The notes below the pieces were generated by a model. It made no database searches, was not told where the DNA came from, and saw only the letters and a program-made list of their open reading frames with translations. Shown piece by piece: positions 1 to 38,723 of a stretch of 38,723 nucleotides of DNA. Numbering within the stretch: position 1 is the first letter of the stretch; each line of letters starts with the position of its first letter. The stretch is from positions 1 through 38,723 of the forward strand of contig JAMPIB010000038.1 in NCBI GenBank assembly GCA_023663085.1, read 5' to 3'. This stretch comes from Ruminococcus sp. (lineage in GTDB: Bacteria; Bacillota; Clostridia; Lachnospirales; Lachnospiraceae). Made by a program: the position numbers and the translations under genes.

Positions 1-1
1 T

Positions 2-118
2 ATTGAGAAAATTGTAAATGCGGGAGAGCCGGTATATTTGACAAAAAACGGATATATTGCGGAGAAATTGAAGAATTTCAAGCATGATTTTGGATACAAA
101 ATTTTGTCCTGTATTTGA
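2..118 (+). CDS. C-terminal fragment of a small protein, Phd/YefM antitoxin-like
   Basis: An open frame enters from the left edge and ends at TGA 116-118, giving 38 residues. The stretch GEPVYLTKNGY resembles the start of Phd/YefM antitoxins, where a 'gePvyiTkNG' strand precedes the DNA-binding dimer region. After NGY the fragment does not follow the usual 'vvmSleeye' continuation and ends soon after, so it may be a divergent, truncated or unrelated protein. No toxin gene follows; the next gene belongs to the cobalamin operon. The start lies outside the window, so the assignment is tentative. Confidence 0.35.
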   Translation: MEKIVNAGEPVYLTKNGYIAEKLKNFKHDFGYKILSCI

Positions 119-141
119 GTGAATACAGTTTCGGCGCCCTA

Positions 142-169
142 TTGACATTGAGCCGGAATATGATATACT
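142..169 (+). promoter_or_regulatory. Sigma-A type promoter of the cobalamin operon
   Basis: TTGACA (142-147) and TATACT (164-169) are separated by 16 bases. They lie just upstream of the cobalamin riboswitch, so transcription would start near 176 and include the whole aptamer. No other strong promoter-like pair was noticed before the first gene. Confidence 0.65.
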
Positions 170-189
170 TTTGATGAATTGAATATGTA

Positions 190-366
190 ACATACAGGTG
201 TCAAAACAGCGCAGTAAAATCCGCGCTGGTTTTGGTGAAAAGGGAAACAGGTGTAAATCCTGTACGAACTCGTCACCGTAATCAGGGAGCAGAAGCCGCT
301 ATATCACTGGGAAACTGGGAAGATGGCCGATGCGATGATCTTTAAGCCGGGAGACCTGCCTGCATG
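190..366 (+). ncRNA. Cobalamin riboswitch (B12 aptamer)
   Basis: The stretch carries the conserved parts of the cobalamin aptamer in order: the AGGTG start (196-200), AAAAGGGAA with a following hairpin (about 238-262), the GGGAGCAGAAGCCGC core (about 285-299), the CACTGGGAAACTGGGAAG segment (305-322), and the B12 box ending in GGGAGACCTGCC (349-360). Closing pairs can be drawn between the CAGG near 195 and the CCTG near 360. Aptamers of this family bind adenosyl- or other cobalamins and shut down B12 synthesis or uptake genes. It should control the operon starting with the CbiK lipoprotein and ABC transporter. The expression platform is probably the terminator at 545-597. Confidence 0.95.
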
Positions 367-490
367 TAGTACGGAAACGTTTGTTTCAGACCACGAGTAA
401 CTGGTTGTACATGTAGATTTGCGGAAGGTTGTTATCATTAACAATATTCTGCAGATTTGTTTATTATATAGGAAATTGCTCGATGCAGCG

Positions 491-536
491 GAAGAATGCG
501 AAGCATTCTTCCCAAGATAATTGCGAAGCAATTTTC
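491..536 (+). repeat. Two tandem hairpins with GCGAAGC tips
   Basis: A perfect 9-bp stem (491-499 with 503-511) and a second 6-bp stem (519-524 with 528-533, extendable to 516-536 with one mismatch) both close on a GAA loop flanked by GC. They lie between the riboswitch aptamer and the terminator. They may be part of the expression platform or RNA-stability elements; the sequence does not decide. Confidence 0.6.
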
Positions 537-544
537 TTGTGTAC

Positions 545-597
545 AAATCCTTTACCGGAGGCGCGTTCATGTGTCGTGGTAGAGGATTTTTTAGTTT
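545..597 (+). terminator. Rho-independent terminator in the riboswitch leader
   Basis: A 12-base stem (545-556 with 578-589, one G-U pair) is followed by a T-rich run at about 586-597. It lies about 180 bases after the B12 box and 145 bases before the first gene, where a riboswitch-controlled terminator is expected. No antiterminator pairing was worked out. Confidence 0.7.
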
Positions 598-741
598 GAT
601 GAGGCGAGAGGTGCGCATATCGCCTTGTTGGTATGTTTCGTGTACCCTGAAATTGTTTCTTAATATAAGCAGGAAATTCTGTATTTTACATATTTGATAA
701 TATGTTCAGATATCGGCAGAAGACGTCGAAAAGGAGGAGAC

Positions 742-2757
742 ATGAAGAAACGATTAGCAGTACTTATGATGACGGCTCTGGTAGCTTCATTGTGCATGAC
801 AGGCTGTGGAAACGGAGCGGAAGAGACTGTATCGCAGACACGGGAAGAGGATACGGCATCATCAGAAGAAGAGGCACAGCCGCAGGAAAGTGAAGCGGCA
901 GAAGAAACTGTGCCGGAAGGCGGCGAGATGGATGATCAGGCAGCGGCAGATGAGGTTGCAGCGTTGATCGACGCTATTTATGTACAGGAGAGAACAGAAA
1001 ATACTGACGAACAGTGCGCGCAGGCCAAAGCGGCGTGGGACGCGCTGACAGATGCGCAGAAGGAACTGGTGGAAGGCGAGAATGCAGATCCGGATTATTT
1101 TGGACGGGATACCGGAGACGCCTCTAAAGACGATCCGCGCAATCAGGATGACATCGGCGAAAACGAAATTCTGGTAGTCAGCTTTGGTACTTCCTTTAAT
1201 GACAGCCGTGCGGCGGATATCAAAGGGATTGAAGATGCGATACAGGCAGCGAATCCCGACTGGTCAGTCAGAAGAGCGTTCACCGCACAGATCATCATTA
1301 ACCATATACAGGCGCGTGATGGCGAGTCTATTGATAATGTGGATCAGGCATTGGAACGTGCCGTAGCCAACGGCGTGAAAAATCTGCTCATACAGCCGAC
1401 TCATTTGATGCACGGCGCCGAGTATGACGAGTTGATGGAATCCGTTGAGGCTTACAGGGATCAGTTTGAGAATGTAAGCGTTGCAGAACCGCTTCTTGGA
1501 GAAGTTGGAGCGGATGCCTCGGTCGTCAATGCAGATAAGGCGGCGGTTGCGGATGCCATTCTGGCGGCGGCAGTTGTGGATGCCGGCTATGGAAGTCTGG
1601 CAGAAGCGCAGGAAGACGGCACGGCGTTCGTATTTTTAGGACATGGTACATCCCATACGGCCAAGGTGAGTTACAGTCAGATGCAGACGCAGCTGACAGA
1701 TATCGGCTGTACGAATGCGTTTATCGGTACAGTAGAGGGCGAACCGGAGGAAACAGCCTGCGAAGCCGTTATTGAGGCCGTTGCACAGGCAGGTTATACA
1801 AAAGTGATCCTGCGTCCGCTGATGGTCGTGGCAGGCGATCATGCCAATAATGATATGGCAGGTGAAGATGAGGATTCCTGGCTTAGTATGTTCCTTGCTT
1901 CTGGCAGTTTTGAAAGCGTGGATACGCAGATAAGCGGTCTTGGTTCCATTGAGGCCATTCAGGAAATCTATGTAGAGCATACAGCCGTTTCTCTGGAAAA
2001 TATGGGAAATGCATCCGATCAGGCAGCCACAGAGCTGCCTGACGGCACTTATACGGCACAGTTTAAGACGGACAGCAGTATGTTCCATGTGAGTGAAGCC
2101 TGTGAGGGAAAAGGGACTCTGACGGTAAAAAACGGGGAGATGACAATACATATTTCCCTTGCTTCTAAGAAAATCTTAAATCTTTTTCCCGGACTGGCCA
2201 AAGATGCGGCCAAAGAGGGCGCCGTTCTGCTTATACCGACCGAAGATACGGTCACATACAGCGATGGTCTGACGGAAGAAGTGTACGGATTTGATGTGCC
2301 TGTGCCTGCGCTGGGGACAGAATTTGATCTGGCGCTGATCGGTACAAAAGGGACATGGTATGACCATAAAGTAAGCGTTTCCGATCCTGTCCCGCTGGAG
2401 GATACACAGGCTAAAGGCGCTAAAGCGCTAAAAGATGGCACATACAGCATTGAGATGACTTTTGCAGGCGGGAGCGGGAAAGCAGAAATCTTATCGCCTG
2501 TGACTGTGACGGCTGCGGACGGAAAGATGATCGCGGTATTGCAATGGAACAGTCCTAATTATGACTATATGATAGTCGGAGGAGAAAAATACCTTCCGGT
2601 CAATACGGAGGGGGATTCGGCGTTTGAAATCCCGGTCAGGAGTTTTGACGAGCCGCTGGATGTCATCGGCGATACGGTAGCCATGAGCAGGCCGCATGAA
2701 ATAGAATATACGCTCACCTTTCGTCCGGAGACGTTAAAGGAACAGGAAGATCAATAG
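742..2757 (+). CDS. cbiK: Exported lipoprotein sirohydrochlorin cobaltochelatase (CbiK) with C-terminal beta domains
   Basis: The 671-residue product combines a chelatase with lipoprotein export. The ATG at 742 follows AAAAGGAGGAGAC, so an upstream in-frame ATG at 694 was rejected. Residues 1-22 form a lipoprotein signal ending in MTGC (Cys22). An acidic linker and a short helical segment (about 65-115) of a type common in Firmicute surface proteins follow. Residues about 141-418 match CbiK, which inserts Co2+ into sirohydrochlorin; the motifs VSFGTS, QPTHLMHG, LGHGTSH (His301) and GDHANNDMAG (His367) carry the expected metal-site histidines. Two further beta-rich units (about 432-550 and 562-662) both start with DGTY and are not normal in CbiK, which is about 260 residues. 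Their function is unknown; ligand binding is an inference. It heads the riboswitch operon and is followed by ABC importer genes, suggesting action at the cell surface. Confidence 0.9.
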   Translation: MKKRLAVLMMTALVASLCMTGCGNGAEETVSQTREEDTASSEEEAQPQESEAAEETVPEGGEMDDQAAADEVAALIDAIYVQERTENTDEQCAQAKAAWDALTDAQKELVEGENADPDYFGRDTGDASKDDPRNQDDIGENEILVVSFGTSFNDSRAADIKGIEDAIQAANPDWSVRRAFTAQIIINHIQARDGESIDNVDQALERAVANGVKNLLIQPTHLMHGAEYDELMESVEAYRDQFENVSVAEPLLGEVGADASVVNADKAAVADAILAAAVVDAGYGSLAEAQEDGTAFVFLGHGTSHTAKVSYSQMQTQLTDIGCTNAFIGTVEGEPEETACEAVIEAVAQAGYTKVILRPLMVVAGDHANNDMAGEDEDSWLSMFLASGSFESVDTQISGLGSIEAIQEIYVEHTAVSLENMGNASDQAATELPDGTYTAQFKTDSSMFHVSEACEGKGTLTVKNGEMTIHISLASKKILNLFPGLAKDAAKEGAVLLIPTEDTVTYSDGLTEEVYGFDVPVPALGTEFDLALIGTKGTWYDHKVSVSDPVPLEDTQAKGAKALKDGTYSIEMTFAGGSGKAEILSPVTVTAADGKMIAVLQWNSPNYDYMIVGGEKYLPVNTEGDSAFEIPVRSFDEPLDVIGDTVAMSRPHEIEYTLTFRPETLKEQEDQ

Positions 2758-2782
2758 GAAAATTTGCAGGAAGAGCAGGAAG

Positions 2783-4006
2783 ATGAAAAAATATATGCAG
2801 TTTAATCTGGCGCTTCTGGCAGGGATGCTGGGTTTGTGCGGCTGTGGAAACAGTCATGCAGGTTCCGCTTGGACGGATGAAAATAAGGTAGTGGAAACAG
2901 CCGGTATTGAAGCAGGCACGGAGCCGGGGGCAGAAGAAACCGCCGAAACAGGTCAGACATTAGTATATAAAAACAGCATGGAATTGCAATATGCCGAAAA
3001 TTTCACAGTAGATCACTATGCAGGCGGCTATACCCTGCTTACGACACTAATGGATGGCGCGCGTTTTCTGATCGTGCCGGAGGATGCTCAGGTACCGGAA
3101 GAGATAGATGATGAGCCGTTAAGGGAAGATATTATCATCTTACAAAGGCCGATAGAGGATATTTATCTGGTAGCGTCCTCGGCGATGGATCTTTTTAGTA
3201 AATTAGACGGACTGGGGACTATCGCTTTTTCCGGGCAAAAAGAAGATGGCTGGTATATAGAAGAGGCCAGAGAGGCCATGCAAAAAGGTGAGATTCTCTA
3301 TGCCGGTAAGTATAGCAAACCGGATTATGAGCTTATCGTTTCCGGCGGCTGTAAGCTGGCGATCGAAAACATGATGATCTCCCATTCGCCCGAAGTGGTG
3401 GAGAAACTGGAAAGTTTCGGGATTCCTGTGATGATAGAGTATTCAAGCTATGAATCGCATCCGCTTGGCAGAGTGGAGTGGATTAAATTCTACGGCGCGC
3501 TTTTGGGAAAAGAGGAAGAAGCGGAGAAGATATTTGCAGAGCAGACGGCGATCCTTGAAAAGGTGCAGGCTGATGAAAATACGGATAAGACGGTGGCCTT
3601 CTTTTTTGTGACCTCTAACGGCATGATACAGGTGCGCCAGTCCAATGATTATGTAGCGAAGATGATAGAACTGGCGGGCGGAAACTATGTCTTTAAAGAT
3701 CTTGGCGATCCGGATACAAAGCGTTCTACCCTGAACATACAGGTAGAAGAATTTTATGCCGGTGCAAAGGACGCGGATTTTCTGATCTATAACAGTTCGA
3801 TCGATGGCGGCATAGTAAGCGTGGAGGAACTTCTGGATAAGTGTGAACCGCTGGCGGATTTTAAGGCCGTACAGGAAGGAAACGTCTGGTGTACGACCAA
3901 CGATATGTACCAGCAGTCGCTTTCGACAGGTTATCTGATTGAGGACATCCATACTATGCTTTCAGGTGAAACGGAGGATATGCACTATCTTTTTCATCTG
4001 GAATAA
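2783..4006 (+). CDS. ABC transporter substrate-binding lipoprotein (FecB/BtuF-like)
   Basis: The 407-residue product starts with a lipoprotein signal whose lipobox is LCGC (Cys21), so it is anchored outside the membrane. The body resembles periplasmic-binding proteins for siderophores, heme or cobalamin (class III fold): a first lobe up to about residue 200, then a long helix and a second lobe, with family-like segments such as 'vewikfyGallGkeeeAe' and 'LAGGNYVF'. The gene lies 25 bases after the chelatase gene and directly before the permease and ATPase genes. The likely ligand is a corrinoid, tetrapyrrole or metal chelate, judged from the riboswitch and the CbiK neighbour; the exact ligand cannot be read from the sequence. 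Confidence 0.88.
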   Translation: MKKYMQFNLALLAGMLGLCGCGNSHAGSAWTDENKVVETAGIEAGTEPGAEETAETGQTLVYKNSMELQYAENFTVDHYAGGYTLLTTLMDGARFLIVPEDAQVPEEIDDEPLREDIIILQRPIEDIYLVASSAMDLFSKLDGLGTIAFSGQKEDGWYIEEAREAMQKGEILYAGKYSKPDYELIVSGGCKLAIENMMISHSPEVVEKLESFGIPVMIEYSSYESHPLGRVEWIKFYGALLGKEEEAEKIFAEQTAILEKVQADENTDKTVAFFFVTSNGMIQVRQSNDYVAKMIELAGGNYVFKDLGDPDTKRSTLNIQVEEFYAGAKDADFLIYNSSIDGGIVSVEELLDKCEPLADFKAVQEGNVWCTTNDMYQQSLSTGYLIEDIHTMLSGETEDMHYLFHLE

Positions 4007-4039
4007 AAAATTGTGAAAGAAGAAAGGCGCGTGGGTCTG

Positions 4040-5056
4040 ATGCGGGAAAACAGAAAATACAGATATATTGCGGCTTTTATCATATTGGGCGCAGGCACGG
4101 TCGTCTTTTTTATCCTGAATATCTGTATCGGGAGCGTAAACATTGCCCTGCCGGATATCATAAGCACTTTTACAGGAAAGAAAACAGAGGAAACAGTTAT
4201 GAGGATATTGTGGGATATCAGGCTCCCAAGGGCGGCGGCAGTCTTTGTACTGGGCGGCGCGCTGGCACTGGCAGGGTATCTTTTGCAGACTTTTTTCAAT
4301 AACCCGATCGCCGGGCCGTTCGTTCTGGGGATTTCTTCGGGTGCCAAAATGGTGGTGGCACTGATGATGATATTCCTTATGGACAGGTCGATACGGGTGA
4401 CGTCGTTGGCCATGATCCTGGGCGCGTTTGCCGGGGCCATGCTCTCGATGGGGTTCGTATTGCTGATATCCCGCAGAGTTGGTAATATGTCGATGTTAGT
4501 GGTGAGCGGTGTGATGATAGGATATATCTGTTCGGCCGTTACAGAACTGGTTGTAACGTTCGCCGATGATGCGGATATCGTCAATCTCCACAACTGGTCG
4601 CGGGGAAGTTTCTCCGGCATGACCTGGGAAAATGTAAAAGTCATGTCGGTGGTGGTGTTTATCACTTTTGCAGTCGTTTTTTGCATGTCAAAACCGCTCA
4701 GCGCCTATCAGACGGGAGACGTCTATGCGCAGAATGTCGGTGTCGATCTGCGGTTTTTGCGGGTGTGTATCGTTGTTTTTTCCAGTATTTTATCGGCCTG
4801 TATCGTAGCTTTCGCCGGGCCGGTTTCTTTCGTGGGGATCGCGGTGCCGCATCTGGTAAAAAAACTTCTGCATACAACAGAACCGATCCGGATGATACCG
4901 GCCTGCTTCTTAGGCGGCAGCGTTTTCTGCCTGTTCTGCGATTTGCTGGCCAGAACGATGCTTGCGCCGACGGAGTTGAGTATCAGTACGGTGACGGCCA
5001 TATTCGGCGCGCCCGTAGTCCTCTGGATCATGGCGGGAAGACGTATGAGCAGGTGA
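4040..5056 (+). CDS. ABC transporter permease, FecCD/BtuC family
   Basis: The protein of about 338 residues is strongly hydrophobic, with about ten membrane segments, and carries FecCD signatures: RLPRAAAVFVLGGALALAG near the start, a segment beginning NPIAGPFVLGISSGA, and GPVSFVGIAVPHL in the cytoplasmic coupling region. It would form the membrane channel for the preceding binding protein and the following ATPase. The frame is open from a GTG at 4013, but that codon lacks a good ribosome site; ATG 4040, with AGAAAGG twelve bases upstream, fits the family N-terminus better. GTG 4031 is also possible. It ends four bases before the ATPase start. Confidence 0.9.
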   Translation: MRENRKYRYIAAFIILGAGTVVFFILNICIGSVNIALPDIISTFTGKKTEETVMRILWDIRLPRAAAVFVLGGALALAGYLLQTFFNNPIAGPFVLGISSGAKMVVALMMIFLMDRSIRVTSLAMILGAFAGAMLSMGFVLLISRRVGNMSMLVVSGVMIGYICSAVTELVVTFADDADIVNLHNWSRGSFSGMTWENVKVMSVVVFITFAVVFCMSKPLSAYQTGDVYAQNVGVDLRFLRVCIVVFSSILSACIVAFAGPVSFVGIAVPHLVKKLLHTTEPIRMIPACFLGGSVFCLFCDLLARTMLAPTELSISTVTAIFGAPVVLWIMAGRRMSR

Positions 5057-5060
5057 AGGT

Positions 5061-5846
5061 ATGGAAAAAATTTTTTTCAGGGCAAAAAAGATGTGCGTAG
5101 GATATGATGATAAGCCGCTTATCAAAGAAATAGAAATAACCCTGCCAAAAGGCGAGATATTAACCTTGATCGGGCCAAACGGCGCGGGAAAATCCACGGT
5201 CTTAAAAAGTATCGCCGGGCAGCTTCGTCTGCTTGGCGGAACGGTGTATCTGGGAGAAGATGATCTGTCGGAAATGAAAAGAGACAGACTGGCCCGGAGG
5301 ATGTCGGTGGTATTTACCGAGAGACTGCGTTCGGAGATGAAAAGCTGCCGGGATGTCGTCGCTACGGGGCGTTATCCTTATACCGGCTGGTTTGGCGTAT
5401 TGTCCGGGGAGGATGAGCGTATTGTTGATGAGGTGATGGAACTTACACATACCACGGAAATTGCCGGGCTGGATTTTCAAAAGATAAGCGACGGGCAGAA
5501 ACAGCGGGTGATGTTAGCAAGAGCCATCTGTCAGGAGCCGGAGATCGTGATCTTAGACGAGCCGACGTCTTATCTGGATATCAGACATAAACTGGAGTTT
5601 CTGGCCGTACTTAGGAAGATGCGGGATAAAAAGGGCCTTACCGTTATCATGTCGCTGCATGAACTGGAACTGGCCAGACTCGTTTCCGATAAAATACTCT
5701 GCCTGAAAGGCGCGTATGTGGAGCGCTTTGGCAGACCGGAAGAAGTTTTTGAGACGGATTTTATCAAAAGGCTTTTTGATATCGCGCAAGAGGACTTTAT
5801 CCAGGATGAAAAACTTCTGGCTTATGTCAGGCAGATAGGGAGGTAA
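5061..5846 (+). CDS. ABC transporter ATP-binding protein, FepC/BtuD type
   Basis: The 261-residue product is the ATPase of the importer. It shows Walker A GPNGAGKS, a Q-loop region replaced by FTERL, the signature motif ISDGQKQR (usually LSGGQ), Walker B IVILDEP, and the switch histidine in SLHELE. Length and order match siderophore/B12 importer ATPases. It lies four bases after the permease and six before cbiP, so the importer is part of the cobalamin operon. The changed signature motif is a small departure and does not by itself suggest inactivity. Confidence 0.9.
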   Translation: MEKIFFRAKKMCVGYDDKPLIKEIEITLPKGEILTLIGPNGAGKSTVLKSIAGQLRLLGGTVYLGEDDLSEMKRDRLARRMSVVFTERLRSEMKSCRDVVATGRYPYTGWFGVLSGEDERIVDEVMELTHTTEIAGLDFQKISDGQKQRVMLARAICQEPEIVILDEPTSYLDIRHKLEFLAVLRKMRDKKGLTVIMSLHELELARLVSDKILCLKGAYVERFGRPEEVFETDFIKRLFDIAQEDFIQDEKLLAYVRQIGR

Positions 5847-5852
5847 GCGGTC

Positions 5853-7385
5853 ATGGCTAAGGTCATCATGATACAGGGAACAATGTCCGGCGCGGGAAAA
5901 AGCCTGCTTACGGCGGGACTGTGCAGGATCATGAAACGGGACGGCTACCATCCCGCGCCTTTTAAATCCCAGAATATGGCGCTCAATTCCTATATCACCA
6001 AAGAAGGACTGGAAATGGGAAGGGCGCAGGTCATGCAGGCGGAGGCGGCCGGGATCGAACCGCTGGTCTGTATGAATCCCATTTTGTTAAAGCCAACTAA
6101 TCATATAGGTTCACAGGTGATTGTCAATGGTGAGGTCCTGGGGAATATGAGCGCCAGAGAATATTTTTCCTATAAAAAGAAGCTGGTGCCCGATATTATA
6201 AAAGCATTTCACAAACTGGAAGAGACGGCGGACATTATCGTTATAGAAGGCGCGGGAAGTCCGGCGGAAATTAATCTGCGGGAAAATGATATCGTCAATA
6301 TGGGCATGGCCGAGCTGGTGGATGCGCCTGTGCTCTTAGCAGGCGATATCGACAGAGGCGGCGTGTTTGCCCAGCTGTTAGGGACGCTGATGCTCCTTAC
6401 AAAAGAAGAGAAAAAAAGAGTAAAAGGACTTATCATCAATAAATTCCGCGGCGATAAGTCGCTGCTCGATCCCGGTATCGCTATGTTAGAGCAAAAAGGC
6501 GGCGTTCCGGTAAGCGGCGTAATTCCTTATATGGAGATCGCTTTAGAGGATGAGGACAGCCTGACGCAGCGTTTTGACAGGGATAAAAGAAGCAGGATAG
6601 ACATGGCTGTGATCCGTTATCCGCGGATATCGAATTTTACGGATTTTAATATATTCGAGCAGATAGCGGGGGTATCCGTGCGTTATGTGGATTCTGTGAA
6701 AAAACTGGATTCTCCGGATATCGTTTTTTTGCCCGGCAGTAAGAATACGATGAGCGACCTTAGCTGGATGCGTGAAAACGGTCTGGAAGAGGCGGTAAAA
6801 GAACTGGCTAAAAAGATTCCTGTCTGCGGCATCTGCGGCGGTTATCAGATGCTGGGGATGCAGATCAACGACCCGCAGGGACTGGAAACGGGGGGAAAGA
6901 TGCCGGGAATGGGCCTGCTTCCCGTGATGACTACGCTGCAAAAAGAAAAAGTACGCCGTCAGGTGCAGGGAACAATCGGTTGGATAGAGGGCGTGCTGGC
7001 CCCGCTTGCAGGATTGGCGTTTGAGGGCTATGAGATACATATGGGAGAGAGTGTGCCGGCTGATTTGTCATGCTCAGGTAAGGATCGCGCGGTGGCAGGA
7101 GCACAGATGAGGCAGCGGCAGATGGACAAAGACAGTGTTTTTGTATGCGGCGAAAATAAAAATGTGTATGGAACATATGTTCATGGAATCTTTGATAAAG
7201 GCAGGACAGCGGCGGCGCTTGTTGATGCGCTCGCTGAGAAAAAGGGCATCCGTACAGAGAGTGGAGTTGTGAAAGATTATAAGGATTTTAAGGAAAGTCA
7301 ATATGAAAAACTGGCGGATATCCTGTCAGAATATCTGAATATGGAGGAAATCTATGGAATGCTCACAGAAGCGCGGTTCCGGTAA
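5853..7385 (+). CDS. cbiP: Cobyric acid synthase (glutamine-hydrolysing)
   Basis: The 510-residue protein amidates the b, d, e and g side chains of adenosylcobyrinic acid a,c-diamide using ATP and glutamine. The N-terminal P-loop-like part has GTMSGAGKS (9-17) and [10 protein letters not shown]; the C-terminal type I glutamine amidotransferase domain has [11 protein letters not shown] with nucleophile Cys328 and a later His in TYVHGIFD. The length is normal for CbiP/CobQ. It starts six bases after the ATPase gene with a GGGAGG site, and its end overlaps cobT by 32 bases. It lies early in the operon although it acts late in the pathway. Confidence 0.96.
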
Positions 7386-8526
7386 CGGAAATCCTGACAG
7401 GGAAATTCCGGGCAGTCATGTTTCATGCAGTCAGGATGCCGGCTGTGAAAGAGAATATCATGCCGGAAGGCTGGCGGAGTTTACGATAGAGGCCCCTGAT
7501 CAGACGGTTTATCAAAAGGTTCTGGATAATTGGGACAGGATAGCGAAACCTCTGGATGGTATGGGAAAATTTGAGCGGATAACGGCGCAGATAGGCGCAA
7601 TTCTGGGAACCGGGGATATTGATCTTGTCAAAAAAGCAGTCATTATCATGTGCGCGGATAACGGTATCGTGGAAGAAGGGGTCAGTCAGTCCGGACAGGA
7701 AGTTACGCGGGCGGTAGCGGCACAGATGGGTAAAGGAGCCTCTTCTGTCTGTAGAATGGCCTCGTTTCTGGGAGCCGATACCGTTCCGATCGACATCGGT
7801 ATCAACTGTGCAGACCCCATACCGGGTGTGCTTGCCAAAAAGATACGCCGTGGCACGAGAAATTTCAGGAAAGAACCAGCCATGACGGAAAGCGAGGCTG
7901 TCCGGGCCATTTTTACCGGAATAGAAACGGTCTTTGCCTGTAAAGAAAAAGGTTATCAGATACTGGCCATAGGAGAAATGGGGATCGGCAACACGACGAC
8001 GAGCAGCGCGGTAACGGCGGCCCTGTTACAGTGTGATGTAGAGACGGTAACAGGAAGAGGCGCCGGGTTAGACGATGAAAAATTACTGCATAAACGGCAG
8101 GTTATCGCAGAAGCGCTCACCAGATATCGTCTGACCGGAGCAGACCCCCTTCTTATCCTGCAGACGGTCGGCGGGCTGGACATTGCGGGGCTGACAGGCG
8201 TCTGTATCGGCGGCGCGTTATATCATATACCAATCGTTTTGGATGGCGTGATCAGTATGAGCGCCGCGCTTCTGGCCGAGAAGATAGTGCCCGGTACGGT
8301 GCGTTATCTGATTCCCTCGCATAAAGGCAGGGAACCGGCCGTAGAAAAGCTGATAAAAGCCCTGCATTCAGAGCCTGTCATAGACGCGGATATGGCGCTC
8401 GGCGAAGGAACAGGAGCCGTTATGATGCTGTCACTGCTGGATATGGCGCTGTGTATTTATCAGGGAAAAACATCTTTTTCAGATATGGAAATTGAGCCAT
8501 ATGAGAGATATCTGAAAAAAATATGA
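7354..8526 (+). CDS. cobT: Nicotinate-nucleotide:dimethylbenzimidazole phosphoribosyltransferase
   Basis: The enzyme makes alpha-ribazole phosphate, the activated lower ligand of cobalamin. The 390-residue protein has an N-terminal extension of about 40 residues before the family start, then [26 protein letters not shown], the phosphate-binding [13 protein letters not shown], and the catalytic glutamate in GEGTGAVM (Glu351). The start is supported by a GGAGG site eight bases upstream and makes a 32-base overlap with cbiP; the extension is not explained by the known fold. No gene for making the benzimidazole base is in the window, so the base must come from elsewhere. Confidence 0.95.
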
Positions 8527-8541
8527 GAGGTATAAGGGAAA

Positions 8542-9138
8542 ATGATGATCTTGATAATCGGCGGCAGCGGGAGCGGTAAATCATCTTATGCGGAAAAGAC
8601 CGCACTTACACTTGCCGAAAAAGAGGGGCAGCAGACAGAAGAGAGAAGAAATACAGAAATAAGGAAATATTATCTGGCAACCATGAAAGTCTATGACGAA
8701 GAAGGCAGAAAAAAAGTAATGCGGCATCAAAAGATGCGCGCCGGCAAAGGGTTTCTGACGATCGAACAGCCGACAGATATTGCCAAAGCGCTTGAAAAGA
8801 TGGAGGCAGGTACGGGCGTGGTATTGTTAGAGTGCCTTTCTAATCTGACTGCCAATGAGATGTTTACGGAAGAAGACGAAACAGTCCGGACGGGCGTAGA
8901 CTCTGAAATCAGAATTGCAGAAAAAATAGTGCAGGAAATCAGTGTCATCAAAGAGTGCATGACGCATCTGGTAGTTGTTGGCAATAACGTATTTGAAGAC
9001 GGAATCCTCTATGATGAAACTACGATGTCTTATATCCGTGTGCTTGGACATATCAACCGGAAACTTGCCATAGCGGCTGACGAAGTGATAGAGGTGGCAG
9101 CCGGGATTCCTGTTATATTAAAGAAAAATTTATCTTGA
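8542..9138 (+). CDS. cobU: Adenosylcobinamide kinase / adenosylcobinamide-phosphate guanylyltransferase
   Basis: This 198-residue bifunctional enzyme phosphorylates adenosylcobinamide and then transfers GMP to it. It has the P-loop IGGSGSGKSSYAE (about 6-18), the guanylylated histidine region MRHQKMR (His62), a Walker B-like VVLLECLSN, and the C-terminal VGNNVFEDGI segment where most CobU proteins read evGxGivp. It starts 16 bases after cobT at tandem ATG codons (8542 or 8545). A shorter CobU-like paralog lies two genes downstream. Confidence 0.93.
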   Translation: MMILIIGGSGSGKSSYAEKTALTLAEKEGQQTEERRNTEIRKYYLATMKVYDEEGRKKVMRHQKMRAGKGFLTIEQPTDIAKALEKMEAGTGVVLLECLSNLTANEMFTEEDETVRTGVDSEIRIAEKIVQEISVIKECMTHLVVVGNNVFEDGILYDETTMSYIRVLGHINRKLAIAADEVIEVAAGIPVILKKNLS

Positions 9139-9159
9139 GAAACAGAAAGAGGTTCCGAC

Positions 9160-9927
9160 ATGCGGATACTAAAATCTTTTTTAATTGCCTTTTCCACATA
9201 CTCGAAGATTCCAGTGCCGGTTTTTGGCTGGGAAGAGGAGAATATGAAATATATATATTGTTTTTTCCCCTGGGTCGGAGCGGTGATAGGGATCTGTTTT
9301 TACTTTTGGAATGTTTGCTGCGGATACTTTCAGATTGGGGAGATATGCCGCCTGACGATAGGGCTGGCAATCCCGCTCCTTATTACGGGCGGTTTTCATG
9401 TCGATGGTTTTATGGATACGATGGACGCCCTGCATTCGTATCAGGAAAAGGAAAGAAAACTGGAAATCTTAAAGGATTCCCATATCGGGGCGTTTGCGGT
9501 CATTATGCTGGCGGCGTATGGTCTGATTGTTTTGGGAGCCTTGTCGGAAATAAAGCAGATATCGTTACTTAAGATCGTGTGCGCGGGATTTTTCCTATCA
9601 CGCTGTCTTTGCGGGATCAGTGCGGTTACTTTTCCATTAGCCAGAAAAGGCGGAATGCTTTATCTGTTTGCAGACCGTGCCCATAAAAGGATTGTCAAAG
9701 GTTCTTTATATCTGCAAAGCAGTCTCTGTATTCTTTTTATGCTGTCCTGTTCTCCGGCGGTGGGAGCGCTTGTTACAGTGGCGGCGTTTTTGGCTTTTTT
9801 TTATTATGACAGGCAGAGCAGAAAAGAATTTGGCGGGGTCACGGGTGATACGGCGGGGTATTTTATTTTGCTGTGTGAAGGCGTTATGATCGTCGCGGCA
9901 GCGGCAGGAGGGTATTTTTTCAAATGA
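9160..9927 (+). CDS. cobS: Adenosylcobinamide-GDP ribazoletransferase (cobalamin synthase)
   Basis: This 255-residue integral membrane enzyme joins adenosylcobinamide-GDP and alpha-ribazole (phosphate) in the last step of nucleotide-loop assembly. It has the family start 'FSTYSKIPVP', the metal-binding GGFHVDGFMDTMDAL, and DSHIGAFAV, with about six hydrophobic segments. An AGAAAGAGG site precedes ATG 9160. Its stop overlaps the next start as ATGA, implying translational coupling to the CobU-like gene. Confidence 0.95.
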   Translation: MRILKSFLIAFSTYSKIPVPVFGWEEENMKYIYCFFPWVGAVIGICFYFWNVCCGYFQIGEICRLTIGLAIPLLITGGFHVDGFMDTMDALHSYQEKERKLEILKDSHIGAFAVIMLAAYGLIVLGALSEIKQISLLKIVCAGFFLSRCLCGISAVTFPLARKGGMLYLFADRAHKRIVKGSLYLQSSLCILFMLSCSPAVGALVTVAAFLAFFYYDRQSRKEFGGVTGDTAGYFILLCEGVMIVAAAAGGYFFK

Positions 9928-10340
9928 GATTAGTGATAGGCGGATATGCGCAGGGAAAATTAGATTATGTATTGACGAAATACCGTCTGACAAAAGAGGC
10001 TGTATGGGACGGTATCCTGCCTGAGCCGGGAGAGGCCGGGCAAAATCCTGCTCTGTCAGAGCCGGGAGAGGCATCTGATACGATAGTGGTGGATCATCTG
10101 CATCAATGGGTGAAAAAACGTATTTTGGATGGCGGATGTCCGGAGGAAGAAATAGAGGCGTTCTTAGCGCATTGTGAGAACTGTATCCTGATCAGCGACG
10201 AGATTGGAAACGGTATCGTGCCGATAGACGCCGGGGAAAGAATGTACAGAGAACGCATGGGGAGACTGCTCATACAGCTTGCCGCGCAGGCACAGAGTGT
10301 GGAGCGGGTCATGTGCGGGATTGGTCAGGTGATCAAATGA
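9924..10340 (+). CDS. Short CobU-like protein, probably altered or non-bifunctional
   Basis: The 138-residue protein resembles the two ends of CobU without its middle. The N-terminus GGYAQGKLDY keeps the GxxxxGK part of the P-loop but has Leu where Ser/Thr normally binds Mg-ATP. The C-terminal half has ISDEIGNGIVP, ERMYRERMGRL and a terminal CGIGQ segment, matching the CobU pattern of 'EvGxGivP...R.fRd..G'. The region with the guanylylated histidine is missing, replaced by a short linker with a 14-base direct repeat (10023-10036 and 10059-10072) encoding two EPGEA units. A full cobU is present upstream, so this may be a partner, regulator or degenerate copy. It is coupled to cobS and cobC by ATGA overlaps. 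Confidence 0.75.
   Translation: MRLVIGGYAQGKLDYVLTKYRLTKEAVWDGILPEPGEAGQNPALSEPGEASDTIVVDHLHQWVKKRILDGGCPEEEIEAFLAHCENCILISDEIGNGIVPIDAGERMYRERMGRLLIQLAAQAQSVERVMCGIGQVIK
10023..10072 (+). repeat. 14-base direct repeat inside the short CobU-like gene
   Basis: GAGCCGGGAGAGGC occurs at 10023-10036 and again at 10059-10072, 36 bases apart and in frame. It encodes two similar EPGEA units in a linker. It looks like a small slippage duplication. Confidence 0.7.
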
Positions 10341-10978
10341 TATTGACTTTTATCAGGCATGGAAAGACCAGAGCCAATGAAGAGCGCCGGTATCTGGGCA
10401 AAACGGACGAACCGCTCTCAGAGAAAGGGATACGTGATCTGCTTTCTTATAAAGAGCAGGGGATTTATCCGAAGATTGACGCTTTGTTTGTCAGCCCTAT
10501 GAAGAGGTGTCTGCAGACGGCGGAAATCTTATATCCGCAACTGCCTGCGCAGATCATTCCGGAATGGGAAGAGATAGACTTTGGCCGCTTTGAATATAAA
10601 AATTATGAGATGTTAAAAAACGACGCGGCTTATCAGGCATGGATCGACAGTAATGGAACATTGCCTTTTCCGGAGGGGGAAAGCAGAGAGGCGTTTTTGA
10701 TACGGTGTGAAAAAGGTTTTCGCAGGATGTGTGAGCGACTGTGTCTGCCGCGGCAGGATGCCCTGACCGGGCCGCAGGCGAAAGAAAGAGCGGCAGGGCT
10801 TATCGTTCATGGCGGTACGATCATGGCATTGTTGAGTCTTTATGGTGGAAAAGAGTATTTTGCTTATCAGGTGCGGCCGGGGGATGGATATCAATGTCGG
10901 ATGTGTGTTCTGAAAAGTGAGGGGCAGATGGAGAAAGTCAGCCTGAAAGAAATACAGGCATTGCAGGAGGATGGATGA
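10337..10978 (+). CDS. cobC: Histidine phosphatase family protein, probable alpha-ribazole phosphatase
   Basis: The 213-residue protein has the phosphohistidine motif FIRHGKT (His8) at its start, LGKTDEPLSEKG, the SPMKRCLQTAEIL segment, the acid region EEIDFGRFE, and the second histidine in LIVHGGTIM. CobC removes the phosphate from alpha-ribazole phosphate or adenosylcobalamin phosphate; the family is broad, so this role rests on its place between cobS and cbiB. ATG 10337 overlaps the preceding stop as ATGA and places RHG at the usual distance from the N-terminus; an in-frame GTG at 10313 was rejected. Confidence 0.87.
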   Translation: MILTFIRHGKTRANEERRYLGKTDEPLSEKGIRDLLSYKEQGIYPKIDALFVSPMKRCLQTAEILYPQLPAQIIPEWEEIDFGRFEYKNYEMLKNDAAYQAWIDSNGTLPFPEGESREAFLIRCEKGFRRMCERLCLPRQDALTGPQAKERAAGLIVHGGTIMALLSLYGGKEYFAYQVRPGDGYQCRMCVLKSEGQMEKVSLKEIQALQEDG

Positions 10979-11997
10979 AATATCATATTTTGGCGTTTTT
11001 CTTTGGTTTTATACTGGATCTGTTATTCGGCGATCCGTATTTTCTGCCGCATCCGATACGGCTGATCGGGAAACTGATAACGGGGCTGGAGAAAAGACTG
11101 CGCGGAGGGCAGAGCAAAGTTGAAAAGCGGATACAGTTCCGGCGGGGAATATGGCTTGTTATTATCGTGCTCGCGGCTGTCGTGAGCGTGACGTGGGCGC
11201 TTTTATTTCTTTCCTACCGGGTGCATCCCTATATGGGACTTATTGTGGAAACAGTTATGACGTATCAGATTCTGGCGGTAAAGTGTCTGAAAGTCGAAAG
11301 CATGAAAGTTTATCGGTGTTTACGGGATGGGGATACGGAGAAAGCCAGAGAGGCTGTGTCCATGATCGTGGGCAGGGATACGGAGAGTCTGGATGAAGAG
11401 GGTATCGCGAAAGCGGCGATCGAAACGGTGGCGGAGAATACTTCGGATGGTGTGATCGCGCCGATGCTCTATACCGCACTTGGCGGGCCGGTGCTTGGCT
11501 TTTTTTACAAGGCGGTCAATACGATGGACTCCATGATCGGCTATCAGAACGAGACCTATCTGTATTTTGGCAGGGCGGCCGCCAGACTGGACGATCTGGT
11601 GAACTTTATCCCGGCCAGGATCAGCGCCTGTTTTATGATAGCATCTACTTTTTTACTGGAAAAAAATATATTTGCCGAAAAATCCGCCAAAACGCCAGAC
11701 TGCGGAGCTTGCGTTTTTTCCTATAAACGGGCGGTCATTATATATAAGAGGGATCGCAGAAAACACGCCAGTCCGAATTCTGCGCAGACGGAATCGGTCT
11801 GTGCCGGCGCGCTGGGTATCAGACTGGCGGGGGACGCCGTTTATTTTGGCCAGAGAGTAATTAAACCGTATATCGGGGACGCCGGACGGAACGTGGAATA
11901 TGAGGATATCAGACGGGCGGATCGTCTGCTGTATGTGAGCGCGTGGTCGTGTGAAATAGTATGTCTTGCTCTGCTGGTCATCTTATACATCCGATGA
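10975..11997 (+). CDS. cbiB: Adenosylcobinamide-phosphate synthase
   Basis: The 340-residue membrane protein attaches aminopropanol phosphate to adenosylcobyric acid. The start, FGFILDLLFGDPYFLPHPIR, is characteristic of CbiB/CobD, followed by the region GRDTESLDEEGIAKAA, the motif ETVAENTSDGVIAP and the segment NTMDSMIGYQNETY. Several hydrophobic segments occur throughout. Its ATG overlaps the cobC stop as ATGA. A gap of 72 bases follows before cobD, the first clear break in the cluster; no promoter was identified there. Confidence 0.95.
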   Translation: MKYHILAFFFGFILDLLFGDPYFLPHPIRLIGKLITGLEKRLRGGQSKVEKRIQFRRGIWLVIIVLAAVVSVTWALLFLSYRVHPYMGLIVETVMTYQILAVKCLKVESMKVYRCLRDGDTEKAREAVSMIVGRDTESLDEEGIAKAAIETVAENTSDGVIAPMLYTALGGPVLGFFYKAVNTMDSMIGYQNETYLYFGRAAARLDDLVNFIPARISACFMIASTFLLEKNIFAEKSAKTPDCGACVFSYKRAVIIYKRDRRKHASPNSAQTESVCAGALGIRLAGDAVYFGQRVIKPYIGDAGRNVEYEDIRRADRLLYVSAWSCEIVCLALLVILYIR

Positions 11998-12069
11998 GAT
12001 CATATTCGCTGGTTATGAAAATAGAGTTTTGCAATTGCCCAAGTATGAAGATTGAGGAAAGGAATCGTG

Positions 12070-13125
12070 ATGAAAAGAATGCACGGCGGTGACATATATA
12101 GAAATCATGTGGAAATAGATTTTTCCGTAAACCTTAATCCGCTCGGAATGCCGGAGACGGTAAAGGCGGCACTGTATAAGGCGGTCGGGGACTGCGACAG
12201 GTATCCCGATAGGGAGGCGGAAAGCTTAAAGCGGGCAGTTGCACAGATGCTGTCGGCGCCGGAGGACTATCTGCTTTTTGGAAACGGTGCTTCAGAACTC
12301 TTTCTGGCTATTGTACATGCCGTGAAGCCGCGAAAGACAGTCATACCCGTGCCATCTTTTTACGGTTATGAATATGCGGCAAAGGCCGTGGGGGGAGAAA
12401 TCGTTTATCAGGAAATGAAACCGGAAGAGGGTTTTGCCATGGCAGATGCGGGGAAGATGATGTTAAATGAGGAAACCGACCTGCTGTTTCTGGCAAATCC
12501 TAATAATCCTACCGGAAAACTATTAGAAAAAAAGGCATTGCTAAATTTATTACAGCACTGTAAGGAAAAAGAAATCCTGGTCGTGCTGGACGAATGTTTT
12601 ATTGAGTTTTGCGGCCGGGAGTTTTCCCTGCTTTCGGAGATAGAGCGGTTTGAGAATCTGCTGCTTGTCGGCGCTTTTACGAAGATATTTTCTATTCCCG
12701 GAGTGCGTCTGGGGTATCTGCTATGCAGCGATACCGCGCTTCTTACAAAGATTAAAAGGCAACTTCCGGAATGGAACCTTTCTGTTCTGGCGCAGGAGGC
12801 CGGCTGTGCGTGTGCGGGAGAGACGGATTTTTTGTGCAGGACAATAGCCTGTGTCAGAAAAGAGAGGGCTTTTCTGGAAGAGGGCCTAAACAAGCTGGGG
12901 TTCCGGGTCTATCCTTCCGCGGCTGATTTCATCTTATTTTACAGCGAAGAGCCGCTGTATGCGAAACTGTTGGAAAAAGGGATACTTATCAGGGACTGTG
13001 CGGATTTCAGGGGACTCGGACGGGGATTTTACCGGATTGCAGTAAAAAGCAGGGAAGAAAATGAGAGATTACTGCGGGAAATGAGTTTCGCAACTGCTTG
13101 GAAAGGAAAAGATGGAAAGGAATAA
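12070..13125 (+). CDS. cobD: Threonine-phosphate decarboxylase, PLP-dependent
   Basis: This 351-residue type I fold PLP enzyme makes (R)-1-amino-2-propanol phosphate for CbiB from L-threonine phosphate. It shows HGGDIYRN and 'DFSVNLNPLG' at the start, GNGASELF, NPNNPTGKLL, DECFIEF, and the PLP lysine in AFTKIFSIPG (Lys205) with RLGYLL after it. ATG 12070, seven bases after AGGAAAGG, is preferred to an in-frame TTG at 12052. It lies directly after its partner gene cbiB and five bases before cbiC. Histidinol-phosphate aminotransferase is related, but HGGD and the context favour CobD. Confidence 0.93.
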   Translation: MKRMHGGDIYRNHVEIDFSVNLNPLGMPETVKAALYKAVGDCDRYPDREAESLKRAVAQMLSAPEDYLLFGNGASELFLAIVHAVKPRKTVIPVPSFYGYEYAAKAVGGEIVYQEMKPEEGFAMADAGKMMLNEETDLLFLANPNNPTGKLLEKKALLNLLQHCKEKEILVVLDECFIEFCGREFSLLSEIERFENLLLVGAFTKIFSIPGVRLGYLLCSDTALLTKIKRQLPEWNLSVLAQEAGCACAGETDFLCRTIACVRKERAFLEEGLNKLGFRVYPSAADFILFYSEEPLYAKLLEKGILIRDCADFRGLGRGFYRIAVKSREENERLLREMSFATAWKGKDGKE

Positions 13126-13130
13126 AAACG

Positions 13131-13763
13131 ATGAAGGAAATAGAATATCTTCCGCCGGAGGAGATTGAAAAAAGAAGTTTTGAGATCATCGATGGGGAAC
13201 TGTCGGCGAGAGGCATCCATCTGCCGGCGGCGGAGGAACTGATAATCAAAAGGGTCATCCATACGAGCGCGGATTTTGATTATGCCGGGACGCTGTGCTT
13301 TTCCAAAGGAGCGGTGGCCGTGATGAAAGAATTGATAAAAAACGGAGCCGATATCGTAACGGATACCAACATGGCCTTAGCGGGTATCAATAAAAAGAAG
13401 CTGGCGGAATATGGCGGGAGCGCCTGCTGTTTCATGGCACAGGAAGAGACGATACGGATCGCCAGACAAAGAAATATCACGCGGGCGGCTGTCAGTATGG
13501 AGCGTGCGGCGGCCATCGAAAAACCGCTCATCTTTGCGATCGGCAACGCACCGACCGCACTGATAAAATTATATGAGATGATGCAGAAGAGCGACTGGCG
13601 GCCCGCCTTTATCATTGGCGTTCCGGTAGGATTTGTCAACGTGGAGGCGGCCAAGGAACTGATCATAGAGACTGATATCCCCTATATCGTCAACCGGGGA
13701 AGAAAAGGCGGCAGTAATGTGGCGGCAGCCATCTGTAATGCAGTCTTATATCAATTACCATGA
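13131..13763 (+). CDS. cbiC: Cobalt-precorrin-8 methylmutase
   Basis: The 210-residue enzyme moves a methyl group from C11 to C12 to form cobyrinic acid. It contains the catalytic histidine in VIHTSADFDY (His44), DTNMALAGINK, AIGNAPTAL and GVPVGFVNVEAAKE, all characteristic of CbiC/CobH. ATG 13131 follows AAAGGA; the frame is open from 13098, overlapping cobD, but that start gives an atypical N-terminus. The gene is followed by the fold-back element that fills the gap to cbiD. Confidence 0.95.
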   Translation: MKEIEYLPPEEIEKRSFEIIDGELSARGIHLPAAEELIIKRVIHTSADFDYAGTLCFSKGAVAVMKELIKNGADIVTDTNMALAGINKKKLAEYGGSACCFMAQEETIRIARQRNITRAAVSMERAAAIEKPLIFAIGNAPTALIKLYEMMQKSDWRPAFIIGVPVGFVNVEAAKELIIETDIPYIVNRGRKGGSNVAAAICNAVLYQLP

Positions 13764-13768
13764 TCGGG

Positions 13769-13972
13769 CAGGGGAATGCGAAACAGCAGGGTGGGCAGGC
13801 AGAGGAAAAAGGATTCTGCTGAAAGGCCCTTGAAAAACGTCGGCACTTAGTGAAAAAGTTGCAAAGCAGCTTTTGAACTTAGTACCGCTACGATTTTTCA
13901 CGGAGCGAAAGCGTGCCTCGAAGCAGAAACTTTTTCCTCTGCCTGCCCGCCCTGCTGTCTCGCATTCACCTG
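13769..13972 (+). repeat. 204-base fold-back element (long imperfect inverted repeat)
   Basis: Arms of about 52 bases (13769-13820 and 13922-13972) are complementary apart from a few mismatches, one G-U pair and a bulge; the best run is 13774-13811 against 13930-13967. Nested inside are GGCAC/GTGCC (13842-13846 with 13913-13917), GTGAAAAA/TTTTTCAC (13850-13857 with 13894-13901) and a GCGAAAGC mini-hairpin (13905-13912). The element begins five bases after the cbiC stop and ends before the cbiD ribosome site. It has no T-run, so it is not a usual terminator. A MITE-like insertion or an mRNA processing/stability element are the main candidates. Confidence 0.85.
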
Positions 13973-14001
13973 TTACAATAAAAACGGGAGGGATAAGTTC
14001 G

Positions 14002-15135
14002 ATGCGATACGGTTTCACGACCGGGAGCTGCGCGGCGGCTGCGGCGAAAGCGGCCGCGTATATGCTTCTTACTGGCAGAAAGAAAACAGAGATCACCATT
14101 GAGACGCCAAAGGGGATTCCCTATACAGCGCAGATTCTGGATATCCGCCGTGGTGAAAACGAAGTCAGCTGTGCGGTGGAAAAAGATGGCGGCGACGATC
14201 CGGATGTTACAAACGGCGCGTGGATCTACGCCAGCGTTTCTTATGAACAGTGCGGACAGTGCGGACAGAGTGAAGCGCGGCTGGTCATAAAAGGCGGTAT
14301 CGGCGTAGGAAGAGTGACCCGAAAAGGACTCGACCAGCCTGTAGGAGAAGCGGCCATTAATCATGTTCCGCGCGAGATGATTTGTAAGGAAGTCAGGGAA
14401 GTGTGCCGGTTTACAGATTATACAGGAACGCTTCTGATAGAAATATCGGTGCCGGAAGGAGAAAAAATTGCGGCGCATACGTTCAATCCCAGACTCGGTA
14501 TCACAGGCGGGATATCCATTCTGGGAACGAGCGGTATCGTGGAGCCTATGAGCAGCCGGGCAATTCTGGAGACGATACGTCTGGAACTGCGTCAAAGAAA
14601 AGAAGAAGGATTTGCCTATGTGGCAGTCTCGCCGGGAAATTACGGACTGGAATTTATAAAAAAAACGTATGGCTATGATCTGGACAGGAGTGTAAAATGC
14701 AGTAATTTTATCGGCGAGACTATTGATATGGCGGTAGAACTTGGCTTTGCAAGGATGCTGCTTACAGGGCATATCGGGAAACTGATAAAAGTGGCGGGCG
14801 GTATTATGAATACGCATTCCAAAGAGGCGGACTGCCGGATGGAACTTCTGGCCGCTTTTGCCATCCGCGAAGGAATAGATGGTGAAACAGCCCGCCGGAT
14901 ACTGGAATGTGCGACAACCGAAGAGGCATTGCCTTTCTTAAAAGAAAGCGGGAAACTGTATCCTGTCATGGAACATATCGCAGAGCGTATCTGTTATTAT
15001 ATGGAAAAACGCGCCGGAGGCCGGATGAAAACAGATTGTATTTTATATGCCAACGGCTATGGAGAATTGGCGAAAAGTAAGGGGGCGAAAGAATGGTTTA
15101 TTTTGTTGGCGCAGGAACAGGAGCGGCCGATCTGA
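14002..15135 (+). CDS. cbiD: Cobalt-precorrin-5B C1-methyltransferase
   Basis: The 377-residue protein methylates C1 in the anaerobic pathway. The N-terminus YGFTTGSCAAAAAKAA is the family hallmark, followed by DGGDDPDVTNGAW, GGIGVGRVTRKGL and, near the C-terminus, LLTGHIGKLIKVAGG with NTHSKEADCR. ATG 14002 is nine bases after GGGAGGG; the frame is open from 13873, but those codons run through the fold-back element and do not belong to CbiD. The 3' end overlaps cbiF by 43 bases. Confidence 0.95.
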   Translation: MRYGFTTGSCAAAAAKAAAYMLLTGRKKTEITIETPKGIPYTAQILDIRRGENEVSCAVEKDGGDDPDVTNGAWIYASVSYEQCGQCGQSEARLVIKGGIGVGRVTRKGLDQPVGEAAINHVPREMICKEVREVCRFTDYTGTLLIEISVPEGEKIAAHTFNPRLGITGGISILGTSGIVEPMSSRAILETIRLELRQRKEEGFAYVAVSPGNYGLEFIKKTYGYDLDRSVKCSNFIGETIDMAVELGFARMLLTGHIGKLIKVAGGIMNTHSKEADCRMELLAAFAIREGIDGETARRILECATTEEALPFLKESGKLYPVMEHIAERICYYMEKRAGGRMKTDCILYANGYGELAKSKGAKEWFILLAQEQERPI

Positions 15136-15896
15136 TCACCGTCAGGGGGATGCGGCTTTTGCAAAAAGCGGACGTTATCATATATGCCGGTTCTTTGGTC
15201 AATCCGGCATTGCTTTCCTATGCGGATAAGGATTGCGAGATACATAACAGCGCCAGGCTTACGCTGGAAGAAGTGCTGGCGATCATGCAAAGAGCGGAGG
15301 CGGAGGGGAAGACAACGGTACGCCTGCATACGGGGGAGCCGAGTATTTATGGGGCGGTCAGAGAGCAGATGGATGAACTGGACAAGCGCGGGATTGCTTA
15401 CGAGAGCTGTCCGGGCGTCAGCGCCTGCTTCGGGGCGGCGGCTTCTTTGAATCTGGAATATACTCTGCCGGGCGTTTCGCAGTCTCTTATCATCACCAGA
15501 ATGGAAGGCAGGACGAAGGTGCCGGAGAAAGAGAGCATCGAAGCGCTGGCGGCGCACCGAGCGTCTATGGCCATCTATTTAAGCGCGGGCATGTTAAAAG
15601 AACTGAGCAGGCGCTTACTACAGGGCGGATACGAGGCAGATACGCCGGCGGCGCTTGTCTATAAAGCGACCTGGCCGGAAGAAGAGGCTTATGTCTGTAC
15701 AGTCGCTACATTATATGAAACAGCGGCGGAGCACGGCATTTCCCAAACGGCTGTTGTGTTAGTAGGAGAGGTGGTCGCGCATCGGCATTATGAGAGATCG
15801 CGGCTGTATGCAGCCGATTTTCAGACAGGATTCCGGGAGGCAAAAACGGGCGGAAGAAAAACGACAGGCATAAATAAAAACGACAGTCACGAATAA
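15093..15896 (+). CDS. cbiF: Cobalt-precorrin-4 C11-methyltransferase
   Basis: This 267-residue SAM-dependent tetrapyrrole methylase starts VYFVGAGTGAADLIT and has DVIIYAGSLVNP, RLHTGEPSIYGA, SCPGVSACFGAAA and a segment beginning LPGVSQSLIITR. The 'YAGSLV' and 'TGDPS/TGEPS' motifs separate CbiF/CobM from CbiH and CbiL. A GGGGG site inside cbiD serves the start. The last 20 or so residues are polar and appear to be a non-conserved tail. Confidence 0.94.
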   Translation: MVYFVGAGTGAADLITVRGMRLLQKADVIIYAGSLVNPALLSYADKDCEIHNSARLTLEEVLAIMQRAEAEGKTTVRLHTGEPSIYGAVREQMDELDKRGIAYESCPGVSACFGAAASLNLEYTLPGVSQSLIITRMEGRTKVPEKESIEALAAHRASMAIYLSAGMLKELSRRLLQGGYEADTPAALVYKATWPEEEAYVCTVATLYETAAEHGISQTAVVLVGEVVAHRHYERSRLYAADFQTGFREAKTGGRKTTGINKNDSHE

Positions 15897-15926
15897 AACG
15901 ATAAGTATAAATCAGTGAGGACATTA

Positions 15927-17057
15927 ATGGAACTTAGTATTGTTTCTTTTACAGAGAACGGAAGAAAACTGGCGGAGTATATTATGCAAAACTGTGCCGG
16001 GGATGATGTGATAAATAGTATTGAACATATGTCCCTGTCCGGTCAGAGCCGGCGAAAAACAGAGCATTGGGAAATAAGCTGTCAGGAGATAAGCCAGCGG
16101 GAAATCTCCGTTACAGAGTGGGCGGGAATACAGATGCGGGAGAAAAAGGCTTTATTATTCATAGGCGCCTGCGGCATTGCCGTCCGGGCCATAGCGCCGC
16201 ATCTGACGGACAAACTGCACGACAGTCCGGTGCTTGTCATGGATGAAACGGGAAAATATGTGATCCCGCTCGTATCGGGACATGTAGGCGGCGCGAATGA
16301 ACTTGCCTGCTATATCGGCAGGAGGACGGGAGCCGAACCTGTGGTCACGACGGCTACGGATATAAACGGGAAATTCGCAGTCGATCTTTTTGCCGAGGAA
16401 AATGCGCTTGGCATGATGAATAAAGACGGAATCGCCAGAGTTTCAGCTAAAATACTATCGGGGGAAAAAGTAAGCATCGCTATCGAAAGCCGGAATGAAG
16501 AAAAAGGTGAAGGAAAAAACAGATACTGTGGGAAAACGCTTTTCTGGCAGGGACAGCCTTTGTCAGAAGGTGCCCTGCCGGATGGACTGTATATGGTGCC
16601 TTATCCGCCTAAGCAGTATGTCGATATTCTGGTAACTTCCGGGAAGGAGGACTTTGAGGCGGCCATCTGCCTGCGGCCTAAAGAATATATCATCGGTCTT
16701 GGCTGTAAAAGAGGGAAAACGGCGGAAGAAATAGAAATGTTTCTCTCACACAGACTACAGGAATCTGACATATCTGTGACACAGATACTGGCGCTTGCTT
16801 CCATTTCACAAAAAAAGGATGAACAGGGGATACTCGGCTGGTGCAGAAAAGAAAAAATTCCCTTTCTGACTTATACGGCGGAGGAACTGCAGGAAGTAAA
16901 AGGTAATTTTACAGGTTCTTCTTTTGTAGCGGATATGGTAGGAGTGGATAATGTATGCGAGAGGGCGGCGTTAAGAGCCTGTGGAGAAAACGGGGAACTG
17001 ATATGTGGGAAATATGCCAAAGACGGTATGACATTTGCGTTGGCCAGAAAAATCTGA
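15927..17057 (+). CDS. cbiG: Cobalt-precorrin-5A hydrolase
   Basis: The 376-residue protein opens the delta-lactone of cobalt-precorrin-5A and releases acetaldehyde, a step specific to the anaerobic route. The central domain has LFIGACGIAVRAIAPHL, VLVMDETGKYVIPLVSGHVGGANELA and TTATDINGKFAVD; the C-terminal domain starts at YIIGLGCKRGK and has GSSFVADMVGVDNVCE. ATG 15927 follows GTGAGGA at a normal distance; GTG 15915 is an alternative. Confidence 0.94.
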   Translation: MELSIVSFTENGRKLAEYIMQNCAGDDVINSIEHMSLSGQSRRKTEHWEISCQEISQREISVTEWAGIQMREKKALLFIGACGIAVRAIAPHLTDKLHDSPVLVMDETGKYVIPLVSGHVGGANELACYIGRRTGAEPVVTTATDINGKFAVDLFAEENALGMMNKDGIARVSAKILSGEKVSIAIESRNEEKGEGKNRYCGKTLFWQGQPLSEGALPDGLYMVPYPPKQYVDILVTSGKEDFEAAICLRPKEYIIGLGCKRGKTAEEIEMFLSHRLQESDISVTQILALASISQKKDEQGILGWCRKEKIPFLTYTAEELQEVKGNFTGSSFVADMVGVDNVCERAALRACGENGELICGKYAKDGMTFALARKI

Positions 17058-17102
17058 AAATACAGGACGCCATGAAAATTTAGTCAGAGAGGACATCAGT
17101 TT

Positions 17103-17849
17103 ATGGATAAAAAAATATATATCGTGGGAATAGGGCCGGGCAGAGAAGATATGATGACAAAAGAGGCATATTCCGTATTAGAACAGGCGGATGTGATCGT
17201 CGGTTATACCTTGTATCTGCAACTGCTTTCGGAAGACCTGCGAAAAAAAGAACTATTATCTACGCCCATGCGCGGAGAAAAAGAACGGTGCAGAGTATGC
17301 TTTGCGGAGGCTGAAAAAGGAAAACGGGTAGCGCTCATCTGCAGCGGCGATGCCGGAATTTATGGTCTGGCGTCTTTGATGTATGAGATTGGGCAGGCAT
17401 ACCCGGAGACTGAACTTGTCGTGGTCCCCGGCGTAACCGCGGCCTGCAGCGGTGCGGCGCTTCTTGGCGCGCCGCTTGGTCATGATCTTTGCATCGTCAG
17501 TCTGAGCGACCTGCTCACACCGTGGGAAAAGATAGCCGCGCGCCTAAAAGCGGCCGCAGAGGGCGATTTTGTAGTAGTACTCTATAATCCGTCCAGTCAT
17601 AAGCGGAAAGATTTTCTGATGAGAGCCTGTGACATCCTGCTCTCTGTCATGGATAAGCAGAGGCCCTGCGGTTATGCCCGGAATATTGGAAGGGACGCAG
17701 AAAAGGCAGAAATCTGCACTTTATGGGAGTTAAGAAACAAAGAGGCAGATATGTTTACGACAGTGTTTATCGGAAATTCCGAAACGACAGTGATCGGCGG
17801 GAAATTAGTGACAAGACGGGGGTATCGGATTGAACGGGATAACGAATAA
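17103..17849 (+). CDS. cbiH: Cobalt-factor III / precorrin-3B C17-methyltransferase
   Basis: This 248-residue SAM methylase catalyses C17 methylation and ring contraction. It has YIVGIGPGREDMMT, ADVIVGYTLY, CSGDAGIYGLASL, VVPGVTAACSGAALLGAPLGHD, VVLYNPSSHKR and TTVFIGNS, the standard set for CbiH/CobJ. It follows cbiG after 45 bases with a GAGAGGA site. Its end overlaps the cbiJ-E-T fusion by 20 bases. Confidence 0.95.
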   Translation: MDKKIYIVGIGPGREDMMTKEAYSVLEQADVIVGYTLYLQLLSEDLRKKELLSTPMRGEKERCRVCFAEAEKGKRVALICSGDAGIYGLASLMYEIGQAYPETELVVVPGVTAACSGAALLGAPLGHDLCIVSLSDLLTPWEKIAARLKAAAEGDFVVVLYNPSSHKRKDFLMRACDILLSVMDKQRPCGYARNIGRDAEKAEICTLWELRNKEADMFTTVFIGNSETTVIGGKLVTRRGYRIERDNE

Positions 17850-20001
17850 AAAGATTGAAAAAAACGTGGGAAAGATATCGGGAGAGATCGCAATATTCGC
17901 AGGAACGACCGAGGGCAGAAAACTTTCAGAGGCGCTGGCGGCGGCAGGCGTTTTTCATACGATATGTGTTGCTACGGAATACGGTGAAATTGTGTTAAAT
18001 GCGAACCCGGAGGTAAATATACATCCGGAGGTAAAGGTGCACAGAGGCCGGATGGACCGGGAAGAGATGACGCTTTTTTTACAAAAAGAAAAGACTGCGG
18101 TAGTGGTAGACGCCACGCATCCTTACGCGAAGGAGGTTACGCGCAATATCAAAGAAGCGCTGGATACGCTGAACGGGATAAGCGGGCGTCAGGACATTCT
18201 TTATCTGCGCCTGCAAAGGGATCTGGGGCCGCGGAGGATACGGGAAGAAAATGATAAAAATGAGGCGGAAAAAGAAACCAGTCACCGGGAGGCGCTGAAG
18301 CGCGTCGCTTATTTTGCGACAAACGAGGACTGTGCAGAGGCTTTAGCGCAGATAGAAGGAAACATCCTGCTGACGACGGGCAGTAAAGAACTGGCCGTAT
18401 ACAGCAGGTCGGAGAGTCTGAAAAACAGGCTCTACGTGCGGGTACTGCCCGGTATGGAGAGTCTTTCCCATTGTATCGAAGAGGGAATCTGCGGAAAACA
18501 GATCATCGCCATGCAGGGTCCGTTTGGCGTGCAGATGAACGAGGCGGTGATCCGCCAGTACCAGATATCCTGTCTGGTCACCAAGGAAAGCGGGATATCC
18601 GGCGGCTTTTGGGAGAAATTAGAGGCGGCGGAAAAGACAGGGATAAAAGTGTTTATCATAGGATGCCCGCAAGAAGACGAGGGCTGTTCTTTTGCAGAGA
18701 TCATCAGCAGACTGGAAAAGATATTGCATAAAAAGATTGATTTTAAAGACGAAACAGAGATCATTCTGGCCGGTATCGGTATGGGTCAGGAAAACGGTAT
18801 GACACAGGAAGTGCGCGAAGCCGTAAAAGATGCGGATATCATTTTCGGTGCGAAGAGAATGCTTTCCCGTTTGCAGACAAGAGGGGAAAAATATCCTTTT
18901 TACCGGGCGGAGCAGATCATTCCCTGTATGAAAAAAAGGCAGGAAGAAAATTTTTTCCTGGAAAAGAAACGGGCAGTCGTCCTTTTTTCCGGGGACAGCG
19001 GATTTTACAGCGGCTGTCAGGATTTATATGAAGCCCTGCAAAAGGAAATCCGAAAAGAGCGGCTTAAGGCTTCTGTCCGTATCCTGCCGGGGATATCGTC
19101 GGTTTCCTGGCTGGCCGCCTGCATCGGAGAAAGTTACCATGACGCGGCTGTTTACAGTATGCACGGCAAAGAAGTCTGCAATCTGGTACGCAGGATACAG
19201 AATGCGCCGAAGACTTTCCTGCTGACTTCCGGCGTTTCGGATGTGAGACGTCTCGGAGAACTTCTATGTCAGGCAGGTATGAAGGCGTGCGAGGTGACGA
19301 CGGGTTATCAGTTATCCTATGAAGAGCAGCGGGTGAAAACGTATACACCCGAAGAGTGCCGAACTTTGCAGGAAGAGGGCCTGTATACCTGTTTTATCAA
19401 AAATCCTCATGCTATGGAAAAAAGAGTGACGCCCGGCATTGCGGATGCTGGATTTATACGTGATAAAGTACCCATGACCAAAGAAGAAGTGCGGGAAGTC
19501 AGTATCTGCAAACTGCATCTGCAGGAAAAGTCTGTTGTCTATGATATCGGCAGCGGGACAGGTTCTATTGCCATAGAAATCGCTTCCTTATCGGACGATA
19601 TACAGGTCTGCGCTGTTGAGCGGAAAAAAGAGGCGCTTACACTGATCGAAAAAAATAAAGAAAGATTCGGCCTGCAGAATATAACCGTAGTCGAGGCACA
19701 GGCGCCGGAAGGACTTATGGCCCTGCCGATGGCGACACATGCCTTTATCGGCGGCAGCGGCGGCAGATTACCGGAGATCCTGGCACAGTTATATCAGATA
19801 AATCCTGCCATGCGTATCGTCATCAATGCCATCAGTATGGAGACGATAAGCGAGATACGGGAGGCGGTTTCTCTCTATGCGGATGATAAAGCGGAGATCG
19901 TGCAGTTACAGGTGAGCCGGGCGAAACAGGCGGGAGAGCATCATCTGATGCAGGCGGAGAATCCGGTCTGGATCTGTGCGTTTACTTTTATAGAGAGGTA
20001 G
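17830..20001 (+). CDS. cbiJET: Triple fusion: precorrin-6A reductase (CbiJ), C5-methyltransferase (CbiE), C15-methyltransferase/decarboxylase (CbiT)
   Basis: The 723-residue protein joins three consecutive activities. Residues about 19-300 are CbiJ/CobK (IAIFAGTTEGRKLSEAL, VDATHPYAKEVTRNI, LLTTGSKEL). Residues about 309-520 are CbiE (ILAGIGMGQENGMT, FGAKRMLSR, FSGDSGFYSGC, LPGISSVSWLAA). Residues about 534-723 are CbiT (GIADAGFIRDKVPMTKEEVR, the SAM motif DIGSGTGSIAIE, FIGGSGGRLPEI). CbiET fusions are common; adding CbiJ at the N-terminus is less so. The start is probably TTG 17830, seven bases after GGGGG and overlapping cbiH; GTG 17866 lacks a ribosome site. Confidence 0.93.
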   Translation: MNGITNKKIEKNVGKISGEIAIFAGTTEGRKLSEALAAAGVFHTICVATEYGEIVLNANPEVNIHPEVKVHRGRMDREEMTLFLQKEKTAVVVDATHPYAKEVTRNIKEALDTLNGISGRQDILYLRLQRDLGPRRIREENDKNEAEKETSHREALKRVAYFATNEDCAEALAQIEGNILLTTGSKELAVYSRSESLKNRLYVRVLPGMESLSHCIEEGICGKQIIAMQGPFGVQMNEAVIRQYQISCLVTKESGISGGFWEKLEAAEKTGIKVFIIGCPQEDEGCSFAEIISRLEKILHKKIDFKDETEIILAGIGMGQENGMTQEVREAVKDADIIFGAKRMLSRLQTRGEKYPFYRAEQIIPCMKKRQEENFFLEKKRAVVLFSGDSGFYSGCQDLYEALQKEIRKERLKASVRILPGISSVSWLAACIGESYHDAAVYSMHGKEVCNLVRRIQNAPKTFLLTSGVSDVRRLGELLCQAGMKACEVTTGYQLSYEEQRVKTYTPEECRTLQEEGLYTCFIKNPHAMEKRVTPGIADAGFIRDKVPMTKEEVREVSICKLHLQEKSVVYDIGSGTGSIAIEIASLSDDIQVCAVERKKEALTLIEKNKERFGLQNITVVEAQAPEGLMALPMATHAFIGGSGGRLPEILAQLYQINPAMRIVINAISMETISEIREAVSLYADDKAEIVQLQVSRAKQAGEHHLMQAENPVWICAFTFIER

Positions 20002-20031
20002 CTTTTACAGAGCGGCAGCAGGACATTCAGG

Positions 20032-20058
20032 CTGTACCGACTGTACCGGTTGCACCGG
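20032..20058 (+). repeat. Three imperfect 9-base tandem units before cbiA
   Basis: CTGTACCGA, CTGTACCGG and TTGCACCGG run head to tail at 20032-20058, in the 95-base gap between the fusion gene and cbiA. They look like a short slippage-type repeat. No function is visible. Confidence 0.6.
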
Positions 20059-20096
20059 TGCCAGCCAGAAGCCGGAGGAAAGGAGACAGAAACAGC

Positions 20097-21560
20097 ATGG
20101 ATTATAAAAGAGTCATGATCGCCGCGCCAAAGAGCGGGAGCGGGAAAACGTTGGCGGTGTGCGCGCTGTTACAGGCGCTTGTCCAGAAAGGATACCAGAC
20201 AGTCTCTTATAAATGCGGTCCCGATTATATCGACCCGCTTTTTCATGAAAAAGTATTGGGTGTCCCCGCAAGGAATCTGGATACCTTTTTTACAGATGAA
20301 AAACAGACCAGAGAACTTTTTATTAAAAATACAGATAAAGACGCTCTGGCGGTCTTGGAAGGGGTAATGGGCCTTTACGACGGGCTGGGAGGCGTCCGGG
20401 AGGAAGGGTCGTCCTATCATCTGGCCAAAGTCACGAAAACGCCCGTTATACTTGTCGTTGATGGGAAAGGAATGGGCCGTTCTGTTATTCCTCTGCTTGC
20501 AGGATTTCTTGCATACGATACAGAACACCTGATAAAAGGCGTTATCTTAAATAAAATCTCCGCAGGGTATTTTGAGACGGTGAAGCCGTTGATCGAAGAA
20601 GAGTTAGATCTGCCTGTTTTGGGGTTTTTGCCGGAAAAGAAAGAATTTTGTATCGAGAGCAGGCACCTGGGACTTGTCCTGCCGGACGAACTGGAAAACG
20701 TGAAGGAAAAATTGCAGGAGCTGGCAAAAGCGTTCGTGCAGACAGTTTCTCTGGAAAAGATCATGGAAACAGCGGCGGGCGCGGAGGCGATAAAAGGAGT
20801 AGAAAGCGGTAATGGAATAGACAACAATAGATTAGATGGCAACAGATGGTGTGGAGCAGATAGAGAGATTTTACAGGACAAAAAAACAGCACAGGATAAG
20901 GAAAATGTGTCAAAAGCCCGTCCCGTGATCGCGGTGGCAAAGGATGAGGCGTTCTGCTTTTACTATGCGGACAATCTGCGACTGCTGGAAGAATACGGGG
21001 CCGACATACAATATTTTTCTCCTCTGCATGATGAAAGTCTGCCCGGAGAGTGCCATGCGCTGTTACTCGGCGGCGGCTATCCCGAATTATATGCCAGAGA
21101 ACTTAGCTGTAATCAGAGTATGCGGGAGGCGGTAAGAGAGGCGGCGGAGAGAGGGATGCCCGTGGTGGCGGAATGCGGCGGATTTCTCTATCTGCATTCT
21201 ACGCTCACAGGAAAAGATGGCATATCCTATGATATGGCGGGCGTCGTCCCGGGACGTTGTTTTGACACCGGAAAGTCTGTGCGTTTTGGCTATATTGAGA
21301 TGCAGGAGAAACGGAGCGTTTTTTTACCGGCAGGAGAGCGTATCAAAGGGCATGAGTTTCATTATTATGACAGTACGACGTGCGGAGAAGATATTATTGC
21401 CTCAAAACCGGTGACAGGAAAGCAATATTCCTGTATTATAGAAAGTGAAAACCGCTGGATCGGGTTTCCGCATCTGTATTATCCTTCAAATCCTGCGTTT
21501 GCCAGATCTTTTGTGGAAAAGGCGGCCCGTTACCAACAGCAGACACTACATTTTTCATAG
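20097..21560 (+). CDS. cbiA: Cobyrinic acid a,c-diamide synthase
   Basis: The 487-residue enzyme amidates the a and c side chains of (cobalt-)cobyrinic acid using ATP and glutamine. It has the P-loop-like APKSGSGKT near the start, SYKCGPDYIDP, EGVMGLYDG, and a C-terminal glutamine amidotransferase domain with ECGGFLYL (Cys360) and GHEFHYYD. Between the domains (about 225-270) lies an Asn/Asp-rich, poorly conserved linker. ATG 20097 follows GGAGGAAAGGAG; an upstream GTG at 20058 in the repeat was rejected. In the pathway it feeds CbiP, at the other end of the cluster. Confidence 0.95.
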   Translation: MDYKRVMIAAPKSGSGKTLAVCALLQALVQKGYQTVSYKCGPDYIDPLFHEKVLGVPARNLDTFFTDEKQTRELFIKNTDKDALAVLEGVMGLYDGLGGVREEGSSYHLAKVTKTPVILVVDGKGMGRSVIPLLAGFLAYDTEHLIKGVILNKISAGYFETVKPLIEEELDLPVLGFLPEKKEFCIESRHLGLVLPDELENVKEKLQELAKAFVQTVSLEKIMETAAGAEAIKGVESGNGIDNNRLDGNRWCGADREILQDKKTAQDKENVSKARPVIAVAKDEAFCFYYADNLRLLEEYGADIQYFSPLHDESLPGECHALLLGGGYPELYARELSCNQSMREAVREAAERGMPVVAECGGFLYLHSTLTGKDGISYDMAGVVPGRCFDTGKSVRFGYIEMQEKRSVFLPAGERIKGHEFHYYDSTTCGEDIIASKPVTGKQYSCIIESENRWIGFPHLYYPSNPAFARSFVEKAARYQQQTLHFS

Positions 21561-21602
21561 GGATTTGAACTTTTGTAAAGCGGGAATAAGAGGGGGGACA
21601 GC

Positions 21603-21842
21603 ATGGAAAATTCCTATCGTTTTTTTGAAAACAGAGACTGCCAGTATTTTCCCTGCCACAAAAAGGACGGGGACTTTAACTGTCTGTTCTGTTACTGCCC
21701 GTTATATATGAAAGAGCATTGCCCGGGCGCGCCGGAATATCTGGAGAGAGAGGGCGGGAGGTTAAAAGTCTGTACGAACTGTACTTTCCCGCATCAGCCG
21801 GAAAATTATGATAAGATCATGCAGATATTAAAACAAAAGTAA
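21603..21842 (+). CDS. Cysteine-rich small domain protein
   Basis: The 79-residue protein has eight cysteines (13, 18, 27, 30, 32, 40, 57, 60), with CLFCYCP and CTNC arranged like metal-binding knuckles. It resembles the 'cysteine-rich small domain' family, which I recall as sometimes being encoded next to cobalamin genes; its biochemical function is not known to me. It follows cbiA after 42 bases with an AGAGGGGGG site, so it is probably in the same transcript. A role in metal handling is only an inference. Confidence 0.8.
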   Translation: MENSYRFFENRDCQYFPCHKKDGDFNCLFCYCPLYMKEHCPGAPEYLEREGGRLKVCTNCTFPHQPENYDKIMQILKQK

Positions 21843-21880
21843 AAGATAGATCACAAAGCATATAAAGGAGAAGGACAGAT

Positions 21881-22759
21881 ATGTGGTTGGTGATGGCGGT
21901 TTTATCGGCTTTTTTCGCAGGAGTGACTTCTATCCTTGCCAAATGCGGCATAAAAAAAACGGACTCTGACGTGGCTACGGCCATTCGGACAATTGTGGTT
22001 TTGTTCTTTTCATGGGTGATGGTCTTTTGCGCTGGTTCGTATGACCAGATCATGGAAATTGAAGCAAGACCGCTCTTTTTTCTGGTATTATCGGGCGCAG
22101 CGACCGGGGCGTCCTGGATCTGCTATTTCAAGGCGCTTTCTATGGGGGATGTGAATAAGGTAGTCCCTATTGATAAGTCGAGTACGATCCTGACAGTTCT
22201 TCTGGCAATCGTTTGTTTCGGAGAGACGGAACATTTAGGAATAAAATTAAGCTGTACGGCTTTGCTTGCGCTGGGGATTTTTCTGATGGTGGAAAAAAAG
22301 CAGGTAGAAAAGGAGCAGACGGAAAAAAAGAGTGTGAACGGAAAATGGATGCCGTATGCAATCCTTTCCGCAGTTTTTGCGGCGCTCACGTCAATCCTTG
22401 CCAAACTGGGGATCACCGGAGTAGAATCCAACCTCGGCACGGCTCTGCGCACGGGTGTGGTACTTATAATGGCCTGGCTTATTGTCTTTATGAAAGGCAA
22501 GCAGAGGCAGGTCGGGCAGATCGACCGCAGAGAGTTGTGTTTTATATCGTTATCCGGTCTGGCGACCGGCGCCTCCTGGCTCTGCTATTACTATGCGATC
22601 CAGAACGGCGTTGTCAGCATCGTGGTGCCGATTGATAAAATGAGCATCTTAGTGACCGTGCTGTTTTCTTTTCTGGTATTTAAGGAAAAACTGAGCAGGA
22701 AGGCTTTGACCGGATTGTGCCTGATGACGGCGGCAACGCTTGTGATGGCTCTGTCTTGA
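21881..22759 (+). CDS. EamA-family (DMT superfamily) membrane transporter
   Basis: The 292-residue protein has about ten membrane segments in two clearly homologous halves. SILAKCGIKKTDSDVATAIR pairs with SILAKLGITGVESNLGTALR; 'SGAATGASWICY' with 'SGLATGASWLCY'; 'VVPIDKSS' with 'VVPIDKMS'. A charged loop rich in Lys and Glu (about 140-155) joins them. This is the EamA double-repeat fold of drug/metabolite transporters. The gene starts 38 bases after the cysteine-rich gene with a GGAGAAGG site and closes the cluster. The substrate is unknown; a cobalt or corrinoid role would rest on position alone. Confidence 0.85.
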   Translation: MWLVMAVLSAFFAGVTSILAKCGIKKTDSDVATAIRTIVVLFFSWVMVFCAGSYDQIMEIEARPLFFLVLSGAATGASWICYFKALSMGDVNKVVPIDKSSTILTVLLAIVCFGETEHLGIKLSCTALLALGIFLMVEKKQVEKEQTEKKSVNGKWMPYAILSAVFAALTSILAKLGITGVESNLGTALRTGVVLIMAWLIVFMKGKQRQVGQIDRRELCFISLSGLATGASWLCYYYAIQNGVVSIVVPIDKMSILVTVLFSFLVFKEKLSRKALTGLCLMTAATLVMALS

Positions 22760-22858
22760 CCGCTCATTACCCCCAACCCCCCGTTTATGACATCAACAAA
22801 ACTTTGCCGGGCCTTACGCCGATATATACGATATACCCACAAAAGGCAGGCGATTATC

Positions 22859-23569
22859 ATGCTCTCAATAGCGGTATGTGATGACGAGATCATAGAATGC
22901 GCTGACATGGCAAAGCAGATCAAAGAAATTTTAAGAGAAATGAAAATGCCCTGTATTCTCCGCCAGTTTTACGGCGGCAGGGAACTGCTGCAGGCGTCTG
23001 AGAGTTTTGACATTATTTTTCTGGATATCATGATGAATGAGCCGGATGGCATGAAAACAGCGCAGATCTTTCGTGAGAAATCATTTGAAGGGATACTTGT
23101 TTTTGTCTCTTCCAGCAGAGAGTACGTGTTTGAAGCCTATGATGTGGAGGCGTTTCATTATCTGTTAAAACCGGTTGATAACAGAAAACTGGAAAATATT
23201 CTGCAAAACGCCATCCGCAAAACAAAAAAACGTTCGCAGGATTTTATCATTGTCAGTAAAGAGCGGCAGAATAAGAAACTGTTTCTGGATGATATCTATT
23301 ATTTTGAAATCAGAGGAAGAGTCATCGACGCGCATGGGAAGGATGGCCTTTTCACATATTACGGGCAGATTGGAGAACTGGAGAATAAACTGCGGGATAA
23401 AGGCTTTTTCCGGTGTCATAAAGGATACCTTATCAATTTAAAGCATGTTGAAATGTATAGCAGACAGGAGGCAGTTCTGGATAACGGAGAAAGCGTCATG
23501 ATCGCCAAAAGAAGATACGAGACATTCTGTCAGGCAGTACTTAAATTCATGAAATGTGAGCTGCCATGA
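22859..23569 (+). CDS. LytTR-family response regulator (AgrA/VirR type)
   Basis: The 236-residue protein has a receiver domain with the acidic pair CDDE near the start, the phosphoacceptor aspartate in IIFLDIMM (Asp56) and the KP pair in LLKPVDN. A LytTR DNA-binding domain follows from about 140, with FFRCHKGYLINL and the AKRRYETF end. It would be phosphorylated by the kinase encoded 36 bases downstream. ATG 22859 after AAAAGGCAGG gives the normal receiver start; the frame is open from 22787. Its targets are not visible. Confidence 0.92.
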   Translation: MLSIAVCDDEIIECADMAKQIKEILREMKMPCILRQFYGGRELLQASESFDIIFLDIMMNEPDGMKTAQIFREKSFEGILVFVSSSREYVFEAYDVEAFHYLLKPVDNRKLENILQNAIRKTKKRSQDFIIVSKERQNKKLFLDDIYYFEIRGRVIDAHGKDGLFTYYGQIGELENKLRDKGFFRCHKGYLINLKHVEMYSRQEAVLDNGESVMIAKRRYETFCQAVLKFMKCELP

Positions 23570-23605
23570 AAAGGGTATTCAGCAGTTGATGTGAGGGGAC
23601 AGGTC

Positions 23606-24994
23606 ATGGAATATATGAAATATGCGGACATTTTGCTGTCAGAAGCGGGCTATCTTGGCTATCTGTGGGCGGCGGATAAATTCTGTAAAAAATATCTGGG
23701 GACATCCAGAAAGAAGGAACTGTTATTCGTGATATCTGCCTTTGGCGGCTGCCTGTGTCTGGAATTTATAAACATGAGGTATCCGGCTTTTTATATCCTG
23801 TTTATCATCTTAAACCAGATATTTTTTACAGGTCTGGTAATGTTATTTTTTCATTCGGAGTGGGAAAAGAAGATTCTGGCGGCGTCTTTGCTCATACTGG
23901 CGAGAAGGCTGACGGGTAATTTTTCTGTTTCTCTGTTATCGTGCCTGTTACTTTTTTTACGACATACGGTCGGAAAAGTGGCGGAGCCGTTTTTGAATGA
24001 ATGGGAATCGGGGCTGTGTGTCTGTATCGGCTATGGTCTGATCATAGCAGCCGTATACTGGATTTCGAAGCGTATTGCGTCTGTTTTTTATCAAAAGAAC
24101 GGGAAATGGTATCTCATATTGGCGGTTCCGCTGCTTATGATGACAGCGGTGGATGATGTGGCGGCCTGGGGAGCGAGCCGTGGCGTCATGGTCAGGAGCG
24201 GCGGCAGTATGAGCGTGTATTATGACCAGATATTCAGTCATGCGGGAGGCTGTGTTTTATCGCTTTTATCCATATTTGCGGCAGGAGTTTATATATCCGG
24301 CATGGACCGACTCTATCTGGAACAGGTCAAAAGCGGTCAGTATCAGGCGCAGATCGCAGTTTATAAAATGTTGGAAGAGCAGCATCGCCAGTCGGAACGT
24401 TTAAGACATGATATGAAAAACCATGTTATCGTTTTGTCGGGTCTATATGAGAATAAAGAGTGGGAGAAGCTGGGAGAATACTTGAAAAATATGGGTGAGG
24501 GCATAGAGGCAGGCGGCGATATGACAGGCAATAAAGCACTGGATGCCCTCCTGTATCAGAAAAGGAATTGGGCCGAACGGGAAAATATCGGCTGGGAATG
24601 TGATGTCCATATATCGGAAACGTGCTCTATCAAGACATTTGACCTGTGCGTTTTATTTGGGAACCTGCTGGATAATGCGCTGGAGGCATGCGGGCGGCTG
24701 TATCGTAGTGATACGTGCGGCGTCAGACAGCGTTTTGTCAATATCCGGGCGGGAATCGTAAAAAAGTGCTTTCTTCTGGAAGTAAAAAACAGTATGGACA
24801 AAGCGGAAGAATATGCAGAAGGCGTTACACAGAAAAAGGATCCGCAGGGACACGGTATCGGTCTGTTAAACGTCCGGGATGTAGTGTATAGATATAATGG
24901 GGCCGTAGATATGGAAATGGAAGACGGGATTTTTATGATCTCTGTTTTATTGCCGTTATACGACGCCGCACGTGACATCAAAGAGGTTGTTTGA
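23606..24994 (+). CDS. GHKL sensor histidine kinase (AgrC/VirS type)
   Basis: The 462-residue protein has about six membrane segments in residues 1-240, then a cytoplasmic kinase with the phosphoacceptor histidine in RLRHDMKNH (His268). The ATPase domain has the N-box LFGNLLDNALEAC and a G-box QGHGIGLLNVRDVV. This is the architecture of peptide- or stress-sensing GHKL kinases paired with LytTR regulators. ATG 23606 is seven bases after GAGGGG. The stop overlaps the start of a possible 19-residue peptide (TGATG). Confidence 0.92.
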   Translation: MEYMKYADILLSEAGYLGYLWAADKFCKKYLGTSRKKELLFVISAFGGCLCLEFINMRYPAFYILFIILNQIFFTGLVMLFFHSEWEKKILAASLLILARRLTGNFSVSLLSCLLLFLRHTVGKVAEPFLNEWESGLCVCIGYGLIIAAVYWISKRIASVFYQKNGKWYLILAVPLLMMTAVDDVAAWGASRGVMVRSGGSMSVYYDQIFSHAGGCVLSLLSIFAAGVYISGMDRLYLEQVKSGQYQAQIAVYKMLEEQHRQSERLRHDMKNHVIVLSGLYENKEWEKLGEYLKNMGEGIEAGGDMTGNKALDALLYQKRNWAERENIGWECDVHISETCSIKTFDLCVLFGNLLDNALEACGRLYRSDTCGVRQRFVNIRAGIVKKCFLLEVKNSMDKAEEYAEGVTQKKDPQGHGIGLLNVRDVVYRYNGAVDMEMEDGIFMISVLLPLYDAARDIKEVV

Positions 24995-25053
24995 TGCAGG
25001 AAGATAAAAAGGTCTGTTCAGGCTGTCGAAAGAATAAAGGAAGGGATCGTTGA
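24994..25053 (+). CDS. Possible 19-residue peptide after the kinase gene
   Basis: An ATG overlapping the kinase stop (TGATG) is preceded by AGAGG seven bases upstream and opens a 19-codon frame encoding a charged peptide with KVCSGCRK (CxxC). Size, coupling and position are suggestive, but so short a frame can arise by chance. It lacks the hydrophobic leader expected of AgrD-like pheromone precursors. Confidence 0.25.
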   Translation: MQEDKKVCSGCRKNKGRDR

Positions 25054-25070
25054 AAGAAGGAGGCGGTATG

Positions 25071-25562
25071 ATGAACACAAAAACAATGGAAGGTCTTATC
25101 GGTGCAGGAACCAATATGAATCTGTTAGATACGCCGATGCGTGTCTATAAGGAGGCAAGGCGCAGAGGGGATACGGCGGCTATGGAACGGGCTATGGGAT
25201 ATGTCGGTGATTTTGCGGCTAAAGCGGAGGAATATAAAGCGCAGGCCGATAAAGGAATGGAAGAGGAGGCAAAAGAAAACCGGAAAAAAGTGGAGGCAGA
25301 GCGGGAAGAGGCTGTCGAAAAACGCAGGCAGGAACGCCAAAAACTGGAAGAACAGCTTGCAGAGGGCCGCAAGGAAACTCATGATGCGGATATCGTGGAG
25401 ATCAGTGAGGAAGGCAGGGCGCTTGCAGAGAGTGGTGGGAAACTCGTACAGAAATCCGTACAGACGGAAACAGGAGAGGCAAAAGTGGATGCTGCGAAAG
25501 AACCTGTGACGTATACAAAGACTGGGCAGGTAGTAAAATATATAACTTGCACCGCTGAATAA
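25071..25562 (+). CDS. Charged coiled-coil protein of unknown function
   Basis: The protein of about 163 residues has a short N-terminal part with DTPMRVYKEARRRGDT, then a long Lys/Glu-rich helical stretch (about 45-105) likely to form a coiled coil, and a C-terminal part with DIVEISEEGRALAE. No signal peptide, membrane segment or catalytic motif is visible. AAGGAGG at 25057-25063 serves ATG 25071 (7-base spacing), though ATG 25068 is also possible. The 'VEIS' segment recalls small Clostridia proteins, including FlgM-type ones, but that is not enough to name it. It follows the two-component genes on the same strand and may be expressed with them. Confidence 0.75.
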   Translation: MNTKTMEGLIGAGTNMNLLDTPMRVYKEARRRGDTAAMERAMGYVGDFAAKAEEYKAQADKGMEEEAKENRKKVEAEREEAVEKRRQERQKLEEQLAEGRKETHDADIVEISEEGRALAESGGKLVQKSVQTETGEAKVDAAKEPVTYTKTGQVVKYITCTAE

Positions 25563-25578
25563 AAAGAGATAGAATTAT

Positions 25579-25616
25579 ATTGAATAAAATTGCCATATAT
25601 GGCAAAAATATTCAAT
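25579..25616 (+). promoter_or_regulatory. Near-perfect 38-base palindrome, operator or leader hairpin
   Basis: ATTGAATA (25579-25586) and TATTCAAT (25609-25616) are exact inverted copies, and the centre TTGCCATATATGGCAA (25590-25605) is a perfect 16-base palindrome; AAA spacers lie on each side. It ends immediately before the ribosome site (25617-25623) of the DUF4143-type ATPase. It could bind a dimeric regulator or form an RNA hairpin controlling translation. Confidence 0.8.
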
Positions 25617-25630
25617 AAAGGAGATTCGGG

Positions 25631-26872
25631 ATGTATATTAGAAGAGATAAGTATCTGCATGACTTAATCAACAGAATGCATAACGGAATGATAAAAGTGG
25701 TGACAGGCGTCAGAAGATGTGGAAAATCCTATCTGCTTTTCAATATCTTTAAAGACTATCTGATAGAGCAGGGTGTTATGGAGCAGCATATCATTACGAT
25801 CGAACTGGATCAGAGAAAAGACAGGAGATTCCGTGACCCGGATGCTATATTGGATTATATAGAAGCGCGCATTGCGGATAAAAAACAGTATTATATTTTA
25901 TTGGATGAAGTGCAGATGTTACATGAATTTGAGGAAGTGTTAAACTCCCTGCTTCATTTCAGGAATGCGGATATATATGTGACCGGAAGTAACTCTAAAT
26001 TTTTATCGAAAGATGTTATTACGGAATTTAGAGGCCGGGGTGATGAGATTCATGTTTACCCACTGACTTTTAAAGAATTTATGCAGGTTTATGCTGGAGA
26101 TATGTATCATGGATGGGCGGAATATACTGTTTATGGCGGACTGCCATTGACTGTCACAATGAAAACAGAAGAGCAGAAGGTTCAATATTTAACAAGGCTG
26201 TTTGACGAAACCTATTTAAAGGATATCATCGAAAGACATCACATAGAAAAATCCCAGGAATTGGAAGATCTGGTCAATGTTTTGGCATCAGCTATCGGCA
26301 GTCTTATGAATGTGCCAAGGATCGAAGCGACTTTTAAAAGTGTGATACAGTCAAATATCAGTGCGAATACCATTCGACAGTATATAGAATATCTGGAAGA
26401 TGCTTTTGTGATAAATAGGGTGAGCCGTTATGATGTAAAAGGCAGGAAGTATATTGGAACGCCTGTAAAGTATTATTTTGAGGATATAGGACTCAGGAAT
26501 GCAAGATTGGGATTCAGGCAGATCGAAGAAACACATATCATGGAGAATGTTATATACAATGAACTGCGCAGCAGAGGTTACTCCGTGGATGTGGGCGTTG
26601 TGGAGAAGAGAGGCAGGAATCAGGAAAGAATACAGTTAGAGATTGATTTTATAGCCAATCTGGGAAGTAAGCGCTATTATATCCAGTCTGCTTTCAGTAT
26701 GCCAACGGAGGAAAAGAAACAGCAGGAGACGTCCTCTCTTATTAAGGTGAATGATTCTTTTAAAAAGATCATCGTTGTAAAAGACGTTGTCAATATCACC
26801 AGAGATGAAAACGGAATCACAACGATGAGCATTTATGATTTTCTTTTGCAGGAGAACAGTCTGGACCTATAG
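25631..26872 (+). CDS. AAA-family ATPase with DUF4143-type C-terminus
   Basis: The 413-residue protein has a P-loop GVRRCGKS (26-33), Walker B YILLDEVQ, a sensor-like VTGSNS segment and the PLTFKEF region typical of AAA_14 ATPases. The second half fits DUF4143, including YLKDIIERH, 'YIEYLEDAFVINRVSRYD' and a late EIDFIA plus YYIQSA segment that recalls a degenerate PD-(D/E)XK nuclease fold. These proteins are common in anaerobes, often in multiple copies, with poorly known function. The gene looks more AT-rich than the cobalamin cluster, which might mean later acquisition. It is preceded by the palindrome and an AAAGGAG site. Confidence 0.88.
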   Translation: MYIRRDKYLHDLINRMHNGMIKVVTGVRRCGKSYLLFNIFKDYLIEQGVMEQHIITIELDQRKDRRFRDPDAILDYIEARIADKKQYYILLDEVQMLHEFEEVLNSLLHFRNADIYVTGSNSKFLSKDVITEFRGRGDEIHVYPLTFKEFMQVYAGDMYHGWAEYTVYGGLPLTVTMKTEEQKVQYLTRLFDETYLKDIIERHHIEKSQELEDLVNVLASAIGSLMNVPRIEATFKSVIQSNISANTIRQYIEYLEDAFVINRVSRYDVKGRKYIGTPVKYYFEDIGLRNARLGFRQIEETHIMENVIYNELRSRGYSVDVGVVEKRGRNQERIQLEIDFIANLGSKRYYIQSAFSMPTEEKKQQETSSLIKVNDSFKKIIVVKDVVNITRDENGITTMSIYDFLLQENSLDL

Positions 26873-26907
26873 TTTTCCCAACACCTCCCCGATATCTCCA
26901 TCGATGC

Positions 26908-26930
26908 AGAGCGCCTGCTCTTTTATATTT
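26908..26930 (+). terminator. Possible terminator after the ATPase gene
   Basis: AGAGC/GCTCT (26908-26912 with 26917-26921) with a 4-base loop is followed by a T-rich run. The stem is short, and the T-run overlaps the 3' end of the convergent mscL gene, so the call is weak. Confidence 0.35.
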
Positions 26931-27345
26931 TTTCTTCAAGCTGTGAAGTACAGTGCGGGCATCTGCTGGCTTCGATCGCAATTTCCGATTTACAGAACGG
27001 GCATGTTTTAGTAGTCGGCGCCTTGGGCGGTTCTTCTTTGTGCAGGCGGGAGGCCGCTGTGTTCATGACTTTTACGATCAGGAATACAATAAGTGCCATA
27101 ATTAGGAAGTTGACGACAGCCGTGATAAATTTCCCGTAATACAGCGTGACGTCGCCGGTGATATTCCAGGCAAGCTGGTCGAAGTTTGTCCCGCCGAACA
27201 GACCGAGTATCGGATTGATGATGTCGTTGACAAGCGAGGAAACAATACTGGTAAATGCACCACCGATAATGATGCCGACCGCCATATCCATTACGTTTCC
27301 CTTACTGATAAAAGTTTTAAATTCTGCAAAAAATTTTTTCATCAT
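26923..27345 (-). CDS. mscL: Large-conductance mechanosensitive channel with C-terminal zinc ribbon
   Basis: The 140-residue protein forms the pressure-release channel that opens on hypo-osmotic shock. It has the cytoplasmic N-terminal helix (FFAEFKTFISKGN), TM1 with VGIIIGGAFTSIVSSLVNDI, a short loop and TM2 (about 71-95). The last 25 residues carry CPFC and CPHC pairs (Cys115, 118, 129, 132), a zinc-ribbon signature not found in E. coli MscL. AGGAG lies ten bases before the first of two ATG codons. It is the only clear minus-strand gene here, convergent with the ATPase. Confidence 0.95.
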   Translation of the reverse strand: MMKKFFAEFKTFISKGNVMDMAVGIIIGGAFTSIVSSLVNDIINPILGLFGGTNFDQLAWNITGDVTLYYGKFITAVVNFLIMALIVFLIVKVMNTAASRLHKEEPPKAPTTKTCPFCKSEIAIEASRCPHCTSQLEEKI

Positions 27346-27392
27346 TGGTATATTGCTCCTTATCTTTTCTGATTTTCTGAATTATCATGCCT

Positions 27393-27421
27393 ATTCTATC
27401 ATGTATCATAAGAGTGGACAA
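27393..27421 (-). promoter_or_regulatory. Promoter of mscL
   Basis: Read on the minus strand, TTGTCC (27421-27416) and TAGAAT (27398-27393) are separated by 17 bases, about 50 bases upstream of the mscL start. Spacing and -10 box fit a sigma-A promoter. Confidence 0.55.
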
Positions 27422-27462
27422 CCATATATTCATTTCCCGGACAAAATAAAGCACTCCATGAC

Positions 27463-27491
27463 AGGACAAAAGTTCAATATTACAGTATACT
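27463..27491 (+). promoter_or_regulatory. Possible promoter of the transglutaminase-fold gene
   Basis: AGGACA (27463-27468) and TATACT (27486-27491) are 17 bases apart, 45 bases before the ATG. The -10 box is good, while the -35 box matches TTGACA at four of six positions. Confidence 0.45.
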
Positions 27492-27536
27492 GATCTTGTT
27501 ACTTTTTAACAGAGTCTGATAAAAAGGAGAATCCCT

Positions 27537-28457
27537 ATGAGAAAAGACATATTAAACCACTATTTACAGACCGGCGCCTATACCTATGCAGGCGCTTATA
27601 AAGACTATTTTAGATCCCTGCCGGAGGACATTTCCGAATTGGGACGCCTAATCTGTTCGCAGGTCATCCACCGTGTCACCCTGCGCGAGGGCAATACGAA
27701 TGCCAATGCTAAATTGCAGTATGGCGATATGGAGCGTTTTCCGTGGTATCGGATGCGCTGTGAAGACGATATGTTCATGACGGCCGCCGCTATGAGCGCA
27801 GAACTTTTCCGGCTGGATGAAAGGGGTTTTACGCTGGAGCGGGCGACAGAGGATAAGATCGTAGTGACCTGCCGTTACGTGTCGGTGTTAATGAGTGCGA
27901 TCTTAAAATCCAAAGGGATACCCTGTCGTTCGCGGGCCGGGTTTGCGCCCTATTTCCAGCCAGATATCAGCATGGATCACTGGATCAATCAGTATTATTA
28001 TGAAAAAGAAGACCGCTGGGTGACGATAGATGCAGATGGTTTTTATGATGAAAATGGTATGGGGCTTGGACAATATGATATTGCGGCGGGTAAGTTTGAT
28101 TATGCGGGTAAGACATGGCTGGATATCCGCGAAGGCAAAGTAAACGGGGAGAGATTCTTATATGCCGACGGCCTTGGGACCTGTTCGTTAAAGGCAGTCA
28201 TCAGAGCGCTTTTTTATGATTTTCATGCGCTGATGAACGATGAGATTTCTTATCTTTTCCAACCCTGTTATATCGATGGTAAATTTGAGCAGCTTACGGA
28301 AGAAGATTTTAAAAAACTGGATGAACTGGCATATCTTTTAGCAGAACCGGATGAAAATTTTGATAAACTGACCGAAATCTGGCGGACAGAGAAAAAGTTC
28401 AGGATCATGAACAGTCCGCTTGTCGGGGATTATGATAATATGGGAAGATTTTCATAG
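27537..28457 (+). CDS. Transglutaminase-like superfamily protein
   Basis: The 306-residue protein has the transglutaminase-core order of a cysteine in VVTCRYVSVLMSAILKSKGI (Cys112), a histidine in SMDHWI (His148) and an aspartate in TIDAD (Asp165), suggesting a thiol-protease or amidase-type active site. No signal peptide or membrane segment is seen, so it is probably cytoplasmic. The C-terminal third is not recognised. An AAAAAGGAG site serves ATG 27537. It stands alone between mscL and the 6S-like RNA. The natural substrate cannot be inferred. Confidence 0.82.
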   Translation: MRKDILNHYLQTGAYTYAGAYKDYFRSLPEDISELGRLICSQVIHRVTLREGNTNANAKLQYGDMERFPWYRMRCEDDMFMTAAAMSAELFRLDERGFTLERATEDKIVVTCRYVSVLMSAILKSKGIPCRSRAGFAPYFQPDISMDHWINQYYYEKEDRWVTIDADGFYDENGMGLGQYDIAAGKFDYAGKTWLDIREGKVNGERFLYADGLGTCSLKAVIRALFYDFHALMNDEISYLFQPCYIDGKFEQLTEEDFKKLDELAYLLAEPDENFDKLTEIWRTEKKFRIMNSPLVGDYDNMGRFS

Positions 28458-28488
28458 ATCTGTATAGCAGATTTTATAGAAATAGTAG

Positions 28489-28517
28489 TTGTATTTTCCC
28501 CCTCACTTGGATATAAT
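28489..28517 (+). promoter_or_regulatory. Promoter of the 6S-like RNA
   Basis: TTGTAT (28489-28494) and a perfect TATAAT (28512-28517) are separated by 17 bases. They lie in a gene-free gap just upstream of the structured RNA region. Confidence 0.7.
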
Positions 28518-28521
28518 AGAA

Positions 28522-28695
28522 GTAACCTGAGATGCACGATAATTCTTGTTATTTTGAACCTACAGTTACTTTAAACGGGATTCCTATATCGTCATGTAGA
28601 TGTCAGGCCTCCGGTCTGTTATGGACATTGTGCAGTGGAAGGCAGAAGCATGGTTGCGGTTACCCACCTAGCTGTCGCTAGGAGTCAAAATACAG
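28522..28695 (+). ncRNA. ssrS: 6S-like regulatory RNA (SsrS)
   Basis: The 403-base gap between two genes holds a structured region beginning a few bases after a strong promoter. GTAACC (28522-28527) pairs exactly with GGTTAC (28658-28663), closing a long hairpin; inside, CTACA/TGTAG, TGCAC/GTGCA and GTC/GAC stems can be drawn. A perfect hairpin CCTAGC/GCTAGG (28667-28672 with 28677-28682) follows. Size, closing stem and phrases such as TTTGAACCTACA and GGTTACCCACC agree with my memory of clostridial 6S RNAs, which bind sigma-A RNA polymerase in stationary phase. The naming is from memory, not a covariance search; the exact 3' end is uncertain. Confidence 0.68.
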
Positions 28696-28717
28696 GATCC
28701 GGCATTTTGGGGATTTA

Positions 28718-28760
28718 TACAAAAGAAGAAGCAGTCATTATGGCTGCTTTTTCTTTTGTA
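28718..28760 (+). terminator. Strong terminator-like hairpin downstream of the 6S-like RNA
   Basis: A 17-base stem (28718-28734 with 28744-28760) with one G-U pair and a 9-base loop carries T-rich sequence in its 3' arm and matching A-rich sequence in its 5' arm. It could end the RNA on the plus strand and could act in both directions. Confidence 0.75.
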
Positions 28761-28860
28761 GGGCCGGCGTGCAGGGTGTGTAAGCGCCAGCCGGCGGTCA
28801 GGTAAGAGCGGACAACTGAGCGCGGAGCAGGATATGAGAGGAGCAGGGAGAAGCTGGTAG

Positions 28861-31125
28861 ATGGATAGAAGTTTAAAATATAGCGGCGCACAGAATGATA
28901 ATCTGAAAAATCTCTTTAAGTTGTTAGCCATTTTAGCCGGCATGGCATTTTTATTCTGGCTGTGGCTGCACCGGCTGGAGACGCATAAGGAACTGGAGGC
29001 GCCGCAGGGAGAGCCGGTCAGTATCGAAGACGTACATATCTTATTGCAGGCGATAAATCTGGAGATCGATCTGGATGCAGAAGAAGACAGTCAGCCGCAG
29101 GAAGAACAGCCTGTCCTCACCTACGCGCAATATAAATATATCTACGAGCAGATAGCGGGCGCAGAGAAAAATATTCCTGATTTTGCCGGGAAATACGAAG
29201 ACGGGCATGCTTTTTTAAAAGAGGACTGGTATCAGGCATATCAGCTTATGTTAGCCTATTTTGACAGGGAATCGACGATCTGGAAAACGACGGTCTTTAT
29301 TTTGAAAGTGGATGCGCAGGAGAAAAAGTTATATACGCAGAACAGTGAATATATCTATTGTTCTTCCTCTTTTTCTGATTCTGTGTTTACGAAAGAAGAA
29401 GTCTATGTCAGGGAGAACGAACTGCTGACGAGCATACGCGTGCTGGATGAAAAGACGATTTTGGAGAATGTATGGGTCATGGAGGTCACGGAAGGTACGG
29501 GCGGCTATGAACTGGCCTGTTTTTATCACCAGATAGATTTTAACGCCATGCTGCCGCAGGCCATAGAGCGCGAGCAGGTGGCCGATCTGATCTTTGAAAA
29601 CGGCAGGCTGGCGGACGCGCAGGAGAAGAAAGATAAGATTCGCGGGAAGTTATTGAGCGTATCCAAAGACGCCTTGGAGATAGAAGGATACGGCACGTAT
29701 GAGACAGAAGAGAGCATGGAGATCTATAAACTTTGCGGGACGCTGGAGGCACAGAAGAAAGCGGATCTGATGATAGGTTATGATTATACGGATTTTGTGG
29801 TAAAAGATAATAAGATCTGCGCCGCGCTCGTATCCAGGGAAGGAGAACTTGACCAGATACGTGTGCTGCTAAAAAACACCTCGGATGGCAGTTATTTTTA
29901 CGAAAAGGCTCTGGTAAAAGTCGATGGGCAGGAGACTCTGGTAGAGGCGGATAAGATGCAGACGGGAGAGCGGTTGTCTTTTCGCTGTGCAGCATTGACC
30001 GATAAAGTCAAAATGGAGATCGAAGGAATAAACAAAGAAGACGATACTTACAGAGGTATGCTGGAATTTTATAAAACGGATGAGGGCATGGTCATCATCA
30101 ACGAACTGCCTCTGGAAGAATATCTGTATGCGGTCGTACCCAGCGAGATGCCGGCCTCTTATCCTATGGAGGCATTAAAAGCGCAGGCGGTCTGTGCCAG
30201 AACTTACGCTTTCCGCTATATCTTACATGCAGGACTGGCGCAGTACGGCGCGCATCTGGATGATACGACTTCGTATCAGGTCTATCATAATATCGCGGAG
30301 CAGGCCGCGACGACGACCGCGGTCAAAGAAACGGATGGGATGATGCTCTATTACGGGGACGAACTGGCGGATAATTATTATTATTCCACTTCCTGCGGTT
30401 ACGGTACGGATACGCGCATCTGGAAATCGGAAAGCGATGAGGCCGTTCCTTATATCCGGGCAGGAAAACTTGCGCCTGCAGAAGCGGCGGAAAGTGCTTA
30501 CAGCGCAGAAGATATGATGCAGGAAGATATTTTCACCGATTTTATAAGCGGCGTGGACGAAGCGGATTTTGAAAGCAGCGAGCCGTGGTATCGCTGGAGT
30601 TATGAAGTGAAAGAGCTGGATACGGATTTGCTGCTTACCAGGATACAGGCCAGATATCAGGCGAACGCTTCTTTCATACTCACCCGTGCGGGCAGCGGGG
30701 GCAGTTATTATTATGTTTCGGAAAAAATAGATGATATCGGCGAGATCAAAGAGATCGAGATAACCAGAAGAGGCGTGGGAGGCATTGCGGACGAAATGAT
30801 CATTACAGGCTCCAAAAAAGTGATAAAAATCATTTCGGAATATAATATCCGCTACATCCTGTGCGACGGGAAAAGCAGGATTATCAGACAGGATGGGAGT
30901 ATCACCGTGCCGGGAACACTTCTTCCGAGCGCCTTTTTTATTATAGAAACTGGAAATGCGGGGGAAGATGTGGTAGGATATAGATTGACTGGCGGCGGCT
31001 ACGGCCACGGCGTAGGTATGTCGCAAAATGGTGCAAAAGAGATGGGCAGTCTGGGCTACGGCTATCAGGATATCCTGAAAAGTTTTTTCACGGACTGTGC
31101 GGTGAGAGAAAGGCATGGTTATTAA
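28861..31125 (+). CDS. Membrane-anchored SpoIID/LytB-domain protein
   Basis: The 754-residue protein has one N-terminal membrane anchor (about 20-38) and a long extracellular part. The C-terminal half (from about 395) is a SpoIID domain: LPLEEYLYAVVPSEMP with the catalytic-type glutamate Glu429, EALKAQAVCARTYA, and the terminal GGGYGHGVGMSQNGA. SpoIID proteins cut peptidoglycan stem-free glycan strands as lytic transglycosylases during engulfment; related ones act in vegetative wall turnover. SpoIID itself is about 340 residues, so the roughly 390-residue N-terminal part is extra and not recognised. It follows the 6S-like RNA and overlaps the YihY gene by 11 bases. A sporulation role is possible but not shown. 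Confidence 0.88.
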   Translation: MDRSLKYSGAQNDNLKNLFKLLAILAGMAFLFWLWLHRLETHKELEAPQGEPVSIEDVHILLQAINLEIDLDAEEDSQPQEEQPVLTYAQYKYIYEQIAGAEKNIPDFAGKYEDGHAFLKEDWYQAYQLMLAYFDRESTIWKTTVFILKVDAQEKKLYTQNSEYIYCSSSFSDSVFTKEEVYVRENELLTSIRVLDEKTILENVWVMEVTEGTGGYELACFYHQIDFNAMLPQAIEREQVADLIFENGRLADAQEKKDKIRGKLLSVSKDALEIEGYGTYETEESMEIYKLCGTLEAQKKADLMIGYDYTDFVVKDNKICAALVSREGELDQIRVLLKNTSDGSYFYEKALVKVDGQETLVEADKMQTGERLSFRCAALTDKVKMEIEGINKEDDTYRGMLEFYKTDEGMVIINELPLEEYLYAVVPSEMPASYPMEALKAQAVCARTYAFRYILHAGLAQYGAHLDDTTSYQVYHNIAEQAATTTAVKETDGMMLYYGDELADNYYYSTSCGYGTDTRIWKSESDEAVPYIRAGKLAPAEAAESAYSAEDMMQEDIFTDFISGVDEADFESSEPWYRWSYEVKELDTDLLLTRIQARYQANASFILTRAGSGGSYYYVSEKIDDIGEIKEIEITRRGVGGIADEMIITGSKKVIKIISEYNIRYILCDGKSRIIRQDGSITVPGTLLPSAFFIIETGNAGEDVVGYRLTGGGYGHGVGMSQNGAKEMGSLGYGYQDILKSFFTDCAVRERHGY

Positions 31126-31978
31126 GATGATTGCCAGACTGATTATGATCTTAAATGATTTTTCCAGACAGATAGCGCGCAAGAATATCAGCGCCTTCGC
31201 GGCGAGTGCGGCGTTTTTCCTCTTTTTATCCATGGTGCCTTTAATAATGGCACTCTGTGCGATCCTGCCGTATACGTCGCTGACGGCGGATAATCTGATC
31301 ATGGCTTTTATGAAGTTCGTACCGGAAACGATGGGTGGTTTTGTGGAAAGTGTCGTCTATGACGTATATGAAAGGACGGCAGGTACGATCACCGTATTCG
31401 CCATCGTGACGATCTGGTCTGCGGCTAAGGCTGTGCTGGCGCTCGTGCAGGGCTTAAATGAGGTAAATGACATTGAAGAGAAAAGAAATTATCTGGTGCT
31501 GCGTATCATTGCCTCTTTTTATACGGTCATCATACTGATCGCCATCCTGCTTTCAGTCTTTATCATGGTATTCGGTAATGTTATCGTCAATCTCGCTTTA
31601 AGAGATTTTCCGCAATTACAGGTAATCGTTCATTTTATCATGAAATTCCGTTTTTTGTTTTCGTGGTTTGTGCTGACGATCTTTTTTGCGATGATCTATA
31701 CGTTTATACCGAGTATCAAATTAAGATTCCGGACGCAGCTGCCGGGAGCGGCTTTTGCGGCTGTTGTCTGGAGTATCGCGTCATATATTTTTTCTATCTA
31801 TATCGAATATTTTAACGGTTTCGGTACTTACGGAAGTCTGACGACCATTGTCATTTTGATGTTCTGGTTTTATATGATGATGTATATTCTGCTGATCGGC
31901 GCGTGCATCAACCGCTATTTCGGGCCGGTATACAAATTTTTCTTCCGACGGCTTGACAAATCGGGGAAAACTCATTAA
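31115..31978 (+). CDS. YihY/virulence factor BrkB family membrane protein
   Basis: The 287-residue protein has about six membrane segments and the family features SAAFFLFLSMVPLIMAL near the start, TIWSAAKAVLALVQGLNEV, and the stretch from LPGAAFAAVVW through YIEYFNGFGTYGSL. The family was once called RNase BN, but that activity belongs to another protein; its true function is unclear. ATG 31115 overlaps the end of the SpoIID-type gene, after AGAAAGG, so the two are probably co-translated. The pheST promoter lies inside its last codons. Confidence 0.9.
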   Translation: MVIKMIARLIMILNDFSRQIARKNISAFAASAAFFLFLSMVPLIMALCAILPYTSLTADNLIMAFMKFVPETMGGFVESVVYDVYERTAGTITVFAIVTIWSAAKAVLALVQGLNEVNDIEEKRNYLVLRIIASFYTVIILIAILLSVFIMVFGNVIVNLALRDFPQLQVIVHFIMKFRFLFSWFVLTIFFAMIYTFIPSIKLRFRTQLPGAAFAAVVWSIASYIFSIYIEYFNGFGTYGSLTTIVILMFWFYMMMYILLIGACINRYFGPVYKFFFRRLDKSGKTH

Positions 31979-31981
31979 ACT
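31953..31981 (+). promoter_or_regulatory. Promoter of the pheST leader
   Basis: TTGACA (31953-31958) and TAAACT (31976-31981) are 17 bases apart. The element overlaps the last codons of the YihY-family gene and would start a transcript near 31988, giving a leader of about 445 bases before pheS. Confidence 0.65.
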
Positions 31982-31987
31982 GAAACA

Positions 31988-32395
31988 AGAATAAAGGTAA
32001 GAATAGAGACATGGATAGAATAAGAAAAAGGCTGTGAAGGCGTCAGTAGGGTATTATTTTCTTCCAGAGAGAGGAAATCATCGGCTGCGAGTTTCCTTAA
32101 GTTCAGATAACGACCCCAAATTCCCGCCGGAGCCGCTTGGGGGAAAAGTTTACAGGAGATGTCTGCAAAATGCGGAAACCGCTGCGGTGCAGAAGAGGAA
32201 CTGTAAAGTTTAGTAGTCCGGGACGTATCACGCACGTTACGCGTAAAGAGAGCCTGTTTGTTATATGCCAATCGCCAGAGATCAGGGGAAGAGCAGCACT
32301 TGTCAGATGCTGCCTGCGGCTTGTGGACAACAGGAAACTGGGTGGTACCGCGGTTTATTCGTCCCATATGCTTATTATAGCATATGGGATTTTTT
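31988..32395 (+). promoter_or_regulatory. T-box riboswitch leader (phenylalanine) of pheST
   Basis: The leader has the T-box sequence TGGGTGGTACCGCGG (32339-32353), an AGAGAG element (near 32078), the GGAGCC motif (32129-32134) and a terminator at its end. The T-box binds uncharged tRNA and lets transcription continue when the cognate amino acid is scarce. Phe codons UUC occur at 32102-32104 and 32121-32123; the second lies at the usual short distance from the GGAGCC motif and is the better specifier candidate. Phenylalanine also fits the downstream genes. Confidence 0.93.
32362..32395 (+). terminator. T-box controlled terminator
   Basis: An 11-base perfect stem (32362-32372 with 32379-32389), a 6-base loop and a T-run (32390-32395) lie 9 bases after the T-box sequence. 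The T-box would pair with part of this stem's upstream region to form the antiterminator. Confidence 0.9.
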
Positions 32396-32433
32396 GTGTT
32401 GTGAAGAAACCAGGAAAAGAAAGGAAGGAAAGC

Positions 32434-33453
32434 ATGAAAGAAAAATTAGAGCAGTTAAAAGCAGAAGCGCTCCGCCAGATCGAGGCCAGCGACGCACTGG
32501 AAAAACTGAACGAGGTGCGTGTCAGTTTTCTTGGGAAAAAAGGAGAACTGACGAGCGTATTAAAGGGAATGAAAGATGTTGCGCCGGAGGAGCGGCCAAA
32601 AGTCGGACAGCTTGTCAATGACACGAGAGAACAGATCGAGAAGGTTCTGGAAGAGGCCATTAAAAAAATGGAGAAAGCGGCCAGAGAAGCGCAGCTGAAA
32701 GCAGAAGTAATTGATGTGACGCTGCCTGCCAAAAAGAGCACGGTAGGCCATCGCCATCCGAATACGATTGCCTTAGAAGAAGTGGAACGTATTTTCGTCG
32801 GTATGGGATATGAAGTCGTGGAAGGCCCGGAAATTGAGACGGATTATTATAATTTCGAGGCGTTAAATATTCCTGCCGACCATCCGGCCAAAGACGAGCA
32901 GGATACTTTTTATATCAGCGGAGATTATCTGCTGCGCACACAGACTTCCGGCACGCAGGTGCATGAGATGGAGAAAGGAAAACTGCCGATCCGTATGATC
33001 GCGCCCGGCAGAGTGTTCCGTTCCGATGAAGTGGACGCTACGCATTCACCGTCTTTCCATCAGGTTGAAGGACTCGTTATTGACAGGCATATCACCTTTG
33101 CAGATTTAAAGGGGACGCTGGCGGAGTTTGCCAGAGAACTGTTCGGAGAAGAGACGAAGGTAAAATTCAGACCGCATCATTTTAATTTCACAGAGCCGAG
33201 CGCAGAGATGGACGTAAGCTGCTTTAAGTGCGGCGGAAACGGCTGCCGTTTCTGTAAAGGTTCGGGCTGGATTGAAATTCTGGGCTGTGGTATGGTGCAT
33301 CCGAACGTACTGCGTATGAGTAAGATTGACCCGGAAGAATATACGGGCTTTGCCTTCGGTATCGGGTTAGAGAGAATTGCTCTTTTAAAATATGAGATCG
33401 ACGATATGCGCCTGTTGTACGAGAATGATATCCGCTTCTTAAAGCAGTTTTAA
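32434..33453 (+). CDS. pheS: Phenylalanyl-tRNA synthetase alpha subunit
   Basis: The 339-residue class II synthetase subunit charges tRNA-Phe together with PheT. It starts with the coiled-coil arm (KEKLEQLKAEALRQIEASD), followed by SFLGKKGELT, motif 2 (GRVFRSDEVDATHSPSFHQ) and motif 3 (GFAFGIGLERIALLKY). A CFKCGGNGCRFCKGSG segment may bind zinc. ATG 32434 follows AAAGGAAGGAA; the frame is open from 32137, but those codons are T-box leader. It is followed by pheT after 82 bases. Confidence 0.97.
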   Translation: MKEKLEQLKAEALRQIEASDALEKLNEVRVSFLGKKGELTSVLKGMKDVAPEERPKVGQLVNDTREQIEKVLEEAIKKMEKAAREAQLKAEVIDVTLPAKKSTVGHRHPNTIALEEVERIFVGMGYEVVEGPEIETDYYNFEALNIPADHPAKDEQDTFYISGDYLLRTQTSGTQVHEMEKGKLPIRMIAPGRVFRSDEVDATHSPSFHQVEGLVIDRHITFADLKGTLAEFARELFGEETKVKFRPHHFNFTEPSAEMDVSCFKCGGNGCRFCKGSGWIEILGCGMVHPNVLRMSKIDPEEYTGFAFGIGLERIALLKYEIDDMRLLYENDIRFLKQF

Positions 33454-33535
33454 AGCAGGTGTGAAAGCTGGGTAATTCGCGGCATAAGCGCAGAATCATG
33501 CAGAGAATAATCAGAAAAGAAAGGAATCAGAATAT

Positions 33536-35965
33536 ATGAATACAGCATTATCATGGATCAAAGCATATGTACCCGAACTGTCCTGTACGGATCAGGAATA
33601 CGCGGACGTCATGACGTTAACGGGAACCAAAGTGGAAACTTATGAAAGACGCGATAAAAATCTGGAGAAAATCGTTATCGGTCAGATAGAGAAGATTGAG
33701 AAACATCCCGATGCTGATAAGCTGATCGTCTGTCAGGTAAATATCGGTTCGGAAGTCATCCAGATCGTTACAGGCGCGCCGAATGTCAAAGAAGGGGATA
33801 AAGTCCCCGTCGTGCTGGACGGCGGTAAAGTAGCGGGCGGACACGACGGCGGCCCGTTACCGGAGGACGGTATCGTTATCAAAGCGGGAAAACTGCGCGG
33901 CGTTCCCTCTAACGGCATGATGTGTTCCATAGAAGAACTTGGCTCTTCCAGAGAGATGTATCCGGAGGCGCCGGAAATGGGCATCTATATTTTCCCGGAG
34001 GATGCCAGGATCGGCGAGGACGCCGTAGAAGCGCTCGGTCTGCGGGATACGGTTTTTGAATATGAAATCACCTCTAACAGAGTGGACTGCTACAGCGTTC
34101 TCGGCGTGGCCAGAGAAGCGGCGGCGGCATTTAAGAAACCTTTTATCGCCCCGAAAGTGGAAGTCAAAGCAAATCATGAGAGAGTAGAAGATTATGTCAG
34201 TGTAGAGGTGGAGGATACGGAACTTTGCACGCGTTACTGCGCGAGAGTCTGCACGAATATTAAGATTGGCCCTTCGCCTAAATGGATGCAGCTGCGGCTG
34301 GCGGCCAGCGGGATACGTCCCATCAACAATCTGGTCGATATCACCAACTACGTCATGGAAGAGTACGGCCAGCCGATGCACGCTTTTGATCTGGATACGG
34401 TAGCGGGACATAAAATTATCGTGCGCCGCGCCAAAGACGGAGACGTTTTCCAGACTCTGGACGGACAGATGCGCAATCTGGATGCCGATATGCTGATGAT
34501 CTGCGACGCGGAGAAAGAAATCGGTATCGCCGGTATCATGGGCGGTGAAAACTCCAAGATCACGGAGGAGGTAAAGACTGTATTATTTGAGGCGGCAACT
34601 TTTAACGGCGCCAATATCAGAAAATCCGCCAAGAGGCTGGGAATGCGTACCGACGCGTCGAGTATTTTTGAGAAAGGATTAGACCCCCGCAACGCGCAGG
34701 CGGCTATTGACAGAGCGTGCCAGCTCATACAGGAACTTGGCTGCGGCGAGGTGGTAGACGGCATGGTGGATGTCTGTGTGCCTCTGCCCGAACTGCGGAA
34801 GATCAGATTCGACCCGCAGCGTATCAACGAACTTTTAGGGACTGATGTTTCCGAGCAGGAAATGGAAGAAATTTTTGCCAGACTGGAACTCGTACTGGAA
34901 ACGCAGGATGATGGTACGAAAGTATTGACGATTCCTTCTTTCAGGCAGGACTTGGAAGGGATTGCGGATATTGCGGAAGAAGTAGCGCGTTTTTACGGTT
35001 ATGATAAGATTCCGACGACCCTGCCAAGCGGCGAGGCCACGACGGGTAAGCTGTCCTTTAAATTAAGGATTGAGCAGAAAGCGAGAGATATCGCGGAGTT
35101 TTGCGGCTTTTCACAGGGAATGTGCTATTCTTTTGAAAGTCCCAAAGTATTTGATAAACTGTTGCTGGATGCTGACGATGACCTGCGGAAGGCTGTCACT
35201 ATCGCCAATCCGTTAGGGGAAGATTTCTCTATCATGCGGACGATTTCCTTAAACGGAATGCTGACCAGTCTGGCCACGAATTTTAACCGCAGAAATAAAG
35301 ATGTGCGTTTATACGAACTTGGCAACGTATATCTGCCGAAGGAACTGCCGCTTAGCGAACTGCCGGATGAAAGGATGCAGTTTACTTTAGGTATGTATGG
35401 GGAAGGCGATTTCTTTACCATGAAAGGTGTGGTAGAAGAGTTCCTGGAAAGTATCGGTATGGATAAGAAGCCTTCCTACGACCCGAAAGCGGGCAAAAAC
35501 TTCCTGCATCCGGGACGTCAGGCCAATATCTGCTATGATAAAAAGATAATCGGTTATCTGGGCGAAGTGCATCCGGAAGTATGCGACAATTACGATATCA
35601 AGACCAAAGTATACGTTGCAGTCCTCGATATGCCGGAGATACTGCCTTTTGCAACTTTTGACAGAAAATATACAGGCGTGGCAAGATTTCCTGCTGTATC
35701 CCGCGATATCAGCATGGTCGTGCCCAAAGAAATACTGGTCGGCGAGATAGAAGCCATGATCGTACAGCGCGGCGGGAAGATTCTGGAAGACTATAATTTA
35801 TTCGATATTTACGAGGGTACGCAGATCAGGGACGGTTATAAGTCGGTGGCTTATTCCATTACCTTCCGCGCCAAAGACAGGACGTTGGAAGATGCGGATG
35901 TTACGGCAGCCATGCGGAAGATATTGAACGGTCTCGAAGGTATGGGCATTGAACTGAGAAGTTAG
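33536..35965 (+). CDS. pheT: Phenylalanyl-tRNA synthetase beta subunit
   Basis: The 809-residue subunit has the normal domain order: N-terminal B1 (1-40), tRNA-binding EMAP-like domain (about 42-150, with HPDADKLIVCQVNIG), B3/B4 editing domain (about 215-395), B5 (about 405-475), the catalytic-like core (from about 490) and the ferredoxin-like anticodon-binding domain (about 715-809, with RFPAVSRDISMVV). It would form an alpha2-beta2 complex with PheS in the cytoplasm. The start follows GAAAGGAATC at ATG 33536. No separate promoter was seen in the 82-base gap after pheS. Confidence 0.97.
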   Translation: MNTALSWIKAYVPELSCTDQEYADVMTLTGTKVETYERRDKNLEKIVIGQIEKIEKHPDADKLIVCQVNIGSEVIQIVTGAPNVKEGDKVPVVLDGGKVAGGHDGGPLPEDGIVIKAGKLRGVPSNGMMCSIEELGSSREMYPEAPEMGIYIFPEDARIGEDAVEALGLRDTVFEYEITSNRVDCYSVLGVAREAAAAFKKPFIAPKVEVKANHERVEDYVSVEVEDTELCTRYCARVCTNIKIGPSPKWMQLRLAASGIRPINNLVDITNYVMEEYGQPMHAFDLDTVAGHKIIVRRAKDGDVFQTLDGQMRNLDADMLMICDAEKEIGIAGIMGGENSKITEEVKTVLFEAATFNGANIRKSAKRLGMRTDASSIFEKGLDPRNAQAAIDRACQLIQELGCGEVVDGMVDVCVPLPELRKIRFDPQRINELLGTDVSEQEMEEIFARLELVLETQDDGTKVLTIPSFRQDLEGIADIAEEVARFYGYDKIPTTLPSGEATTGKLSFKLRIEQKARDIAEFCGFSQGMCYSFESPKVFDKLLLDADDDLRKAVTIANPLGEDFSIMRTISLNGMLTSLATNFNRRNKDVRLYELGNVYLPKELPLSELPDERMQFTLGMYGEGDFFTMKGVVEEFLESIGMDKKPSYDPKAGKNFLHPGRQANICYDKKIIGYLGEVHPEVCDNYDIKTKVYVAVLDMPEILPFATFDRKYTGVARFPAVSRDISMVVPKEILVGEIEAMIVQRGGKILEDYNLFDIYEGTQIRDGYKSVAYSITFRAKDRTLEDADVTAAMRKILNGLEGMGIELRS

Positions 35966-36047
35966 GCTGATGCTTGCCGCCCGGCGCAGAAAAGAGTAAA
36001 ATAGAGAATCATAAAAGAAGAAAACAAAAATGGAAAGGATGCTGAAT

Positions 36048-37481
36048 ATGGAAACAAAAAATACCTGGGAAACCTATAATGCGAAACAGTTAAAAGAAGT
36101 AGACGCTTTTGCCGGAGAATACATGGATTTTCTGGATAACGGCAAGACAGAGCGGGAATGTATCGACGAAATTGTCAATCTGATCGAAAAAGAAGGGTAC
36201 AAAGAACTCGGCGGACTGGTGAAAAACCAGAGCAGCTTAAAATGCGGCGATAAAGTATATTCCGTATGGATGAACAAGTCCATCGTCATGTTCCAGATCG
36301 GTAAAAAAGCGCTGGCGCAGGGCATGAACATTCTCGGCGCGCATATTGATTCACCACGTTTGGATGTAAAGCAGAACCCGTTATATGAAGACGGCGGTTT
36401 TGCTTATCTGGATACGCATTATTACGGCGGCGTCAAGAAATATCAGTGGGTAACCATTCCTCTGGCGCTTCATGGCGTGATTGTCAAAAAAGATGGCACG
36501 ACCGTAGAAGTAAATATCGGCGAGAACGAAGACGACCCCGTATTTTTCGTATCGGATCTGCTCATTCACTTAGCGCAGGAGCAGCTTGAAAAAAAAGCCT
36601 CCAAAGTCATCGAAGGCGAGGCGTTAGATATCGTCATCGGCAACAAACCGCTCGTCATTGATAAAAAAGATAAGAAGAAAAAAGGGGACGCCGAAGAAGA
36701 GGATAAGGCCGGAAAAGATGCAGTTAAAAATAATATCCTTTCTATTTTGAAAGAGACTTACGATATCGAAGAGGAAGATTTTATCTCCGCCGAACTGGAA
36801 GTCGTTCCGGCAGGAAAAGCCAGAGAAGCAGGATTTGACAGAAGCATGATCTTATCTTACGGACAGGATGACAGAGTATGCGCTTTTTCTTCCTTAAAGG
36901 CTATGCTGGAAGTTGGACAGACTGAGAGAACGGCCTGCTGTATCCTGGTAGATAAAGAAGAGATCGGCAGCGTCGGAGCAACGGGTATGCAGTCAAAATT
37001 CTTTGAAAATGCCGTGGCCGAAGTGATGAACCTCACGGGAGAGTACAGCGAATTAAATGTAAGAAGATGCCTCGCGGCCTCCTGTATGCTTTCTTCGGAC
37101 GTCAGCAGCGCTTATGATCCCTCTTATGCGTCCAGCTTCGATAAGAAAAACGTAGCTTATCTCGGCGGCGGTATGGTATTTAACAAATTTACCGGTTCAA
37201 GAGGCAAATCCGGTTCTAACGACGCCAACGCGGAATATATTGCCCATATCAGAAATATTTTTGAAAAAGAAAGCGTCAATTTCCAGACCGCGGAACTTGG
37301 TAAAGTAGACCTTGGCGGCGGCGGAACGATTGCTTATATCCTTGCGCTCTATGGCATGAACGTCATTGACAGCGGCGTTGCAGTCTTAAATATGCACGCA
37401 CCCTGGGAGGCAACGAGCAAGGCCGACGTATACGAGACAAAGAGAGGGTATATCGCTTTTTTAAAAAATGCTGATCTATAG
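36048..37481 (+). CDS. M18-family aminopeptidase
   Basis: The 477-residue metallopeptidase removes N-terminal residues from peptides. The zinc-site motifs appear in order: GAHIDSPRLD (first His/Asp), the YGQDDRV region, DKEEIGSVGATG (catalytic and metal glutamates), SSDVSSAYDP, and NMHAPWEATSKADVYE (last His). A Lys/Glu-rich insert (about 210-235) separates the halves. ATG 36048 follows AAAGG at nine bases; ATG 36030 and 36039 are in frame but less well placed. No signal peptide is seen, so it is probably cytoplasmic. Confidence 0.93.
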   Translation: METKNTWETYNAKQLKEVDAFAGEYMDFLDNGKTERECIDEIVNLIEKEGYKELGGLVKNQSSLKCGDKVYSVWMNKSIVMFQIGKKALAQGMNILGAHIDSPRLDVKQNPLYEDGGFAYLDTHYYGGVKKYQWVTIPLALHGVIVKKDGTTVEVNIGENEDDPVFFVSDLLIHLAQEQLEKKASKVIEGEALDIVIGNKPLVIDKKDKKKKGDAEEEDKAGKDAVKNNILSILKETYDIEEEDFISAELEVVPAGKAREAGFDRSMILSYGQDDRVCAFSSLKAMLEVGQTERTACCILVDKEEIGSVGATGMQSKFFENAVAEVMNLTGEYSELNVRRCLAASCMLSSDVSSAYDPSYASSFDKKNVAYLGGGMVFNKFTGSRGKSGSNDANAEYIAHIRNIFEKESVNFQTAELGKVDLGGGGTIAYILALYGMNVIDSGVAVLNMHAPWEATSKADVYETKRGYIAFLKNADL

Positions 37482-37547
37482 GATACGATCTGACGATTTT
37501 TGACGGATAAAGATGGCGTATACGAATAATAAGCGCGGGCGAATTTT

Positions 37548-38588
37548 ATGGAAAAAATAGAATTAAAAAAATCAGATTTTTATTTTGACCTGCCGCCGGA
37601 ACTGATCGCACAGGATCCGATAGAAGACCGCAGCTCCTCCAGACTTCTATTGTTGAATAAAAAGACCGGAGCGGTGGAACATCATATTTTTCATGAGATC
37701 ATCAATTATTTATATCCAGGCGATTGTCTGGTGTTAAATGATACGAAAGTGATCCCGGCAAGACTTATGGGCGTTCGTGAAGATACGGGCGCCTCTGTTG
37801 AGGTACTGCTTTTAAAACGCAGGGAAAACGATATCTGGGAAACGCTGGTAAAACCTGGTAAAAAAGCCAGACTGGGCATGAAACTGGTGTTTGGAGAGGG
37901 TCTTTTACAGGCGGAAATATTAGAGGTCGTAGAAGAAGGCAACAGGCTGATACGCTTTTCTTATGAAGGTATTTTTGAAGAGATACTTGACCGACTCGGC
38001 GAGATGCCCCTGCCGCCTTATATCACACATAAATTACAGGATAAGGGCAGATATCAGACGGTATATGCACGCTATGAAGGCTCGGCCGCCGCGCCGACCG
38101 CCGGGTTGCATTTTACACACGAACTGCTGCGCGCCATAGAAGAAAAGGGCGTGGAAATCGCCTATGTGACGCTGCATGTAGGACTCGGTACTTTTCGTCC
38201 GGTAAAAACAGAAAATATCTTAGAACATCATATGCACTCGGAATACTATCAGGTGGGCAGGGAGGCGGCGGATAAGATAAATCATGCCAAAGAAAGCGGC
38301 CATCGTGTCATCTGTGTGGGAACGACAAGCTGCCGGACGGTAGAGAGCGCAGCGGATGAAAACGGCAGAGTCTGCGAAGGCTGTGATAATACGCAGATCT
38401 TTATTTATCCCGGCTACCGTTTCAAAGTACTCGATGCTCTGATCACCAATTTTCATCTGCCGGAATCGACGCTGGTGATGCTCGTATCCGCGCTGGCCGG
38501 ACGGGAAGAGGTGCTGCATGCCTATGAAGAGGCGATTCGGGAAAGGTATCGGTTCTTTAGTTTCGGGGATGCGATGTTTATTCGATAA
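37548..38588 (+). CDS. queA: S-adenosylmethionine:tRNA ribosyltransferase-isomerase
   Basis: The 346-residue enzyme adds the ribosyl part of SAM to preQ1 in tRNA, forming epoxyqueuosine. It has [15 protein letters not shown] with 'DRSSSRLL', [52 protein letters not shown] and [16 protein letters not shown], all characteristic of QueA. Only a weak GCGGGCGA site precedes ATG 37548. tgt, its common neighbour, does not follow within the 135 bases that remain. Confidence 0.96.
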
Positions 38589-38598
38589 AAACCTGAAA

Positions 38599-38625
38599 CC
38601 ACTTTTGGGAAGTGAAAATTTTTTG
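38599..38625 (+). terminator. Possible terminator of queA
   Basis: CACTT/AAGTG (38600-38604 with 38610-38614) with a 5-base loop is followed by AAAATTTTTT. The stem is short and the A-run weakens it, so the call is tentative. Confidence 0.35.
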
Positions 38626-38634
38626 ATGGGAATA

Positions 38635-38663
38635 TTGCAATCAGGATTTGCATATGCTATAAT
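38635..38663 (+). promoter_or_regulatory. Promoter of a gene beyond the window
   Basis: TTGCAA (38635-38640) and a perfect TATAAT (38658-38663) are 17 bases apart, after the queA stop. It points right, to a transcript starting near 38670. The last 60 bases are too few to show the gene. Confidence 0.6.
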
Positions 38664-38723
38664 GCCAATAGGCAAAAAGCGATTGCTTAATCAATGAGTA
38701 ACACAGAGAAAAGCCGGGTGTGC

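Follow-up and report, generated by a model that had tools for sequence, protein, structure and literature searches.

The described systems closest to the locus reported here are the Iht system of Porphyromonas and the periplasmic CbiK of Desulfovibrio. In the Iht system of Porphyromonas gingivalis (ihtABCDE), whose IhtB we take to be the FetB of PDB entry 9b86, a CbiK-like lipoprotein is followed by a binding protein, a permease and an ATPase, and the same succession is found here. The Isd, Hbp and Hup proteins of Gram-positive bacteria carry heme under iron control. Salmonella CbiK is a cytoplasmic enzyme, and its pathway includes CbiL. The Iht system has a TonB receptor and is treated as a heme/iron system, with no NEAT domains noted in the excerpts available, whereas the present locus has NEAT-like domains, a B12 riboswitch and a cbi operon. 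For the Desulfovibrio vulgaris periplasmic cobaltochelatase CbiKP (PDB 2xvx, 2xvz), the available excerpts note no chain of lipoprotein, NEAT domains and binding protein. The Salmonella enzyme (PDB 1qgo) differs in being a single domain of 264 aa. Unlike the Isd/Hbp NEAT hemophores and the Hup/Isd importers, the present system has a chelatase at its head, a B12 riboswitch, and NEAT sequences that fall below the Pfam cut-off.

Precursor salvage has also been proposed from genome content. Roper and colleagues reportedly addressed corrin synthesis in P. gingivalis in 2000. Excerpts of Shelton et al. (PMC6461909) cite work for the lack of precorrin-2 synthesis in that species, and predict bacteria that have corrin genes yet cannot make the ring. 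These tetrapyrrole precursor salvagers, mostly Firmicutes and 78% host-associated, resemble the present genomes in that corrin and loop genes are present but those for the early ring are not. In the same excerpts ALA use alone was tested, and the uptake machinery was not named. According to these excerpts 87.1% of the salvagers have CbiL, whereas 40 of the 74 genomes with exported CbiK surveyed here do not and might be filed elsewhere. Precorrin-2 salvagers form one predicted class in the part of PMC8123684 available. A search of the open-licence PMC literature for Gram-positive bacteria in which an importer accompanies an exported or lipoprotein CbiK, or for sirohydrochlorin or factor III uptake, gave no such report, which is no proof of absence. 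Excerpts of PMC6593275, PMC7689651 and PMC12654859 mention neither an exported CbiK with an importer nor isobacteriochlorin uptake.

The window, by which we mean the whole 38,723-nt stretch analysed, is the forward strand of contig JAMPIB010000038.1 of Ruminococcus sp. (Lachnospiraceae; assembly GCA_023663085.1). It starts at the contig's first base, and its source genome is 90.7% complete. The exported cbiK stands at the head of an operon, and the genes for the binding protein, permease and ATPase come next on the same strand (Table 1). The FecB/FecCD/FepC-type importer and the B12 riboswitch control proposed in the initial annotation were both recovered, the latter as a match well above the gathering score. 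Of 25 further loci read, 23 likewise have a cobalamin riboswitch before exported cbiK, which makes 24 of 26 with the window's own. The corrin steps from CbiH onward are present. The description of a full B12 operon was wrong in one respect, since neither the window nor the rest of the genome yielded cbiL, SUMT or a cytoplasmic cbiK or cbiX. All operon ORFs in the window could be assigned, on which ground a CbiL substitute within the operon was rejected. Positions 1-12000 contain no unassigned long ORF that might encode a TonB-dependent receptor, although the contig begins at base 1; Gram-positive bacteria have no outer membrane. In a second operon type, the additional gene encodes a GH26 glycosidase.

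Table 1. Features of the B12 locus in the window.
Feature	Position	Strand	Remark
Promoter-like site TTGACA-16-TATACT, before riboswitch	142..169	+	consensus match only, 11/12; not enriched over shuffles in region
Cobalamin riboswitch RF00174	179..377	+	95.9 bits, E 7.6e-23, gathering score 31.5
Exported CbiK-type chelatase, 671 aa: lipoprotein signal (Cys22), helical linker, CbiK domain, two NEAT-like domains	742..2757	+	
CbiK domain, residues 143-414, with His301, Glu332, His367	1168..1983	+	Pfam E 2e-66
D1, NEAT-like domain, about residues 431-551	2032..2394	+	NEAT below cut-off; covered only by alignments in tandem with IsdH NEAT2-3 and IsdB
D2, NEAT-like domain, about residues 559-668	2416..2745	+	
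Lipoprotein substrate-binding protein (Peripla_BP_2)	2783..4006	+	profile nearest solved Lmo2184 (E 2.4e-10); IsdE third
FecCD-type permease	4013..5056	+	top NCBIfam model BtuC equivalog, 213.8 bits; cut-off 334 not reached
ABC ATPase of the importer	5061..5846	+	
cbiP/cobQ	5853..7385	+	
cobT	7354..8526	+	
cobU	8542..9138	+	
cobS	9160..9927	+	
Second, shorter CobU-like ORF	9924..10340	+	
cobC-like histidine phosphatase	10313..10978	+	His_Phos_1; name cobC from gene order
cbiB	10975..11997	+	
cobD-like aminotransferase	12052..13125	+	Aminotran_1_2; name cobD from gene order
cbiC	13098..13763	+	
cbiD	13873..15135	+	
cbiF	15093..15896	+	
cbiG	15915..17057	+	
cbiH (ring contraction)	17103..17849	+	
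cbiJ-cbiE-cbiT fusion	17830..20001	+	
cbiA	20058..21560	+	

The chelatase ORF is intact, with AAGGAGG ahead of the ATG. Its N-terminus, MKKRLAVLMMTALVASLCMTGC, carries a lipobox read by eye, in agreement with the lipoprotein signal assigned initially, and this signal should anchor the enzyme outside the membrane. Across 103 loci the lipobox rule was satisfied by 92, and two more fit by eye; the lipobox of L117 is doubtful, five loci have a Sec-type signal in its place (by eye), and three are truncated at contig edges. A mis-called signal or a pseudogene was rejected on the intact ORF and these readings. The CbiK-type assignment also stood: the protein scored 224.4 bits against Pfam PF06180 (CbiK), above the cut-off of 26.2. 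Against the NCBIfam equivalog NF047852, sirohydrochlorin cobaltochelatase, it scored 179.6 bits and the cut-off of 400 was not reached, which leaves it outside that equivalog family. H301, E332 and H367 align with Salmonella CbiK 1qgo at the His/Glu/His positions that we take to be catalytic. All 108 exported domains retain this triad, a count made without preselection by the GDHA motif and unchanged with it. The DHANNDM pattern, which is biased towards the second His, contributed to the finding of 80 of the 103 loci; the triad is likewise retained in all 23 loci found by HMM. Such conservation is consistent with an active enzyme rather than the inactive lipoprotein that the initial annotation had allowed for. 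Excerpts of PMC4063343 describe a metal-binding His207 in Desulfovibrio CbiKP.

The C-terminus of the chelatase holds two NEAT-like domains, D1 and D2, which the initial annotation missed. D2 has the NEAT fold. The sequences are divergent: the Pfam NEAT gathering score of 32.8 was not reached by the whole protein (23.0 bits) or by its pieces (15.6 and 16.5), and a profile of the D1-D2 alignment found no NEAT protein among the PDB sequences, its single match (E 0.93) being another protein. The usual NEAT motif is a YxxxY heme pair on the last strands; at these positions, aligned by eye without structural superposition, D1 has Y-D-H-K-V with an invariant W-Y-D, and D2 has H-E-I-E-Y. Over the 103 loci the two domains occur as fusions to CbiK or to the binding protein, or stand apart, and the order is nearly always CbiK-D1-D2-binding protein. 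The importer lies directly downstream of the exported CbiK in 70 of these loci (69 by rule, L117 by eye), and thus the link that the initial annotation left to be seen among homologs is conserved.

The one CbiK gene in the window's genome is the exported one. Searches of this 90.7%-complete genome found no CbiX or second CbiK, the cytoplasmic enzymes whose presence elsewhere had been considered initially, and no HemC, SUMT or CbiL; the corrin ring pathway as found is thus incomplete at CbiL. Within the genus, CbiK and CbiD occur in the identical 23 of 37 genomes, and the other 14 have neither (Fisher 1.6e-10, blind to phylogeny). This co-occurrence extends to seven genomes without a cbi or cob gene in the CbiK region examined. 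CbiK is exported in 22 of the 23, namely those with a readable N-terminus. Among genus members with exported CbiK that are at least 95% complete, all nine lack CbiL and five of the nine lack HemC and SUMT as well. Poor assembly is therefore a weak explanation of the missing genes for the genus, but a possible one for single MAGs; G098 has no CbiL, whereas its near twin G097 does.

Judged by record titles, many gut Lachnospiraceae carry exported CbiK loci, as do some Oscillospiraceae. Fifty named genomes were taken from 80 loci, by isolate status, contig size and variety, before their gene content elsewhere was known; all 80 loci were selected for exported CbiK and are uninformative on how often it is absent, and the completeness figures cover the genus genomes. 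HemC and SUMT are both missing in 48 of 74 genomes with exported CbiK. Sixteen of the 48, all among the named genomes, keep CbiL, and in 15 of the 16 the exported CbiK is the only one with a complete catalytic triad. This pattern would be expected if cobalt were inserted outside the cell and CbiL acted inside. One of the 16 genomes is a single 3.19-Mb contig. An extra CbiK gene outside the exported ORF is present in 12 of 18 genomes with HemC versus 4 of 32 without, one HemC-less genome with two long exported-type copies being left out of the count; the extra copies read carry no signal. When independent pairs were compared, the association between HemC and signal-less CbiK fell short of significance: of 7 supported pairs, 2.9 ran in the same direction and 0.1 in the opposite one (median p 0.25). 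For that reason we do not claim it.

We lean towards seeing in the locus the outermost part of a route by which early B12 precursors are salvaged. An isobacteriochlorin obtained by salvage would receive its cobalt outside the cell, and a NEAT relay and an importer would then carry the product into a pathway whose start has been lost. Scarcity of cobamides would let the riboswitch permit operon expression. The ring that exported CbiK would bind and load with Co(II) would be an isobacteriochlorin released by neighbours, either sirohydrochlorin or factor III, the form methylated at C20. The metallated ring would be handed from CbiK to D1, D2 and the binding protein, as heme is along the Isd/Hup proteins. 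The importer would then take it inside, where CbiH, or CbiL where kept, could continue. We infer from sequence the direction (loading, not stripping), the metal, the exact substrate and the chemistry. The initial idea of a capture of outside tetrapyrroles gains a reason here because HemC and SUMT are missing.

Several observations count against the salvage route. Forty of the 74 genomes lack CbiL, so that by known chemistry neither sirohydrochlorin nor cobalt-sirohydrochlorin would by itself supply CbiH there. The same holds for the window's genome, in which sirohydrochlorin salvage on its own would not be enough. Eight CbiL-less genomes have HemC and SUMT and could make their own precorrin-2. 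Four genomes have HemC, SUMT and CbiL with the exported CbiK as their sole CbiK, and ten have all three with a signal-less CbiK, one a contig-edge fragment, yet keep the exported enzyme. No importer gene was found beside exported CbiK in 21 of the 103 loci, and heme would be just as well matched to the NEAT domains and the heme-type binding protein.

A bolder proposal, which we hold tentatively and regard as possible rather than probable, is that the corrin pathway begins outside the cell, where the exported chelatase, NEAT relay and importer supply cobalt-factor III, already methylated at C20. Whole lineages would then make cobamides without tetrapyrrole synthesis, a cytoplasmic chelatase or CbiL.

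Alternatively, the transporter may be a BtuFCD-like importer of cobamides or cobinamide, with the exported CbiK and NEAT domains a mere corrinoid or tetrapyrrole receptor whose chelatase activity is irrelevant. B12 riboswitches often precede btu genes, and BtuC is the best-scoring model for the permease. In Desulfovibrio, one B12 element covers both cbiK-cbiL and btuCDF, according to excerpts of PMC545781. However, a simple receptor need not retain the triad in every exported domain, and BtuF is absent from the five PDB matches of the binding-protein profile, which include Lmo2184, another periplasmic binding protein and IsdE. Cobamide uptake alone needs no ring genes, whereas CbiK tracks the corrin ring gene cbiD exactly in the genus. 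We consider this importer unlikely to be the explanation.

Still less probable is heme or porphyrin acquisition of the Iht/FetB and Isd type, in which CbiK would bind heme and swap or remove its metal, the NEAT domains would relay it, the importer would take up iron or porphyrin, and the place in a B12 operon would be a regulatory accident. Such an accident fits poorly with the riboswitch at nearly all loci read and the all-or-none pairing with cbiD, no known chemistry converts heme to corrin, and the usual YxxxY pair was not seen in D1 or D2 as aligned by eye. Nonetheless, the solved relative that ranks second by sequence is FetB (9b86), which is named as a heme-binding protein, and the NEAT fold and a binding protein closest to Lmo2184 point the same way. 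The Iht gene order is identical in the available part of PMC10913741, and FetB is reported to insert Mn into protoporphyrin in that of PMC13402209.

We consider it very improbable that exported CbiK and its partners capture Co(II), on a tetrapyrrole carrier or without one, in cells whose pathway is complete and whose early genes are merely absent from drafts. Most genomes are drafts, with the window's at 90.7% completeness, cobalt supply genes occur in B12 operons elsewhere, and CbiK binds Co(II), as the title of the Desulfovibrio CbiKP crystal entry 2xvz indicates. Against this, HemC, SUMT and CbiL are jointly absent in five genus members at least 95% complete, FecCD importers are not known to import cobalt ion, and bare Co(II) makes little sense of NEAT domains and a heme-type binding protein.

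The salvage route offers a concrete candidate for how predicted ring-precursor salvagers among gut Lachnospiraceae and some Oscillospiraceae take up their precursor under B12 control, and makes the shared ring intermediate and its entry testable questions. If it is true, CbiL-less genomes may be misfiled when B12 producers and cobinamide salvagers are called from genome sequence, and the Porphyromonas FetB/IhtB chelatase may serve corrin salvage besides heme. If the corrin pathway does begin outside the cell, the B12 pathway would be split across a community, an unrecorded class of precursor dependence, and the same logic might also explain the Porphyromonas Iht system. Taken together, the many gut bacteria that seem to lack the early-ring genes, with a chelatase predicted to lie outside, a pump and the later B12 genes, suggest the uptake and finishing of rings begun by others.

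The lipoprotein signal on the CbiK-type chelatase, the adjoining importer genes and the upstream B12 riboswitch, all proposed in the initial annotation, were present in the window, the importer genes as judged by Pfam and the signal by eye. The genes 3' of the importer ATPase follow in the order cbiP, cobT, cobU, cobS, a second CobU-like ORF, cobC, cbiB, cobD, cbiC, cbiD, cbiF, cbiG, cbiH, a cbiJ-E-T fusion and cbiA. A 6S RNA (RF00013, 63.6 bits) lies at 28521-28717 of the window.

Features at the head of the window operon
Feature	Window position	Product or residues	Remark
Promoter-like site	142-169		
Cobalamin riboswitch	179-377		
Exported CbiK ORF	742 (ATG)-2757	671 aa	Lipoprotein signal with Cys22, by eye
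CbiK domain		residues 143-414 of 671	Pfam
NEAT match		residues 431-482 of 671	Pfam, sub-threshold
Binding protein	2783-4006		Same strand as exported cbiK; own lipobox, Cys21 by eye
FecCD permease	4013-5056		Same strand as exported cbiK
Importer ATPase	5061-5846		Same strand as exported cbiK

The window genome (3.44 Mb in 95 contigs, 90.7% complete) carries a single CbiK, the exported one. A second, cytoplasmic cbiK and a cbiX were looked for elsewhere in this genome and neither was found; CbiL, HemC and SUMT were not found there either. Its TP-methylases number four: CbiF, CbiH and CbiE are encoded inside the operon, and the fourth, on a different contig, we guess from its fitting length to be RsmI. 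Thus, none of the searched-for steps before ring contraction was found, whereas the later steps are present, and the earlier description of a full B12 operon is incorrect on this point.

Among 37 genomes of the genus, CbiK occurred in 23, in a single copy each, the ORFs being 362 to 762 aa long. The export signal was present in all 22 with a readable N-terminus, the copy of genome G001 being cut at a contig edge. CbiD was found in the same 23 genomes and was missing from the remaining 14. CbiL did not exceed the cut-off in any of the 37, and CbiX profile matches across the genus were confined to the CbiK genes themselves. HemC was found in six of the 23 CbiK-bearing genomes, and SUMT in the same six. 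Of nine CbiK-bearing members at least 95% complete, all lacked CbiL and five lacked both HemC and SUMT.

Besides the window, CbiK regions were fetched from 22 genomes of the genus and from G053, a genome of another family. The importer lay directly 3' of CbiK, with cob/cbi genes in the locus, in 15 of the 22 genus regions and in G053. In the other seven genus regions the exported CbiK stood alone, with no cbi/cob gene nearby and the cbi genes on another contig. Five of these standalone loci were read for RNA; a B12 riboswitch preceded cbiK in L045, L054, L060 and L065, and none was found in L056, with just 97 bases upstream. All five had an FMN riboswitch within about 6 kb of cbiK. In a second type of cbi operon of this genus (L078, L080, L074), the stretches read held no cobalamin riboswitch scoring at the gathering threshold, whereas the distant standalone cbiK has one. 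This operon type also holds a GH26 glycosyl hydrolase gene between cbiF and cbiG (L078:9824-10813, Pfam E 5.7e-56), with similar ORFs by eye in L080, L081 and L082. A PDZ/radical-SAM/DUF512 gene lies amid the cbi genes at L074:7114-8538 (Pfam) and, by eye, between cbiJ-type ORFs at L208:1798-3255.

Scanning the GTDB-species contigs yielded at least 578 relatives. The best 80 loci of these, labelled mainly Lachnospiraceae, plus Oscillospiraceae and others, were retained and joined with the 23 fetched regions into 103 loci. The importer lay directly 3' of the exported CbiK in 69 of these 103 by rule, plus L117 by eye, and in 21 no importer lay beside it. Two others had the binding protein only, three had it upstream, and seven had less than 5 kb of downstream sequence. 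A riboswitch was found in 24 of 26 loci read (the window, then sets of 8/8, 2/3, 6/6 and 7/8), L164 being the one lacking in the last set. The whole system is present in L117, on a contig labelled Treponemataceae, reflecting either gene transfer across phyla or mistaken binning. The exported CbiK ORFs of L149, L159, L165, L166 and L167 were very long, at 889-1090 aa, and several had two tandem CbiK domains.

Early genes were scored in 74 genomes with exported CbiK, comprising 23 from the genus, G053, and 50 named genomes from the best 80 of at least 578 relatives. HemC was absent from 50, SUMT from 49, both from 48 and CbiL from 40, with G062 and G073 scored as having CbiL despite slightly sub-cut-off matches. 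HemC, SUMT, CbiL and signal-less CbiK were all missing in 32 genomes and all present in 10; 15 kept CbiL alone of these, eight had HemC and SUMT only, five lacked just the signal-less CbiK, and four were mixed. In these class counts, the divergent G070 and G101 copies and the signal-less copy of G078 are not scored as signal-less CbiK; the copy of G084 is a contig-edge fragment. With 16 state changes for HemC and 15 for CbiL on the CbiK tree, the losses look repeated, though some are assembly gaps.

Further CbiK copies, where readable, had no signal, and several adjoined CbiL or CobA-HemD. The divergent short copies lie at L172:3775-4551 (G070) and at about 9178-9954 of L181 (G101). Of the catalytic residues, Glu and the second His are gone from the former, and the latter has no GDHA motif, so the two are probably not chelatases. 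Two fusions were also seen, a signal-less CbiK joined to an ABC ATPase-like part (L173:7608-9269, by eye) and a CbiK-CbiL fusion with both matches in one open frame (L174:4778-6292). In HemC-bearing genomes without signal-less CbiK, the early genes can supply siroheme. In G065 they adjoin asrB and a gene for sulfite reductase C, and in G080 a sulfite-reductase-like gene and one of CysG N-terminal type lie close by. In G013 they form a cluster of hemC, cobA-hemD, hemB and hemL. G083 is an exception, where the methylase search matched its SUMT alone, with CbiF and CbiH not seen.

Exported CbiK is already known from Desulfovibrio and as FetB/IhtB. In Iht, a CbiK-like lipoprotein is listed before the binding protein, permease and ATPase (PMC10913741). 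Desulfovibrio has one B12 element over cbiK-cbiL and btuCDF (PMC545781), and a dependence on tetrapyrrole precursors, including precorrin-2, has been predicted (PMC6461909; PMC8123684). As far as the literature was searched, four features are new: the proposed NEAT relay, its link with a corrin operon whose start is missing, a class of genomes without CbiL, and the distribution across gut Firmicutes.

The strongest single pattern is that of 16 named genomes (of the 50, from the best 80 of at least 578) that lack HemC and SUMT and retain CbiL. A cytoplasmic CbiK with the catalytic residues was absent from 15 of them (the exception being G082), and the exported CbiK was kept. Because the tetrapyrrole and the cytoplasmic CbiK are missing inside while the exported CbiK is kept outside, this points to metallation of sirohydrochlorin outside the cell and uptake of cobalt-sirohydrochlorin. 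Since CbiL is also gone in the window's genus, the compound imported there should, by known chemistry, be of the factor III type, with the C20 methyl in place before uptake; alternatively, an unknown enzyme would perform the C20 step. The CbiK, NEAT and importer parts read like an Isd-type relay headed by a chelatase and wired to the B12 pathway.
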